A stretch of 64,000 nucleotides of DNA, from NCBI GenBank assembly GCA_902362375.1, contig CABIVS010000002.1:456757-520756 (forward strand), in the 5' to 3' direction. Origin of the DNA: Bacteroidaceae bacterium (GTDB lineage: Bacteria > Bacteroidota > Bacteroidia > Bacteroidales > Bacteroidaceae). This document shows positions 1-64,000 of this stretch, one piece after another. The notes under the pieces were generated by a model that was given only the letters and a program-made list of their open reading frames with translations, was not told where the DNA came from and ran no database searches. Positions within the stretch are counted from its first letter, which is position 1; each line of letters begins with the position of its first letter. The position numbers and the translations under genes were made by a program.

Positions 1-2
1 TA

Positions 3-752
3 GATTTTGATAAATTTAAGAAGTTGATAGTACCATTACCTCCATTATCTGAACAATACCGTATCGTAGAAGAGATTGAACATTGGTTTGCTTTGATTGA
101 CCAAATAGAGCAAGGAAAAACCGATTTACAGACAACTATCAAGCAAATTAAGGGTAAAATCCTTGACCTCGCCATTCACGGCAAACTCGTGCCTCAAGAC
201 CCGAATGACGAATCTGCCATTGAACTGTTGAAGCGCATAAATCCCGACTTCACACCTTGTGATAACGGGCATTATACGCAGTTGCCTGATGGATGGACAA
301 TTGCACCCATGCAAATACTATGTTCGTTGATTGATGGTGATAAGCAAAATGGTATAGAACGAGTAAATCTTGATGTCAAATATTTGCGTGGTGAGCGTGA
401 TGCCAAAACTTTGACTTCCGGCAAATATGTAGCTACAAAATCTCTTTTGATTTTAGTTGATGGAGAAAACTCGGGTGAAGTATTCAGAACTCCAATCGAA
501 GGTTATCAAGGTAGCACTTTTAAACAGTTGTTTATCAACGAGCATATGAATAGCAGGTATGTATTACAAGTTATCAACTTACATAGGAGGATATTACGAG
601 AAAACAAGGTGGGTTCTGCTATTCCTCACTTGAACAAGAAACTATTCAAAGCGATAGAAGTACCAATTCCACCTTACAAAGAGCAACAAAGGATTGTAGA
701 GACTATAAATAAGGCTTTTATGTCTTTGGATTTGATAATGGAGAGCCTATAA
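3..752 (+). CDS. hsdS: Type I restriction specificity subunit HsdS, 3' part (runs off left edge)
   Basis: The open frame continues to the left edge without a start, so the TTG at 24 is internal. HsdS chooses the DNA sequence methylated or cut by the HsdM/HsdR complex, and each of its two target-recognition domains (TRDs) reads half of the site. Visible are the end of TRD1 with the 'PLPPLSEQ.RIV' motif, the conserved helical spacer (about residues 20-70 of the visible part), and all of TRD2 (from 'LPDGW'), ending in a second 'PP.KEQQRIV' helix. This is probably the expressed copy, with hsdR, hsdM and the promoter upstream of the window. TRD2 can be exchanged through the inverted repeats at 234-299. 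It converges on the silent cassette at 747-1230 and overlaps its stop codon. Confidence 0.9.
   Translation, partial: DFDKFKKLIVPLPPLSEQYRIVEEIEHWFALIDQIEQGKTDLQTTIKQIKGKILDLAIHGKLVPQDPNDESAIELLKRINPDFTPCDNGHYTQLPDGWTIAPMQILCSLIDGDKQNGIERVNLDVKYLRGERDAKTLTSGKYVATKSLLILVDGENSGEVFRTPIEGYQGSTFKQLFINEHMNSRYVLQVINLHRRILRENKVGSAIPHLNKKLFKAIEVPIPPYKEQQRIVETINKAFMSLDLIMESL
234..272 (+). repeat. 39-bp inverted repeat, copy in expressed hsdS (partner 2651-2689)
   Basis: Perfect 39-bp match to the reverse complement of 2651-2689. It encodes the end of the HsdS central spacer. Flanking similarity extends upstream with mismatches to about position 75. It is a likely crossover site for exchanging whole half-genes with the inverted hsdS at 2111-3388. 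Confidence 0.9.
266..299 (+). repeat. 34-bp inverted repeat, copy in expressed hsdS (partner 1197-1230)
   Basis: Perfect 34-bp match to the reverse complement of 1197-1230, with the identity stopping sharply at both ends. It encodes the 'GHYTQLPDGW' entry of TRD2. Inversion between the two copies would swap the 3' half of hsdS while keeping the frame. Confidence 0.93.
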
Positions 753-770
753 ACTCTCCATTATCAAATC
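729..770. repeat. 17-bp inverted repeat formed by two identical hsdS tails
   Basis: The arms 729-745 and 754-770 are perfectly complementary around an 8-nt loop that holds both stop codons. Both TRD2 cassettes end in the same 'LDLIMES' residues, so the convergent tails form a palindrome. It could act as a transcription barrier between the genes or simply mark the shared cassette end. Confidence 0.85.
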
Positions 771-1230
771 TAATTGTGTAAATATTTCACGGACTGCATA
801 AACTATTCGTTTTTGTTCAGCCTTTGGTGGTATGGGTATTTCTAATTTTGAGTATTCGGAAATCCAATATCGTTTATGAGTGTCACCTACCAATCTGGTA
901 ATGCTCATAAACATTGTCACATAATTAATTTCAATATCCTTGTGTATTTTTAGAATCTTCATTGCTGATGATTTTACCTTAAAGGGGAAATCAACTTTTT
1001 TTGAATCAGTTGTAAAATCATCAAAGATTATACAAGGAAGATTTGAATATATACCAGCAGTCTCGTTGGTGTAACCGATAATAAATGATTTACCTGCTGT
1101 TAAAACTGGTGTTGAATAGGAATCATCATAAGTTGTTGAGTTTACAATATAAGCGGTAGGTTGTTCATAATTTGTAATTTGTTCAAGCCTGCAAACTGTC
1201 CATCCATCAGGCAACTGCGTATAATGCCCG
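747..1230 (-). pseudogene. Silent hsdS TRD2 storage cassette
   Basis: The frame encodes a complete second-half HsdS: 'LPDGW' entry, a TRD of about 100 residues unlike the one in the expressed gene, 'PPKAEQKRIV' helix, and the tail 'LDLIMES'. Homology starts exactly at the 34-bp inverted repeat. Upstream of it is unrelated sequence with no credible start, so the cassette is probably untranslated until inversion joins it to the expressed 5' half. The open frame extends to 1373 only because the flank lacks stops. The different TRD implies that inversion changes the methylated sequence. Confidence 0.85.
1197..1230 (-). repeat. 34-bp inverted repeat, copy in silent cassette (partner 266-299)
   Basis: Marks the 5' edge of the silent TRD2 cassette and matches 266-299 in inverted orientation without a mismatch. 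Confidence 0.93.
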
Positions 1231-1277
1231 ATATATTCTATTATATTGTTGCCGTATTCATTATAAATCAATATAAT

Positions 1278-2081
1278 ATGGTAACAAAATTCAAAAGCTA
1301 TCTCGCCAAAACTAATTTGGCAAAAAACACTGTTACATCGTATGTGTGGACAGTACAGTATTTCCTCAATCATTATGGAGAAGTAAACAAAAAGAACCTT
1401 TTAACATATAAAGGGTATCTGGTGGAGAACTTCAAGCCGCAAACGGTAAATCTACGATTGCAAGGTATCAACAAGTATTTGGAATTTACAAAACAGGAGA
1501 AACTGAAGGTAAAGTTTGTCAAAGTGCAACAGAAGAACTTTTTGGAAAACGTCATTAGCGATGCAGACTACAAATTTCTAAAAACACGCTTAAAAACCGA
1601 TGGTTATAATGAGTGGTATTTTATCGTATGGTTTATGGCTGCCACAGGCGCACGTGTCAGTGAATTGCTTCACATCAAAGCTGAGCATGTACATGTTGGT
1701 CATCTTGATCTTTACAGTAAAGGTGGAAAAATACGTCGTTTATATATTCCGAAAAATTTGCGTACAGAAGCTACGAAATGGCTCAAAGAAAAAGGCCTTA
1801 TTTCTGGCTATATATTCTTGAACCGATTTGGAGAACGTATTACAACACGTGGCATAGCCCAACAACTGAAACATTTTGCGGAAAAATACGGAATGAATAA
1901 GGAAGTGGTTTATCCTCATTCATTCCGTCATCGTTTTGCCAAGAACTTCCTTGACCGATTCAATGACCTTGCCCTACTTGCCGACCTTATGGGACATGAA
2001 AGTATTGAAACTACTCGTATCTATCTTCGTCGAACAGCCAGTGAACAGCAAAAAATTGTGGACAAAGTAGTAAATTGGTAA
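1278..2081 (+). CDS. Tyrosine recombinase of the hsdS invertible locus
   Basis: A 267-residue phage-integrase-family recombinase that breaks and rejoins DNA through a tyrosine-DNA intermediate. It has an N-terminal SAM-like core-binding domain (about 1-85) and a C-terminal catalytic domain with all expected residues: R126 (in GARVSELL), K151, H214 and R217 (HSFRHR), H240 (LMGHES) and Y249. The ATG at 1278 is chosen because the upstream 39 residues encode repeat sequence rather than a recombinase fold. Its place between inverted hsdS pieces, as in other Bacteroides hsdS shufflons, indicates that it inverts those cassettes. It is followed by a strong hairpin terminator. Confidence 0.93.
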   Translation: MVTKFKSYLAKTNLAKNTVTSYVWTVQYFLNHYGEVNKKNLLTYKGYLVENFKPQTVNLRLQGINKYLEFTKQEKLKVKFVKVQQKNFLENVISDADYKFLKTRLKTDGYNEWYFIVWFMAATGARVSELLHIKAEHVHVGHLDLYSKGGKIRRLYIPKNLRTEATKWLKEKGLISGYIFLNRFGERITTRGIAQQLKHFAEKYGMNKEVVYPHSFRHRFAKNFLDRFNDLALLADLMGHESIETTRIYLRRTASEQQKIVDKVVNW

Positions 2082-2093
2082 ATTTTATCTATT

Positions 2094-2130
2094 CTTAGAA
2101 GTGTAATTAATTACACTTCTAAGTTTTTTT
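2094..2130 (+). terminator. Terminator of the recombinase gene / tail palindrome
   Basis: A perfect 30-nt palindrome (2094-2123) is followed by seven T. Its right arm is the last codons of the minus-strand hsdS (stop at 2111), so it serves the recombinase transcript and overlaps the convergent gene end. Confidence 0.85.
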
Positions 2131-3388
2131 GAATATCATCAAGGGATGAAAAAAGTTTTTCCATCTTTTGAACGATGCGTTGTTGCTCGTTGATAGGGGG
2201 GAGTGGAAAATACATATCATTAAAGTCTGTAATATTAAATCCTGTTTGAGCCGTCCTTGAAATTTCTTTTAGTTTTCCTTGATATAGGTCAGATAAATAA
2301 TAATAGTATGCAAACTCCTTGTATATGAGATTTTCAAATTTAAAGATAACTTTTGCCATTGCCACATTATAAGCCCCTTGTTCAGCATAAAACACTTTTC
2401 CTAAAGAACCACCATAACGTGCTAATAATATATCTCCTTTTTTGGTTTGTTTTGAAGCAAGATTAATTGGGATATAAACAGGTACAGGAGACTCTCCATA
2501 ATCTCTAATCTGATAAAGTCTAATGCAATTTGGTTTAGGTATAGTTTCAAAATAACTCTTCGCAGGTTGTGATCCTCCAGATATATCTAAGATAGAATTA
2601 TGACTACACCATATCCATGTCTTAGGTATTTTATAAGGTAACTTCCCACTATGCCCGTTATCACAAGGTGTGAAGTCGGGATTTATGCGTTTCAATAGCT
2701 CGATGGCAGGTTCGTCATTTGGGGCTTGTGGCACGAGTTTTCCATGAATGGCAAGACCGAGGATTTTGCTCTTGGTTTGTTTAATGATAGTTTGTAGATC
2801 TGCTTTTCCTTGTTCGATTTGGTCAATCAAAGCAAACCACCTTTTTATTTCTGCCACAATGCGATGCTGTTCTGAAAGGGGAGGCAATGGTAAGTCAAAA
2901 GGTCTAATACTCGCCATATTCACATGGGTTACAGTTGAACCGGTAGCCTTACTTGTCAGATGATTTTTCGAATAAGGAGCAAGCATGGTGTATGTAAGCC
3001 ATACGGAATCAATAAGTGTATTCATTGGGCGAATCAAAACAGTTCTCTGCCCCAAACAAACCTGCTCATTCTCTCTGATAACAGCAACATTTCCAGCAGG
3101 TGCTTCTCTTGCGTATATTATATCATCAACTTGAGGAACTGCCCTTACATTTCTTTTGTCATAAACTTCCTTAGAAACTCGATGTACACCATCTAAAAGT
3201 AATTGTCCTTCACCGATATTAGGGGTACGCACCAAAGGGTATCCCTTTCCTTCATCTTTGGCTGTTGTATGAGGGCAATCTTCGATAAGAACAGTAATAT
3301 TTTCCAATTTGCACCACACCCATCCCTCCGGCACCTCAAACGGTACATTCTCATAATGGTACTTATGTGGTTTTAAAGTAATAAACAA
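2111..3388 (-). CDS. hsdS: Inverted two-TRD hsdS, probably a silent donor copy
   Basis: About 425 codons with both halves of an HsdS: TRD1 from 'VPEGWVW', the spacer 'QRIVAEIKRWFALIDQIE', TRD2 from 'IPKTWIW', and a final 'PPINEQQRIV' helix. The frame has no ATG at its 5' end. The first possible start is a TTG at 3388 with no visible ribosome-binding site, and an in-frame stop lies 21 bp upstream of it. It therefore looks like a donor of TRD1 and TRD2 alleles rather than an expressed gene, though expression from TTG cannot be excluded. The 39-bp repeat at 2651-2689 links it to the expressed hsdS. Confidence 0.8.
   Translation of the reverse strand: MFITLKPHKYHYENVPFEVPEGWVWCKLENITVLIEDCPHTTAKDEGKGYPLVRTPNIGEGQLLLDGVHRVSKEVYDKRNVRAVPQVDDIIYAREAPAGNVAVIRENEQVCLGQRTVLIRPMNTLIDSVWLTYTMLAPYSKNHLTSKATGSTVTHVNMASIRPFDLPLPPLSEQHRIVAEIKRWFALIDQIEQGKADLQTIIKQTKSKILGLAIHGKLVPQAPNDEPAIELLKRINPDFTPCDNGHSGKLPYKIPKTWIWCSHNSILDISGGSQPAKSYFETIPKPNCIRLYQIRDYGESPVPVYIPINLASKQTKKGDILLARYGGSLGKVFYAEQGAYNVAMAKVIFKFENLIYKEFAYYYYLSDLYQGKLKEISRTAQTGFNITDFNDMYFPLPPINEQQRIVQKMEKLFSSLDDIQKNLEV
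2651..2689 (-). repeat. 39-bp inverted repeat, copy in donor hsdS (partner 234-272)
   Basis: Perfect reverse-complement match to 234-272, located in the spacer between TRD1 and TRD2. Recombination here would exchange the C-terminal halves and invert about 2.4 kb including the recombinase gene. Confidence 0.9.
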
Positions 3389-3504
3389 AAGTGGTTTATT
3401 GCATGACTATTATTAATAGCGACAATATTATTTTGTGTAATATAGATAGTAGGTATATTTCGATAAAAAACACAGGTGTTTACTGTATTAAAATAACTAT
3501 TCTG

Positions 3505-3512
3505 TATCTTTG
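3505..3512 (+). promoter_or_regulatory. -7 box (TATCTTTG) upstream of mcrB
   Basis: A consensus Bacteroides -7 element in the 282-bp gap between hsdS and mcrB. No clear TTTG lies 19-20 nt upstream, so strength is uncertain. The leader to mcrB would be about 150 nt. Confidence 0.5.
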
Positions 3513-3670
3513 TGACTTAAAAAGTAATTCATGGGCAGGTGATTTTGTTTTTATAAAGGTGTTTGTTCTGTTGTAGGGTGATTTTGATTACATTGTTGAA
3601 AGAATTGGACATGATAAAATAAGGCATTGGAAGGTGAATTAATGAAGAAAAGTTCTAATACTATTTGAGT

Positions 3671-6007
3671 ATGATTGACAGAAGACAGATATATCAAGAT
3701 TTTCAAGCTGCTTTTCCGAAAGAGCATCTTGTAGAAATGACACTTACGCAATATACAAATCTCGAAAGACAGAATTCATTTTGTTATTGGGTTGAATCTA
3801 AAACATATGATTTAGGTTCTATTTGGGGTGGCTCTTCTTATAAGTTTGGTATTTATGAATATAGAAACAAACCCAATAAGAATGATTCTCGTATTGTTAG
3901 CAATGATAAGTATGCTTGGTATAACAAATATGATAAACAGACTGCTGATGAAGCATTTGCTATTGTCAGAAGTACTATATTTAAAATAGCAGAACATGCA
4001 GGCAAAGGTGAATTGGAAGCAATAGAAAAAATAGATGAGTTGGGTGATGCTTACAAATGGAAAATAGCGTTCTTATATTCAGATGAGACTCTAATACCAG
4101 TATATAAGCGTGATATGTTGGTTAAGTTGGCTCGTTATTTGGGGATGTCTGTCACAAATAAAACTAAAATCTCTGATTTGCAAAGGTTCCTGATAGAACA
4201 GAAAGGCGAAAAAGACCTTTTCGAATTTTATGATGAGTTACTAAATATTGTAAATGAATTAGATAGTTCAAATATGGGACATAAGATTTGGTTATATGCT
4301 CCGGGAGAAAATGCATCTAAGTGGGATGTGTGTTTATCTCAAAACATAATGTGTATTGGTTGGGATGATATGGGTAACCTTTTGGAATACTCTTCTAAGA
4401 AAGAAATGGCAGCTAAATTGCAGGATATATATGGCAAGCCGGGGGCTTCGTTTAAAAATGATAGTTTGGCATTATGGGAGTTTGCTCATGAGATGCAAGT
4501 GGGCGATATTGTTATAGTCAAGAAAGGTCAGAATCAAATAATAGGGCGGGGTACTGTGGAAAGTGACTATGCTTTTGATGGTTCTTTTCCTGATTTTAAG
4601 AATGTTCGTAAAATGCAATGGACGAATGTCGGAGAATGGGAGACAGTAGGTAAGAATGTCCAAAAAACTTTGACCGATATAACCAAGCAGCCGGATTATG
4701 TGAAATCTTTGGAGAAGCTATTTGAAAATAAATCTCAAAAACAATATTGGTGGCTTGTGGCTAGTCCTAAGATATGGAGCTTTTCGAAAACTCCGGTTGG
4801 CGAAATACAAGACTATACTCTTTATAATGATAGTGGAAACCAACGAAGGGTATTTCAAAATTTTATTGATGCAAAAGAAGGAGATGTTGTTATTGGCTAT
4901 GAAGCTACTCCTGTTAAACAGGTGGTAGCTATTGCAGAAATAGCCAAATCTGCTGATGGACAAAAAATATATTTCAAAAAGACTGAAAGTTTATTGAATC
5001 CTGTTGATTATTCAGTTATAAAGGATATACCGGAATTAAGTGGTATGGAATTCCTAAAGAATAAGAACGGCTCGTTTTTCAAACTGACAAAAGACGAGTA
5101 TAACATATTGATGAAATTAATACGTGGCGGAAATCCTATGCATAATCCTCAATATTCCGAAACAAATTTTTTGGATAATGTATTTATAAAATCAGAAGAG
5201 TATAACAAATTGAGAAGCCTGTTGTTGGCAAAGAAAAATGTCATATTACAAGGCGCTCCGGGTGTTGGTAAAACGTATTCGGCAAAACGCTTAGCTTACT
5301 CTATTATAGGAGAAGAAGATAGAACTAAAATAGAGTTCATTCAATTTCATCAGAATTATTCCTACGAGGATTTTGTGATGGGGTATAAGCCAAAAGAAGA
5401 TGGTGGTTTTGAGCTTAGACGAGGGGTATTCTATAATTTTTGTCGGAAAGCCCAAAGTGATCCGGATAAGAAGTATTTCTTTATTATTGATGAAATTAAT
5501 AGAGGAAATATGAGTAAGATTTTTGGTGAGTTACTGATGCTTATTGAAAACGATTATCGGGGCGAAAAACATCAAATCCGTCTTGCATATAATGATGAGT
5601 ATTTTTCTGTTCCGGAGAATCTTTATATCATAGGTATGATGAATACGGCAGACCGTAGCCTAGCTATGATTGACTATGCTTTACGTCGTCGGTTCAGTTT
5701 CTTTGATATGGTGCCGGGATTTGATTCGGATGGTTTCAAAAAGTATCAGGAGAATCTTGCTTGTGAAGCCTTTAATAGGGTAATTGATGCCATCAAAGCT
5801 CTGAATGTTGAGATTGCTAAAGATGATTCACTCGGAAAAGGCTTTTGTATCGGTCATAGTTATTTTTGTAATCAGGAATCTATTGATAATATATGGCTTG
5901 GAAATGTGATTGAATATGATATTGCCCCTATGTTACGCGAATATTGGTTTGACAATGATAAGAAATTCAAAGAAGAAACAGACAAATTATTGAGCCTGAT
6001 AAAATGA
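3671..6007 (+). CDS. mcrB: McrB-like AAA+ GTPase with EVE domain
   Basis: Predicted motor and DNA-recognition subunit of a type IV restriction system, which cuts DNA carrying modified bases. The N-terminal half has an 'IWLYAPGENASKWD' module (about 210-330) and an EVE-like PUA-fold domain starting 'YWWLVASPKIWSF' (about 358-480), a fold known to bind modified cytosines. The AAA+ domain has Walker A GAPGVGKT at about 528, Walker B with D607-E608 and the McrB signature MNTADRS near 657, followed by 'ALRRRF'. The ATG at 3671 is preferred to the TTG two codons upstream. The stop overlaps the mcrC start by 4 bp, so the two are translationally coupled. Confidence 0.88.
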   Translation: MIDRRQIYQDFQAAFPKEHLVEMTLTQYTNLERQNSFCYWVESKTYDLGSIWGGSSYKFGIYEYRNKPNKNDSRIVSNDKYAWYNKYDKQTADEAFAIVRSTIFKIAEHAGKGELEAIEKIDELGDAYKWKIAFLYSDETLIPVYKRDMLVKLARYLGMSVTNKTKISDLQRFLIEQKGEKDLFEFYDELLNIVNELDSSNMGHKIWLYAPGENASKWDVCLSQNIMCIGWDDMGNLLEYSSKKEMAAKLQDIYGKPGASFKNDSLALWEFAHEMQVGDIVIVKKGQNQIIGRGTVESDYAFDGSFPDFKNVRKMQWTNVGEWETVGKNVQKTLTDITKQPDYVKSLEKLFENKSQKQYWWLVASPKIWSFSKTPVGEIQDYTLYNDSGNQRRVFQNFIDAKEGDVVIGYEATPVKQVVAIAEIAKSADGQKIYFKKTESLLNPVDYSVIKDIPELSGMEFLKNKNGSFFKLTKDEYNILMKLIRGGNPMHNPQYSETNFLDNVFIKSEEYNKLRSLLLAKKNVILQGAPGVGKTYSAKRLAYSIIGEEDRTKIEFIQFHQNYSYEDFVMGYKPKEDGGFELRRGVFYNFCRKAQSDPDKKYFFIIDEINRGNMSKIFGELLMLIENDYRGEKHQIRLAYNDEYFSVPENLYIIGMMNTADRSLAMIDYALRRRFSFFDMVPGFDSDGFKKYQENLACEAFNRVIDAIKALNVEIAKDDSLGKGFCIGHSYFCNQESIDNIWLGNVIEYDIAPMLREYWFDNDKKFKEETDKLLSLIK

Positions 6008-7050
6008 CAATAGACAAAGGTATATTCATTCGCAATATCTATTATATGTTGACTTATGCTTTTCAAGAGCTTAAGCAGAACAACTATGAAGAAATAGCAG
6101 GTGAAGAATTTGACGAGATTCATGATTTATTTGCTGAAATTCTAGTTCGTGGTATTTCGTATCAACTTAAGCAGGGGTTACATAAAGAATATATTTCCTA
6201 TCATGGTTCATTATCTACGTTGAAGGGTAAGCTTGATATAAATGGTACTATCAATAATTTGATGCGAAAACAACAGAAAATAGATTGTGAGTATGATGAA
6301 TTATCAGAGAATAACAAGTTTAATCAGATATTAAAGACGACTGTTCAATTCTTGCTGAAACATCCGAAAGTCAAATCGGACAGGAAAGCTTCGTTGAAGC
6401 GTCTTATGCTTTTCTTTAGCAATGTAGAAGTTATTGATATTCTGACAATAAACTGGACTATTATGCGCTTTGATAGAAATTGCAAGACTTATCAGATGCT
6501 TCTATATGTTTGTTATTTCATTCTCGACGGGATGTTGATGACTACGGAAAGGGGTACGTATAAAATGAGGGATTTTTCCGATGAACATATGTGTAGACTT
6601 TATGAGAAGTTTGTTTTGGAATATTACCGAAAGCATTATCCGGAATTAAAAGCAAAAGCTACTCAAATAGACTGGAATATTGATAAAGAACAGTCTACTT
6701 CCAGCATTCTTCCTATAATGCGGACGGATATAACGTTGACATTTAAAGAGAGAACATTGATTATTGATACCAAATATTATAGTAAATCAATGCAATGTCA
6801 ATTTGACAAGAGAACTATTCATTCTAATAACCTGTATCAAATCCATTCTTATGTAATGAATTATGATGTTAATCATACTGGGAATGTGGATGGAATGTTG
6901 CTGTATGCCAAGACAGAAGAAGATATAACACCTGATGGACAGACGACATTTAGGGATGGGAATATCATATATTACCGGACACTTGATCTGAATCAGGATT
7001 TCGAGAATATCAAGAAACAATTGGATGGATTTCTAGTACATGGTCTATAA
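6004..7050 (+). CDS. mcrC: McrC-like PD-(D/E)XK endonuclease subunit
   Basis: This 348-residue protein is the expected nuclease partner of McrB. The N-terminal region ('IYYMLTYAFQEL') matches the McrC/LlaJI-type family, and the core nuclease motif is visible as 'MRTDITL' followed by 'LIIDTKYY' (about 238-259), giving the D...D-x-K arrangement. It shares the ATGA overlap with mcrB, which fixes both reading frames and implies equimolar production. There is no separate promoter. Cleavage requires the McrB oligomer, so the pair should be read as one defence system next to the RM shufflon. Confidence 0.87.
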   Translation: MTIDKGIFIRNIYYMLTYAFQELKQNNYEEIAGEEFDEIHDLFAEILVRGISYQLKQGLHKEYISYHGSLSTLKGKLDINGTINNLMRKQQKIDCEYDELSENNKFNQILKTTVQFLLKHPKVKSDRKASLKRLMLFFSNVEVIDILTINWTIMRFDRNCKTYQMLLYVCYFILDGMLMTTERGTYKMRDFSDEHMCRLYEKFVLEYYRKHYPELKAKATQIDWNIDKEQSTSSILPIMRTDITLTFKERTLIIDTKYYSKSMQCQFDKRTIHSNNLYQIHSYVMNYDVNHTGNVDGMLLYAKTEEDITPDGQTTFRDGNIIYYRTLDLNQDFENIKKQLDGFLVHGL

Positions 7051-7173
7051 CTATTATTGGTATAATACTTCGCTTACCATGATATAACAAAGAAATCATA
7101 CTCTATCTAATTGTATGGTAATATTTTATTAAAAATAAAATCATTATTACTTTTAATTCTAGATAAGTTATTC

Positions 7174-7181
7174 TATCTTTG
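7174..7181 (+). promoter_or_regulatory. -7 box of the ECF sigma gene
   Basis: TATCTTTG lies 31 bp before the ATG of the sigma gene, in the 162-bp gap after mcrC. It suggests a housekeeping-sigma promoter for the regulatory pair. Confidence 0.6.
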
Positions 7182-7212
7182 TAAGGTAACACAAACAAAA
7201 GTGTAATCTTAT

Positions 7213-7755
7213 ATGAATCAAGACCATTGTTTAGTAGAACAGTTTGAAATGATATTTAGAACTCATTTCTCTTCAGTGAAGTTTTTTATCAATATGTTTC
7301 TTAAATCGGAAGCAGATGCGGAAGATTTGGCTCAAGATGTATTTACCAAATTATGGACTAATTTTGAGACGTGGCAAAATAATGATGGAAAAGAAGGGTA
7401 TATATACGCTATGGCAAAAAATGTAGCATTTGATTTTATCAAACACAAAAGACTGGAAAATGATTATCGGGAGGAACAAATAAAGAAAAGTAAAATTAAG
7501 GATTTGTTAGGCCTTTCGGATCCGTTAAATTCGCTTTATTATAAAGAAATACAACTAATAATAAGAATGGCTCTTGAAAACTTTCCTGAACGTCGCAGAA
7601 AGATTTTTGAGATGAGCCGTTTCAATAATATGAGCAATCAGGAGATTGCATTATCCTTACATCTTTCTGTTCGTACAATAGAGCATCAGATATATTTGTC
7701 GCTTCAAGTTTTAAAGAGAATCATTTTAATTTTATTTTTCCTGTATTTTCTTTAA
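7213..7755 (+). CDS. ECF-type RNA polymerase sigma factor
   Basis: A 180-residue sigma-70-family factor with region 2 (about 12-80, 'DAEDLAQDVFTKLW') and region 4 (about 122-170, 'MSNQEIALSLHLSVRTIEHQI' as helix-turn-helix). It would direct RNA polymerase to promoters of the adjacent utilisation locus when released by the anti-sigma factor 58 bp downstream. Sigma/anti-sigma pairs of this kind in Bacteroides control host-glycan loci such as those for N- and O-glycans. The C-terminus ends in an unusually hydrophobic run of about 11 residues, which may attach it to the membrane or to its partner. Confidence 0.9.
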   Translation: MNQDHCLVEQFEMIFRTHFSSVKFFINMFLKSEADAEDLAQDVFTKLWTNFETWQNNDGKEGYIYAMAKNVAFDFIKHKRLENDYREEQIKKSKIKDLLGLSDPLNSLYYKEIQLIIRMALENFPERRRKIFEMSRFNNMSNQEIALSLHLSVRTIEHQIYLSLQVLKRIILILFFLYFL

Positions 7756-7813
7756 GTAGCTGGAATGTTTCAATCGTTATATATGAAATTCCGAAATCTA
7801 ATATAACGATAAC

Positions 7814-8809
7814 ATGAAGAACTATTTTCAGAAAATATTATCCCTTTTTGCCCGACATAATTATTCGGAACAAACAAATCAAATGTTTTACAGGTGGTTG
7901 GTTAATGATGAATATGAAAAAGAAAAGGATGAAGCATTACAGGAGTTCTATTCAGAAGCAAGAAAAAAAGGAAAAATCTTCGATGTGGAAGAATCACTGG
8001 AGCGTTGGAGATCGGATAACAATCTTGCTCATGTAAAACCTCAACAAAAGTCTGATAACAACCTGTTTATGCGATTGTGGCAATCTGTAGCAATTGTATT
8101 ATTAATAGTATCTATTTCTTTAGGATATCTGCTTTGTAAGTCAGAAAAAGATGACTCAGGAATAATTCAGCAATGCATATCGGGCACTCAGATGAAGACA
8201 TTTTTTTTGTCTGACGGAAGTCGGGTAAGCATGAATTCGAGTAGTATGCTATTATATCCCGAACATTTTACTGGAAAGTATCGTAGTGTTTTTCTAATTG
8301 GAGAAGCCAATTTTAAGGTAAAAGCTAATAAAGAGAAACCATTTATTGTCAAAACCAATGATTTTCAAGTAACAGCTTTAGGAACCGAATTTAATGTTTC
8401 TGCATATACCTCAGACGAGAATATTTTTACAACTCTGATAACAGGAAGTGTTCTTGTGGAATTCGCTGATTTGACTAAAAAGATATTGCTTAAACCAAAT
8501 GAACAATTGGTGTATAATAGGAAGAGCCGTCAAGATACTCTGACTTATCCTGATATGAAAGATATGACAGCATGGCAAAAAGGTGAGTTGGTATTTAATC
8601 GAAAGACTATAACGGAGATTATAACGATATTGGAACGTAAGTACGATTGTAAGTTCTTTTATAATCAGCATAGCTTAAAGAATGATCGTTATAGTTTCAG
8701 GTTTAAAGATAATCCACCTTTGTCTGAAGTTATGGATGTTATTGTTGATGTAGCAGGAGATTTATGTTTTAAGATAGAACATGATAAATGCTATATTATG
8801 CAGAAATAA
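7814..8809 (+). CDS. FecR-type anti-sigma factor
   Basis: This 331-residue single-pass inner-membrane protein has a cytoplasmic N-terminal part (1-90) that should hold the sigma factor, a membrane segment at about 93-113 ('VAIVLLIVSISLGYLL'), and a periplasmic FecR domain (about 125-235, 'FFLSDGSRVSMNSSS', 'LGTEFNVSAY'). A C-terminal region of the DUF4974 type follows. By analogy with FecIR, ligand-loaded SusC touches the periplasmic domain and releases the sigma factor. This is inferred from family and gene order. Confidence 0.88.
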   Translation: MKNYFQKILSLFARHNYSEQTNQMFYRWLVNDEYEKEKDEALQEFYSEARKKGKIFDVEESLERWRSDNNLAHVKPQQKSDNNLFMRLWQSVAIVLLIVSISLGYLLCKSEKDDSGIIQQCISGTQMKTFFLSDGSRVSMNSSSMLLYPEHFTGKYRSVFLIGEANFKVKANKEKPFIVKTNDFQVTALGTEFNVSAYTSDENIFTTLITGSVLVEFADLTKKILLKPNEQLVYNRKSRQDTLTYPDMKDMTAWQKGELVFNRKTITEIITILERKYDCKFFYNQHSLKNDRYSFRFKDNPPLSEVMDVIVDVAGDLCFKIEHDKCYIMQK

Positions 8810-8936
8810 TTTTGATATTAGAAAGTTAAAGCGGTGGAAGGTATGTCGAATAACTAAAACGGAGAAAGGAGGAATTATTAAACTTTTAGAACGCATTACC
8901 TAAGCGAAATAGTAACCATATAAAAAGTAATACTAT

Positions 8937-9884
8937 ATGAAAAATTTGAAATACTTCTTGTTACTCGTTGTAGCAATGATGGCAGGAACTTTGATCATAA
9001 GTTGTAGTAGTGATGACTACATGGGAGAGGCACAACAACAAGGTATTTCGCCAACTACTCGCGGCGTCAGCGACAAGATGCCGAAGTTGACTACTTATAT
9101 TGAAACTAATGATGTAAATCCTCTAAATGCAGGAGAGTACTATTTTACAGGTACGGATCCGCAAGAGCAGGTGATTGATAATGTGATTCTGTTTGCTTCT
9201 AATATTCGGGGTACGGCTAGTACTGTTCAATTGTATCATAACAATAATCAGTCTCATATATTGACCAATGCCGGTACGCTTATCGCTCCTTTACAACAGA
9301 AAGGTATCAGGGTCTCTTTAGGGCTATTGGGTGATCACACCGGAGTGGGTTTCTGTAACTTGACACCGGCCATGATTGAAAGTTTTGCACAACAGATTGC
9401 TGCTTGTATTAAGCAATACAATTTAGATGGCGTGGATTTTGACGATGAGTATGCGGAGTATTGGAAGGCACCTTCTAATTTGCCTTCACCAAGTACTACG
9501 ATTTTTGGCAATCTTATTAAAAGAATACGCCAGTTGCTACCTGGTAAGTTGATTACTGTATTCAGTTTTGGTGGTTACACAAATTTTGATGCGACTACAA
9601 TGAATGCTATTAGTTATATGTGGCCTGATTTCGGGGCGGATTGGAGTACTCCTGCTGGATTAGGGGATAGTAAATGGGCCAGAATGTCAATACATTGTAC
9701 TGATGGTAGACCTAGTGCTGGTTCAATACAAAGTTGTGCTGCAAATTATGGTGGTTATGGTGCTATTATGATGTTCAATCTACGCGAGTCCGGTCAAACA
9801 AGCTTAATGAATAACTTTGCTTCAAGAGTTTGGGGAGGCAAGACCGTATCTCGTACGACGACTATCTATGCGAAGAATTATTAA
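8937..9884 (+). CDS. GH18 endo-beta-N-acetylglucosaminidase (EndoH-like), lipoprotein
   Basis: The enzyme is predicted to cut between the two core GlcNAc residues of N-glycans at the cell surface. The catalytic GH18 motif is intact, DGVDFDDEY at 164-172 with E171 as proton donor and substrate-assisted catalysis, and 'DFDDEYAEY' is the form seen in EndoH/EndoF-type enzymes. A lipoprotein signal ends 'LIISC' at C23. It sits ahead of susC with its own terminator, so it can be expressed separately from the transporter operon. Its specificity (high-mannose rather than complex glycans) is inferred from the EndoH resemblance only. Confidence 0.88.
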   Translation: MKNLKYFLLLVVAMMAGTLIISCSSDDYMGEAQQQGISPTTRGVSDKMPKLTTYIETNDVNPLNAGEYYFTGTDPQEQVIDNVILFASNIRGTASTVQLYHNNNQSHILTNAGTLIAPLQQKGIRVSLGLLGDHTGVGFCNLTPAMIESFAQQIAACIKQYNLDGVDFDDEYAEYWKAPSNLPSPSTTIFGNLIKRIRQLLPGKLITVFSFGGYTNFDATTMNAISYMWPDFGADWSTPAGLGDSKWARMSIHCTDGRPSAGSIQSCAANYGGYGAIMMFNLRESGQTSLMNNFASRVWGGKTVSRTTTIYAKNY

Positions 9885-9914
9885 GATATCAGGACGTTCC
9901 ATGTGAATGAATTG

Positions 9915-9962
9915 AAGACCGGAAGTGATAGACTTTCAGAGAAGGACACTTCCGGTCTTTTA
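9915..9962 (+). terminator. Terminator after GH18 gene
   Basis: Stem GACCGGAAGTG / CACTTCCGGTC (9917-9927 / 9947-9957) with a 19-nt loop, followed by a short T-run. It separates the GH18 transcript from susC. The rest of the 258-bp gap is AT-rich and holds no gene. Confidence 0.8.
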
Positions 9963-10142
9963 TAAATTAACTTGAATATACAAACTGCAGATGCCTTTCA
10001 TTTTGGCATTGCCTAATAATAAAGATATATGTGAAAAAGTATCTATGCCAGGAATCTTTCTGCCTTGGATATGAAATAGAAAATTAAAACAGATAGATAG
10101 GTATTGCGAATAAAAAAGTTAGCAAACTAATACTTAAAGTTC

Positions 10143-13100
10143 ATGTTACACAGTTATACATTGAAAAATGATAAGAAGGCAAAAGGGATAAGATTTGTAT
10201 TGTTTTTATTTATGGTTGTAATACAAGCTACAGCTTTTGCCCAAGGTGGTATAAAAATTACTATTCAAAAAGAAAATATAACTGTTATTGAAGCACTGAA
10301 AGAAGTGGAGAAGCAATCAAAGCTTTCGGTAGGATATAACGATTCGCAATTAATTGATAAACCGGCTATCAATCTCAATTTGAAAAATATTGATTTGGAA
10401 AAAGCCCTCTCGATTATCCTTAAAGGAACAGGATTTACTTATGGAATTAAAAGAAATTATATTAATATTATTCCTCAACCCAAAACAGGATCTGTGGTTA
10501 TTAAACAGGTAGCAGGCAGGGTTGTTGATGAGAAAAATGAACCGCTGATAGGAGTAAATATACGGGTAGAAGGGACTGATGATGGAACTGTCACAGATTT
10601 GGATGGTAAGTACGTCATAAAAGCTTCTATAGGTAGTATACTAAGCTTTACTTATATTGGTTATATTTCGTCTTATGTAAAAATAGCAGATAAAAATGTA
10701 TACAATATACAAATGTCTGCTAACGTAGAGGCGCTAAATGAAGTCGTTGTAACTGCCTTGGGTATCAAGAGGGAACAAAAGGCTCTGAGTTACAATGTAC
10801 AACAGGTAAAATCCGACCAGTTGACAAATGTCAAGGATGCAAACTTTATTAATAGCCTGAATGGTAAAGTCGCAGGAGTTAATATCAACAGTAGTTCTTC
10901 AGGAGTAGGTGGAGCTAGCAAGGTGGTGATGCGTGGTACAAAGTCGATTGAACAAAGCAGTAATGCATTGTATGTTATTGATGGTATTCCCATGTTTAAT
11001 TTCGGAGGTGGCGGTAGTATGGAGAATGGTTCACAGGGAGTGACTGAAAGCATTGCCGACATCAATCCGGATGACATTGAAAGTATATCAGTACTGACTG
11101 GAGCAGCAGCTGCCGCCCTTTACGGAAGTAATGCGGCAAATGGAGCCATCGTTATTAATACGAAACGTGGCAAAGTTGGTAAATTGCAGATTTCTGTATC
11201 CAGTAATACTGAATTCGCTAAGCCATTTGTACTTCCACGTTTTCAAAATCGCTATGGTACAGGTAGTTCTGGAAAAGCTGGTAATTCTACTACGTTGAGT
11301 TGGGGGACTTTATTAAATGATGCATCTCGTAAAAACTATGAACCACGTGATTTCTTTGATACGGGGATAACTTATACCAATTCCGTTACATTATCAACGG
11401 GAACAGATAAGAATCAGACTTTCTTTTCTGCTGCTGCGGTTAATTCGGAAGGGATTGTACCGAACAACCGTTACAACCGTTTTAATTTCACCTTCCGTAA
11501 CACTACAAACTTTCTGAATGACAGGATGAAGCTTGATGTAGGTGCAAGTTATATTATTCAGAATGACCGCAATATGACTAATCAAGGTGCTTACTCAAAT
11601 CCGATAGTTCCTGTTTATTTGTTTCCACGTGGCGACGACTTTAATTTGATAAAAGTGTTCGAACGTTGGGATCCGGCCCGTAAGATTAAAACCATGTTTT
11701 GGCCTCAAGGAGAAGGAGACTTGCGGATGCAGAATCCTTATTGGATCGCTTATCGCAATTTACGGACGAATGACAAGAAGCGTTATATGCTGTCTGCCTC
11801 TTTAAGTTATGATATTACAGACTGGCTGAATATTTCAGGGCGTGTTCGGGTTGATAATTCCAGTACCAAATATGAACAAAAATTATATGCAAGTTCCAAT
11901 ACTACTCTTACTGAAGGTAGTGCACAGGGATTTTATGCTATATCTAAACCTGACGAAACACAAGTGTATGCTGATGCGTTGGCAAATATAAATAAACGTT
12001 TGGGTGATTATTCTATTGTGGTCAATATCGGGGCGAGCATCGTAGATAATAAGTATGACGAATTGAGTTATCGTGGACCGATACGTGCCAATGGTATTCC
12101 TAATGTTTTTAATGTGTTTGATCTTGACAATACGCAGAAGAAAGCACGTCAGGATGAATGGGAAGAACAGACGCAGTCTATATTTGCCAGTGCTGAAGTA
12201 GGATGGAAGAGTATGCTTTATCTTACGTTGACCGGACGTAATGACTGGGCGTCACAGTTGGCAAACTCATCTTCTACTTGTTTCTTTTACCCGTCAATAG
12301 GACTTTCGGCTGTCGTCTCTGAGATGGTGAAACTACCTTCTTTCGTGGATTATCTGAAGGTACGTGGTTCGTTTAGTTCGGTAGGTATGCCTTATCCTCG
12401 TAACTTGACATCGCCTACTTTTGAGTATGATGAAACTACTCAAACGTGGAAGCCGAAAACACATTATCCTATTGGTGATCTTAAACCTGAACGGACCAAT
12501 TCATGGGAATTAGGCCTGGATATGCGGCTCTTCAAAGATTTTAATCTCAGTTTGTCATGGTATTTGGCTAATACGTTTAATCAGACGTTCGACCCGAAAA
12601 TTTCCGTATCATCCGGATATACTACTATTTACCTTCAAACAGGATATGTACGTAACCAAGGAGTGGAGCTTTCGCTTGGTTATGGACATACATGGAAGAA
12701 AGATTTTCGTTGGCAAAGTAATTTTACATTAAGTCATAACAAGAACAAAATTATAGAATTGGTAAAGGACTATATACATCCGGAGACTGGTGAGCCTATA
12801 AATAAAGATCGGCTGGATGTAGGTGGACTCGGAAAAGCTAGATTCATCTTGAAAACAGGAGGTTCGCTGGGTGACCTTTACACACAGTCTGATTTGAAGC
12901 GGGACGACAATGGAATGGTAGAAATTTCTCCTGCGGGTACATTAGTAACAGTGAATAATCGACCTGATATTAAATTAGGAAGTGTTTTCCCTAAATGTAA
13001 TTTGGCATGGAACAACCAGTTATCATGGAAAGGGTTTAATATCAGTGCTTTAGTTACTGCGCGTATAGGCGGTATTGTCTATTCGGCTACTGCAGCAGCT

Positions 13101-13484
13101 ATGGATCAATATGGGGTGTCTGAAAGTTCGGCGGTTGCCCGTGATAATGGTGGGGTATTAGTGAATGGACGTAATAGGGTGGATGCGCAGACATGGTTCA
13201 CGGCTATCGGTTCACAAAGTGGTTTGCCACAGTATTATACTTATAGTGCTACCAATATTCGATTGCAGGAGGCGGCTATCGGTTACACGCTTCCACGTAA
13301 ATGGTTGCATGATGTATGCGATATTCAGTTGTCTGTTGTGGGACGCAATCTCTGTATGATTTATAATAAAGCTCCTTTTGATCCGGAAGCCGTTGCGACG
13401 ACAGGCAACTATTATCAAGGGATCGACTTTTTCATGTTGCCGAGTACCCGTAATGTCGGTTTGAATGTGAAAATCAACTTTTAA
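10143..13484 (+). CDS. SusC-like TonB-dependent outer-membrane transporter
   Basis: A 1,113-residue porin-type importer for oligosaccharides. In order it has a signal peptide (about 1-34, ending 'FAQGG'), an STN domain (about 35-110) that contacts the anti-sigma factor, a carboxypeptidase-regulatory-like domain (about 123-200, 'VAGRVVDEKNEPLIGVNI'), a plug domain (about 210-340, 'VVVTALGIKREQ', 'GAAAAALYGSNAANGAIVI'), and a 22-strand barrel ending in '..VGLNVKINF'. The STN domain marks it as the signalling type of SusC, which fits the upstream sigma/anti-sigma genes. susD starts 20 bp downstream. Confidence 0.93.
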   Translation: MLHSYTLKNDKKAKGIRFVLFLFMVVIQATAFAQGGIKITIQKENITVIEALKEVEKQSKLSVGYNDSQLIDKPAINLNLKNIDLEKALSIILKGTGFTYGIKRNYINIIPQPKTGSVVIKQVAGRVVDEKNEPLIGVNIRVEGTDDGTVTDLDGKYVIKASIGSILSFTYIGYISSYVKIADKNVYNIQMSANVEALNEVVVTALGIKREQKALSYNVQQVKSDQLTNVKDANFINSLNGKVAGVNINSSSSGVGGASKVVMRGTKSIEQSSNALYVIDGIPMFNFGGGGSMENGSQGVTESIADINPDDIESISVLTGAAAAALYGSNAANGAIVINTKRGKVGKLQISVSSNTEFAKPFVLPRFQNRYGTGSSGKAGNSTTLSWGTLLNDASRKNYEPRDFFDTGITYTNSVTLSTGTDKNQTFFSAAAVNSEGIVPNNRYNRFNFTFRNTTNFLNDRMKLDVGASYIIQNDRNMTNQGAYSNPIVPVYLFPRGDDFNLIKVFERWDPARKIKTMFWPQGEGDLRMQNPYWIAYRNLRTNDKKRYMLSASLSYDITDWLNISGRVRVDNSSTKYEQKLYASSNTTLTEGSAQGFYAISKPDETQVYADALANINKRLGDYSIVVNIGASIVDNKYDELSYRGPIRANGIPNVFNVFDLDNTQKKARQDEWEEQTQSIFASAEVGWKSMLYLTLTGRNDWASQLANSSSTCFFYPSIGLSAVVSEMVKLPSFVDYLKVRGSFSSVGMPYPRNLTSPTFEYDETTQTWKPKTHYPIGDLKPERTNSWELGLDMRLFKDFNLSLSWYLANTFNQTFDPKISVSSGYTTIYLQTGYVRNQGVELSLGYGHTWKKDFRWQSNFTLSHNKNKIIELVKDYIHPETGEPINKDRLDVGGLGKARFILKTGGSLGDLYTQSDLKRDDNGMVEISPAGTLVTVNNRPDIKLGSVFPKCNLAWNNQLSWKGFNISALVTARIGGIVYSATAAAMDQYGVSESSAVARDNGGVLVNGRNRVDAQTWFTAIGSQSGLPQYYTYSATNIRLQEAAIGYTLPRKWLHDVCDIQLSVVGRNLCMIYNKAPFDPEAVATTGNYYQGIDFFMLPSTRNVGLNVKINF

Positions 13485-13503
13485 CAGATAAAAAGTAGTT
13501 ACT

Positions 13504-15111
13504 ATGAAATATATAACATCTATCATAAAATTGCTTTCGCTAGCACTATTGCTTATTGTCGGTTACGCTTGTACGGATAATTTCGATAAAATCAACCGGA
13601 AGGATTATCAGGTTGACAAAGAAGAGCTGGGGCGTGAAAGTTATAACGTAGGCGCCAGTCTTAAAGGATTACAAGGGTTGGTGATTCCTACGGAAGAACA
13701 TCTCTATCAGTTTGTTGAAGCACTTGGCGCAGGTGCGTTTGCCGGTTACATTGGTTGTACTGTAGAATGGACGGCTAAGTTTGAAACGTATAATCCGCCA
13801 ATAGATTGGCAAGAAGCTCCTTTTTCAGATTTAGTCACCCGCACTTATCCGTTTTATCGGGATTTGTTGGACAAAACAGACGATCCTGTGGCGTTGGCAC
13901 TGGGAAAACTGTTTCGTGTAGTCATCATGCAACGTGTGACGGATATGTACGGTCCGATTCCTTATTCAAAAATCATTTCTAAAACAGGTAAGGTTTCTCT
14001 TACCGTACCTTATGATTCGCAGGAAGAGGTATATAAGCAAATGTTTAGTGAATTGGACGAAGTGAGTGATGTCCTTAGGGATAATCTCAATTTGAGTGCG
14101 GAAGCTTTTCGTAAATTTGATGATGTATATCAAGGCGATCTTTCCAAATGGCTCAAATTTACTAATTCACTCAAATTGCGTATGGCCATGCGCTTGACTT
14201 ATGTACCGGAAATGCAGGCGGAAATACAACGAATAGCCGAAGAAGCTGTAACGGCAGGCGTAATGACGGAAATAAGTGATAACGCTTTCTTGAAAGTGGA
14301 AGAAAATAGGGTAGCCATGATTTTTAATGACTGGAATGACCAGCGTGCGGGGGCTGATATTATCTCATATATGAATGGTTATAAAGATCCGCGTCGGGAA
14401 AAGATGTTCACTACAGTGAAAATGACTGTATATGATGAAAACTTCCAACCGCAAGAGGTTGATGGATATGCGGGTATTCGTATTGGCATTGATGTGACTA
14501 CCAAGGATGAGATGGTAAATGCATACAGCATACCGATTATCAGCAGTACCAGTCCTTTTTTATGGATGAATGCCGCAGAAATCACTTTCTTACGTGCCGA
14601 AGGTGCCTTGCGAGGTTGGAATATGGGTGGGGAAGCTAAAGATTTATATAATATGGCGATAGCCCTTTCTTTTGAACAATATGGTCTGTCGGGCTCTGAA
14701 ACCTATGCGGAGAATTCGACTGACACTCCGGAAGCGTACAATGATCCGACATTTGCCTATACTGATTGGGAGGGTCCGAGAAGTACTATTACTATTGCTT
14801 GGGAAGATGGTGCGGATAATTTTGAACGTAATCTTGAACGTATCATCACTCAAAAATGGATTGCTAATTTTCCTTTGGGTGTTGAGTCATGGAGTGAACT
14901 CCGCCGTACAGGATATCCTCATCTTATGCCGGTTATAGAAAACAAAAGTGGTGGTAGCATCAGTTCTGAGCATATGATCCGTCGTTTGTGGTATCCGCCT
15001 ACAGAATATACTGAAAATCTTTCGAATATCAATTTGGCGATAGGTATGTTAGGAGGTCCTGACAATGGGGGAACGAGATTGTGGTGGGATAAGAAATCTT
15101 ATCTCAATTGA
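13504..15111 (+). CDS. SusD/RagB-like surface glycan-binding lipoprotein
   Basis: This 535-residue lipoprotein has a signal ending 'LLIVGYAC' near residue 23. SusD proteins form the lid of the SusC barrel and capture glycans. The family pattern is visible in the N-terminal helical part (TPR-like, 'ALGKLFRVVIMQRVTDMYGPIPY') and the C-terminal 'SEHMIRRLWYPPTEYTEN' region with the usual RRLWYP-type motif. Together with SusC it makes the uptake complex, and spacing implies a single transcript. Confidence 0.92.
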   Translation: MKYITSIIKLLSLALLLIVGYACTDNFDKINRKDYQVDKEELGRESYNVGASLKGLQGLVIPTEEHLYQFVEALGAGAFAGYIGCTVEWTAKFETYNPPIDWQEAPFSDLVTRTYPFYRDLLDKTDDPVALALGKLFRVVIMQRVTDMYGPIPYSKIISKTGKVSLTVPYDSQEEVYKQMFSELDEVSDVLRDNLNLSAEAFRKFDDVYQGDLSKWLKFTNSLKLRMAMRLTYVPEMQAEIQRIAEEAVTAGVMTEISDNAFLKVEENRVAMIFNDWNDQRAGADIISYMNGYKDPRREKMFTTVKMTVYDENFQPQEVDGYAGIRIGIDVTTKDEMVNAYSIPIISSTSPFLWMNAAEITFLRAEGALRGWNMGGEAKDLYNMAIALSFEQYGLSGSETYAENSTDTPEAYNDPTFAYTDWEGPRSTITIAWEDGADNFERNLERIITQKWIANFPLGVESWSELRRTGYPHLMPVIENKSGGSISSEHMIRRLWYPPTEYTENLSNINLAIGMLGGPDNGGTRLWWDKKSYLN

Positions 15112-15154
15112 TGAGAGAGTTTGAATACGAATAAAAGAATGAAAAAGAATTTAT

Positions 15155-16105
15155 ATGAAAACAATAATATATAAACAATTCATTTATAGTCTTCTGTTTT
15201 TAACGGCTTTTTTATTGCCTGTTGCTTGTGATGACTGGAATGAACCTGAAATTGTAGATATTGATATTAATAGTGCGAAAGAACAGAATCCGGAACTATG
15301 GGCGCGTTATATGCAGGCATTACGTACCTACAAACAAAGTGAACATTACTTGTCATATGCGCACTTTGATAATTCTCCGGAAAAATCGCTAAATGAAGGT
15401 AGTTATCTTCGGTCATTGCCGGATTCGTTGGATATTGTGACCTTGGGTAATTCTCATCAAATCTCTGATTATGATCGGGAGGATATCCCTCTATTGCAGG
15501 AAAAGAGTATCCGTGTGCTTTATTTGATAGATTATGTAGCTCACGCCTCTTCCTTAACGGATATGACGGCATTAAACAGTTGGTTGGATAAAGAAATTGC
15601 TACGTCGGCCGAACTCAATCTGGACGGATTTGCTTTTACCGGTCTTCCGCTCTATAATGGAACTGATGCTGAATTGGCATCGTATAAAGAGAAATCACGA
15701 CTGATTGTTTCTAAATTATCTACTGCTACGGGACAGGATAAATTATTGGTATTGGAAGGAAATCCGGCTTTCGTTGATGAAGCAGACTTTGACAAATTGA
15801 ATTATATTGTGTTGAATACTGCAGAGTTGACTAATGTTACCGATTTGAAATTGCAGGTGACGGGGATTCTTGCGAATAGTTTATTGTCTAAAGATAAATT
15901 ATTGTTATCTGTTCAAATGGGCGGACAAGTAATTGATGAGACTGGTGTAAAACAAGAGGCTGTAACTTTAATGACTGACCGTGTGATTGCTCTTGGTCCA
16001 TTAGCTGGATTGGGAATTTATGCTATAGGCAATGATTATTATAGTCCGATAAGGAATTACGAGATTATACGAACGGCTATTCAATTAATGAACCCATCGA
16101 AGTAA
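15155..16105 (+). CDS. Surface lipoprotein with degenerate GH18-like fold
   Basis: This 316-residue lipoprotein (signal ending 'LLPVAC', Cys near 25) comes third in the susCD operon. The middle segment 'LNLDGFAFTGLPLY' aligns with the GH18 catalytic loop (DxxDxDxE) but only the first Asp remains, and the general-acid Glu is absent. It is therefore probably a non-catalytic glycan-binding protein. The pattern recalls the non-enzymatic surface proteins of N-glycan loci in B. thetaiotaomicron. The fold assignment rests on this loop and on operon context, so it is moderate. Confidence 0.68.
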   Translation: MKTIIYKQFIYSLLFLTAFLLPVACDDWNEPEIVDIDINSAKEQNPELWARYMQALRTYKQSEHYLSYAHFDNSPEKSLNEGSYLRSLPDSLDIVTLGNSHQISDYDREDIPLLQEKSIRVLYLIDYVAHASSLTDMTALNSWLDKEIATSAELNLDGFAFTGLPLYNGTDAELASYKEKSRLIVSKLSTATGQDKLLVLEGNPAFVDEADFDKLNYIVLNTAELTNVTDLKLQVTGILANSLLSKDKLLLSVQMGGQVIDETGVKQEAVTLMTDRVIALGPLAGLGIYAIGNDYYSPIRNYEIIRTAIQLMNPSK

Positions 16106-16119
16106 AAAAAAGAATCAAT

Positions 16120-17781
16120 ATGAAAAAGAATCTTATCATACATTTTATATTAGTATTGTTACTGAAAATAGGAGTAACAGGATGTACTGAAGATACTATC
16201 TCAATGAATGCGGACAGAATGCCTGACAAGGCGGCTATGGATAATATAGCAGGTGCCCTGCGTAACACAACTACATTGACTAATAAAGCATTTATTGAGT
16301 TGGCGGAAGGGGACGAATCTGTCACAGAGGAAATATTCTATTCACTGTCACAATCAGCCAGAAGCAGGTTGACTGCGACAGCCGTTGTAAGCGAAAAGCT
16401 TGTAGAAGATTATAATAAGGAAAACGATTCCAAATTGAATACATTGCCGGTTGAGAATGTGCGGTTCGAAAATAGTGGAGTTCTTTCAATAGATGCTGGA
16501 GAACAAAAATCTGCCAAAATCAAATTTACTATATCCACAGCCGGACTGAATACTGATACTCCATATCTTTTGCCATTAACTATGGAAGAAATACCTGCAG
16601 GAGTAAAAGTGGATACTAAGAAACAGGTGCTTTATTATATTGTGAATATTCGAAAAAGAATAACGACTTGTTATCCTAATAACCAGTATGAACAAATAGA
16701 TATGCCGTCAATGTTACCTGATGCATTTGTTGTTTTCTATGTGAATACTTCAACTTATCAACCGTTGATAGCTGACGTTTATGGAATTCAAAAAATTAAT
16801 CAGATGGATTATACTCAAACTTTACATAATATAGGTAGTATCGTGAATCTGCGAATTGTGACAATGGACTATGAGCCTGCAACAGGACGTGCACTGCTCA
16901 ATTTGAGTAGTGACATACGTGATGTGTTGGAAAAGGCGGATAAGTTTATTCGTCCGCTTCAGGAACACGGACGTAAAGTATGTCTTAGCATTGAAAATGG
17001 TAATAAAGGATTTGGCTTTTGTAATTTAACCGATATGCAGCTTGCAGATTTTGTTCAACAGGTGAAAAATGTGGTAGAACTTTATCGTTTGGATGGAATA
17101 AATCTTTGGGATAAAGTGAGTACTTATAACAAGGAAGGTATGTTTGCTATGAATACAGCCTCTTATCCTAAACTCATTAAAGCGTTACGGGATGCACTTC
17201 CTGAAAAGTTGCTGACAGTTGTTGATAAAGGAGAAGCTACTGAATATTTTTATGATGTAAATCGATGTGGTGGCATTGAGGTAGGTAAATATATAGACTA
17301 TGCGTGGCATGCGTATGATAGTGGAAAAGAAGTGATACAGATTATAGAACCATGGGACGCAGAGCATCCTTATAGTGAATATACTCGTAAACCTATTATA
17401 GGGTTGGCACCGGAATGTTATGGAAGTCTGGTTATTCCATTATATGAAAAAGGAGAAAATCCTTTGAGAGATAAATCGCAATATAGGATGGTGGATTGGA
17501 AAATGAATAAGCGTAAGAAAAATAATATTGTTGTATATGCGTTTGATCTTACAGCCAATGAGCAAAATATGTATGAAGGAATGGTGAACGATATCGCGAT
17601 AGGAGATGGCATTAACGCTATGATGGATGATGGTGCTTATTGGGGGCAATCCATTTATCCTCCTTATGATTGGGGATTTATTTCCGGTGAGTATTCTTAT
17701 ACTTATAAACCGTTGGACTGGCTTTTGCGCCAGATGTATAATGTGTATTCAAAAGGATGGGTACGTCCGTCCGGAATGTGA
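16120..17781 (+). CDS. DUF1735 / degenerate GH18 surface lipoprotein
   Basis: A 553-residue lipoprotein with the signal ending 'GVTGC' near residue 22. The N-terminal part (about 55-180) resembles DUF1735 (BT_3987 N-terminal-like), a beta-sandwich found in front of GH18 domains. The C-terminal part (about 200-550) resembles GH18, for example 'GFGFCNLTDMQLADFVQQV', close to the GH18 enzyme at 8937. The catalytic loop reads 'RLDGINLWDKVS': the DxxDxDxE motif has lost its second and third Asp and the Glu has become Lys. It should bind rather than cut N-glycan, acting as a surface capture protein for the enzyme. Confidence 0.75.
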   Translation: MKKNLIIHFILVLLLKIGVTGCTEDTISMNADRMPDKAAMDNIAGALRNTTTLTNKAFIELAEGDESVTEEIFYSLSQSARSRLTATAVVSEKLVEDYNKENDSKLNTLPVENVRFENSGVLSIDAGEQKSAKIKFTISTAGLNTDTPYLLPLTMEEIPAGVKVDTKKQVLYYIVNIRKRITTCYPNNQYEQIDMPSMLPDAFVVFYVNTSTYQPLIADVYGIQKINQMDYTQTLHNIGSIVNLRIVTMDYEPATGRALLNLSSDIRDVLEKADKFIRPLQEHGRKVCLSIENGNKGFGFCNLTDMQLADFVQQVKNVVELYRLDGINLWDKVSTYNKEGMFAMNTASYPKLIKALRDALPEKLLTVVDKGEATEYFYDVNRCGGIEVGKYIDYAWHAYDSGKEVIQIIEPWDAEHPYSEYTRKPIIGLAPECYGSLVIPLYEKGENPLRDKSQYRMVDWKMNKRKKNNIVVYAFDLTANEQNMYEGMVNDIAIGDGINAMMDDGAYWGQSIYPPYDWGFISGEYSYTYKPLDWLLRQMYNVYSKGWVRPSGM

Positions 17782-17842
17782 GAAATAAAATGAATCTTAA
17801 AACTAAAATATAATGAGTCTGATAATTCAAAACAAGAATATA

Positions 17843-19063
17843 ATGAAAATAAGTAATAATTGTTTGGTCATGGTTTTCCTGTTATTAATAACAGGTTGTG
17901 ACAACAAAGATTATACTAAGGAATCTCCTTTTGGTAATAGTGTATATATTGATGTGGCGAAAGTGAAGGATATAGCTAATTTTACATTTAATAATCTTAA
18001 ACAGGATGGACAGCAACAGATTTCTGCTGTACTGGCATATCCTGCCGAGCAGGATATAGATGTCAGCTTTCGGACAGATCCTTCATTGATAAGTTATTAT
18101 AATGCACGTTTAGGGAATAATTATGCAATGTTGGATGCTAAGTATTATAAGTTTTCTACCCAGCACGTTGTCATTCCTAAAGGAAATGTAGATTCAGAAA
18201 TGGTCACTATTGAATTTTCCAACTTGATAGATTTGGATATTGACACTAGCTTTCTATTACCTGTTACTATTGGAGAAGCATCAGGAGGGATGAGTATACT
18301 GGACGGATCTAAAAATATCTGTTACATAGTGCGTCGTTCCAGTGCAATAACTACTGCGGTCAGTCTTGCTAACAATTATTTTGAGATACCGGGATTTGTT
18401 GCCGGTAGTCCTACTGCTAATGTAGTAAACGGATTGAAGCAACTCACTTTCGAAGCTGTTGTTCGAGTGAATAGATTTGATCCTCTTACTGAAATCTCAT
18501 CCATTATGGGTATTGAGCAATATTGTTTGTTACGTTTTGGTGATTCTGGTTTTCCTAGGCAGCAATTGCAATTCGCGGCTAATGAAATGAAATTCCCAAA
18601 TGCTAATGATGGTAAACTGTTGCAACCTGGTGAGTGGTATCATGTTGCCGTTACTTATGACACGGAGACAAAAGCTGCTATTATGTATGTAGATGGTAAA
18701 GAGCAGAGCCGCATTGATGATTACGGAAATGGGGAAGCCATAAATCTTGGAAAACAGAAGAAAGGAGACTTTATGTTTAAGATAGGACACTCTTATGGCG
18801 AACCTGACGATATGAGTCGGCAATTAAATGGTGAGATTTGCGAAGTACGTATATGGAATGTGATTCGTTCACAGGAAGAAATTTACAGGAATATGTATGA
18901 TGTTGATCCCCAGACTGCTGGTTTGAAAGCTTACTGGAAGTTCAACGAAGGTAAAGGAAATAACATTGCAAGAGACTTGACCGGTAATGGAAATGATGCT
19001 GTGGCTTATACAACTGCTGTATGGCCGGAGGGAATTGAAGTGCCGCAGAAAAATAAAGAATAG
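17843..19063 (+). CDS. DUF1735 + LamG-like surface lipoprotein
   Basis: A lipoprotein of 406 residues. The ATG at 17843 is preferred because it gives a clean signal peptide ending 'LLLITGC'; an in-frame ATG at 17813 would add ten residues. A DUF1735-like domain occupies about residues 25-165. A concanavalin/LamG-type domain occupies about 180-400, shown by 'LTFEAVVRV', 'PGEWYHVAVTYD', 'AIMYVDGKEQ', 'CEVRIWNVIRSQEEI' and 'LKAYWKFNEG'. It probably binds glycan at the cell surface and closes the operon. Confidence 0.82.
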   Translation: MKISNNCLVMVFLLLITGCDNKDYTKESPFGNSVYIDVAKVKDIANFTFNNLKQDGQQQISAVLAYPAEQDIDVSFRTDPSLISYYNARLGNNYAMLDAKYYKFSTQHVVIPKGNVDSEMVTIEFSNLIDLDIDTSFLLPVTIGEASGGMSILDGSKNICYIVRRSSAITTAVSLANNYFEIPGFVAGSPTANVVNGLKQLTFEAVVRVNRFDPLTEISSIMGIEQYCLLRFGDSGFPRQQLQFAANEMKFPNANDGKLLQPGEWYHVAVTYDTETKAAIMYVDGKEQSRIDDYGNGEAINLGKQKKGDFMFKIGHSYGEPDDMSRQLNGEICEVRIWNVIRSQEEIYRNMYDVDPQTAGLKAYWKFNEGKGNNIARDLTGNGNDAVAYTTAVWPEGIEVPQKNKE

Positions 19064-19249
19064 CTTTCGGGAATAATATCTTGAAATGAAATTGGTGCAA
19101 AAATCACCTTTGTTACATTGTGTTTCAAAGGTGATTTCTATATTTTTAGTGTAATTCATCCATTTAAAGTTTTTGATAAGGTATCTGTTGTTTTCATCTT
19201 TTTTGATAATTCATAAGTATGCATGTTTATAAAAAATAGTGCACCGTAT

Positions 19250-19281
19250 TTTGGATATCTCGGGAATTATCTCCATCTTTG
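19250..19281 (+). promoter_or_regulatory. Promoter of small RNA copy 1
   Basis: TTTG at 19250-19253 and CATCTTTG at 19274-19281 with 20 nt between them, the Bacteroides -33/-7 arrangement (first T of the -7 box is C). The sequence from CATCTTTG to GTAATGCATTAC is repeated at copy 2. Confidence 0.75.
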
Positions 19282-19284
19282 TAA

Positions 19285-19477
19285 TGCATTACTTTAACTA
19301 CATAAATTAAGAACTCTAGGAGGCGCTTAGTTGTATATTTTCATGAATGTATTTTAGAATATGTTTGTGTTTTGATATTACGATTCTGCCCCCGTGTTGG
19401 AAGGTTAATGCCTCCACTGTACCTAGAGCTTCGGCGTAGTTATGTAATGCAACGGGTCAGCAGGATCGTATTTTTTT
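19285..19477 (+). ncRNA. Small structured RNA, copy 1 of a paralogous family
   Basis: About 190 nt from the promoter to a T-run at 19471-19477, with no ORF. The 3' scaffold folds as an outer stem TACGATTCTG/CAGGATCGTA (19379-19388/19461-19470), then CCCGT/ACGGG (19391-19395/19452-19456), a hairpin carrying loop GTTAATGC (19404-19411), and a small hairpin with a UUCG tetraloop. Copy 2 keeps this fold with a compensatory A-U to G-C change in the outer stem, and a third RNA at 53606 keeps the architecture. The 5' 90 nt differ between copies. I infer a trans-acting sRNA with a variable targeting region. The target is unknown, and the 5' end is estimated from the promoter. Confidence 0.72.
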
Positions 19478-19703
19478 GATACCCCTGTAATGTAGTGAAA
19501 GGTGGGCATTAGAAATGCTCTTCCATAAAAAAATAAGGGTAGAATCCTTGTTCCTATAATCTCAAAAACAACCAATCTTCACAATTCGTTTATTGTTTTG
19601 TTTACTTTTTGCATATGAATATTTTATCCATTTTTACATGTAACCAGAAATAATAGTCTATAAAAAATATATCATTTTGATTGTTTTTTGGAAAAAATAT
19701 TCG

Positions 19704-19711
19704 CATCTTTG
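19704..19711 (+). promoter_or_regulatory. -7 box of small RNA copy 2
   Basis: CATCTTTG followed by the same GTAATGCATTAC as copy 1. An imperfect -33 (ATTG at 19680-19683) lies 20 nt upstream. Confidence 0.68.
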
Positions 19712-19714
19712 TAA

Positions 19715-19905
19715 TGCATTACCTATCTATGCCGACTGAGTGACTAGGTGACTTTAGTCGTAAACGACTACGAACATATTTTTAATATGTTCGTAGTTTC
19801 GCGATATTACGGTTCTGTCCCCGTGTGGAGGGTTAATGCTCCCACTGTATCCTAGGCTTCGGCATAGATATGTAATGCAACGGGTTAGCAGGACCGTATT
19901 TTTTT
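19715..19905 (+). ncRNA. Small structured RNA, copy 2 of a paralogous family
   Basis: Tandem paralogue about 430 bp downstream of copy 1. Its scaffold comprises TACGGTTCTG/CAGGACCGTA (19808-19817/19889-19898), CCCGT/ACGGG, loop GTTAATGC at 19832-19839, the UUCG hairpin, and a T-run at 19899-19905. The variable 5' part contains a perfect 13-bp hairpin (19767-19779/19785-19797) that copy 1 lacks. An alternative pairing TAGTCG/CGACTA (19755-19760/19765-19770) overlaps it, so two folds compete. The wider 19064-20234 interval has no protein gene apart from these RNAs. It also has an 11-bp hairpin at 20087-20111 of terminator shape. Confidence 0.72.
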
Positions 19906-20234
19906 ATAATTGATTTAGAACTTGACTTTGTAAATGGGAAAATTTAGCAATATAAATATTATTTTATGTATCGCTTATCGTATTGATTGAGTAATGAAAC
20001 GTGCGATATAGTTTAGTGATTATGCAGAGTACAATTCTCAAAGTTATGTTTTGACGTTCGGGATGAAACTCTTTTTCCTCTTACTGAACTATCTGAATTT
20101 TTCAGATAGTTGCATTTTCTTGTACTTCTTCTGATTCGTTATAATGGAAGTCTTTTTATCTTTTTGTATATTAATCTGAATATTGATTTGGGTAAGAGGG
20201 TGTACGTTAAATATAATTATGGTTTGAGATGGTT

Positions 20235-20399
20235 ATTCTAATGTAAATGTAATACTTCGCTTAACTTATCTCCAATAATTTTTTTCTCATTACTACCAAT
20301 AGTAGACAATCTCACCAACGGAATTCCGTATAACTCTAAAATACGATCCTTTTTAATATCATGTTCTGACTGACTTGTCCCCGATTTATGGAATGTATA
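20235..20399 (-). pseudogene. Duplicated 3' fragment of the helicase-nuclease gene
   Basis: A 165-bp direct repeat of 21128-21292 with only a handful of mismatches, encoding the last 50 or so residues of the neighbouring helicase-nuclease ('DRILELYGIPLVRL'). Homology stops abruptly at about 20399, where it joins the truncated DUF1016 gene. It is a recombination scar, not a functional gene. Confidence 0.88.
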
Positions 20400-20411
20400 C
20401 TTTTCGGACCC

Positions 20412-20750
20412 TCATTCCGTTTCATTTTTTCCACCAAGTTGGTGGAAAGTTTTCAGAGCATCCTTGTATAACAAATAAAACTTCCTACAATAGTAAATAT
20501 TGCTCTTTGATAAACCAGCCGCATTGGGTATGGCTTCACGTAAATCTTTGCTTAATTGAGTGATAACACTTTCGCCCCAGCGTTCTTCTACGTGCAATTC
20601 AACAATGTCACGACCTAAAAGCCAGTTGAATTTCAACTGTTCCACATTTACTTTCACCGCTGCCTTTATTGGGCTTTGACGATAGCGACCGCAAAGGTTT
20701 TTCACCCATTGCAGATATTCTTTATCAAGTATGTTTATTGACTTGTTCAT
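20412..20750 (-). pseudogene. Truncated DUF1016 / YhcG-like gene (N-terminal part only)
   Basis: The 112 codons begin naturally ('KEYLQWVKNLCGRYRQS') and follow the DUF1016 N-terminal domain through 'WGESVITQLSKDLREAIP' and 'GLSKSNIYYCRKFY'. The frame then breaks off at 'HQLGG' where the family would continue into its PD-(D/E)XK nuclease domain. Such proteins usually have about 330-380 residues and often lie beside type I RM genes. It is 6 bp from an hsdS remnant. A translated stub is possible, but nuclease function is gone. Confidence 0.85.
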
Positions 20751-20756
20751 CGTAAT

Positions 20757-20948
20757 CTATAATACTTCAGTTGCGTTAATTTTTAGTTCTCCTGACATCA
20801 GCTTCGGGAGAAGTGTGTCGCGTAGAATTGTTAACCTAATACTTTCCTGTTCATTTCTTAGTATTTGGTCGAAATACGGTTTATTTATCTGCCTATTTTG
20901 ATAAAACAGATGATTCTTATTGTTATGTGTATTGTATCTTATCCGCAT
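20757..20948 (-). pseudogene. hsdS 3' remnant
   Basis: The last 35-40 codons ('TILRDTLLPKLMSGELKI') are the standard C-terminal end of a type I specificity subunit of a different subfamily from the shufflon copies. The 5' portion of this short frame is unrelated AT-rich sequence. With the DUF1016 stub it represents a decayed type I RM locus. The 182 bp from here to the helicase contain nothing recognisable. Confidence 0.75.
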
Positions 20949-21130
20949 TTTAATTAATGTATTAGAAGTCGAAAATAATTTCCATTGTGCTGTCGTACTT
21001 TAAATGAGAAGTAAATGTAGGTATTATTATTGATGTAATTGTTATAGTTGGAGTAAAATTTATTCTTTTGGTTGTTAGAATATGCAGAAACTTCTATTCT
21101 AACAAAAAAATATGATTTGCAATGAGCATT

Positions 21131-23908
21131 CTAATGCAAGTTTAATACTTCGCTTAACTTATCTCCAATAATTTTTTTCTCATTACTACCAATAGTAGAC
21201 AATCTCACCAACGGGATTCCGTACAACTCTAAAATACGATCCTTTTTAATATCACGTTCTGACTGACTCGTCCCCGATTTGTGGAATGTATAACCATCTG
21301 TCTCAATAGCCAATACCGGTTGTTTACTCACACGATTATAAATTAGAAAATCGATATGAGTATTTATATTTGCAGCATATTTGCTTTCCTCTTCATTCAA
21401 TAGAGAATAATCCTGAATCAACATATAGAGTGGTAAATGGCAAATGATATTCAGATGACGCATATTGATATTCTCTTTCAGAATATCTTCAAGTAAGGCA
21501 AATGTAAGATTCTCGGAATCGTATTCGGATATTTTCTTGTGTTTCTTCAAATAGGCAATTCGGGCATCTGTATATTGCTCATATAGATAATCGAATATGG
21601 AATGAATCTTACTGGTGGAAACAGTGCCATTGTTATATTCGATATAAGCGATCAAATCGCTGATATTGCAGTCTTTGGGTTGTTCGTTTCCCGATACGAC
21701 TAAGTAGAATTGTGACTTAGCCCTCGAAACAGCAACATTGAGCAGGTTTGGATCGTCGGAAAAGGAAGTGATGACATCGTCGACAGTGGTCATAATGATA
21801 GCATCCTTTTCTCTTCCCTGAAATTTATGGACTGTTGCGACATCAATATCCTCTTCAAGTGCGGATTTTACTGCATCTACTTGTTTGTTATATGGAGCTA
21901 TGACGCCAATTTCATCTGTTTCATAAGATAGATTCGGTAGTACTTCCTCTTTGATAACATCTATTTCCCGTTGATTCATGTGACTGCGGGAGTGGTTACC
22001 TTTGGCTGTCCGTATGGCACAAATGACATCCTCTTCTCCTTTATCACGTGTCATGATGACGAGATCTCCACCATAAAATTTCTGATTACAGAAGTTGATG
22101 ATTCGAGGATGGCATCGATAATGTTCCCGTAGCAAGGTCTGCGGTACATTTGGAATAACTTTGCAGATGGATTGCAAAAAACTCATATTGGCACAATCAT
22201 ATTCCGGCTTAATCAGGCAGGCATTAGCGATAAAGTTTAGCTTTTCCTTATCTTCTTCTGTGACTACATTGGGGAGTTGCATGGTGTCGCCGACAATGAT
22301 TGCATTTTTAGCACATGACAAGGCTAAAGCTCCGGTTTCAACGGAAACCTGCGACGCTTCGTCCATAATGATATAATCATATACAGCATCTCGTTGCAGA
22401 CTGCTTAATGATGAAAAGGTCGTACTTAAGATAATAGGGTATTCTTTTTGTACCTCTCGCCAATTATTTCTTAGATCAGGGAGCGTAAAGATGGGTTTGT
22501 CATGATTATTGCCATAGGTGTGAAATAACTGATTCTTTAGATATTTCATTGATGTATCAGCCATTTGTCTAGCCATTTCTGCTGCATCTTTGTTGGCAAG
22601 TTCCTTTTCTAATGTGTCTATTTCAACTTCTAGTTCTGCGTACTTTGTTTGGTAGAATAAGATTTGGAAGTCGGCGATAATCAAACTCATCTCCCGTTTA
22701 TAGAAACCTTTATCGGGGATTTTACAAATCGCTTTGCTCCTGAATTTAAAGAATAACCATTTCAACCGTTGAATAAAAGCTGCTATTCCCCGAAGACTTG
22801 ATGATTGTTCTTTTTCTGCAAATTGCTGACATTCATTCCATAAATTCAGAAGGTCTGCCGAACTGGAACTCTTTCGTTGTTTGAGAGTAATTTCTTTTGT
22901 TCCGAACTCTTGCAGATAATGTTGCCACTCTATTTTTAAAGCTTGTATTTCCTGTCTTGCCATGGCAAGGCGTTCCTGTTTGGAAAATATGCTTTTGAGT
23001 TCTTCTGTCTGATGATGTATCTGATTGAGAAATTGAGGTTGGTCGGCATCCGCATCATGCCATGACTCAAAGTTCTCCGGATATTGTTTTTCCTCTTCTT
23101 GAGTCTCGATGAATTTCTCTTTGTTAGCTGTGCTGCCAAGCAATGCAACAATGAAACCCATATCGTATTTGGATAACTTCTCAAGTACATTGACGATGGC
23201 GGAGTTATTATTAGATACTACCTGAACAGTCTTACCACGCACAAGGATATTGGCAATGATGTTCAGAATCGTTTGTGTCTTTCCGGTTCCCGGAGGTCCT
23301 TGCACAACACTGATTTGATTCTCAAAAGCTGCCTGGACTGCTTTTTGTTGGCTTGCATTACAACCGAAAGGAAAAATCAAGGTTGAGGCAGTCTGGGTCT
23401 GCATTTTATATTTTTGAGGATTCAGATATACAGCAATAGCTCTGTTGTTTGCGATGAAATGAATCTTTTCATATTGTTTTGCCAATAGCTTCGTTCCGTC
23501 ATCAGCTTTCAATTCATTCGCATCGGCAACTTTCTTCAAATATTCGAATATGCTTTTCGAACGACTCTCTCCCAAACATGATTCGATAATTTCTAAGTCC
23601 TTTTCTCTGTAATCATACTCTTTGCCATTCTGAAAACGAATGTGCCAATAGCAGCGTGATCCGGCTTTAAAAATAGATAAGGCTTTAATGTTTGATAAAG
23701 TTCTCCCTTTACTGATTATTTGATAATTATTGGGGTCCGGTTTGTCCGGATCAGTCAGCCAAAGGACATTTTCTTCTTTGTAAGTATACGCACTGGGAAT
23801 ATTCCGGAATATTATCTTATAGTTGCCATTATGATTCTGGCAGCTTTCTATTTCAGGAGTCTTGATTTGACCTTTTATAATAATCAGATTTTCGGAGGTA
23901 TCTATCAT
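21131..23908 (-). CDS. SF1 (UPF1/Dna2-like) helicase with C-terminal nuclease domain
   Basis: A 925-residue protein with superfamily 1 helicase motifs: 'QQKAVQAAF' (Q region) and Walker A GPPGTGKT near residue 200-210, Walker B/motif II 'YIIMDEASQV' near 515, motif III 'VGDTMQLPNV', motif IV 'REHYRCHPRII', motif V/VI 'TVHKFQGREKDAI' and 'NVAVSRAKSQF'. The segment 'HIDFLIYNRV...LAIETDGYTFH...DRILELYGI' at about 845-905 is a Vsr/DUF2726-like PD-(D/E)XK nuclease core (D, then E-x-D). Proteins of this build occur in defence and repair contexts. It is encoded alone and its substrate is unknown. Confidence 0.82.
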   Translation of the reverse strand: MIDTSENLIIIKGQIKTPEIESCQNHNGNYKIIFRNIPSAYTYKEENVLWLTDPDKPDPNNYQIISKGRTLSNIKALSIFKAGSRCYWHIRFQNGKEYDYREKDLEIIESCLGESRSKSIFEYLKKVADANELKADDGTKLLAKQYEKIHFIANNRAIAVYLNPQKYKMQTQTASTLIFPFGCNASQQKAVQAAFENQISVVQGPPGTGKTQTILNIIANILVRGKTVQVVSNNNSAIVNVLEKLSKYDMGFIVALLGSTANKEKFIETQEEEKQYPENFESWHDADADQPQFLNQIHHQTEELKSIFSKQERLAMARQEIQALKIEWQHYLQEFGTKEITLKQRKSSSSADLLNLWNECQQFAEKEQSSSLRGIAAFIQRLKWLFFKFRSKAICKIPDKGFYKREMSLIIADFQILFYQTKYAELEVEIDTLEKELANKDAAEMARQMADTSMKYLKNQLFHTYGNNHDKPIFTLPDLRNNWREVQKEYPIILSTTFSSLSSLQRDAVYDYIIMDEASQVSVETGALALSCAKNAIIVGDTMQLPNVVTEEDKEKLNFIANACLIKPEYDCANMSFLQSICKVIPNVPQTLLREHYRCHPRIINFCNQKFYGGDLVIMTRDKGEEDVICAIRTAKGNHSRSHMNQREIDVIKEEVLPNLSYETDEIGVIAPYNKQVDAVKSALEEDIDVATVHKFQGREKDAIIMTTVDDVITSFSDDPNLLNVAVSRAKSQFYLVVSGNEQPKDCNISDLIAYIEYNNGTVSTSKIHSIFDYLYEQYTDARIAYLKKHKKISEYDSENLTFALLEDILKENINMRHLNIICHLPLYMLIQDYSLLNEEESKYAANINTHIDFLIYNRVSKQPVLAIETDGYTFHKSGTSQSERDIKKDRILELYGIPLVRLSTIGSNEKKIIGDKLSEVLNLH

Positions 23909-24095
23909 AGGCTTGTGTGTAAATATAATAAGTCGTGCTGCTGTTCTTATTTATTATTTTGGATATAAAAGTAAGAATATTTTCCAGAATATCAAAACCG
24001 AAGTAGAAAAAACAGTGAATGACTTTATTCAGTTTTGTATTGTTATAAATATAGAGTGAGATTTGGTTTGGGGGTATTGAACGTGATAAAAGAGA

Positions 24096-24125
24096 TTTGT
24101 TTTGCCAATGAAATCATTATCTTTG
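24096..24125 (+). promoter_or_regulatory. Promoter of the zinc dehydrogenase operon
   Basis: TTTG at 24096-24099 and TATCTTTG at 24118-24125, 18 nt apart, in the 249-bp divergent gap after the helicase start. The leader is about 25-30 nt. Confidence 0.65.
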
Positions 24126-24145
24126 CAAGGTATATATTAATGAAT

Positions 24146-24157
24146 GAGGAGGATATT
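24146..24157 (+). promoter_or_regulatory. Shine-Dalgarno site deciding the dehydrogenase start
   Basis: AGGAGG at 24147-24152, 5 nt before the ATG at 24158. This is unusually strong for Bacteroides and argues against the in-frame ATG at 24140. Confidence 0.7.
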
Positions 24158-25198
24158 ATGCTTGCATACACATATATTGAACACGGAAAGTTTGATTTGC
24201 AGGAGAAGGCGAGACCGGAAATAAAGGATTCACGGGATGCAATCGTACGTGTAACACTTGGTAGCATCTGCACCAGTGATCTTCATATTAAACATGGCAG
24301 TGTGCCGCGTGCTGTGCCCGGAATAACTGTCGGGCATGAGATGGTAGGTGTGGTAGAACAAGTGGGGGCTGATGTCACTTCGGTGAAGCCTGGTGACAGG
24401 GTGACTGTGAATGTCGAAACTTTCTGCGGTGAGTGTTTTTTCTGTAAGCATGGATATGTGAATAACTGTACTGACCCTAATGGCGGTTGGGCTTTAGGTT
24501 GTCGAATTGATGGCGGTCAGGCGGAATATGTCAGAGTTCCTTATGCGGATCAAGGTTTGAACCGTATTCCGGATACAGTGAGTGATGAACAAGCTTTGTT
24601 TGTCGGTGATGTGCTTGCAACAGGTTTTTGGGCAGCACGCATCTCGGAAATTACCGAGGAAGATACTGTTCTTATCATCGGTGCCGGACCTACCGGGATT
24701 TGTACTTTGTTGTGTGTGATGCTGAAGAAGCCAAAACGCATTATTATCTGTGAGAAGTCTCCTGAAAGAATTCGGTTTGTCCGCGAGCATTATCCTGATG
24801 TGTTGGTGACTGAACCGGAAAACTGCAAGGATTTTGTTTTCAAGAACAGTGACCATGGTGGTGCAGATGTTGTTTTGGAAGTGGCAGGGAGTGACGATTC
24901 TTTTTATTTGGCTTGGGATTGCGCCCGTTCTAATGCTATTGTCACGATTGTAGCCCTCTATGACAAACCACAGCTTCTTCCTTTACCTGATATGTATGGC
25001 AAGAATTTGATTTTCAAAACAGGGGGAGTGGATGGCTGCGACTGTGCCGAAATCCTTGCGCTGATTGAGGAAGGTATAATTGATACTACTCCTCTTATTA
25101 CGCACCGGTTTTCGTTGAATGAGATTGAGGAAGCTTACCGTATTTTCGAGAACAAGTTGGATGGGGTTATTAAAGTAGCTATATCAGGAAGTAAGTAA
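24158..25198 (+). CDS. Zinc-dependent alcohol dehydrogenase family protein
   Basis: This 346-residue medium-chain dehydrogenase is NAD(P)-dependent. Catalytic zinc ligands are C38, H60 and E61 ('SICTSDLH', 'VGHEMVG'). The structural zinc lobe has four Cys in 'CGECFFCKHGYVNNC'. The Rossmann motif GAGPTG lies near residue 175. It oxidises an alcohol or polyol or reduces the aldehyde, but the substrate is not evident. It resembles sorbitol and threonine dehydrogenases more than ethanol enzymes. It is probably co-transcribed with the phosphatase-like gene 15 bp downstream. Confidence 0.88.
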   Translation: MLAYTYIEHGKFDLQEKARPEIKDSRDAIVRVTLGSICTSDLHIKHGSVPRAVPGITVGHEMVGVVEQVGADVTSVKPGDRVTVNVETFCGECFFCKHGYVNNCTDPNGGWALGCRIDGGQAEYVRVPYADQGLNRIPDTVSDEQALFVGDVLATGFWAARISEITEEDTVLIIGAGPTGICTLLCVMLKKPKRIIICEKSPERIRFVREHYPDVLVTEPENCKDFVFKNSDHGGADVVLEVAGSDDSFYLAWDCARSNAIVTIVALYDKPQLLPLPDMYGKNLIFKTGGVDGCDCAEILALIEEGIIDTTPLITHRFSLNEIEEAYRIFENKLDGVIKVAISGSK

Positions 25199-25213
25199 AA
25201 ATAGAATTTGTGT

Positions 25214-25690
25214 ATGAAGAATATACTGATAGTAAGTAATAATGATATGTGCCGCAGTCGTATGGCACAGGAAATTTTGAACTCCTTCGGTAGAGGGATG
25301 AAGATTAGTACTGCCGGTATTTTGGCTGGAAATTCTGTCCCTGACGTTGTTTGCCAAGTGATGGAACAAAATGGATATGACTTTTCGCGTAGAAAGCCCT
25401 GTGATGTTGCGACATATGCTCAACAGACATGGGATTATGTCATTACCCTTTGTCCGGAAGCGGAGGAAGTGCAAAAGGAAATGCAGGGTGTAGTGAGAAA
25501 ATACGTTTCTTTCAACTTTACAGATCCCTTTCAGGGAGGAATTCATGTAGAAGATGAGCAGGAAGAACGGGTTAGAGCACTATATGACATCATGCATAAA
25601 GAACTGTATGAGTTCTTTCGAAGTGAATTGATGGAAAAATTATTGCCTCGCTGTTCCTGTGGCGCAAATACGTATTGTAGGTGTGAGTAG
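25214..25690 (+). CDS. Low-molecular-weight phosphatase / arsenate reductase-like protein, nucleophile Cys missing
   Basis: About 158 residues with the LMW-PTP fold. The N-terminal strand and P-loop read 'ILIVSNNDMCRSRMAQ', where active members have C-x5-R ('VCxGNxCRS'). Here the nucleophilic Cys is Ser, while the second Cys and the Arg remain. The downstream 'DYVITLC' and 'FTDPF' segments match the family, the latter holding the general-acid Asp. The C-terminus has a cluster 'CSCGANTYCRC' that could bind a metal. The ATG at 25214 is chosen over a TTG two codons upstream. Classical phosphatase activity is doubtful. Confidence 0.8.
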   Translation: MKNILIVSNNDMCRSRMAQEILNSFGRGMKISTAGILAGNSVPDVVCQVMEQNGYDFSRRKPCDVATYAQQTWDYVITLCPEAEEVQKEMQGVVRKYVSFNFTDPFQGGIHVEDEQEERVRALYDIMHKELYEFFRSELMEKLLPRCSCGANTYCRCE

Positions 25691-25704
25691 GAATATAAGT
25701 AAAA

Positions 25705-26547
25705 TCATATATGTACATCATCCGGTGATGGTGGCAGATCTGTGTCATTTTGAACGCGAAGTTGCCAGAAAGCAATAGCGGATGCGGCGGCTACATTGAG
25801 AGAGTCGACACCGTTTGCCATAGGAATGCGGACTACATAGTCCGCTTCATTAATTGTTTCGTTTTGAAGACCGTCTCCCTCTGTTCCCATTACGATGGCT
25901 AACTTGGGTTCGGTTGCTAAGATAGGATTATCGATGGAGATTGATTTCTCCGTGAGTGCCATAGCGACTGTACGAAAACCCAGTTTGCGCAACTCATTGG
26001 GAGAACCGTCCAACCAAGTCCATGGTATCAGGAAGACAGAACCCATCGAAACCCTGACTGCACGTCGGTTCAACGGATCGCAGGAATTACGCGTCAATAA
26101 TATAGCATCTATTCCCAAGGCGGCTGCGGAACGGAAGATGGCTCCGATATTAGTAGTGTCCACCACACCCTCAATGACTACGATCCGCCGGGCTTTCCGG
26201 CATACTTCTTCTACACTTGGTAGTGCCCGACGACGCATGGCACAGAGGACACCGCGCGTCAGTGTATATCCGGTCAATGTGGCAAGTAACTTTCTTTCAC
26301 CAGTATAGACTGGTATATCACCACAACGTTCAATAATGCCAGCGGCATCACCAGTGATATGTTTCTGTTCACACAAGAGGGCTAAAGGCTCATAACCAGC
26401 ATTCAGAGCTACATGGATAACTTTGGGACTTTCTGCAATAAACAATCCCTTATCAGGCTCGATACGATTGCGTAATTGAGCTTCGGTGAGGGTACTGAAT
26501 ATTTCTACTCCGGAGTCTGTTAAGGATGATATTTCTATAATAGGCAT
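25705..26547 (-). CDS. TrmH/SpoU-family RNA 2'-O-ribose methyltransferase
   Basis: A 280-residue SPOUT enzyme that methylates ribose 2'-OH of rRNA or tRNA with S-adenosylmethionine. Motif 1 is 'VDTTNIGAIFRSA', motif 2 'IVMGTEGDGL', and motif 3 'IPMANGVDSLNVAAASAI', which forms the trefoil knot. The N-terminal 90 residues are the substrate-binding domain ('LFIAESPKVIHVAL'). It converges on the phosphatase-like gene, with 14 bp between. The target nucleotide cannot be told from sequence. Confidence 0.88.
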   Translation of the reverse strand: MPIIEISSLTDSGVEIFSTLTEAQLRNRIEPDKGLFIAESPKVIHVALNAGYEPLALLCEQKHITGDAAGIIERCGDIPVYTGERKLLATLTGYTLTRGVLCAMRRRALPSVEEVCRKARRIVVIEGVVDTTNIGAIFRSAAALGIDAILLTRNSCDPLNRRAVRVSMGSVFLIPWTWLDGSPNELRKLGFRTVAMALTEKSISIDNPILATEPKLAIVMGTEGDGLQNETINEADYVVRIPMANGVDSLNVAAASAIAFWQLRVQNDTDLPPSPDDVHI

Positions 26548-27345
26548 AGTGACTTCTTGAAATGATCTATTTTATTGCAGCGATGATAGCATGCACTTCT
26601 CTTACTTACCGATGCAAAATATTTTTTTAATGCCTATCCACAACCTTGCAAGTGCTTGAAATATAGTATATTACAAAGTTTTACCGAAGGACAGAAGTTC
26701 GTTCGGGGGGACAGACTAGGGACTGCTTTTTTGCAAAGAAACCAATAAAATCTGCAAAAACGCACTTTTTTTAGAATTTTTAGCATATTTGCATTTCGTT
26801 GCATAGTAAAATAGCCTTTAATTGGAGCTGAAATTGCACCTGCGATTGCTATTAAATTTAGTGGTTTAGTTTAGTCCAATGTATATATAGAAATAGGAGT
26901 AAACTAAACTGCCTTTATCGACAAATCTAAGAGGCTCGTTATAGCAGCGGCTTTACACTCTTCTAAAATGGACTTTGTTCCTCTCATTTGCAGATGTTAT
27001 GTGTTTCTTTATATCCGTCTACCCTTTAGTAAGTGTTTCTGAGAAGTGCCAAAGTATACTCGTTTTGCTTCTCAAAAGAAGAGAGAAGTAGGTCTTTCAT
27101 AGGTTGGGTATACCATCTAATTTTTCTTTTCTCAAGCAATCGTTTATTGACCCATTACAGTCATTTCCGAAGTTTGCTTCGAGAACATTAAGGTTTTATT
27201 CTTTAATTTTTGGTGTCATCCTTTGCTTCTTGAGTATCATTCTTTGCCTTTTGGGTGTCATTCTGAATTTTCTGTCCACCTTTTTACGTTTCTTGTCCAC
27301 TTATTCTTGTTCAACATCTTTATAATTTAACGTATCTATTTGTTG

Positions 27346-27400
27346 TTTTGGGGTTCACTTTAGGGTTCATTTTGGGGTTCAATCAAAGTTTTGGGGTTCA
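27346..27400 (+). repeat. Four short direct repeats (TTTTGGGGTTCA)
   Basis: Copies at 27346, 27359 (one base changed and one shorter), 27370 and 27389, spaced by 1-8 nt. The purpose is unknown. They lie about 200 bp before the AbiL-like operon. Confidence 0.8.
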
Positions 27401-27548
27401 TATTATCGAACTTGTTACCATTAATCCCTGCTTGTGTCATTTATCTCTGACAATAAAACATGTTCTTCGATGATTTAAGAGTTATAATAGTGAAATTTCA
27501 TTTATAATTGTAAAATCCGTAACAAAACAACAAAATAATGGTTTATAA

Positions 27549-27580
27549 ATTGATTTTATCTGGTTTTATAAGTATATTTG
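27549..27580 (+). promoter_or_regulatory. Promoter of the AbiL-like operon
   Basis: ATTG at 27549-27552 and TATATTTG at 27573-27580 with 20 nt between. The leader is about 25 nt. Confidence 0.65.
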
Positions 27581-27612
27581 CATCGTAAAAGTAGAACGTT
27601 AATAGTACAACT

Positions 27613-28911
27613 ATGATAGCTGAATTTTCAATTGAGAATTTTTTCTCTATTAAGTCGTCTCAAAAGATAAGTTTTGAACCTACATCAGATGTGTTTATGT
27701 CTGATGAATATTCTTATGAAGTGAAAGAAGGAGTGCGATTGCTTAAGATAGGTATTATATATGGCGCCAATGCTTCTGGTAAGACTAATATATTGAATGC
27801 TGTTGAGTTTTTTAGAATGCTTGTTTTAAGTATGCCTAAAGATCGTAATACGAAGACAGGTGTTGTTCCTTTTCTTTTGGATGATACATCCAGAAACGAA
27901 AGAACAAAGATGTCAATGACATTTTATATCAATCAACTGAAGTACATCCTTAGCTTCGAACTTGATTCAAAGCGAATTTATTCAGAATCTTTGGTGGTTT
28001 ATGAATCAATTCGTCCTACCAAGTTATATGGTCGCACTTATGAAGAAAGTACAGATTCTTCAATAATTGAATTTGGAGCAAACCTAAAGCTTTCTAAAAA
28101 GGGACAAGATGCCATATTCGGTAATACTATTAATAATAGTAGCGTGTTGGCTGCATTCGGTAAGAGTAACGTTGAAAAAACAAAATTGAATGACGTTTAC
28201 GATTATTTTGCTATGCAGGTCAAGGATGTATTGGCACCTGGTATGTTGTTGTCGGGATACGTAAAGAAGCATCTTGACAAGGACAAAGGTGGAGAACTCA
28301 AGAAGTTTATATTGAATTTCTTAAAAGCATCTGACTTTAATATCGAAGATGTGGCTCTGCATGAAGAAGAGGAATTGATAACTCCAGAACTGGAGCAATT
28401 AATACAGAAAGCACCTATTGATGATGATGCTAAAGCGGAAATGTTGAAGAAAGGAAAAATCACCAATACGGAATTGACTTTCACACATAAAGCAGGAGAG
28501 AAGTTGTATGATTTGTCTGAAGAGTATGAGTCAAATGGTACAATGCGTTTTTTGGGAATGGCTGTAATCCTGAACTTCCTTTTGAAGAAGAATCAATTTG
28601 TCTCTATTGACGAGGTTGAGACAAGTATTCACTATGAATTGTTGGCATACTTCATTAAAGTATTCTTGGCTAATAGTGACGGTACATCTCAAATGTTGTT
28701 GACTACGCATGATATCAATCTTCTAAATGAAGAGTTCATCCGTAGAGATACAATATGGTTCACAGATAAAGACGAACAAGGTGAAACCAAAGTTTTTCGT
28801 CTTTCATCTCTTGGTTTACACAAGAACCTGTCACCATACAATGCTTACAAGCAAGGCAAGTTGGTTAAGTTACCATTCTTGGGTAGTCAATACTTCAACT
28901 TAAACGAATAA
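27613..28911 (+). CDS. AbiL/RloA-like AAA ATPase (AAA_15/AAA_21 type)
   Basis: This 432-residue ABC/SMC-like ATPase has Walker A 'YGANASGKTN' near residue 50-59. The signature-like 'SNGTMRFLGM' lies near 307, Walker B 'FVSIDEVETSIH' near 333, and an H-loop 'LLTTHDINLL' near 364. The N-terminus 'EFSIENFFSIK' is typical of OLD-family and RloA ATPases. With the RloB-domain protein starting 3 bp after its stop it makes a two-gene abortive-infection module like AbiL of Lactococcus. The ATPase presumably senses infection or controls the RloB effector. Confidence 0.82.
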   Translation: MIAEFSIENFFSIKSSQKISFEPTSDVFMSDEYSYEVKEGVRLLKIGIIYGANASGKTNILNAVEFFRMLVLSMPKDRNTKTGVVPFLLDDTSRNERTKMSMTFYINQLKYILSFELDSKRIYSESLVVYESIRPTKLYGRTYEESTDSSIIEFGANLKLSKKGQDAIFGNTINNSSVLAAFGKSNVEKTKLNDVYDYFAMQVKDVLAPGMLLSGYVKKHLDKDKGGELKKFILNFLKASDFNIEDVALHEEEELITPELEQLIQKAPIDDDAKAEMLKKGKITNTELTFTHKAGEKLYDLSEEYESNGTMRFLGMAVILNFLLKKNQFVSIDEVETSIHYELLAYFIKVFLANSDGTSQMLLTTHDINLLNEEFIRRDTIWFTDKDEQGETKVFRLSSLGLHKNLSPYNAYKQGKLVKLPFLGSQYFNLNE

Positions 28912-28914
28912 TAT

Positions 28915-29517
28915 ATGGCAAGAGTAGTAAGTAAGAGTATAGCCATCATTGGTGAAGGGGAAACAGAATGGTTCTATTTTGATTCTCTACGTGTAGCTTG
29001 CCGCTTTCCATTCAAGGTGGCTCCAGACTTTCCGCAACATAGCGACATCCGGCATGTCTTGAAGTTGGTAGAATCATATATAGCCAAACAGTATGACTAT
29101 ATCGTCTGTCTGTTTGACATGGATAGGTTGTATCAATATCCATCGGAGATGCAACAGTACCAAAGTGCAAAGAAGAAATATAGCACAAAGAAGTATGCTG
29201 GACGAGTCATGTTTATTGAGACTAATCCATGTACTGAATTTTGGTTCTTGTTGCACTTCTTGCCAAATGTGGTGTGCAAACACTATGAAAGTTACGAGCA
29301 GCTACTTCCGGAATTACAGAAGTATATGCCAGGATACGAAAAGACAAAGCGTTATTTCATCCGCACTAACCTCTATAAATACTTGACAGAGAATGGTGAT
29401 TTGGAACGTGCTGTCCAAAATTCAGAGAAGTTATGTCTGTTGTGCAAGGAGACTCCTGAAGACTTGAAGGCATATTCGGAGATACATAAGGTGATAAAAT
29501 TGTTGAATCAAATATAA
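28915..29517 (+). CDS. RloB-domain protein, partner of the AAA ATPase
   Basis: A 200-residue protein matching the RloB family: N-terminal 'SIAIIGEGETEWFYF' (G-E-G-x-T-E signature, Toprim-like), 'DYIVCLFDMDRL' giving the D-x-D acidic pair near residue 64-66, and 'NPCTEFWFLLHF' near 104. These acidic positions suggest a metal-dependent nuclease-like effector. Family proteins are known as partners of RloA/AbiLi-type ATPases. Immediate coupling to the upstream gene supports a toxin/effector role in phage abortive infection. Confidence 0.82.
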   Translation: MARVVSKSIAIIGEGETEWFYFDSLRVACRFPFKVAPDFPQHSDIRHVLKLVESYIAKQYDYIVCLFDMDRLYQYPSEMQQYQSAKKKYSTKKYAGRVMFIETNPCTEFWFLLHFLPNVVCKHYESYEQLLPELQKYMPGYEKTKRYFIRTNLYKYLTENGDLERAVQNSEKLCLLCKETPEDLKAYSEIHKVIKLLNQI

Positions 29518-29593
29518 TGTACTATTGATTATTCACAAATCGAATTATAATCACTTCTCTATGTAGTGAATTCAATATATAATTAAATTTAAC

Positions 29594-30544
29594 ATGAATA
29601 TAGACGAAATCTATACTACTATACAGAACTATCTAAAAGAGCCACCTCTTGTTATTTGGGGCTCTGGAGCTACGATTGGTTTTGGCTTACCTAGTATGTC
29701 TAATCTCAAGGATGAGATAGCTAAGGATTTACCTACGTTTGATAAGACTTGTTCTGATTTAGAATTTGAATTAGGAAAAGACAAATACGAGCCTAATCTT
29801 CCACAAATAAGAAAGATAATAAGGAATGTGATATGTTCGGCAGATATAGAAGCTAAAGAGCGGCTTCTGAAATGTGTTGAAGATTATGAAGGGATACGGC
29901 TTTTGACTAGTTTTTGTTATGACCCACATCCAAAAGTAATGAATGTAGTATCAACCAACTATGATAGAATTTTGGAGTATGTATGGGGATATTATGGTTT
30001 TTATTATACAGATGGTTTTGGGCAACAGGAATTGTCGGAGTTTGATGAAAACAGATTTCAAGATAAGAATATAATCAATCTAATGAAAGTTCATGGTTCG
30101 CTTGACTGGTTTGATGTTGACCATGAAGTCCGAAAACTTAGCACCGATTTTGGATACGATCCTGTTATGATTCCGCCAGGAAAGAATAAGTATAGAACAA
30201 CTCATAATAGTCCTTATCGCGAATTAATGCAAAAATCAGACGAGGCCATAAAAAGGGCATCTTCTTTTTTAGTTGTAGGGTTCGGCTTTAATGATGAACA
30301 TATTACCCCTTTGGTGAGAAAGAAGACAAAAGCAGGAACACCAATTGTGGTAGTAACAATGAAGGTAACATCAACAACAGAACACCAATTGGAGAAGGCG
30401 AAGAAGGTTATTTTTGTTGAAGCGGATGGTGCAGATTTGAATAAGACTCGTATTCGTATCATAGAAAACGGAATTGTTATTTCAGATTCAGTGGAAGAGG
30501 GTGAATTTTGGAAACTTAAAAGATTTATGGATATAGTAGGATGA
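29594..30544 (+). CDS. SIR2-like NADase domain protein (SIR2-HerA system)
   Basis: A 316-residue sirtuin-like protein. The NAD-binding start is 'VIWGSGATIGFGLPSM' (about 19-34), then 'VVSTNYDRILEYV' with the conserved Asn and Asp, and 'LMKVHGSLDW' with the catalytic His near 174. 'FLVVGFGFNDEHI' completes the fold. In anti-phage SIR2 proteins this domain hydrolyses NAD+ and starves the infected cell. Its stop overlaps the HerA start (ATGA at 30541), and SIR2-HerA pairs of this order are an established defence system. No separate promoter was identified in the 76-bp gap after rloB. Confidence 0.88.
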   Translation: MNIDEIYTTIQNYLKEPPLVIWGSGATIGFGLPSMSNLKDEIAKDLPTFDKTCSDLEFELGKDKYEPNLPQIRKIIRNVICSADIEAKERLLKCVEDYEGIRLLTSFCYDPHPKVMNVVSTNYDRILEYVWGYYGFYYTDGFGQQELSEFDENRFQDKNIINLMKVHGSLDWFDVDHEVRKLSTDFGYDPVMIPPGKNKYRTTHNSPYRELMQKSDEAIKRASSFLVVGFGFNDEHITPLVRKKTKAGTPIVVVTMKVTSTTEHQLEKAKKVIFVEADGADLNKTRIRIIENGIVISDSVEEGEFWKLKRFMDIVG

Positions 30545-32220
30545 AAGAAAGTATTATGATAGGAAAAGTCCAGTATGTTGATACTGGTAATGTTACAATT
30601 AACATTGAAAGGGATGAGTTTGTTAATAGCGTACAAGTCAATCAAATTGTTCAAATAAATTCATCTAAAACTAAAGAAAAAATTATAGGTCTTGTAACAA
30701 AGATTCTTAGAAAGGCATCACCGGTAGATGGTGAGATGGATAATGTAACATCTATCTTTGAAAATTCTATAAGGGTAAATCTTGTTGGAACATTAAAGGA
30801 AAAGGAAGGTATTAAAAAGTATGTCTTTAAAAGAACACTGAGTACAGTTCCAAGTCTTGATGCAGAATGTTATTTGTTGCAAGGAGAAGATTTATCAGAA
30901 TTTATGAAGGCTATATCTTCGAGCAGTGTTAATCCTTTAACTATAGGGAAGTATACTATGTCAGAGGATTCTGTAGCAAATTTGGATGGCAATAAATTCT
31001 TTCAACGACATGCAGTGATAGTAGGAGGTACTGGCTCCGGAAAATCATGGACGGTTGCTAATATCCTTGAAAAAGCGGCAAATCTTAAATCTGTAAATGT
31101 AGTAGTTTTTGATATTCATGGAGAATATTCTCCACTTAAGGATTTGGCTAATGCACAGTTGTTGAAGATTGCTGGGCCTGGTGAAAATCCCAATAATGCA
31201 CAAACAATATTCCTTCCGTATTGGTTGTTATCATATGAAGAAATGGCAGCAATGCTTCTAGACAGAACAGATACTAATGCCCCAAACCAATCAAGAGCAT
31301 TATTTGATTTGATATTAAGTGGAAAGCTTGATACAGTCCGAAATGAACATGATACTATAACTGAATCAAATATGACTGTAGAAAGTCCTATTCCATACAA
31401 TATTCAAAATGTAGTGGAGGAACTGAAGCGTTTGGATACGGAAATGGTACAAGGTACAAGAGGTGATAAGCAAGGACCACTCTATGGGAAACTGACAAGG
31501 TTTGTACAACGTTTGGAAAGTAAAATTATGGATAAGCGTCTTAATTTTCTCTTCAACAATGATACTACATTGTTGGAATATAATTGGTTCTCAAAATTTA
31601 TTGAAAAGTTGCTTGGCTATGGAAATGAAAATGGAGTGAAAATTGTTGATTTTTCTGAAGTTCCCTCAGATATATTGCCATTGATTACTGGTTTGATGGG
31701 CCGTCTAATTTTTACGATTCAACAGTGGACTGAAACAAATGAACGGCATCCCATAGCTGTTTTCTGTGACGAGGCCCATTTGTATTTGCCTGTTTCATCA
31801 GTTGATAGTATGGATGAACGTGGGTTGAAGAGTTTTGAGAGGATTGCTAAAGAAGGTCGTAAATATGGAGTTTCACTTGTTGTAATTAGTCAACGCCCCG
31901 CAGATGTAAGCAAAACAATATTAAGTCAGTGTGGTAATTTTATAGCGATGAGACTGACAAATCCAGAAGACCAAAATGTTATACGAAGATTATTCCCTGA
32001 TAGCCTGGGCGATTTTGCAGGAATGTTACCAATTTTGGATGTTGGTGAAGGATTGGTAGTTGGTGATGCTTCATTATTGCCAAGTCGTGTAATATTGGAT
32101 AAGCCTATTATTCAGCCAAATAGTTCCACTGTTGATTTTTGGGATATATGGAATGAGGATAAGAAATCTACAACTTGGGAAAAGGCTGTAAATGCAATGA
32201 GACAACAGCAGAAATTGTAA
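30541..32220 (+). CDS. HerA-family ATPase (SIR2-HerA system)
   Basis: A 559-residue hexameric DNA translocase of the HerA/FtsK superfamily. A HAS-barrel-like N-terminal domain (about 1-110) is followed by Walker A 'VGGTGSGKSW' near 160-168, Walker B 'IAVFCDEAHLYLP' near 405-415, and 'VVISQRPADVSKTILSQC' (sensor/arginine-finger region) near 455. It forms the ring on which SIR2 subunits assemble and regulates or activates their NADase and any nuclease activity. An in-frame ATG at 30556 is an alternative start, but the ATGA overlap favours 30541. Confidence 0.9.
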   Translation: MKESIMIGKVQYVDTGNVTINIERDEFVNSVQVNQIVQINSSKTKEKIIGLVTKILRKASPVDGEMDNVTSIFENSIRVNLVGTLKEKEGIKKYVFKRTLSTVPSLDAECYLLQGEDLSEFMKAISSSSVNPLTIGKYTMSEDSVANLDGNKFFQRHAVIVGGTGSGKSWTVANILEKAANLKSVNVVVFDIHGEYSPLKDLANAQLLKIAGPGENPNNAQTIFLPYWLLSYEEMAAMLLDRTDTNAPNQSRALFDLILSGKLDTVRNEHDTITESNMTVESPIPYNIQNVVEELKRLDTEMVQGTRGDKQGPLYGKLTRFVQRLESKIMDKRLNFLFNNDTTLLEYNWFSKFIEKLLGYGNENGVKIVDFSEVPSDILPLITGLMGRLIFTIQQWTETNERHPIAVFCDEAHLYLPVSSVDSMDERGLKSFERIAKEGRKYGVSLVVISQRPADVSKTILSQCGNFIAMRLTNPEDQNVIRRLFPDSLGDFAGMLPILDVGEGLVVGDASLLPSRVILDKPIIQPNSSTVDFWDIWNEDKKSTTWEKAVNAMRQQQKL

Positions 32221-32367
32221 TTAAGTGAGAGATTATTTTATTGTGGTTCGATATATTTGGCAGTGCCTATATTTTTTTAAGTGGTCACAATTGTATTACT
32301 TTGTTAAGAATTCTAGTCTGTAAGACTTTGTTTTTTGATTATATAAACGATACTACAAGGTAAGTAT

Positions 32368-32438
32368 GCATTCGATAAAGTACAGGTGTTAAGTATTTAT
32401 ATATAGACAGATATCAGTACCTGTACTTTATCGAATGC
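32368..32438. repeat. 20-bp perfect inverted repeat between convergent defence operons
   Basis: Arms 32368-32387 and 32419-32438 are perfectly complementary with a 31-nt spacer and no T-run. It lies between herA (plus) and the DdmE-like gene (minus), 6 bp from the latter's stop. It may be a bidirectional transcription stop or a boundary left by insertion of one of the operons. The rest of the 223-bp gap is featureless. Confidence 0.8.
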
Positions 32439-32443
32439 TTACA

Positions 32444-34441
32444 CTATAAGTCTTTTCTAAGAGTAATATCCTTCCAGTGTAATGAGTACGCTGTTTCTGC
32501 TGCATCGTCAAGATATTCTTGCAAAAACTTGAATGGGAAAGGATATGTCATAAGCTCATTCCAACGTCCAAAGCCAAACTTTAACATCTTGCATATTTCC
32601 AAAATTTGTTGGTCAATGAGTTCTGGATTTTCTTTATGAAGTATAAATATACGTCGAGCACGAGGCATCTTGTCCATCTTGGTTTTTGGCGTAATCTTCA
32701 TAGAATCGCTATTAGTTCCTGATATGTAGGAATATGAACCTTCAGGATCTCCGTCAATACCATCTGTTTTCCATAGATGGAAACCTATATAACCGCGAAG
32801 ATATTCATGAGCAATTTTCTTACGTTTGAACATAGCGACAGTTTCACCCTCATTCGCCACTAGATTATATGCTTTATCAATCAAATTCACATCTAAAATT
32901 GGTATTTCATCTGTATCGACGATAAAATAGATATTGCCGTCTTTAACTAATGCCATATAATCTCTTGCTCCTCGAATTTTGTCGTAGTCAAAATATTTTA
33001 GCTTTTGAGATATAAAATCCTCGAAATCTACACCTTGATTATCTTGTGATAGTCCATATTGCTCAATATCTATACTTCCTTGATTGTCAATTCTCAAAGA
33101 CGCTCCATGAACATTGCCTTGATTGATTTTGTATCTGATAGCATTCCACCCCTCAAGCATATCTGCCAAAGGCTTTGGCATTACTCTTTTAGCTAAACTA
33201 TCCTTTACAATTAGTTCAATGAGTATTCTTCTCACACTTGGGGTGTCAAGCAAGTCAAGTTTCTCGTCGCCATAATAAGTGATATGCTGGAGGGCATTTC
33301 CATTGTTTGACAATCTTACCATGGATTGTGAATACTGAGTAACCTCACATCCTTCTTCTTTAGGCTCGCATAGTTTGATTATAATATCGTCCGGCGTTGG
33401 CTTTTTGGGAAAAATAAGAAGCCCACTCATAATTTCTTGAGCTTCATTCTTGAAATTCGAAATAACCGACTTGGATCCATTTGTTTGAAACGGGTCTTCA
33501 AATGAAATACTTCTTCCAGCAAGAAACTCTTGTACAAGTGCCAGGATCCCATCTTTGGTTTTGCATTCATCGTAATGTATAATCTGGGAATCTGTGAATT
33601 TTATATCTAAGATTCCTTTAAACGTATCATTAACAGATTCTACTACCTGCCAGATAACATACAATTTTCCGTGAGCATAATCTTCTACATTATATGGCCA
33701 ATAAGGAACAAGGTTCTTATTATCTTTGAAGTTCTTCTTCTGAATGAAAAGTTTTTTCAAGTCGTACTCACCACTTTTTATGCTTTTAATGATTATTGGT
33801 TTTACAGATTGCCCAGACCAAAATTCTCCATCTAAATCTTTGGAAATCTGGAATACGCATGTTCTGTGCTTTAATAGATCTTTTTCATTAAAAGGATTAG
33901 AAAACGATGTTGTTCGAGCTGTAAGATTCATGTATTCATTAACCTCTATTTTAAGACATACAAGTTCTTTGCGACTCTTGCGAACCCCAAAATTCTTGTC
34001 GTCACAAACAAGTAACGAGCCATCGTTATACATCATATTGCTATTCTTTTTCTTTCCAAGAGAATTTATAGCTAATGATGCAATGATTCTTTGCTGTAAT
34101 TTATCTTCATACTTTTCGAGAGTATTATACCAAGCTTTAACATCGTTGTATGCTCTAAGACTTTTAAGAACTTCTTGCTCTTTCCCTTTGATGGTTAATA
34201 TGAAGAATTGAACAGAAGGGAAATGTTGAGCACCCCATCTGTTTCTTATTCCAGTAACAGATATGAAAGGAACATTTCCGAGTTGTTCATAAGCCAGATT
34301 CTTCCGTTCTGGATCCGTACTATAATAAGATACGACCGAGTACTTTGCAAAGAACCTATCTTTATCCCAAGAGACTTCTATTCTATTTGTAGTGATAGGA
34401 AGGCTCTTTATATAATTGTAATCTAATATTATCTTTCCCAT
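32444..34441 (-). CDS. Putative Argonaute-like protein (DdmE-like), second gene of plasmid-defence pair
   Basis: A 665-residue protein with no strong motif. Three facts point to DdmE, the catalytically inactive prokaryotic Argonaute of the Vibrio cholerae DdmDE system. First, its size is close to the family's (about 690 residues, from memory). Second, the preceding gene is a helicase-nuclease of about 1,250 residues in the same order as ddmD-ddmE, with a TAATG overlap at 34441-34443. Third, the C-terminal 100 residues ('PRARRIFILHKE', 'ILEICKMLKFGFGRWNELMTYPFPFKFLQEYLDDAAE') have the shape of a PIWI C-terminus. No DEDX slicer tetrad is evident. The role would be guide-directed recognition of plasmid DNA. 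Alternatives are a pPIWI_RE-type protein or an unrelated partner. Confidence 0.55.
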   Translation of the reverse strand: MGKIILDYNYIKSLPITTNRIEVSWDKDRFFAKYSVVSYYSTDPERKNLAYEQLGNVPFISVTGIRNRWGAQHFPSVQFFILTIKGKEQEVLKSLRAYNDVKAWYNTLEKYEDKLQQRIIASLAINSLGKKKNSNMMYNDGSLLVCDDKNFGVRKSRKELVCLKIEVNEYMNLTARTTSFSNPFNEKDLLKHRTCVFQISKDLDGEFWSGQSVKPIIIKSIKSGEYDLKKLFIQKKNFKDNKNLVPYWPYNVEDYAHGKLYVIWQVVESVNDTFKGILDIKFTDSQIIHYDECKTKDGILALVQEFLAGRSISFEDPFQTNGSKSVISNFKNEAQEIMSGLLIFPKKPTPDDIIIKLCEPKEEGCEVTQYSQSMVRLSNNGNALQHITYYGDEKLDLLDTPSVRRILIELIVKDSLAKRVMPKPLADMLEGWNAIRYKINQGNVHGASLRIDNQGSIDIEQYGLSQDNQGVDFEDFISQKLKYFDYDKIRGARDYMALVKDGNIYFIVDTDEIPILDVNLIDKAYNLVANEGETVAMFKRKKIAHEYLRGYIGFHLWKTDGIDGDPEGSYSYISGTNSDSMKITPKTKMDKMPRARRIFILHKENPELIDQQILEICKMLKFGFGRWNELMTYPFPFKFLQEYLDDAAETAYSLHWKDITLRKDL

Positions 34442-37400
34442 TATCCAATGATTCTTTTGAGTGTGTCAATTGCACTTGGGATGATGTTGCCGTCATTGTC
34501 AATGATTCCATGAATTTCTGTTACAGCATCCATGGACTCTCCAGGAAGTTGCAACATACTAACAGTAATGAGTTGACATCCTAATCTTTCGCGCTTAATC
34601 TTGCGTTTGTCTTTTGTCGCTAGTTCACCCTGTTTATCATTATGCTCCACGAGAGGATTCATGTTCTTAACATCAAATGCAATCTTATAAGTCCCGTCAG
34701 GATTACAAATGACAAAGTCAGCCAATTCATAGTCGCGACCTTCAAGGTGCTTGAAGTCTTCCTCTTTACAATTAGTGTACTCTAAGACTATTGCCTTGAA
34801 AGCTTCTTCACCTATTTCACCTGCATAATCTGTCTTTAATATCTCTGGATGAAGAATTAAGCCACCTGACTTCCAGTTAGTGGCATAACCATTTGCAATA
34901 AAGTGTTTGCGAATAACATCATTCTTCATCAGCACATCCAACCTTACAGTAGAAGGTGATATTGGTTGAGGATATGGCTTCCCTTTTCCTTGTGGGCAAA
35001 TGTCGTTCCTGTGATTTGGCTCAAAGGAGAAGAAGTATTCGTTGTTCTCATTCCTTTGCCAGTCACCATAGCATTTGCAGATGAAAGTCAATTGTTTATC
35101 TTCTTCAACTAATTCGTTATAATCATCAATGACAGGTTTCTTGATGATTGTTTGCTTATAACTTTGATTCATCAACTGGTTTATCTGCACATTATGAGGT
35201 ACAGATGTGCCTTCCTCAATATCGTCGTCGAAATCATCCTCTCGAACAGGATGTGGAGTATACCTAAGGGCAATACTGCGCATTCTGTCGAGTTGCCTTT
35301 TGACGTAGTTGGCATTGTTGCATCTTACAATTTCTTCAGGATTTGCTGTGGTTGAAAGTTCTTTCGGCATTGTAAGGATGTACTCTGCAAGTGTACGGAA
35401 TTCTTTGGTAAGAGACTTTTGAAGGTTGTCTTTGTCAAAATACTTAGCCATATCCATATCGAACAGAATGTATGTTGTATGTGGCTTGTTTCTTGTACGG
35501 CACAAGCGACCAACAGCTTGTTCAACAATAGTTTGGGCCCATGCAGACTTGTCTTTGCCTATGCCTGGATTGTTCTTGTCGCCAAACCAGAAATTGTTAG
35601 AAAGAGCTCTGCATAACCATGAAGCAACCTCGTTCTTTGAGAGACAACCACGTTCATAAAGCATCATCAGGGAGAGCATGGCATTATAAAGGCTTTTCTC
35701 AAAAGTGGACTCATTACCATCCTCACTCATCATTAGATATGCACTTGGACATTGAACATAAACGGCATCCCAGTCTTTCTTTAGTCTTATACCGTTTGTT
35801 TCCCAATTGTCACCTTTGACAAAATCAAGACCATCGGGAATTTCATACTGCATGTTGGCGCCAGCTTTGAAACTTGCATATGCAGATACCAACATGATTT
35901 TAGAATCCTTGCTTTCGCTGAGTTCTTTGAGAATTGATCCTTCAACCTCCTCCCAATCTTTTGAAATCCTAATATGGTTATTAGACCAGTCGCTCGGGAG
36001 CTCATCTTCAAATGGAGTATTCTGGTACTTATATGTTCCATCTATCAGACAACTTAATACATTTGTTTGGATAGGGTCACCATTTCGATTTTGGAAGAAT
36101 ATCATGCTTCTTATGTCTTTATGGTTAATAAACCAATGATAGGCTTCAATAAACTGGAACAGGCGATAAAGAGGGAAGGAAATATTTTCTCCTTCCTTTT
36201 TGGATTTCATGAGTTCTCTCTTAGTACATTTGAACCAGAGATCGTCAAGACCTTCCTCGCGAGCCTCTTTAGAAAACATCATTTTATACTTTTCTGGCAG
36301 GAATGTTTTCTCATCCCTGTTATCTTCGAAAGTATAGTGCTCCAGTGGTTTTATTTCTATTTGATGACCAACTGGATAAGTGTGAGAAACAAGATTATCA
36401 AATGTCTCTCTATCATGTTCAGACAAGACATGAACATTATTTCCAATACTCTCTTTAAGATATTCTATGTCGCAGTTACTAATCACTGACGAGCTTGATG
36501 CTGTTGCAGAACACAGCACGACGGAAGTTCCCTCAGTCTTCAATAGATCGAAAAGAATCTTCTCAGGTGTAGAGGAAATTTCTCGACAGGAAAGACGAAC
36601 TCGATGCTGGTTGTCTCGTTCGTCAACTTCTTCCTGATACAATTGAATGCCTTGTGAATAAACGGAGTAATCGGGCAACTTTAACTTCTCTTCTCCTTTA
36701 TTGATAATCAGATTCTTTCTGTTTGTCATAAATTCAAAGAGCTGTTGCTCAAATTGGTATTCCGAGTTTGTCTCGAAACGAGAGAAGAGTGTATGGATTT
36801 CTCTTTCTCGGGTTGGATAACCTAAATAGTGGTTCTTTGGTAATTTGTTCGCAGAAAGTTCGTCTTCTGTTTTTTCGAACTTTTCCACACTCTTTTGAAA
36901 TGCCTTATTGACTACCTTGCTTAATTGAGCTTTAATGGCTGTGGTATTGCCTACAATCAACGAAAGGAATTTGTCCATTGGCACGACGTAGTCAAATCTT
37001 TGTTTTAATTCAATATCATCCTCTGCGTGATGCAACTTAAATTGCTTCTCGCCTTTGTTGTAGCATATGAATGAATGTGATTTGTCGTTGGATTTAGAGA
37101 CATTGAGTTTTAGAGCAGGTCCAGAGAAAAATACACCTCGACGATAGTCCTCAAGTTCTTCTATGTCACCCAAAAAAATGTTCTTGTATGGCTCTGTCTT
37201 TCCTAGAGTCTTCTCCCAATTTGTTGAGATGATGTTTTTAGCTTTATTCAGAGAATCATCGAGTAAGCTGCCATAATATTCGTCCGACACATGATCTGCC
37301 ATATCTATCAGTTGCTTATACTGAAGATAACCATTGTAGCCCTTTGAAAATCTATTCCTTCCTCCAGAACTTTCTATAGCTTGATCAATGATAGCATTGC

Positions 37401-38208
37401 GCATTGCAATTGCGGCTTGGTCTGATTCATCTAGTAGAATCAGGGTTTTCTTTCCTTTTTCTGTAATGTCATGAAGGCTAATTTTTTCGCCAAGAATAGG
37501 GTCTATGCCGTACATTGCTTTATGTACGGTCATTAGGAGAACTTTTTTCTTTTTATAATCAACCTGAGGGTAAACTTTTGCCAAAGAGGGAAAATCACGC
37601 AGGACTTTTCCAATGTCTAAACGACGACCTTTTTTCTGTCGGTTGTATACTTTTTTATATAACTCAAAGAAGTTTCGAACGTCTCTTCTGAGTTTCGTTT
37701 CTCCTTCGGTTATCTGGGATTGAACAAAATCGTTATTGTTGTTACCCTGAGTAAGAATCAAATTTTTAACACCTTCGTAGGTTTTTTTGATTTTACTGCA
37801 GGCATATCTCAATTCATTATTGCTTCCTTCTGTTTTCATCTCACCAATTCTGTGTTCTATCTGTTCGATGAATCTGCGGAAAGAATCAGTATCAATAGCC
37901 TTTTTTATTACCTCTGTATTATTTTCAATAACCAATTTTTGGTCTTCTTTAATCAAACTATCTTGCAAATCAATGAACCTGTCAATCTCTCGGTTCATGC
38001 CTTCTACCAACTTGTTTTGAACGCAGAGAATAACAATACGGTCAAAATGCTTAGGATAGTATTCACATGTCAGTTTTCCAATCGTATAAGACTTGCCTCC
38101 ACCTGTTGCTATGTCACAGATGTGGAGTCCTGGCTTTACATAATTTTTGAAGATACCTTCAACGTGTTTACTCAATTCTTCCTTGTATGTTTCTTTCGCT
38201 TGAATCAT
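34441..38208 (-). CDS. SF2 helicase with C-terminal PD-(D/E)XK nuclease (DdmD-like)
   Basis: This 1,255-residue protein has Walker A 'ATGGGKS' at 34-40, DEAH-type box 'LLDESD' at 259-263, motif III 'CSAT' near 566 and motif VI 'QAVGRLCR' near 897, spread over a long helicase core with insertions. The C-terminal 140 residues form a nuclease: 'AGEIGEEAF' (Glu), 'YELADF' (Asp) and 'IAFDVKN' (D-x-K near 1180). In DdmDE this enzyme is loaded by the Argonaute partner and translocates on and degrades plasmid DNA. The downstream partner overlaps by one base. It follows mnmE on the same strand after 49 bp, and its own promoter is not obvious. Confidence 0.62.
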   Translation of the reverse strand: MIQAKETYKEELSKHVEGIFKNYVKPGLHICDIATGGGKSYTIGKLTCEYYPKHFDRIVILCVQNKLVEGMNREIDRFIDLQDSLIKEDQKLVIENNTEVIKKAIDTDSFRRFIEQIEHRIGEMKTEGSNNELRYACSKIKKTYEGVKNLILTQGNNNNDFVQSQITEGETKLRRDVRNFFELYKKVYNRQKKGRRLDIGKVLRDFPSLAKVYPQVDYKKKKVLLMTVHKAMYGIDPILGEKISLHDITEKGKKTLILLDESDQAAIAMRNAIIDQAIESSGGRNRFSKGYNGYLQYKQLIDMADHVSDEYYGSLLDDSLNKAKNIISTNWEKTLGKTEPYKNIFLGDIEELEDYRRGVFFSGPALKLNVSKSNDKSHSFICYNKGEKQFKLHHAEDDIELKQRFDYVVPMDKFLSLIVGNTTAIKAQLSKVVNKAFQKSVEKFEKTEDELSANKLPKNHYLGYPTREREIHTLFSRFETNSEYQFEQQLFEFMTNRKNLIINKGEEKLKLPDYSVYSQGIQLYQEEVDERDNQHRVRLSCREISSTPEKILFDLLKTEGTSVVLCSATASSSSVISNCDIEYLKESIGNNVHVLSEHDRETFDNLVSHTYPVGHQIEIKPLEHYTFEDNRDEKTFLPEKYKMMFSKEAREEGLDDLWFKCTKRELMKSKKEGENISFPLYRLFQFIEAYHWFINHKDIRSMIFFQNRNGDPIQTNVLSCLIDGTYKYQNTPFEDELPSDWSNNHIRISKDWEEVEGSILKELSESKDSKIMLVSAYASFKAGANMQYEIPDGLDFVKGDNWETNGIRLKKDWDAVYVQCPSAYLMMSEDGNESTFEKSLYNAMLSLMMLYERGCLSKNEVASWLCRALSNNFWFGDKNNPGIGKDKSAWAQTIVEQAVGRLCRTRNKPHTTYILFDMDMAKYFDKDNLQKSLTKEFRTLAEYILTMPKELSTTANPEEIVRCNNANYVKRQLDRMRSIALRYTPHPVREDDFDDDIEEGTSVPHNVQINQLMNQSYKQTIIKKPVIDDYNELVEEDKQLTFICKCYGDWQRNENNEYFFSFEPNHRNDICPQGKGKPYPQPISPSTVRLDVLMKNDVIRKHFIANGYATNWKSGGLILHPEILKTDYAGEIGEEAFKAIVLEYTNCKEEDFKHLEGRDYELADFVICNPDGTYKIAFDVKNMNPLVEHNDKQGELATKDKRKIKRERLGCQLITVSMLQLPGESMDAVTEIHGIIDNDGNIIPSAIDTLKRIIG

Positions 38209-38257
38209 TCTGACAATATAATATGCAACTAATAATCAATTGATTAGCATTTAATAA

Positions 38258-39655
38258 TCATTTGCCGATGCAAAAATGTTGAAAGATATTTTGAAGTACC
38301 ATGTCATTCGTAACCTCACCTGCTATGTCCGAAATAAAGAAAATACATTCACGTATATCTTGCGAAAGAAAATCCCCGGAAATCTGCGAATCAAGTCCGT
38401 TTTGTACTCTATGGATAGCTTCCAAAGCTTTATTTAAAGCTTCGTAATGTCTTACATTTGTTACAATAATATCATTCTGTGTCACTGTAGGCAAGTGTGC
38501 TGCATCAATAAGCATTTTTTGTAGCTCACTTGTATTCTCCCGTTGTTTGGCCGAGATGAAAATAGATTCCGTAGATTCTTTGGGGAAGTCTTTTAGTAAA
38601 GATAATAAATCCTCTTTCTGTTTGCCTTCAATCAAATCAGCCTTATTGAATACAACAATCAAATGTTTTCCTTCGCAACGTGGAATTATCTTCTCTGATA
38701 ACTGTTCAATTTGAGAGGCGGCATTCACAGCATCTACCATCCAAAGGACAATCTCCGCCTGATCCAACTTCTGAAAAGTACGTTCAATACCCAAACTTTC
38801 AATCGTGTCATTGGTTTCCCGGATTCCGGCGGTATCAATGAACCGGAAAGTGATTCCTCCGATATTGACAGTATCTTCGATTACATCACGTGTTGTCCCG
38901 TGAATATCACTGACAATGGCTTTATCCTCATTCAATAATACATTCAGTAAAGTCGATTTTCCGGCATTTGTTTCACCGATGATAGCTACGGGAACACCAT
39001 TCTTAATGGCGTTGCCGACACTAAATGAATGAGCCAACCGTGAAATGACCTGTTCAATTTCATCTGCCAATTTCCTTAATGCCGAACGATCGGCAAATTC
39101 CACATCCTCTTCACTGAAATCCAACTCCAATTCAATCATGGAAGTGAAATTCAACAACTTGTTGCGTAGATCTGTCAGCTCTTTACTGAATCCACCCCGC
39201 ATCTGGCTCATTGCCAATCGGTGAGTGGCAGCAGATGAAGAAGCAATCAAGTCCGCCACGGCTTCTGCCTGACTTAAATCCATCTTTCCATTGAGGAAAG
39301 CACGTTGCGTATATTCTCCCGGCTGGGCCATGCGGCAACCGTTCTTAATAAGCAACTGCATCACCTGTTGAAGAATATAAGTGGAACCATGACACGTGAT
39401 TTCCGTGCTGTCTTCTCCCGTATACGAATGAGGAGCACGGAAAAGGCTGACGAGTACTTCATCAATCATTTCGTCTCCGTCATAAATACGCCCGAATGTC
39501 AAAGTATATGGTTTTTGTCCGCTCAATAATTTGCCTGCTTTGGCTGGCTTGAAGATGCTGCCGGTGATGGAAATAGCTTCCGGACCGGAAACACGGATGC
39601 TTCCGATAGCACCGCCTTGAGCGGTAGCGATGGCGCAGATAGTATCTTGAATCAT
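38258..39655 (-). CDS. mnmE: tRNA uridine-5-carboxymethylaminomethyl GTPase MnmE
   Basis: With MnmG, MnmE makes the 5-carboxymethylaminomethyl modification on wobble U34. The N-terminal folate-binding domain starts 'MIQDTICAIATAQGGAIGSIRVSG', which fixes the start at 39655 rather than eight codons upstream. The G domain has GETNAGKST (about 227-235), 'DTAGIRET' and 'FNKAD'. The C-terminus is the canonical C-I-G-K with the conserved Cys. It is a single-copy core gene and marks the boundary where the accessory defence region ends. Confidence 0.96.
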   Translation of the reverse strand: MIQDTICAIATAQGGAIGSIRVSGPEAISITGSIFKPAKAGKLLSGQKPYTLTFGRIYDGDEMIDEVLVSLFRAPHSYTGEDSTEITCHGSTYILQQVMQLLIKNGCRMAQPGEYTQRAFLNGKMDLSQAEAVADLIASSSAATHRLAMSQMRGGFSKELTDLRNKLLNFTSMIELELDFSEEDVEFADRSALRKLADEIEQVISRLAHSFSVGNAIKNGVPVAIIGETNAGKSTLLNVLLNEDKAIVSDIHGTTRDVIEDTVNIGGITFRFIDTAGIRETNDTIESLGIERTFQKLDQAEIVLWMVDAVNAASQIEQLSEKIIPRCEGKHLIVVFNKADLIEGKQKEDLLSLLKDFPKESTESIFISAKQRENTSELQKMLIDAAHLPTVTQNDIIVTNVRHYEALNKALEAIHRVQNGLDSQISGDFLSQDIRECIFFISDIAGEVTNDMVLQNIFQHFCIGK

Positions 39656-39737
39656 TGTTTTTTCGTTTTGGATGAGCAAAGATAATTGTTTCTAAGTAAA
39701 AAACAGAAAAATGAGCACAACTTATACTTTATTTGTT

Positions 39738-39745
39738 TATATTTG
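39738..39745 (+). promoter_or_regulatory. -7 box of the hybrid kinase gene
   Basis: TATATTTG lies 38 bp before the ATG at 39784 in the divergent mnmE/kinase gap. No clear -33 element is seen. Confidence 0.5.
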
Positions 39746-39783
39746 CTGCCGTGCAGTGGTACACCAAACAAAATAAAACAATA

Positions 39784-41697
39784 ATGCTTATGGAACCAGC
39801 GATCAATTTATATTCCTCCAATGAAAAGAGTGAACTCATACGGGAGAACTCACAAGAAATTCTATCTGTCCTTGCAGCTCATCAAATAGCTTTATGGGAG
39901 TATGATATCATTACAGGTAAATGCTCTTTTTCTGACGATTATTTCTCTACACTTGGACTGAAAAATGCCGGAGTTCTTTTTGAAGATATTGATAGTTTCT
40001 ATCGGTTTGTTCATCCGGAAGATGCTGAAGCTTACAAACAGGCTTTTGCAGAGATGCTTTCATCAGACTCTAAGACTTCACAAATCAGAGTCCGTTGTAT
40101 TGGTGAACAGGGGAAAGTGGTTTGGTTGGAAGATCATTTCTTGTCCTATAAAGAGAGTTGTGCAAGCCATCCGGGTAAAGTGCTGGCGTACACGGTGAAT
40201 GTCACTTCACAGTGCGAAAAAGAGCAACATATCAAATATCTGGAAGAATATAACCGCAAAATTATTGAGGCACTGCCGGAATTCATTTTTATTTTTGATG
40301 ATAATTTCTTTATTACCGATGTCCTGATGGCACCGGGGACGATTTTACTTCATCCGGTAGAAGTGTTACGCGGAGCAGACGGGCGATCTATTTATTCACC
40401 GGAGGTTAGTGACTTATTCCTCTGTAACATTCGCGAGTGTCTGCAAGACAGTCAGTTGAAAGAAATTGAATATCCGGTTGAAGTGGATGGGTGTGTACAT
40501 TATTTTCAGGCGCGTATCGCCCCTTTTGAGGGGAACAGAGTGTTGGCGTTGATACATGATATTGGAGATCGGATTCAGCGTTCGCAGGAATTGATTGAAG
40601 CAAAACGTCGTGCAGAGGATGCTGATAAGATGAAGTCGGTTTTCCTGGCGAATATGAGCCATGAGATTCGTACCCCGTTGAATGCTATTGTTGGCTTTTC
40701 GGAGATTATTGCGGTGACGGAGGGTGAAGAAGAGAAAAGGGAGTATCTGGAGATTATCCAGAGAAATAGTAACCTGTTACTGCAGCTGATTAATGATATT
40801 TTAGACCTTTCCCGTATTGAATCCGGTAAATCGGAAATGCATTTCCAGCAGGTTGAGATTGCGGGGCTAGTGGAAGAAGTGGAAAAAGTGCACCAACTGA
40901 AGATGAAGTCGAATGTAGAATTGAAAGTGATTCGCCCCGAAGGAGAATACTGGACTTCTACCGATCGTAACCGTGTGATGCAAGTATTGTTCAACTTCTT
41001 GTCGAATGCGATTAAAAATACGGAAAAGGGAAGTATAACCTTAGGCTTGAAACATGAAGGACCCTGGCTGAAACTGTATGTCAGCGATACGGGTTGCGGT
41101 ATATCCAAAGAGAAACTCCCGCAAATTTTTACCCGTTTTGAGAAGCTGAATGACTTTGTGCAGGGCACCGGATTAGGGCTTTCAATTTGTAAAAGCATTG
41201 TAGAACGGTTGGGCGGTCGCATCGAAGTAACTTCAGAGTTAGGGCAGGGGAGTATGTTTGCACTCTATTTGCCTTATCAGGAAATACCGAAGGAGGTTGT
41301 CGAAAGAAGGCTTCAGCATAAGAAGAATGTCGATGAGGATAAACGTAAGAATATATTAGTGGTAGAGGATATTGAATCGAATTTTGCTCAACTTAATATT
41401 CTTTTGAATAAGGAATATATTATTTCATGGGTGCGCAACGGACAGGAAGCCATTAATAGTTTCATCCGTGAAAAGCCGGATTTGATTCTGATGGATATCC
41501 GTATGCCGATCATGGACGGTATTCAAGCCACTGAAAAGATCCGTGCTATTTCCCTGACTGTACCTATTATTGCAGTGACCGCATATGCTTTCTATACTGA
41601 ACAGCAACAGGCTATTCAGGCAGGATGTAACGCTGTTATCTCAAAGCCTTATTCTTTAGAGAGGTTAAAAGAGACGATAGAATCTTATATCGGATAA
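39784..41697 (+). CDS. Cytosolic hybrid sensor histidine kinase (PAS-PAS-HK-REC)
   Basis: The protein has 637 residues from the ATG at 39784 (an upstream extension of 17 residues is not supported). No membrane segment or signal peptide is visible, so it should sense in the cytoplasm. Domains in order: PAS ('ALWEYDIITGKCSFSDDYF', about 25-145), second PAS (about 155-280), HisKA with phosphoacceptor in 'NMSHEIRTPLN' near 303, HATPase ('DTGCGISKEKLPQIFTRF', 'GTGLGLSICKSIVERLGG'), and a receiver (about 525-637) with D-acceptor in 'LILMDIRMPIMDG'. No DNA-binding output domain is present, so a phosphotransfer partner is needed. Confidence 0.93.
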   Translation: MLMEPAINLYSSNEKSELIRENSQEILSVLAAHQIALWEYDIITGKCSFSDDYFSTLGLKNAGVLFEDIDSFYRFVHPEDAEAYKQAFAEMLSSDSKTSQIRVRCIGEQGKVVWLEDHFLSYKESCASHPGKVLAYTVNVTSQCEKEQHIKYLEEYNRKIIEALPEFIFIFDDNFFITDVLMAPGTILLHPVEVLRGADGRSIYSPEVSDLFLCNIRECLQDSQLKEIEYPVEVDGCVHYFQARIAPFEGNRVLALIHDIGDRIQRSQELIEAKRRAEDADKMKSVFLANMSHEIRTPLNAIVGFSEIIAVTEGEEEKREYLEIIQRNSNLLLQLINDILDLSRIESGKSEMHFQQVEIAGLVEEVEKVHQLKMKSNVELKVIRPEGEYWTSTDRNRVMQVLFNFLSNAIKNTEKGSITLGLKHEGPWLKLYVSDTGCGISKEKLPQIFTRFEKLNDFVQGTGLGLSICKSIVERLGGRIEVTSELGQGSMFALYLPYQEIPKEVVERRLQHKKNVDEDKRKNILVVEDIESNFAQLNILLNKEYIISWVRNGQEAINSFIREKPDLILMDIRMPIMDGIQATEKIRAISLTVPIIAVTAYAFYTEQQQAIQAGCNAVISKPYSLERLKETIESYIG

Positions 41698-41779
41698 TTA
41701 ATTTTTTGAAAAAGAACTAACATTCAGGATGTTGTAGTGTTACTTGTCATATAGTAGTAACATTATAATATATTGGAAT

Positions 41780-42433
41780 ATGGAGAAAGTGAAAAAGATT
41801 GTCCTTATCGGGGCAAGTGGTTTTGTGGGTTCTGCGCTTCTGAATGAAGCTTTGAATCGTGGTTTCGAAGTTACGGCTGTGGTTCGTCATCCGGAAAAGA
41901 TAAAGAATGAAAATCTGAAAGTGGTGAAAGCCGATGTTTCTGTGCTTGATGAAGTGGTTGGCGTTTGTAAAGGTGCAGATGCTGTTATTAGTGCATTCAA
42001 TCCGGGATGGAATAATCCTGATATATACGATGAAACGATTAAAGTCTATCTGACCATTATTGATGGAGTGAAGAAAGCTGGCGTCAATCGTTTTTTGATG
42101 GTTGGGGGTGCCGGTTCTTTGTTTATTGCTCCGGGCTTGCGTCTGATGGATTCCGGTGAAGTACCTGAAAATATATTGCCGGGAGTGAAAGCTTTAGGAG
42201 AGTTCTATCTGAACTTTTTAAAGAAAGAAAAAGAAATAGACTGGGTGTTTTTCTCTCCGGCGGCAGATATGCGTCCGGGAGTCCGTACAGGGCGTTACCG
42301 GCTGGGAAAAGATGATATGATTGTAGATGTCGTAGGCAACAGCCATATCTCTGTGGAAGATTATGCCGCCGCCATGATCGATGAGTTGGAATATCCGAAA
42401 CATCATCAGGAGAGATTTACGATTGGTTATTGA
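41780..42433 (+). CDS. NAD(P)-binding epimerase/reductase (NmrA/SDR-like)
   Basis: A 217-residue Rossmann protein with GASGFVGSAL near the N-terminus. 'VVKADVSVLDEVVGVCKGADAVISAF' follows, as in atypical short-chain dehydrogenases related to NmrA and flavin reductases. The ATG at 41780 places the glycine motif 10 residues from the start. It stands alone between the kinase and uridine phosphorylase genes. Substrate unknown; possible roles are redox sensing or sugar-nucleotide modification. Confidence 0.8.
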   Translation: MEKVKKIVLIGASGFVGSALLNEALNRGFEVTAVVRHPEKIKNENLKVVKADVSVLDEVVGVCKGADAVISAFNPGWNNPDIYDETIKVYLTIIDGVKKAGVNRFLMVGGAGSLFIAPGLRLMDSGEVPENILPGVKALGEFYLNFLKKEKEIDWVFFSPAADMRPGVRTGRYRLGKDDMIVDVVGNSHISVEDYAAAMIDELEYPKHHQERFTIGY

Positions 42434-42608
42434 TAAAATAACAAATCAAAAATAGCTGTGTAATATAATGATGCTATATTGAAAGATGTAAATGATAAAA
42501 AATGGCTTGAATCTATACGTTATCAGTGGAAGATTCAAGCCATTATCTATTTTTCGATGGCAGTTTTGTTCTTTCGATTACAATTTAATCCTTTTGGATA
42601 TAGATGAT

Positions 42609-43487
42609 TTATATTCTGTCAAGTACTGTCTTAATCAGCGTATCGATTGTATTCTTATATCCGGTGTTGGCTTCTTTGATAAGTCGGTTGGCTATCACCA
42701 TGCAGACGGTCATTGCTTTATGTCCCATCAACCGGCTAAGTCCTGCCAAAGCCGAACTTTCCATTTCGAAGTTGGTGATTTTGTAACTTTTATATTCGAA
42801 TGTCTCAATCTTATCATTCTGTTTCGGGTCTGCTAACGGGATACGAAGTTCACGTCCTTGAGGACCGAAGAAACCTCCGGCAGCGATTGTCACTCCACGT
42901 ACCATGTCATCTTTGGCAATCCGGTCAATCAATTCTTCACTGGCATCAATGACATAAGGAGCGGGAGCACACATATTTCCCGACCAACCCATGTGATTGA
43001 GGAAGGCACGTTCGAAAGGTAAATCGCATACGGCATTACGTCCGGCATAGAAATTCAGTAATCCGTCGAAACCAATGGACTTTTGTGAACAGACAAAAGT
43101 TCCGACAGGAGTATTGGGCTGCAGACCGCCACATGTGCCGATACGCACTAATTCCAGTTGGCGGAACTGATCCTTTTCTTCGCGGGTGACAAAGTCGATA
43201 TTGGCGAGTGCATCCAATTCATTCATCACGATGTCGATGTTATCGCAACCGATTCCGGTAGAGACTACCGTAATCCGTTTACCTTTATAAGTACCCGTGA
43301 TGGTTTTGAATTCGCGGCTTTCCACTTCACATTCTTTGTTTTCGAAATGAGAAGCTACGAGTGCTACACGTCCGGGGTCACCTACCAGAATTACTTTGTC
43401 TGCCAACCATTCGGGTTTTACGTGAAGATGGAATACTGAACCGTCTTCATTGATTATCAATTCAGAGGATGGAAAGTACTTTTTCAT
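42609..43487 (-). CDS. udp: Uridine phosphorylase / nucleoside phosphorylase
   Basis: A 292-residue NP-I-family enzyme that splits uridine into uracil and ribose-1-phosphate for pyrimidine salvage. Visible: phosphate-binding 'VILVGDPGRVALVASHF' near 33, 'STGIGCDNIDIVMNEL', 'RIGTCGGLQ' and 'FEMESSALAGL' (ribose-binding E-M-E) near 240. The frame starts at an ATG after 1 kb of convergent context. Specificity for uridine rather than purine nucleosides is assigned from overall resemblance. Confidence 0.85.
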   Translation of the reverse strand: MKKYFPSSELIINEDGSVFHLHVKPEWLADKVILVGDPGRVALVASHFENKECEVESREFKTITGTYKGKRITVVSTGIGCDNIDIVMNELDALANIDFVTREEKDQFRQLELVRIGTCGGLQPNTPVGTFVCSQKSIGFDGLLNFYAGRNAVCDLPFERAFLNHMGWSGNMCAPAPYVIDASEELIDRIAKDDMVRGVTIAAGGFFGPQGRELRIPLADPKQNDKIETFEYKSYKITNFEMESSALAGLSRLMGHKAMTVCMVIANRLIKEANTGYKNTIDTLIKTVLDRI

Positions 43488-43534
43488 GTTATTGAAGGGT
43501 TTTAGTTTTATAATAGGATTGTATCTATAAATAG

Positions 43535-43636
43535 AAACGCCGGAACCGGATTTAAGTTCAGAAGAAGCCTCTATCTTTTTCTTTTGGAAAAGTGGAGTAC
43601 GTCTTGCAACTGAAATGAAATCGGATTCCGGCGTTT
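43535..43636. repeat. 102-bp element with 19-bp imperfect terminal inverted repeats
   Basis: The arms 43535-43553 and 43618-43636 pair at 17 of 19 positions, including 11 perfect outer pairs (AAACGCCGGAA/TTCCGGCGTTT). It fills the gap between floA and udp, both on the minus strand. It could be an attenuator-like or terminator hairpin after floA, or a small MITE-like insertion. No target duplication is evident. Confidence 0.65.
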
Positions 43637-43644
43637 GTAATAGA

Positions 43645-44646
43645 TTATTTGCTCAATGGCTGGTTGCCTGTATTGCCTGTTGTAGGCTTGGCGATATTCT
43701 CACGCATTGAAGTATCAGCTTCGATATTCTTCATGCGATAATAATCCATGATGCCTAAGTTTCCACTGCGGAAAGCTTCAGCCATTGCTTTAGGAACTTC
43801 AGCTTCTGCTTCGATCACTTTGGCACGGGCTTCCTGTGCTTTTGCTTTCATTTCCTGTTCGGAAGCTACTGCCATAGCACGGCGCTCTTCGGCTTTTGCC
43901 TGTGCGATGTTCTTGTCTGCATTAGCCTGGTCAATTTGCAGGGCCGCACCGATGTTCTTACCTATGTCGATGTCCGCAATATCAATAGATAGGATCTCGA
44001 AAGCAGTTCCTGCGTCCAGACCTTTGCGAAGTACCAGTTTAGAAATAGAATCCGGATTTTCCAATACCGATTTATGATTTTCAGAAGAACCGATAGACGA
44101 AACGATACCTTCGCCTACACGGGCAAGAATCGTGTCTTCACCTGCACCACCAACCAACTGTTTGATACTGGCACGTACTGTTACTCTGGCTTTAGCTATT
44201 AACTGAATACCATCTTTGGCAACAGCCGTAACGGGAGGGGTGTCAATCACTTTAGGATTTACGGACATCTGCACTGCTTCAAACACATCTCGCCCTGCGA
44301 GGTCGATGGCAGTGGCCATTTGAAACGATAATTCTATATTTGCCTTTGATGCGGATACTAAGGCATGGACTACTTTTTCCACATGTCCTCCCGCCAGGTA
44401 ATGGGCTTCCAGTTCGTCACGGGTAATGTTTTTTAATCCGGCTTTGTGAGCCTCGATCATTCCCGGCACAATGATATAAGGCGGAACATTACGTATACGC
44501 ATCAGGAATAGTTGTATCAACGAGATGTTGACACCAGATACTTTGGCCGACAACCATAAAAAGAACGGCACATAATGGAAAAATAGTATTAGGAAAATAA
44601 TACCTCCAACAATCAGAAGGATAGGTAAGTACAGAGATGTTTCCAT
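43645..44646 (-). CDS. floA: Flotillin-like protein FloA
   Basis: A 333-residue membrane-scaffold protein that organises functional membrane microdomains. A hydrophobic hairpin segment lies at about 7-28 ('[15 protein letters not shown]'). The FloA-specific block '[21 protein letters not shown]' follows, then an SPFH-like core. A long Ala/Glu-rich coiled-coil region runs to about 300 ('[21 protein letters not shown]'). nfeD lies 23 bp upstream, the usual partner arrangement. Confidence 0.94.
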
Positions 44647-44669
44647 TGATAATTTGTATTAAGTGAATA

Positions 44670-45140
44670 TTATTCTTTGCGTTTCTCAACCATGATTGTA
44701 CCGTCGGTAATACGGTTTACAATAATCGGAGTCTTCTCATTGAGGAATCCGTCCATAGACTTTACTTCCACAATTTTTCCGTTTATCTCGGCATAACCGA
44801 TTTGTGCCAGACGTGTAGTACTGATTCCTGTGTCACCCGCTTTGACGCTATCTTCTGCGCTACGGTCTACTTTTGAATCAATATCCTTTTTCAACGCCAG
44901 TTTATCCAGCATTTTCGATCGCATAAACCAGATCAGTGATCCAATGCAGGCAACCGCTGATATGCCAAGAGTGACGAATCCTCCTGCCATACCTAATTTG
45001 TCGAACGCATAGTAGTTGGCATACAGGATGCAAACCAATGCAGAAATTCCGGCCAGGCTAATGCCCGGGATGACGAACAGTTCTACCAAAAACAGTATGA
45101 CTGCGGCAATAATGAGAACGGCGATAATGAGTATATCCAT
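44670..45140 (-). CDS. nfeD: NfeD-family membrane protein
   Basis: A 156-residue short NfeD protein. Three or four hydrophobic segments occupy residues 1-70 ('IIAVLIIAAVILFLVELFVIPG'), and a C-terminal OB-fold domain (about 95-155, 'TRLAQIGYAEINGKIVEVKS') follows. It partners flotillin-type proteins in membrane quality control. It is positioned between the TPR protein and floA in one minus-strand operon. Confidence 0.9.
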   Translation of the reverse strand: MDILIIAVLIIAAVILFLVELFVIPGISLAGISALVCILYANYYAFDKLGMAGGFVTLGISAVACIGSLIWFMRSKMLDKLALKKDIDSKVDRSAEDSVKAGDTGISTTRLAQIGYAEINGKIVEVKSMDGFLNEKTPIIVNRITDGTIMVEKRKE

Positions 45141-45156
45141 AGTTCAGAGTTATTAT

Positions 45157-46578
45157 TTATTTTGTTTTTTCTGCATTACGTACATTCACTTCGAGAGCAT
45201 CCAGTTCTTCGGACATTTGCAATATCCGCTTTTCAAGGTCGAGAATGGCAGGAGCCATTTTGGCTTTTCCCTGTTGGTTGGCACCGGCATATTGTTGTCG
45301 AAGGCTGTTCAGCTTTTCTTCTTGTTGATAATAGTCTTTTTCCATCTGCTGATAGCGTTGGAAAAGTGTCTTGGCTTTTGCGGATTTAAAGTCGCTCATC
45401 AGATAGTAAGTCGTATGGTCGTCAATGACAAACTCAAAATCCATGGCACGGCGTTCTTTGGGCTTATGACTGATAGCAGCTTCCAATCGTTGCAGTGCTT
45501 CGGTAACCGCTTGTTTATCCTTCCAGGTTTCTTTCAGCGAATGAATCTGCGCCAGACGAATGATCTGTTGCTGCTCCATTGCTTCATAATTATAAGTCTG
45601 TTTGGAAGTGTTAGGAATGAATACATAAATACATACCTTTCCTTCCGGTTGGAAACGGTCGGAAGCAAACCATCCGAGGTTGTTGTATTCATCAATGACA
45701 TACATATAATCGTTGTACGGCGAGTTGAACGGCATACCCACATTTTCCGGAACAAGATAAGTGTCGGTATTTGTGTTGTAGCGAGTGACAAAAATATCAT
45801 AGCCACCCAGTCCCTCGCCATCGCTGGCGTAATAAACGGTGACTCCGTCCGATAGGACAAACGGATAATTCGCATTGCCGGAAGCATTGATACTACCCGG
45901 TAACGGGCGTCCGTCACTCCATTCATTCAACAATTTATTCTTTGAGAAGATGTCAAGATTACCTTTCTCACCCTTTTCGCTATAATAAATTTTATTTCCG
46001 ATTTCTGTTTCATAAACAGTTCCCGGATGATCTCCTTCTGTCTTGAAGAACTCATTGAAAGTAAACAGCTTGCCCGATTCTTCGCTAATCTTGTAAGCGT
46101 TCAGGAAAGTCGCCTTGTCCACAACGAAGCTGTCGATGATGCACACATCTTCAACTCCCTTCAACATACGGAGGTCGGATTTACTTTTCTCCAGAAGCTT
46201 TTCCGCTTCTTCCGTCGATTTTTTACGTTTACTTAAATCTGCGATATATTCCTCAAAGCAGTTCACAGCGTCTTCAAAGCGGTACGTCTCATTATATGCT
46301 TGTCCCAAATAGAGTTGTCCACCGGTGATACGTTTCTTTACTGCTATTTCAAGAGGTTTCACTGCCTCTTCCGCCTCTCCGGTTTTCAGGCAACATACGC
46401 CATACCAATAATTATAATTCCCGTTCGACGGTTGTGATTTAGCATACTTCTTAAAAACTGGTTTGGCTTGTTCGTACTCACCTTTGGTAAATAAGGTGCG
46501 TGCCTGTTCCAACGTTTGTGCAGAGACTTCGCAAAGGAAGAGGCTGCAAATTAAAAATAGAATATATTTTCCTTTCAT
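45157..46578 (-). CDS. Secreted TPR / WD40-like (PD40) repeat protein
   Basis: The 473-residue exported protein has a signal peptide ending 'CEVSAQ'. TPR units fill about 20-130 ('ALFTKGEYEQAKPVFKKYA'-like, 'YWYGVCCLKTGEAEEAVKPL'). A beta-propeller-like part follows at about 170-330 ('KIYYSEKGEKGNLDIF', 'VYYASDGEGLGGYDIFVT', 'LGWFASDR'), resembling the PD40 repeats of periplasmic peptidoglycan-associated proteins. A coiled coil ends the chain (about 385-470). It may scaffold an envelope complex. First gene of the nfeD-floA operon. Confidence 0.8.
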   Translation of the reverse strand: MKGKYILFLICSLFLCEVSAQTLEQARTLFTKGEYEQAKPVFKKYAKSQPSNGNYNYWYGVCCLKTGEAEEAVKPLEIAVKKRITGGQLYLGQAYNETYRFEDAVNCFEEYIADLSKRKKSTEEAEKLLEKSKSDLRMLKGVEDVCIIDSFVVDKATFLNAYKISEESGKLFTFNEFFKTEGDHPGTVYETEIGNKIYYSEKGEKGNLDIFSKNKLLNEWSDGRPLPGSINASGNANYPFVLSDGVTVYYASDGEGLGGYDIFVTRYNTNTDTYLVPENVGMPFNSPYNDYMYVIDEYNNLGWFASDRFQPEGKVCIYVFIPNTSKQTYNYEAMEQQQIIRLAQIHSLKETWKDKQAVTEALQRLEAAISHKPKERRAMDFEFVIDDHTTYYLMSDFKSAKAKTLFQRYQQMEKDYYQQEEKLNSLRQQYAGANQQGKAKMAPAILDLEKRILQMSEELDALEVNVRNAEKTK

Positions 46579-46735
46579 CGTTTTGAGCGTTTATGAGTGA
46601 CGGGTAGATTGAAAACATTGCTGCTTTCGGGCACCGGTCTATTTATCAATTGTTCAAAAGTACAAATTTATTAGAAATAAACCCTTTTTCAGTGATTCTA
46701 TTATGTTAATTCTTCTTTAAATCATTCTTTTCGCT

Positions 46736-46743
46736 TACTTTTG
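46736..46743 (+). promoter_or_regulatory. -7 box of the ttcA-like gene
   Basis: TACTTTTG 18 bp before the ATG at 46762, in the divergent gap with the TPR gene. Confidence 0.6.
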
Positions 46744-46761
46744 CAGCCGATTTTCAAAGAT

Positions 46762-47508
46762 ATGACACAATTTACGGAAGAAGAGAAAACCATTCGCCGC
46801 ATTGAACGGCGGTTTAGCAAAGGAGTGGTGCAATATGGATTGATAGAAGAAGGAGACAAAATCCTTATCGGACTGTCGGGAGGAAAAGATTCGTTGGCGC
46901 TTGTGGAACTGTTGGGGAGACGCGCACGTATCTATAAACCTCGCTTTTCTGTCGTTGCCGTCCATGTAGTGATGAAGAATATTCCTTATCAGAGTGATAC
47001 TGAATATTTGAAAGCGCACTGTGAAGCGTATGGAGTTCCCTTTGTGCAGTATGAGACTGCCTTTGATCCTGCTACCGACACACGTAAATCTCCCTGTTTC
47101 CTCTGTTCATGGAACCGTCGGAAAGCCTTGTTCACAGTTGCCAAGGAACACGGATGCAATAAAATCGCTCTCGGTCACCATATGGATGATATTTTGGAAA
47201 CTTTATTGATGAATATCACTTATCAGGGAGCTTTCAGTACAATGCCGCCCCGGTTGGTGATGAAGAAGTTTGATATGACAATTATTCGTCCGATGTGTCT
47301 GGTTCATGAAGCCGATTTGGTAGAATTGGCGGCTTTGCGTCATTATCAGAAGCAAGTGAAGAATTGTCCTTATGAATCGCAGTCCAGCCGGAGTGATATG
47401 AAAGGAGTTTTACAGCAGTTGGAAGCGATGAACCCGGAAGCTCGTTATAGCCTTTGGGGTAGCATGACTAATGTACAGGAGGAATTATTACCAGATAAAA
47501 TAGATTAA
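46762..47508 (+). CDS. ttcA: TtcA-family tRNA 2-thiolation protein
   Basis: A 248-residue ATP-pyrophosphatase with PP-loop 'LSGGKDSLAL' near residue 42. A paired Cys motif 'CFLCSWNRRKAL' lies near 113, followed by 'GHHMDDILETLLMN'. The C-x-x-C together with the later 'NCPYES' Cys are the expected iron-sulfur ligands of TtcA-type enzymes, which thiolate C32 of tRNA. The ATG at 46762 is selected over a TTG at 46741 that lies inside the promoter. Exact substrate (C32) is inferred from family. Confidence 0.85.
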   Translation: MTQFTEEEKTIRRIERRFSKGVVQYGLIEEGDKILIGLSGGKDSLALVELLGRRARIYKPRFSVVAVHVVMKNIPYQSDTEYLKAHCEAYGVPFVQYETAFDPATDTRKSPCFLCSWNRRKALFTVAKEHGCNKIALGHHMDDILETLLMNITYQGAFSTMPPRLVMKKFDMTIIRPMCLVHEADLVELAALRHYQKQVKNCPYESQSSRSDMKGVLQQLEAMNPEARYSLWGSMTNVQEELLPDKID

Positions 47509-47523
47509 TTTGAATAGATTGTT

Positions 47524-47895
47524 ATGAAAGGATTCTATACCATTTTGTTGCTGATCGTATCTAATGTCTTTATGACATTCGCTTGGTACGGACATTTAAA
47601 GATGAAACAGGAGTACAGTTGGTTTGCGGCTCTTCCGCTGATCGGTGTGATTGCGTTCAGCTGGGCGATCGCCTTTTTTGAATATTCCTGTCAGATACCG
47701 GCCAATCGTATTGGCTTTATAGGTAATGGAGGCCCGTTTTCATTGATGCAACTAAAAGTCATTCAAGAGGTAATAACACTTGTTATTTTTACAGTGTTCA
47801 CTACAATCTTCTTTAAAGGTGAGGCTTTACATTGGAATCATCTGGCTGCATTTGTTTGTCTGATTGCAGCAGTGTATTTCGTGTTTATGAAATAG
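47524..47895 (+). CDS. DMT-superfamily small membrane protein (DUF486)
   Basis: This 123-residue protein has four hydrophobic segments (about 4-24, 33-52, 80-98, 104-121) and the signature 'FEYSCQIPANRIGF' of the DUF486 family. Family members are half-size relatives of drug/metabolite transporters and probably work as dimers. Substrate unknown. It starts 15 bp after the ttcA-like stop, so the two are likely co-transcribed. Confidence 0.85.
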   Translation: MKGFYTILLLIVSNVFMTFAWYGHLKMKQEYSWFAALPLIGVIAFSWAIAFFEYSCQIPANRIGFIGNGGPFSLMQLKVIQEVITLVIFTVFTTIFFKGEALHWNHLAAFVCLIAAVYFVFMK

Positions 47896-47943
47896 ATATT
47901 TGCCAATTGAATAGAGGCTCTGTTTTACTCAAGTAGAACCTCT

Positions 47944-48000
47944 ATTTTATACAAGCAGAGGCTCTATTAATGTCCAATAGAGCCTCTGCTTGTATAAAAT
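47944..48000. terminator. 25-bp perfect hairpin between convergent genes
   Basis: The arms 47944-47968 and 47976-48000 are fully complementary with a 7-nt loop, and A/T ends supply T-runs in both directions, making a bidirectional terminator. A third copy of the arm motif AATAGAGGCTCTG occurs at 47910 and pairs imperfectly with 47934-47946, so alternative folds exist. Confidence 0.85.
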
Positions 48001-48008
48001 ATATATTA

Positions 48009-49022
48009 TTATGGAGTAGCTATGTATTTTTTCATTCCTTCCGTGTAGAAAGTCTTGAACTCTCCATTTTCTCCGCTATAAATAAAGTAGGCGTCAATCG
48101 TTGTATCCGCTTTGCAGAAAGCTTCCGCTTCTTCCAGTCCCATCACCATGAAGGCGGTGGCAAGGGCGTCGGCAGTCATACAGTCTTTGGCGATTACCGT
48201 AGAGGACAAGATGTTGTGTTGTACCGGATAGCCAGTTCTGGGGTCAATCGTATGGGCGTATTTCTTCCCATCCTTGTAATAATAGTTACGATAGTTTCCG
48301 GAAGTAGCCAAGCCTAAATCTGTTATCTCAAGAATTGTCTGTAAGTCTTGGTTTACGGCCAGTGAATCGTCGACGGGCTTATTGATTCCAATGCGCCATA
48401 AGCCTTTGGAAGGATTTTTCCCTTTCACTACCACCTCGCCGCCTATATCTACCATATAGTTTTTTATTCCCTTACGGTCGAGCAGTTGTGCGATTACGTC
48501 TACCGAATACCCTTTGGCGACGGCACTACAACTTAACATAGTGCGAGGATCCTGTTTGATGACTTTGCCGTTATCCATTTTCACTTTTTCATATCCGGTG
48601 ATTTGTAACAGACTGTCTATCATTAATGAATCAGGAAAAGCACCTTTTTTGAAACCGAATCCCCAAGCATTGGCAAGAGGGGCCACTGTAATGTCGAAAG
48701 CACCCTTTGTCTCGCGGGAAATTTCCATCGAGCGGTTGAAACATTTCTGGAAAAAACTATCAGTCACCAGCTCTTCATTGCGGTTGACGCGACTGATAAC
48801 AGAACTGTCATTGAATGGAGATAAAGATTGGTCGAAGCGTTTCAGTTCAGCTTCTATTTCCGGTTTTAAATCACCGTCATGCTGATAAGTAATTTTATAC
48901 ACTGTCCCAAATACCAAACCTTTGACACTATAATAGCCAACTTGTTGATTATGTCTGACTAATATCCAGATAGTTGCCAAAATCAGGAAAGCCAGCCAAA
49001 GGAAACTTTTCTTTGTTTTCAT
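48009..49022 (-). CDS. apbE: FAD:protein FMN transferase ApbE
   Basis: A 337-residue periplasmic enzyme anchored by an N-terminal segment ('FLWLAFLILATIWIL', about 8-22). It attaches FMN covalently to Thr of target proteins such as NqrB/RnfD subunits. Family marks are 'CSAVAKGYSVDVIAQLL', 'YMVDIGGEVVVKG', 'ATSGNYRNYYY' and 'AHTIDPRTGYPV' with the metal-binding Asp. It is the last gene of a long minus-strand operon that begins near 52523. Confidence 0.92.
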   Translation of the reverse strand: MKTKKSFLWLAFLILATIWILVRHNQQVGYYSVKGLVFGTVYKITYQHDGDLKPEIEAELKRFDQSLSPFNDSSVISRVNRNEELVTDSFFQKCFNRSMEISRETKGAFDITVAPLANAWGFGFKKGAFPDSLMIDSLLQITGYEKVKMDNGKVIKQDPRTMLSCSAVAKGYSVDVIAQLLDRKGIKNYMVDIGGEVVVKGKNPSKGLWRIGINKPVDDSLAVNQDLQTILEITDLGLATSGNYRNYYYKDGKKYAHTIDPRTGYPVQHNILSSTVIAKDCMTADALATAFMVMGLEEAEAFCKADTTIDAYFIYSGENGEFKTFYTEGMKKYIATP

Positions 49023-49052
49023 ACGCTCTTCTATTTGATGAGAAAACTCGTT

Positions 49053-49634
49053 TTATTGAAGAAATAAATGTTCAATTAATATCTTTAGTCCGATAATGAC
49101 TAGAATGATACCTCCCCATAACTCCGCTTTCAGTTTCCGGGCGATGCCACAGCCACATTGGATACCAAAGATCAGCCCGATGAGCGACATGGCGAAAGAT
49201 ACAAATCCGATGATAAGGATAGGAGAGATGATTTCTGTATAGTCCTGCACTCCTAAACAGGCAAAGGAGATACCGACTGCCAACGCGTCAATACTTGTCG
49301 CTATCGCCATCGTCAATACCACTTTCGGATTTGCCGGATTGAACAGTTTACAACATTCTTCTTCTTTGAAAGATTCTAAAATCATTCGTCCGCCTAAGAA
49401 GGCAAGGATCGCGAAAGCAATCCAATGGTCTACACTTTCTATAAGATGACTGAATGTCTTTGCACATATCCATCCGATAAATGGCATGATTGCCTGAAAA
49501 AGGCCGAAAGCAAAAGCCATGACTAGCATGGGTTTCCATCGGGTACGTTTCAAAATAATACCGCTTGCAATTGAGACAGCGAAACAATCCATCGCCAGAC
49601 CTATTGCAAGCAGCCAAATCTCTAGTCCTGTCAT
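49053..49634 (-). CDS. mntP: Manganese efflux pump MntP
   Basis: A 193-residue inner-membrane exporter with six predicted segments. The conserved acidic membrane residues appear in 'AIGLAMDCFAVSIASG' and 'AIATSIDALAVGISFA', the MntP duplicated motif. It protects against manganese excess. No yybP-ykoY-type riboswitch is visible upstream, and it is embedded in an operon, so regulation is not evident. Confidence 0.93.
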   Translation of the reverse strand: MTGLEIWLLAIGLAMDCFAVSIASGIILKRTRWKPMLVMAFAFGLFQAIMPFIGWICAKTFSHLIESVDHWIAFAILAFLGGRMILESFKEEECCKLFNPANPKVVLTMAIATSIDALAVGISFACLGVQDYTEIISPILIIGFVSFAMSLIGLIFGIQCGCGIARKLKAELWGGIILVIIGLKILIEHLFLQ

Positions 49635-49640
49635 TGTATT

Positions 49641-50390
49641 CTAAAGAGGCAATTTATAAATAAGGGAATAAGTGATTCCCATGTTACTCGATTTAAATTT
49701 TCCATAACCGGGCACGTACCATGGGTCTCCATATTCTCCGGTAGATGCTTTGGTTTTGTATTTCATACGTACTGACCACCCCATGTTGAAGTTTTTGTAA
49801 ATACGTACTTTGACGCCTAAAACGATTTCCAGCCATTGCACCGATCCTTTCATGCCCAGATGGCTAAATGGCACACTTCCTCCCCAATAACCGTCTTCCA
49901 AACTCGGGTTGCTTATCGCATCTCCCCAGATAGGATCGTCTGCCGGCATCGTGGAAACATCATATTTAAATGAACTGAATGCATAGCGAAGTCCTGCATA
50001 CAAGTAGCTGTTCTTCTCTTTTTTCTTTGCCATGGTGTTGTAATCCACGCCGATTCGGAAGAATGGAGCCATTTTGCTTTTGTAGTGTATGCCTGTTTCG
50101 CTCCAGGTATCTGTTCCTCCCATACCAAACTCAATGGTAGGGATGAATTTGTTCTTGAGGTTAACGGCTACACTGATTTCGGAACTCATAAAGTCACCTC
50201 CCAGCAGCTTGCTTCCAATACCATATAAATCCACACCGACGTACGTACCATTGTAAAGCGGAATGGTATCTATCTCGGCAACCTCTTTTTTCTTCTGGTC
50301 TCTTTTAGGCGTTTGCACCGGACGTTGCTGTTGTGCCAGCAACGGAAGCCCAATGCAAAAGAGTAGAAGCAGACTAATTAGTCGTTTCAT
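49641..50390 (-). CDS. Outer-membrane-associated beta-barrel-like protein (DUF6048-like)
   Basis: About 249 residues from the ATG at 50390, which begins a normal signal peptide ('MKRLISLLLLFCIGLPLLAQQ'-like, cleaved after LAQ). An 18-residue upstream extension is rejected for that reason. The body is rich in alternating aromatic strands ('SYLYAGLRYAFSSFKYD', 'MGITYSLIYKLPL' ending in an aliphatic residue), consistent with a small outer-membrane barrel. Its start overlaps the end of the preceding lipoprotein gene by 17 bp. The two resemble the pair often annotated DUF6048/DUF6452 in Bacteroides (recalled, not searched). Function unknown. Confidence 0.7.
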   Translation of the reverse strand: MKRLISLLLLFCIGLPLLAQQQRPVQTPKRDQKKKEVAEIDTIPLYNGTYVGVDLYGIGSKLLGGDFMSSEISVAVNLKNKFIPTIEFGMGGTDTWSETGIHYKSKMAPFFRIGVDYNTMAKKKEKNSYLYAGLRYAFSSFKYDVSTMPADDPIWGDAISNPSLEDGYWGGSVPFSHLGMKGSVQWLEIVLGVKVRIYKNFNMGWSVRMKYKTKASTGEYGDPWYVPGYGKFKSSNMGITYSLIYKLPL

Positions 50391-50961
50391 CAGGTGTGCG
50401 TTCTGGCCGATAATTATAGAATATCTGCAAGTTCTCGATTTCATTTGTATTGGCTTCTTTATTTTTTATATGAAGAGAATCTATCTGGTCCGGCTGCCCG
50501 TTGCCAGAGGGGGGAGGGTTGCCCGGTCTTCCCGGTTTTCCAAATTTAGCGCTGATTATATTTTGTTTCATCATATAACCACATTCCATGGACTGGAAAT
50601 AAGGGGTATTCTGTTGTACAATGTATAATGTGTCAACATCTTTGCCTTCGTTGCGTTTTGGATTATATCTGAATATGAACACAGTAGTGTCATTTGTGTA
50701 TCGTAGTGGCAGCATCAGGGTATGCACATTCTTTTCATTGTTCAGGATGATAGAGTCAGTGCCCAATGCTGTGATTGTTAATGAATCAAGCGTGTCTTTT
50801 AATGCAACAGTAGGATTATCCGGATCAATGGTATATATTGTGCAGTACATCATCGGACGTCCTGCCAATGAGCAATCGTTCTCATCCGAGCAGGCACTAT
50901 GTAAGCTGACTGCACCGCCAATGATAGTCAATATGAGAAAGATGCGAATTAAATTCTTCAT
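50374..50961 (-). CDS. Hypothetical lipoprotein (DUF6452-like)
   Basis: A 195-residue lipoprotein with signal ending 'LHSAC' at about residue 24. A beta-rich middle ('LDSLTITALGTDSIIL', 'LPLRYTNDTTVFIFRYN') follows, then a Pro/Gly-rich low-complexity stretch near 143-158 and a polar C-terminus. It overlaps the barrel-like gene, so the two probably act together in the outer membrane. I recognise no enzymatic motif. Confidence 0.72.
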   Translation of the reverse strand: MKNLIRIFLILTIIGGAVSLHSACSDENDCSLAGRPMMYCTIYTIDPDNPTVALKDTLDSLTITALGTDSIILNNEKNVHTLMLPLRYTNDTTVFIFRYNPKRNEGKDVDTLYIVQQNTPYFQSMECGYMMKQNIISAKFGKPGRPGNPPPSGNGQPDQIDSLHIKNKEANTNEIENLQIFYNYRPERTPDETTN

Positions 50962-50982
50962 AGTCAGTTTATTGAATGTGAA

Positions 50983-51933
50983 TCAAATTTTCTTTTCTAT
51001 CTGATAGTTATTCCGTTCCGGTGCATTGCGCGAGATGAGTTCGCCAAGGAATCCGGCTAAGAATAATTGTGTACCTATAATCATTGCCGTAAGTGACAAA
51101 TAGAAATAGGGAGAGTCGGTCACCAGTCGGTAAGGGAGACCGTTGGACATGGCGTATAATTTACTGGCGCCTACAATGATGACAGAAATCATACCGATCA
51201 GGAACATCAATGATCCCAGCAGTCCGAAGAAATGCATCGGTTTAACTCCGAATTTGGAAAGGAACCACAAGGAAATCAAATCCAGATATCCGTTTACAAA
51301 GCGGTTTAGTCCGAATTTAGTTGTTCCATATTTGCGTGCCTGATGGTGTACCGCCTTTTCACCGATTTTCTTGAATCCGGCATTCTTTGCCAGATAGGGG
51401 ATGTAACGGTGCATCTCGCCATAGACTTCGATATGTTTTACAACGTCTTTTCGATATGCTTTCAGACCACAGTTGAAGTCGTGCAGGTTTTTGATGCCTG
51501 ATACTTTGCGGGCGGTAGCATTAAACAACTTGGTGGGCAGTGTCTTTGAAATAGGATCATATCTCTTTTGCTTCCAGCCGGATACCAGGTCATAGCCATC
51601 CTTTGTAATCATCCGGTAAAGTTCGGGGATTTCATCCGGGCTATCTTGCAGGTCGGCATCCATCGTTATGACTACATTTCCTTCCGCTTCAGCGAATCCA
51701 CAGTAGAGTGCAGGTGATTTACCGTAGTTACGGCGGAATTTGATACCTTTTACATGTTCCGATTGAGCTTTAAGCTTTTCGATCACTTCCCATGAATGGT
51801 CGGTACTTCCATCGTTTACGAAAATCACTTCGAATGAGAATCCGTTGGCTTGCATTACCCGTTCTATCCAAGCATAGAGTTCGGGTAGTGACTCTTCTTC
51901 ATTGAATAATGGGATTACAACTGATATATCCAT
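50983..51933 (-). CDS. Family 2 glycosyltransferase with two C-terminal membrane helices
   Basis: A 316-residue polyisoprenyl-phosphate sugar transferase of the DPM1/GtrB/ArnC class. GT-A motifs are 'VIPLFNEEESLPEL', 'FVNDGSTDHSWEV' and 'VITMDADLQDSPDEI' (D-x-D region). Two hydrophobic segments follow at about 230-255 and 270-295. It would load a sugar onto undecaprenyl-phosphate for envelope glycan or protein glycosylation. It lies between the DUF4199 gene and two outer-membrane proteins in the same operon. Confidence 0.9.
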   Translation of the reverse strand: MDISVVIPLFNEEESLPELYAWIERVMQANGFSFEVIFVNDGSTDHSWEVIEKLKAQSEHVKGIKFRRNYGKSPALYCGFAEAEGNVVITMDADLQDSPDEIPELYRMITKDGYDLVSGWKQKRYDPISKTLPTKLFNATARKVSGIKNLHDFNCGLKAYRKDVVKHIEVYGEMHRYIPYLAKNAGFKKIGEKAVHHQARKYGTTKFGLNRFVNGYLDLISLWFLSKFGVKPMHFFGLLGSLMFLIGMISVIIVGASKLYAMSNGLPYRLVTDSPYFYLSLTAMIIGTQLFLAGFLGELISRNAPERNNYQIEKKI

Positions 51934-51935
51934 TT

Positions 51936-51970
51936 TTTAATTACTAATTACTTACGAATTACAAATTACG
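51936..51970. repeat. AT-rich tandem ATTAC/GAATTAC repeats before the glycosyltransferase gene
   Basis: Five imperfect units of TAATTAC type occupy the gap before the minus-strand glycosyltransferase start. The same motif family occurs before pepT (62393-62424) and, in another form, before gcvT (63674-63720). Confidence 0.7.
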
Positions 51971-52523
51971 ATTGAGACACTCCGTCATTTTCCGGTTTGG
52001 CCTTTTTCATTACCATCAATGCGGTGGGAATGGCCAGGATGCTTCCCCAAAATACATCCCATGACAATAGTTGCATGGTGATATTGATGGAAGTAAGTGA
52101 ACGGGCGGTATCTATCGTTTCTTTTATAACTTCTTTGTTTTCTATCAGAGCCGGGGTGTTGGTCATCAGTTCGTCCCACAACTGGATGTAAGAGTTGATG
52201 ATAAATCCATGATCGATGAATTGGAAATAGGCGTAGTGGGCCACAGCTACCAGCAGAGAAGCAAACATATACATAAATATGGTAAAGAGCATGGCATGCG
52301 AAAATTGGATACTTCCCCCGCAAATCTTATCCCGGTACATTTTCGCATAGTGATATCCGATGAAAGGTACGGACAATGTCAGGATTACAAATAAAAGCGA
52401 AAGGAAAGGTATGTGGAATCCCAACGGAAATAATATGAACTTCAATATCCAGTAGATTCCCATATACGTGCCAAAATGCATGGCATATTTTTGTAAATAG
52501 CTTCTGTTCTCTGTCATCTTCAT
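51966..52523 (-). CDS. DUF4199 membrane protein
   Basis: A 185-residue inner-membrane protein with four hydrophobic segments (about 17-33, 37-58, 76-98, 150-170) separated by a soluble loop of about 45 residues. The layout is that of DUF4199, common in Bacteroidetes. Function unknown. The start may be the ATG at 52523 or the one two codons later. It heads the operon that runs to apbE. Confidence 0.82.
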   Translation of the reverse strand: MKMTENRSYLQKYAMHFGTYMGIYWILKFILFPLGFHIPFLSLLFVILTLSVPFIGYHYAKMYRDKICGGSIQFSHAMLFTIFMYMFASLLVAVAHYAYFQFIDHGFIINSYIQLWDELMTNTPALIENKEVIKETIDTARSLTSINITMQLLSWDVFWGSILAIPTALMVMKKAKPENDGVSQS

Positions 52524-52688
52524 TTATAAATTGCGCACAAAGGTACAAATAATATCGGTTGGTAGGGGAAATCTGGTTGTTAAAGTTAATAAAGCAGAGG
52601 AAGTTGCTGTCTGAATATTTTTTTGCAATTTTAATTGCCTGAAATGTAGCCTGTTAGTCTTTTATTAGTAAAAAAGTTGTCTGCAGCT

Positions 52689-52719
52689 ATTGCAGAATAC
52701 ATAAAAATGTCTACCTTTG
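52689..52719 (+). promoter_or_regulatory. Promoter of SRP RNA / tRNA-Thr
   Basis: ATTG at 52689-52692 and TACCTTTG at 52712-52719, 19 nt apart. The expected transcription start falls exactly at the 5' end of the SRP RNA helix. Confidence 0.75.
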
Positions 52720-52730
52720 CAACCGCAAAA

Positions 52731-52828
52731 CGGGTAAGTCCTATACGGCCAGCTCCCTTCGAATCCTCCAGGGCTTGATCGCAGCAAAGGTAGTTGGTTG
52801 TAGCGGCGCGATATAGATAGCTTACCCA
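52731..52828 (+). ncRNA. ffs: Signal recognition particle RNA, small bacterial type
   Basis: About 98 nt closed by GGGTAAG/CTTACCC (52732-52738/52821-52827). The apical part carries CAGG and GCAGCAAAGGTAG, which match the bacterial SRP domain IV block (E. coli has GCAGCCAAGGCAG). It binds Ffh for co-translational targeting of membrane proteins. It lies between a matching promoter and tRNA-Thr, so it is probably processed from a common transcript. It is assigned by motif and hairpin form, not by a model search. Confidence 0.75.
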
Positions 52829-52831
52829 CCC

Positions 52832-52905
52832 GCCTCTTTAGCTCAGTTGGCCAGAGCACGTGATTTGTAATCTCGGGGTCGTTGGTTCGAATCCGACAAG
52901 AGGCT
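52832..52905 (+). tRNA. tRNA-Thr (anticodon TGT)
   Basis: Standard cloverleaf: acceptor GCCTCTT/AAGAGGC, D-arm GCTC/GAGC, anticodon loop TTTGTAA with TGT, and T-arm GTTGG-TTCGAAT-CCGAC. The anticodon stem has one U-U mismatch. CCA is not encoded. Confidence 0.93.
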
Positions 52906-52932
52906 CAAAAAAGGATATATAACAAATCCAAG

Positions 52933-52970
52933 AAAAAAGCATTCAGGTATTAGTCTGGATGCTTTTTTTT
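52933..52970 (+). terminator. Terminator after tRNA-Thr
   Basis: Stem AGCATTCAG/CTGGATGCT (52938-52946/52955-52963) with one wobble pair, extended by A-tract/T-tract pairing, then T8. Confidence 0.88.
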
Positions 52971-53073
52971 TATATTTGCATATTATCGAAATACGCAGTT
53001 CCCTAATTGTTGTAATATTCCATTTTTAAGAAAAGCAAAGATTTACAGTTTCTTTTTGATTCATCATTGTTAT

Positions 53074-53553
53074 TCATTCTTGTATATTATGCTCCGGATA
53101 GGATCTGATTAAAAGCATCACATTGGATAAATGGCGTTGCAATATTCCATGAAGTTGCTTGATGATATTTATATTCCCGGAGAGAAAAACGATGAATTGC
53201 AGTTGAGAGGCAATTTCCTGATTCGTTTGTTTGCGTTCTTTACTTTCGATGTTATTTTGCATTAGATAAATGCCTAATGCTTTCTGAATATCGGCTATTC
53301 CCTTATCCCATTCGTGTTCGCCAAGTGTTTGGATGAAAGTACAATATTGCTTGAGCTTTTTGCTTAGCTTTTTTAAACTGTTGTATTCGGTGTCAATGGG
53401 AGGATTAATGTGCGCAGAGCGTATTATGTTTGACATCTGCAAATAATACGTTTTCATTCCATTTTCAGAATTGAATGTAGTCAGGATATACTGTTTCGTA
53501 GCTTCTGAAACCTCTTCCTGTAAGTCTTTTAATTGACTGTTTTCCATAATCAT
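53074..53553 (-). CDS. Hypothetical helical protein
   Basis: A 159-residue soluble protein, predominantly alpha-helical with heptad-like stretches ('SLKKLSKKLKQYCTFIQTL', 'NINIIKQLHGILQRHL'). It has no membrane segment, signal or known motif. It begins with MIMENSQ (start 53553, or two codons later). The structured RNA at 53606-53778 ends 52 bp upstream on the same strand, so this gene could lie under its control if transcription reads through. I do not recognise the family. Confidence 0.6.
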   Translation of the reverse strand: MIMENSQLKDLQEEVSEATKQYILTTFNSENGMKTYYLQMSNIIRSAHINPPIDTEYNSLKKLSKKLKQYCTFIQTLGEHEWDKGIADIQKALGIYLMQNNIESKERKQTNQEIASQLQFIVFLSGNINIIKQLHGILQRHLSNVMLLIRSYPEHNIQE

Positions 53554-53605
53554 TAGAATTTAAAAGATGAATAATTAGATTGATGGGAGAGGAAGAAGTG
53601 CTAAT

Positions 53606-53778
53606 AAAAAAGCGGTTTCGCCTGTCCCATTGTCTAACATACCGACGGCAGGTTTAGAGGTGCATTAACACTCTCTATGGGGGTACGAAACCGCCCATAT
53701 AAGAGTTCACATACGAACATAAAAATGCTCGCTGCGATAGTAGGCAGGTTTCCCCACCGTCTGTTAATATGTTAGACG
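53606..53778 (-). ncRNA. Structured small RNA, third member of the paralogous family
   Basis: A ~170-nt minus-strand RNA from a consensus promoter to a T-run at 53611-53606. Its 3' scaffold matches the RNAs at 19.3-19.9 kb in design. The outer stem is GCGGTTTCG/CGAAACCGC next to the T-run (53686-53694/53612-53620), followed by CCCAT/ATGGG (53677-53681/53626-53630; the others have CCCGT/ACGGG), and the loop GTTAATGC is kept exactly (53662-53669). The 5' part differs and contains GTCTAACATA, which can pair with TATGTTAGAC near the 3' end, and GAAACCTGCC, which competes with the outer stem. The fold may switch. It could be a trans-acting sRNA or a leader of the gene at 53553. Confidence 0.72.
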
Positions 53779-53781
53779 TTG

Positions 53782-53812
53782 CAAATGTAGCCTTATTAAT
53801 TCAATTCGCAAA
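53782..53812 (-). promoter_or_regulatory. Promoter of the third structured RNA
   Basis: On the minus strand, TTTG (53812-53809) and TACATTTG (53789-53782) are exactly 19 nt apart, a perfect Bacteroides promoter located after the eno terminator. Confidence 0.85.
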
Positions 53813-53890
53813 ATATTGGAGATATTTATTGATGCTTAGTGAAGCTAGTTTTCTTACGATGCAAAAAGATTTAGTGAATGGTTAATATGT

Positions 53891-53923
53891 AAAAATCCCC
53901 GGATAATCAAATTGTCCGGGGAT
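53891..53923 (-). terminator. Terminator of eno
   Basis: On the minus strand, ATCCCCGGA and TCCGGGGAT flank an 11-nt loop and are followed by a T-run. Confidence 0.9.
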
Positions 53924-53950
53924 GAATTATTCAAGTAAGAGAATATTGAA

Positions 53951-55327
<1,377 letters not shown>

Positions 55328-55410
55328 CTATATGTCGTTAGTCCGACCTTATATTATAACAACGGGACTATGCTTTTTGTTTGAGTACGGAGGGGTGAAT
55401 TTGCAGGATT

Positions 55411-56073
55411 TTAATCTTCGATAATAACCCCTAACAGTGGAAGCAAATCCATTGCTTGCAGGGAAGTGATGACAGCCCCTTTCAGATCACTGATGTTAAG
55501 CGTGATTCCGCTGATACGGGAAGTGCGCAAATCTATTCCACGAAGCGGAGCATGTGAAAAATCGGCTTCCACGAGATCACAACTCTCAAATGCGACGGAT
55601 GAAAAACGGCAGTCGTTCAGACTTCCGTTGCGGAGCTGGCTGTGTGCAAAACGTACCTGGTTCATTTTACTCATAGCCAGATTGATATAACCTGCGTTGC
55701 AGTCATGCAGCAAGACGTGATTCATCGTTGTTTCCGATAAATTGGTACCCAATAGTTTGCAGGAAATGAATTCTACCCGGTAGAGCGAACTTTCAGCGAA
55801 AGAAATATTGGATAGGTCGCAGTTCTCGAACCTGACATCGGTCAGCTGGGAAGAGCGGAATTTGCATTCGCTGAATGTCTGATGCTGAAAAGTGCAGTTC
55901 TTGAAACTTTTATAAGATTTGTCGATGCCTTCTTCTTTTCCTTTGCAGAATAAAAGATGAGAGACGGTTTCTTCTCTGTCGAGCCATTCCTGTAAGGTAG
56001 TAGTACTGACTTCCTGCTCTTCCATCATGGGAGGAACAACGCGGACGGGTTTGGTTGGGTTTCTTTTAATCAT
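55411..56073 (-). CDS. Pentapeptide-repeat protein
   Basis: A 220-residue protein with about 25 A(D/N)LXX-like pentapeptides from residue 50 on ('FKNCTFQHQTFSECKFRSSQLTDVRFENCDLS' pattern), forming a right-handed quadrilateral beta-helix. It is cytoplasmic, without signal. The role is unknown. Some family members mimic DNA to protect gyrase, but nothing here shows that. It is separated from crcB by 37 bp on the same strand. Confidence 0.88.
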   Translation of the reverse strand: MIKRNPTKPVRVVPPMMEEQEVSTTTLQEWLDREETVSHLLFCKGKEEGIDKSYKSFKNCTFQHQTFSECKFRSSQLTDVRFENCDLSNISFAESSLYRVEFISCKLLGTNLSETTMNHVLLHDCNAGYINLAMSKMNQVRFAHSQLRNGSLNDCRFSSVAFESCDLVEADFSHAPLRGIDLRTSRISGITLNISDLKGAVITSLQAMDLLPLLGVIIED

Positions 56074-56110
56074 AAATATGTCAGTATGTTATGTTTTTAT
56101 CATTTCCATT

Positions 56111-56488
56111 TCAGAATAATTTTGTAAGTGCATGCCCAAGGTATAACATAACAAATCCTAAAAACAAGCTAAGAGTAACATAAAGCGAGAGATAGAAGAA
56201 ATTATCATTTTTAATTAGTTGAAAGTTCTCATTCATGAACGTTGAAAAGGTGGTGAATCCTCCGCAGAACCCTACGGTAAGAAACATTCTTAGATTGGAG
56301 TTCATCAGATTCCCTCGTTCGAAGAGTCCATAAAACAGACCGATGGCAAAACAACCGAGTACGTTGACCAGAAAGGTTCCTAAAGGAAAGGAAGTGATCA
56401 GATAATTCTGTGCATAGCGTGAGATGAGGTAACGTAGTATGCCTCCAGTGAAACTTCCCATGCCGATAAATAATAAAGTTTTGAGCAT
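56111..56488 (-). CDS. crcB: Fluoride ion channel Fluc/CrcB
   Basis: A 125-residue membrane protein with four helices that acts as a dual-topology dimer exporting fluoride. The family motifs '[13 protein letters not shown]' at the start, '[15 protein letters not shown]' with the conserved Asn, and '[12 protein letters not shown]' with the central Na+-site and Phe-box residues are all present. It is preceded on the same strand by a fluoride riboswitch, which settles its function and its regulation. Confidence 0.96.
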
Positions 56489-56519
56489 TAGCTGACAATT
56501 TAAGAGTTATACATTCAAA

Positions 56520-56572
56520 TTGTAGGGATCATCAGCTCCAAAGGGCGGTTAAAGGCTAATCCCATAGCCGAT
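56520..56572 (-). promoter_or_regulatory. Fluoride riboswitch (crcB motif)
   Basis: On the minus strand the sequence reads GGCTATGGGATTAGCC, then AACCGCC, then GCTGATGATCCCTAC, the ordered conserved blocks of the crcB-type aptamer. It sits 32 bp before the crcB ATG and just after a -7 box. Fluoride binding should allow crcB expression. Confidence 0.92.
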
Positions 56573-56573
56573 G

Positions 56574-56581
56574 CAAAGATA
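56574..56581 (-). promoter_or_regulatory. -7 box of the riboswitch-crcB transcript
   Basis: TATCTTTG on the minus strand places the transcription start at the first bases of the fluoride aptamer. Confidence 0.75.
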
Positions 56582-56595
56582 GAAAAAAGATAAAA

Positions 56596-57372
56596 CTATC
56601 TGCAGAAAGCTTCAAAATCTTTTTCAAATTGTTTGAAGCCTCCGGTATAAATCTGATCTATCTGTTCGGACACTGTGGACGAATTGGTTTTGTTTTGGAG
56701 GGAGCGCACAAAATCATGGAATATCTGCCGGGGAATTTTCTCAATCCAAAAAGTAACAAGTGCATGGGAAAGGATATAGGCATATTGCTCATCGGTTCTT
56801 TGTTGCTGCATAAATTCTTTCTGGCGACTGTTGATGAAGGTGAGTAAATCAATGTCCCCTAACATATATATAGTGCGGATTCTTCCTTTTTCGTATTCGG
56901 TAAATGTATGTTGGAGTCCTTTTTTATTGGCTTTACAGTGCTCAAAGTATTCAGCAAGTCCCTCGTTAAACCAAATGGGAGGACGCCCTGCTGTAATTTT
57001 CAAGGTGAGGTGATGGCTCAGTTCGTGATAGATGATGCCAAGGCCTTGTTGATATTCTTTCTCTCTGCTTAATATAATAGCTTTCTGTAATCTGGGTATA
57101 TATAAACCGTTTGTGCCTTTAGGGGGATGAATGTTGAATTTATCCAGATAAGTTAGAGCGTCTTCTCTTTTGTTGAACACTGTTAACTTGAGGTTAAGCG
57201 TATCAGGAAGTCCGAATTGTGAGTAGAATTCAACTTCATATTGGAGAGTCTGTTCAATCTTCCGGCGTTCTTTATCAGTAAGCGGGTCGCCTTCATAAGT
57301 GATTTGTACGGTCTGTGCATGAAGTAAATCGCAAAAACAGACCCAAAGGAGGATTAGATGAAATACACGCAT
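56596..57372 (-). CDS. Secreted gluzincin-type metalloprotease (peptidase MA-like)
   Basis: About 258 residues, starting at the ATG at 57372 with a signal peptide ending 'LLHAQT'. The upstream 17 codons are basic and would spoil the signal. The zinc motif HELSHH (HExxH) is near residue 130 and the third ligand Glu lies in 'FNEGLAEYFE' about 20 residues later, the arrangement of peptidase_MA_2/DUF1570 enzymes. Likely periplasmic. It follows the M23-like gene by 10 bp, and the two probably act on the cell envelope. Confidence 0.85.
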   Translation of the reverse strand: MRVFHLILLWVCFCDLLHAQTVQITYEGDPLTDKERRKIEQTLQYEVEFYSQFGLPDTLNLKLTVFNKREDALTYLDKFNIHPPKGTNGLYIPRLQKAIILSREKEYQQGLGIIYHELSHHLTLKITAGRPPIWFNEGLAEYFEHCKANKKGLQHTFTEYEKGRIRTIYMLGDIDLLTFINSRQKEFMQQQRTDEQYAYILSHALVTFWIEKIPRQIFHDFVRSLQNKTNSSTVSEQIDQIYTGGFKQFEKDFEAFCR

Positions 57373-57382
57373 ATTCTTTTCT

Positions 57383-58216
57383 TTATTTTGAGTATTTCTG
57401 TTTCTGAAATTTCTTTTTTTCACGTTTCGTCATTTCAAGCATGATCAGCTCGTCATCTATAGCCGATTTATAGGCAACTTTTTCATCTAGTTTGATATCT
57501 CCTTTATCTGTACGGAATACAGGAGTAAAGTGAGAGTACGGATAACCTAGAGGACCATTTGAATCGAATTTATTGTTATCTAGAAAAAAGTAGGAGATTG
57601 ATACTCCAAGTACTCCGGCTATTCCTATTGGTTGCCCGGTCATGATTTCCTCACCCCCTTGGATGAAATTCTGGCTCATCATAAGGTATGCGGCAAAAGT
57701 GTGATCGGGGTGGTATATTAATAATTGTTGTGGTAACACTGTTGTACATGCCACTCCTCTGCGGGTGGCATAAATGGTGTCACCTTCCTGTATTTGGAAT
57801 ATCATCGTTTTTGCAGATTCTTGCAAGGCGATTTGCCATTTTGTTTCTTTACCAGCTTTTACGGGAAGTGCGTAAGGAGTGCTGATTTTAAAATCTTTAG
57901 GGAATTGTCCGCGAAAGAACATATATCTGCTTGAATTCTTGAAGGGATTATTGGCATTGGAACCTTTCTCTATTCTGAATACCGTGTTTTTCCCTGGATT
58001 TAGATTGTATGAACGGTCGTTTTCGCGAAATAGATAATAGCTGCACAGGTCTTCGTTGTAATAGTTTAATTCTGTCCCTCCCTCTGGGGTCTGTTCCCAT
58101 TTCGATTCAATGATACGGGGAGGCATCTCCATTAATTTTCGTAGGGATTGAGCGGAGGTATAAGTTGTAGATAATATAAAGAGAAACAATATCGTGTATC
58201 TAAGATCTTGTATCAT
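57383..58216 (-). CDS. M23-like (LytM) exported protein lacking the zinc motif
   Basis: A 277-residue exported protein with the signal ending 'TYTSAQ'. A C-terminal LytM-type beta core is recognisable from 'QLLIYHPDHTFAAYLMMSQ' and 'GGEEIMTGQPIGIAG', which match the 'G..V..GQ.IG..G' pattern of M23 domains. The usual H-x-H then reads 'SISYFF', and the first His/Asp site is also absent, so it should not be a peptidoglycan hydrolase. It may activate or position other hydrolases, as NlpD/EnvC proteins do. The C-terminus is very Lys-rich. Confidence 0.75.
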   Translation of the reverse strand: MIQDLRYTILFLFILSTTYTSAQSLRKLMEMPPRIIESKWEQTPEGGTELNYYNEDLCSYYLFRENDRSYNLNPGKNTVFRIEKGSNANNPFKNSSRYMFFRGQFPKDFKISTPYALPVKAGKETKWQIALQESAKTMIFQIQEGDTIYATRRGVACTTVLPQQLLIYHPDHTFAAYLMMSQNFIQGGEEIMTGQPIGIAGVLGVSISYFFLDNNKFDSNGPLGYPYSHFTPVFRTDKGDIKLDEKVAYKSAIDDELIMLEMTKREKKKFQKQKYSK

Positions 58217-60705
<2,489 letters not shown>

Positions 60706-60761
60706 GATTCAGGTAAAAAGATTGTTTACGGATTCCCCGCTTTTTAATAAATATTAGTTGT

Positions 60762-60802
60762 GCTTCGCAAAGAAAACTAAAACTTTGCGGAGCGCTTTTT
60801 TT
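60762..60802 (+). terminator. Terminator after GH97
   Basis: GCTTCGCAAAG/CTTTGCGGAGC stem (60762-60772/60783-60793, one wobble) followed by a T-run. Confidence 0.88.
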
Positions 60803-60822
60803 ATAGGATGGATTCTTTTTTG

Positions 60823-60830
60823 TACTTTTG
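60823..60830 (+). promoter_or_regulatory. -7 box of the purF-like gene
   Basis: TACTTTTG, 39 bp before the ATG, directly after the GH97 terminator. Confidence 0.6.
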
Positions 60831-60869
60831 CGCCATCTTTTTTAAAACATCATCAATAAAGAGAACAAC

Positions 60870-62279
60870 ATGGGAGGTTTTTTCGGAACAGTCTCGAAAA
60901 CTAGTTGCGTGACTGATTTATTCTATGGCACAGATTATAACTCACATCTGGGTACCAAGCGGGGAGGACTCGCAACATATAGTGAGGAAAAAGGTTTTAT
61001 ACGCTCCATTCACAATTTGGAAAGTACTTATTTCCGAACCAAGTTTGAAGGAGAACTCGACAAATTCAAAGGAAACGCCGGAATCGGCATCATTAGCGAC
61101 ACAGACGCACAACCTATCATCATCAATTCTCACCTCGGGCGCTTCGCCATTGTCACAGTCGCTAAAATAGTCAATATCCAGGAATTGGAAGAAGAGCTTC
61201 TCAGTCAAAACATGCACTTCGCCGAACTTAGTTCGAGCAACACCAACCAGACGGAACTTATCGCATTGCTTATTATACAAGGTAGAACTTTTGTGGAAGG
61301 TATCGAAAATGTGTTTAAGCACATTAAGGGGTCTTGTTCGATGTTGCTTCTGACGGAAGACGGAAGTATCATCGCAGCACGTGACTGGTGGGGACGTACT
61401 CCGGTGGTGATTGGAAGGAAAGACGGTGCTTATGCTGCAACAAGCGAATCGTCCAGTTTTCCGAATCTGGATTATGAGATTGAGAAATATTTAGGTCCCG
61501 GTGAGATTGTCCGTATGTATGACGATCATGTTGACCAACTTCGCAAGCCCAACGAGGATATGCAGATTTGTTCGTTTTTGTGGGTGTACTACGGGTTCCC
61601 GACTTCTTGTTATGAAGGAAAGAATGTAGAGGAAGTGCGTTTCACCAGCGGATTGAAAATGGGACAGACAGATGAATCGGAAGTGGATTGTGCCTGCGGT
61701 ATTCCTGATTCGGGAGTGGGTATGGCTTTAGGATATGCCGAAGGAAAGGGGGTTCCCTATCATCGTGCTATTTCAAAATATACACCGACATGGCCTCGTA
61801 GCTTCACTCCGAGCAATCAGGAGATGCGTTCGCTTGTAGCCAAGATGAAGTTGATTCCAAACCGTGCCATGCTGCAAAATAAACGTTTGTTGTTTTGTGA
61901 CGATTCAATCGTACGGGGAACTCAATTACGTGACAATGTGAAGATTCTGTATGATTACGGAGCGAAGGAGGTGCACATGCGTATCGCTTGTCCGCCATTG
62001 ATTTACGCTTGTCCGTTTGTTGGCTTTTCGGCTTCCAAAAATGCATTGGAGTTGATTACCCGTCGCATTATCAAGGAACTGGAAGGGGACGAGAATAAGA
62101 ACCTGGAGAAATATGCTACTACCGGTTCGCCGGAATACGAAAAAATGGTTAGCATTATTGCCGAGCGTTTCGGTCTCAGTTCATTGAAGTTTAATACGCT
62201 GGAAACGCTGATTGAGGCTATCGGATTACCTAAATGTAAGGTTTGTACACATTGCTTTGATGGTAGCAGCCATTTTTAA
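60870..62279 (+). CDS. Amidophosphoribosyltransferase-like protein without glutaminase Cys
   Basis: The 469-residue protein has the PurF architecture: an N-terminal class II glutamine-amidotransferase fold (about 1-235, 'RGGLATYSEEKG', 'SCSMLLLTEDGSIIAARDWWGRTP') and a type I phosphoribosyltransferase domain (about 260-440) with PRPP loop 'LLFCDDSIVRGTQLRDN'. Active PurF proteins have Cys directly after the initiator Met or exposed by propeptide removal. Here the start is 'MGGFFGTV', with Gly at that place and no propeptide. It may use ammonia or have another role. Four Cys near the C-terminus ('CKVCTHC') could bind metal. A canonical purF elsewhere in the genome is likely. Confidence 0.85.
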   Translation: MGGFFGTVSKTSCVTDLFYGTDYNSHLGTKRGGLATYSEEKGFIRSIHNLESTYFRTKFEGELDKFKGNAGIGIISDTDAQPIIINSHLGRFAIVTVAKIVNIQELEEELLSQNMHFAELSSSNTNQTELIALLIIQGRTFVEGIENVFKHIKGSCSMLLLTEDGSIIAARDWWGRTPVVIGRKDGAYAATSESSSFPNLDYEIEKYLGPGEIVRMYDDHVDQLRKPNEDMQICSFLWVYYGFPTSCYEGKNVEEVRFTSGLKMGQTDESEVDCACGIPDSGVGMALGYAEGKGVPYHRAISKYTPTWPRSFTPSNQEMRSLVAKMKLIPNRAMLQNKRLLFCDDSIVRGTQLRDNVKILYDYGAKEVHMRIACPPLIYACPFVGFSASKNALELITRRIIKELEGDENKNLEKYATTGSPEYEKMVSIIAERFGLSSLKFNTLETLIEAIGLPKCKVCTHCFDGSSHF

Positions 62280-62324
62280 AGTAGTCAGATAGGATATTTA
62301 AGTATCCGGATAAAAGTATACAAT

Positions 62325-62367
62325 AAAAAAGAGCCGTGAATTGCTTTGTAATTCACGGCTCTTTTTT
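62325..62367 (+). terminator. Terminator after the purF-like gene
   Basis: A perfect stem AGAGCCGTGAATT/AATTCACGGCTCT with a 7-nt loop, flanked by A- and T-runs. It probably works in both directions. Confidence 0.93.
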
Positions 62368-62392
62368 TACCTTTACGGCACTATAAACTATC

Positions 62393-62424
62393 AATTTGTA
62401 AATTGTAATTAGTAACTTGTAATT
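62393..62424 (+). repeat. AT-rich tandem TTGTAATT-like repeats before pepT
   Basis: Four imperfect units (TTTGTAAATTGTAATTAGTAACTTG pattern) end 9 bp before the pepT ATG, in the place of a ribosome-binding site. They may keep the start region unstructured, as favoured in Bacteroides. Confidence 0.65.
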
Positions 62425-62432
62425 AAAACAAT

Positions 62433-63656
62433 ATGACTTTAGTAGACAGATTTTTAAAGTATGTAAGCTTCGATACACAATCTGATGAATCGACAGGGCT
62501 TACTCCAAGTACTCCGAAGCAGATGATTTTTGCTGAATACTTGAAAAAAGAGTTGGAATCTTTGGGATTGGAAGATATTACTTTGGATGAGCATGGATAT
62601 CTTTTTGCTACACTTCCTGCCAATATAGATAAAGAAGTACCCACTATCGGGTTTATTGCCCATATGGATACAAGTCCTGATATGACGGGTAAGGATGTCA
62701 CTCCACGCATTGTGGAAAAGTATGACGGTTCGGATATTGTGCTTTGTGCTGAAGAGAAGGTGGTCCTTTCTCCGTCACAATTCCCGGAATTACTGGATCA
62801 TAAGGGGGAAGACTTGATTGTGACCAATGGAAAGACGTTGCTTGGTGCTGACGATAAAGCCGGGATTGCGGAAATTGTATCTGCAATGGTGTATCTGAAG
62901 GAACATCCGGAAATCAAGCACGGAAAAATCCGTATCGGCTTCAATCCGGACGAAGAAATTGGTGAAGGTGCCCATAAATTTGATGTAGAGAAGTTCGGTT
63001 GCGAATGGGGATATACGATGGATGGAGGTGAAGTAGGGGAGTTAGAATTTGAAAATTTCAATGCTGCCGCTGCTAAAATTACCTTTAAAGGACGTAATGT
63101 GCATCCGGGATATGCCAAGAATAAGATGATTAACTCAATCTATCTTGCCAATCAATTTATCACATTGCTACCCTCTCAGGAAAGACCGGAGCATACGACC
63201 GGTTACGAAGGATTTTATCATTTAATCGGTATTCAGGGAGATGTGGAGCAAAGCACTGTATCTTATATCATCCGCGATCATGACCGTGCGAAATTTGAGA
63301 ACCGTAAAAAAGAGATGGAACGTCTGGTTGCTCAAATGAATGCTGAACATGGAGCGGGTACTGCAACTCTCGAATTGCGCGACCAGTATTATAATATGCG
63401 TGAGAAGATAGAACCGGTAATGCATATCATCGATACCGCTTTTGCTGCGATGGAAGCTGTGGGTGTGAAACCTAATGTAAAACCGATTCGTGGAGGTACG
63501 GATGGTGCGCAGCTTTCCTTTAAGGGATTGCCTTGTCCGAATATCTTTGCCGGTGGTCTGAATTTCCACGGTCGTTACGAATTTGTGCCTATTCAGAATA
63601 TGGAGAAAGCAATGAAGGTGATCGTAAAAATAGCAGAACTGGTGGCTTCCAAATAA
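62433..63656 (+). CDS. pepT: Peptidase T (tripeptidase)
   Basis: A 407-residue cytosolic M20B zinc tripeptidase that removes the N-terminal residue of tripeptides. Metal ligands lie in 'IAHMDTSPD' (His, Asp), '[11 protein letters not shown]' (bridging Asp), 'NPDEEIGEG' (catalytic and ligand Glu), 'MDGGEVGE' (Asp) and the final '[11 protein letters not shown]' (His). The dimerisation lid is the middle part, '[18 protein letters not shown]'. It has full family length and precedes gcvT by 68 bp. Confidence 0.95.
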
Positions 63657-63673
63657 AAAGACGGTAAGCTCCG

Positions 63674-63720
63674 GTAATACTTAATACCTGATACTTAATA
63701 CTTAAAACTTAATACTTTAA
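63674..63720 (+). repeat. Tandem TACTTAA-type repeats before gcvT
   Basis: Five or six imperfect ACTTAATA units directly precede the gcvT ATG and replace a Shine-Dalgarno site. Confidence 0.7.
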
Positions 63721-63724
63721 AATA

Positions 63725-64000
63725 ATGAAAACCACTCCGTTTACAGAGAAACATATAGCACTTGGTGCTAAAATGCACGAGTTTGCAGGTTATAATATGC
63801 CTATTGAATATTCCGGTATCATTGATGAACACATAACTGTTTGTCAGGGTGCCGGTGTATTTGATGTATCGCATATGGGAGAATTTTGGGTGAAAGGTCC
63901 GCAAGCGTTGGCCTTTCTGCAGAAAATAACATCTAACAATGTGGCGGCACTGACTCCGGGTAAAATACAATATACTTGTTTTCCTAATGAGGATGGAGGT
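63725..64000 (+). CDS. gcvT: Glycine cleavage system T protein, N-terminal part (runs off right edge)
   Basis: The 92 residues visible match aminomethyltransferase: '[26 protein letters not shown]', '[23 protein letters not shown]'. It transfers the methylene group from the H protein lipoyl arm to tetrahydrofolate and releases ammonia. The rest lies beyond the window. No glycine riboswitch is seen in the short leader. Confidence 0.95.

Follow-up and report, generated by a model that had tools for sequence, protein, structure and literature searches.

Two neighbouring genes in the analysed window, a stretch of 64,000 nucleotides from a Bacteroidaceae bacterium, probably form a divergent DdmDE plasmid-elimination module; we put the probability of this reading at slightly below nine in ten. 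It is supported by the computed homology of both proteins, the predicted fold of the second one, intact motifs, gene order, horizontal spread and the location in a defence cluster. The initial annotation had proposed a DdmDE-like plasmid-defence pair, and both the DdmE-like predicted fold and the DdmD matches in PADLOC and the PDB support this. DdmDE as a kind of system is already known from Vibrio cholerae and Lactobacillus casei, with the related ApsAB in Escherichia coli, and the branch described here would be a divergent member of it.

The gene pair and its surroundings

The ddmD-like gene (34441..38208, minus strand) encodes a protein of 1255 amino acids with an SF2 helicase and a C-terminal PD-(D/E)XK nuclease, as judged from the open reading frame and the PADLOC and PDB matches. 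The ddmE-like gene (32444..34441, minus strand) encodes a predicted Argonaute-fold protein of 665 amino acids (open reading frame, AF2 model and Foldseek/VIA matches). The single base 34441 is common to both reading frames and the junction, GGATAATGGGA, is a TAATG overlap; the lengths and the junction given by the initial annotation were both borne out by the ORF list and the sequence.

The mnmE gene (38258-39679, minus strand) is located upstream of ddmD. The 49 bases that separate the mnmE stop from the ddmD start (38209..38257, minus strand) have a G+C content of 20% and contain the palindrome AATCAATTGATT at 38234. No σ70 site that could serve as a ddmD promoter was found in this gap by a scan of 32150-38400, which was itself uninformative (26 sites vs 21.3, sd 4.2, in shuffled sequences). 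On the other side, a 20-base inverted repeat (32368..32438, arms 32368-32387 and 32419-32438) lies between the convergent ends of the herA-like and ddmE genes and is possibly a two-way terminator; it was absent from the output of the terminator scan. Rfam at gathering thresholds gave no match within the ddmDE region. The earlier description of this DNA as a Bacteroides chromosome is plausible, as the window contains a small SRP RNA of the Bacteroidales type and its mnmE DNA is 82% identical to that of Bacteroides finegoldii, but the genus is not proven thereby.

The pair is positioned in a defence gene cluster. Two gene pairs face ddmDE and are convergent with it: an AbiL-like AAA/RloB pair (27613-28911 and 28915-29517; PADLOC AbiLi 2.6e-67 and AbiLii 1.1e-19, Pfam RloB 3.7e-31) and a SIR2-HerA pair (29594-30544 and 30541-32220; PADLOC 1.8e-118 and 1.4e-222). 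AbiL-like and SIR2-HerA systems are known to act against phages. Such neighbours would suit a module with the same proteins and the same fold whose natural target is the DNA of phages or integrating elements and not plasmids, and the choice of target cannot be read from the sequence. We consider such a target unlikely, since V. cholerae DdmDE acts on plasmids according to the review PMC12409362 and E. coli ApsAB had no activity on the eight phages tested, as stated in PMC11096173.

The helicase-nuclease and its Argonaute-like partner

The 1255-residue protein was assigned to DdmD by PADLOC (PDLC04130, E=8.1e-19). Among PDB sequences, significant matches were confined to DdmD, with E=4.6e-18 for that of V. 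cholerae (8u0u and others) and E=5.2e-10 for that of L. casei (9ix4). These assignments speak against a helicase subfamily clearly distinct from DdmD, an outcome which the initial annotation had considered to be decisive against its proposal. Pfam produced just a weak ResIII match (4.2e-4, below the cut-off) and NCBIfam none. A profile built from five close relatives matched Nostoc DdmD with 4.2e-22 over 602 columns.

The motifs were compared in an alignment of nine DdmD-like proteins, two of which (L015 and L016) are near-duplicates with 95% identity. Helicase motif I, GGGKS (residues 36-40; 38089..38103, minus strand), is present in eight of the nine and missing from the ninth (L019), whose annotated start is later. 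All nine proteins share the invariant residues D260, E261 and D263 of motif II (DESD, 260-263; 37420..37431, minus strand), S567, A568 and T569 of motif III (CSATA, 566-570; 36499..36513, minus strand) and Q897, G900, R901 and R904 of motif VI (QAVGRLCR, 897-904; 35497..35520, minus strand). The same holds for D1179 and K1181 of the candidate PD-(D/E)XK nuclease core FDVKN (1178-1182; 34663..34677, minus strand) and for the preceding E1134 and D1164. The SF2 motifs and the C-terminal nuclease motif noticed previously are thus intact and conserved.

Single-sequence searches with the 665-residue protein gave no match in Pfam, NCBIfam, PADLOC or the PDB, which counts against the DdmDE reading and in favour of the fallback offered by the initial annotation, a helicase-nuclease system of two genes that has not been described before and has no Argonaute. 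Both the fold search, with its DdmE matches, and a profile comparison speak against this fallback, which we regard as hardly credible. At E<=1e-3, the protein has 380 relatives (the best 120 of 380 listed), and a query with a more distant relative found 379 (the best 120 of 379 listed). The first AlphaFold model, based on the window protein and 11 sequences 83-88% identical to it, was unusable (pLDDT 39.8). The replacement alignment A7, whose 86 rows were selected among the listed relatives plus four loci and include the second branch, yielded an AF2 model with a pLDDT of 80.4. The fold result thus depends on this larger alignment, the 12-sequence model having been poor, and this counts against the DdmDE reading. 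The predicted structure has an Argonaute layout with an N-terminal lobe (approximately residues 10-285) and a MID-PIWI part (approximately 285-656), the limits of which were set by the match of these latter residues to the Archaeoglobus fulgidus MID-PIWI structures.

The best Foldseek/VIA matches of this model were the DdmE proteins of L. casei and V. cholerae, with up to 578 residues matched, far above other PDB Argonautes. The PIWI-like C-terminal shape suspected earlier therefore corresponds to a predicted MID-PIWI fold, the lack of which had been named as grounds for abandoning the proposal, and its nearest solved structures are those of DdmE. Solved DdmE proteins share only 11-16% sequence identity with the window protein, which counts against the DdmDE reading: 14-16% for DdmE of L. 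casei (DdmDE structures 9iw3, 9ixm and 9ix4), which belongs to another phylum and whose DdmE has 715 residues vs 665 here, and 11-13% for DdmE of V. cholerae (DdmDE structures 8u0u, 8u3k, 9ezy, 9bgk and 8u0j). At the profile level, A7 matched the partner proteins from Nostoc and Lactobacillus intestinalis with E=6.4e-17 over 566 columns. Neither profile A2 (eight rows) nor profile A5 (sister branch) matched a DdmE among PDB sequences, which counts against the DdmDE reading; the Bacteroidales branches alone therefore fall short of the solved DdmE at the sequence level and were connected with it through the Nostoc and Lactobacillus proteins as intermediates.

The profile alignment placed the MID-region stretch NALQHIT (382-388; 33278..33298, minus strand) opposite QHLTVE of L. 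casei and Nostoc DdmE. Q385 and H386 occur in 69 of 69 rows of the window branch; the sister branch has E in 14/17 and K in 15/17 rows at these columns and no QH. The C-terminal stretch NELMTYPFPFKFLQEYL (628-644; 32510..32560, minus strand) was aligned with TVTPYPFKHLREY of V. cholerae DdmE and TVVPYPVKYLREY of L. casei DdmE. Landmarks common to the window branch and the Nostoc and/or L. intestinalis partners are an N-terminal T-N-R, Q-H-[LI]-[TA] in MID and a C-terminal P-[YF]-P-x-K-x-L-x-E. The slicer positions were placed manually, and the residues assigned to them are therefore putative: N440 at the first Asp (N in 68 of 69 window-branch rows), residue 501 at the second Asp (N in 51 and D in 14 of the 69; D in 13/17 sister-branch rows) and G575 at the last position (69/69 and 17/17, respectively). 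Both Bacteroidales branches conserve D509 and E512, the Nostoc counterparts of which are R and E. Three of the four putative slicer positions would thus be N, N/D and G, which agrees with the account in the review PMC12409362 of DdmE as catalytically inactive.

The related system of E. coli ST38, ApsAB, likewise combines a helicase with a PD-(D/E)XK nuclease (ApsA) and an Argonaute-like partner (ApsB), and it destabilises plasmids (PMC11096173). The window pair might be of this sister type instead of DdmDE, since that paper groups ApsA and DdmD, with intermediates between them, in a single broad family and both systems lead to plasmid loss. It also reports, however, that ApsB has no sequence similarity to DdmE and that different models describe the two proteins; it also places the ApsA nuclease residues as far as position 1435, so that the helicase length of 1255 is nearer to DdmD (1190). 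The MID-like motif Y..K..QG..K of ApsB, as published, is Y-x3-K with QG, whereas the window protein has Y370-x5-R376 and, as in L. casei and Nostoc DdmE, QH at 385-386. Together with the long structural match to solved DdmE, in a search with no ApsB structure among the PDB matches, and with the helicase compared with DdmD models and structures, these differences make an ApsAB assignment improbable.

Distribution, detection and mobility

A scan of genome contigs found four loci that encode a relative of the 665-residue protein. The DdmD match was in the same genome and was the neighbouring ORF in 4/4 cases, with overlaps of 1, 1, 1 and 4 bases in L001, L002, L003 and L004. The likeness to ddmD-ddmE in gene order, sizes and domain types, pointed out in the initial annotation, is thus matched by adjacent ddmD-then-ddmE genes in the window and in all these loci. 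Searching the family around genome G003 with the DdmD model gave matches in 5/399 genomes, the centre G003 included. Two of these five, G663 and G522, contain a second Bacteroidales DdmDE-like branch (L015 and L016, respectively), which consists of genes for a 1163-residue DdmD-like and a 717-residue DdmE-like protein, the latter with 43 relatives. It is likewise a DdmD-like and DdmE-like pair, but its genes are 6 bases apart, its proteins are only about 21% identical to those of the window and, in L015, the pair is not beside mnmE. The second proteins of the two branches are connected by a profile match from end to end (574 columns, E=1.8e-5, probability 78), which is a moderate link and counts against the DdmDE reading. 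Of the remaining matches among the five, the one in G614 was weak (E=8.6e-4) and lay in a frame interrupted by stops, and it was not counted as a DdmD gene.

In the related genome G500, a DdmD-like gene (L017) that is truncated to 898 amino acids and is without a DdmE-like neighbour among the ORFs listed raises the question of whether the window pair is also a decayed, non-functional relic. Both window ORFs are, however, full length with intact motifs, and copies 95% identical to the 665-residue protein exist elsewhere among the matches listed, which makes decay very improbable.

Plasmid records contained four pairs of a DdmD-like protein and a partner, from L. intestinalis, Nostoc, Persicobacter and Cetobacterium. 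PADLOC called DdmD in three of these four helicases, the exception, L. intestinalis, counting against the reading. PDB sequence searches with three of the partners linked two of them, from Nostoc and L. intestinalis, to DdmE (7.6e-13 and 3.4e-4, respectively, against L. casei DdmE); the third, from Persicobacter, had no DdmE match. A further plasmid record, from Lactobacillus delbrueckii, matched over 12% of the query. Two scans of viral contigs revealed no relative of the 665-residue protein, and phage records gave no match to window or Nostoc DdmD. The initial annotation regarded a setting outside the proteobacteria as surprising. This is no longer justified, because DdmDE is not confined there, as the L. 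casei structures and these DdmD-like plasmid pairs document.

The PADLOC DdmE model (PDLC04131) had no match at E<=1 in any of six genomes, four with the window branch and two with the sister branch, which counts against the DdmDE reading. Nor did it match the window protein or the Nostoc and L. intestinalis partners. In 14 control genomes it gave a single match at E<=1, in Corynebacterium glutamicum, reported without an E-value. This profile (PADLOC 2.0.0) is a detection model and not a biological definition, and the window branch differs from V. cholerae DdmDE in that the model is blind to it. An even sample of the phylum gave 1/395 matches with profile A1 and 1/395 with the DdmD model, both being the centre genome only; DdmDE is uncommon in the phylum.

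The window and L002, from a Paludibacteraceae MAG, share 88% identity in DdmD and 83% in DdmE vs 59% in MnmE. On the basis of this difference within the same two loci, we conclude that the ddmDE pair has moved between families. The L002 pair, too, is found shortly behind mnmE, with one gene in between. The mnmE region was matched in 286/301 genomes searched, and six of the best matches were inspected. A tyrosine integrase is the second gene behind mnmE in four of them (L043, L044, L045 and L046), and by-eye inspection alone made none apparent in L042 and L047. B. finegoldii also carries an integrase behind mnmE. On the strength of these cases, the 3′ side of this gene is an integration hotspot. 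No integrase was apparent in the window between 26548 and 38257, no att repeat was detected and the mnmE 3′ end is not repeated elsewhere in the window (exact 14-mers).

Proposed mechanism and significance

As described in the review PMC12409362, DdmE finds plasmids by means of DNA guides and recruits DdmD out of an autoinhibited dimer, and DdmD then moves on the non-target strand and cuts. By analogy, the 665-residue DdmE homologue, a presumably nuclease-dead Argonaute, would carry a short guide and base-pair with foreign DNA, in this case that of a plasmid, which matches the guide. The 1255-residue DdmD homologue that it then recruits may load on the displaced strand, travel along it by its SF2 helicase and cut with the C-terminal PD-(D/E)XK domain, and the plasmids would be lost. 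Guides, the lost slicer activity, recruitment, unwinding with cutting, and specificity for plasmids are all transferred here from the literature on the V. cholerae and L. casei systems. The protein parts required for this mechanism are, as far as sequence can tell, encoded in the window. No source of guides was seen for the pair, which counts against the DdmDE reading.

A literature search for DdmDE with Bacteroid* found no paper on Bacteroidales members, the titles being on V. cholerae only; the supplementary tables of PMC11096173, which give the taxonomic origin of DdmD-like proteins, lay outside this search, and an earlier notice in Bacteroidota is possible. The PIWI-half residues Y505, D509, E512, H555, Y572 and N577 are common to both Bacteroidales branches, with Y505 and D509 replaced in the Nostoc protein. 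Tentatively, and with more doubt than confidence, we suggest that at least two deep Bacteroidales DdmDE branches, which the PADLOC DdmE model does not name, have spread horizontally in gut and rumen bacteria. Their shared residues could be related to a kind of guide, a preferred target or a trigger unlike those of V. cholerae and L. casei DdmDE, which are DNA-guided, and the branches might, speculatively, shape which plasmids are kept by Bacteroides and Prevotella.

The traffic of plasmids and conjugative elements in Bacteroidales shapes the spread of antibiotic resistance. If the DdmDE reading holds, gut-type Bacteroidales possess a guided system that destroys plasmids and is undercounted by surveys relying on the PADLOC 2.0.0 DdmE profile. 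The reading makes a clear prediction on plasmid instability and would offer a divergent DdmE for mechanistic comparison.

Relatives of ddmDE in Bacteroidales

In two loci, the ddmD-like gene is immediately preceded on its upstream side by a gene whose product carries both an HTH domain and an IrrE-type peptidase domain: L003 (4135-5256), which also encodes a relative of the window DdmE, and L017 (1458-2570), where the ddmD-like gene is truncated. This gene, which is absent from the window, possibly acts as a regulator or trigger. There is also a distant second DdmDE-like branch in Bacteroidales, whose proteins of 1163 aa and 717 aa are encoded at L015:5944-11595 and L016:7568-13219 and are 95% and 91% identical, respectively, between the two genomes.

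Neighbouring genes and RNA elements in the window

Two more defence systems, an AbiL-like system (AAA ATPase and RloB-like protein) and a SIR2 + HerA system, adjoin each other at 27613-32220 and are convergent with ddmDE. The stretch 20966-25182, which contains a 925-aa SF1-type helicase with DUF2726 and a gene that we take to be dehydrogenase-like, is 97% identical to genome G651, whereas the adjoining SpoU methylase region (25752-26548) shows only 73% identity to the same genome. This difference in sequence identity suggests a recent exchange.

No gene is listed in the approximately 1 kb between 26548 and 27612, and four GGGTTCA words lie there at 27351, 27363, 27375 and 27394. A fluoride riboswitch lies on the minus strand at 56516-56578, and the Bacteroidales small SRP RNA (52725-52906) is directly adjoined by a tRNA-Thr gene.

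The 3' side of mnmE

In four of the six genomes inspected (L043, L044, L045 and L046), the second position behind mnmE is taken by an integrase gene, and the same holds for B. finegoldii. In the Paludibacteraceae MAG locus L002, ddmDE is located near mnmE, as in the window. The 3' side of mnmE (window 38258; L043 to L046 and L023) is an integration hotspot in Bacteroidaceae.
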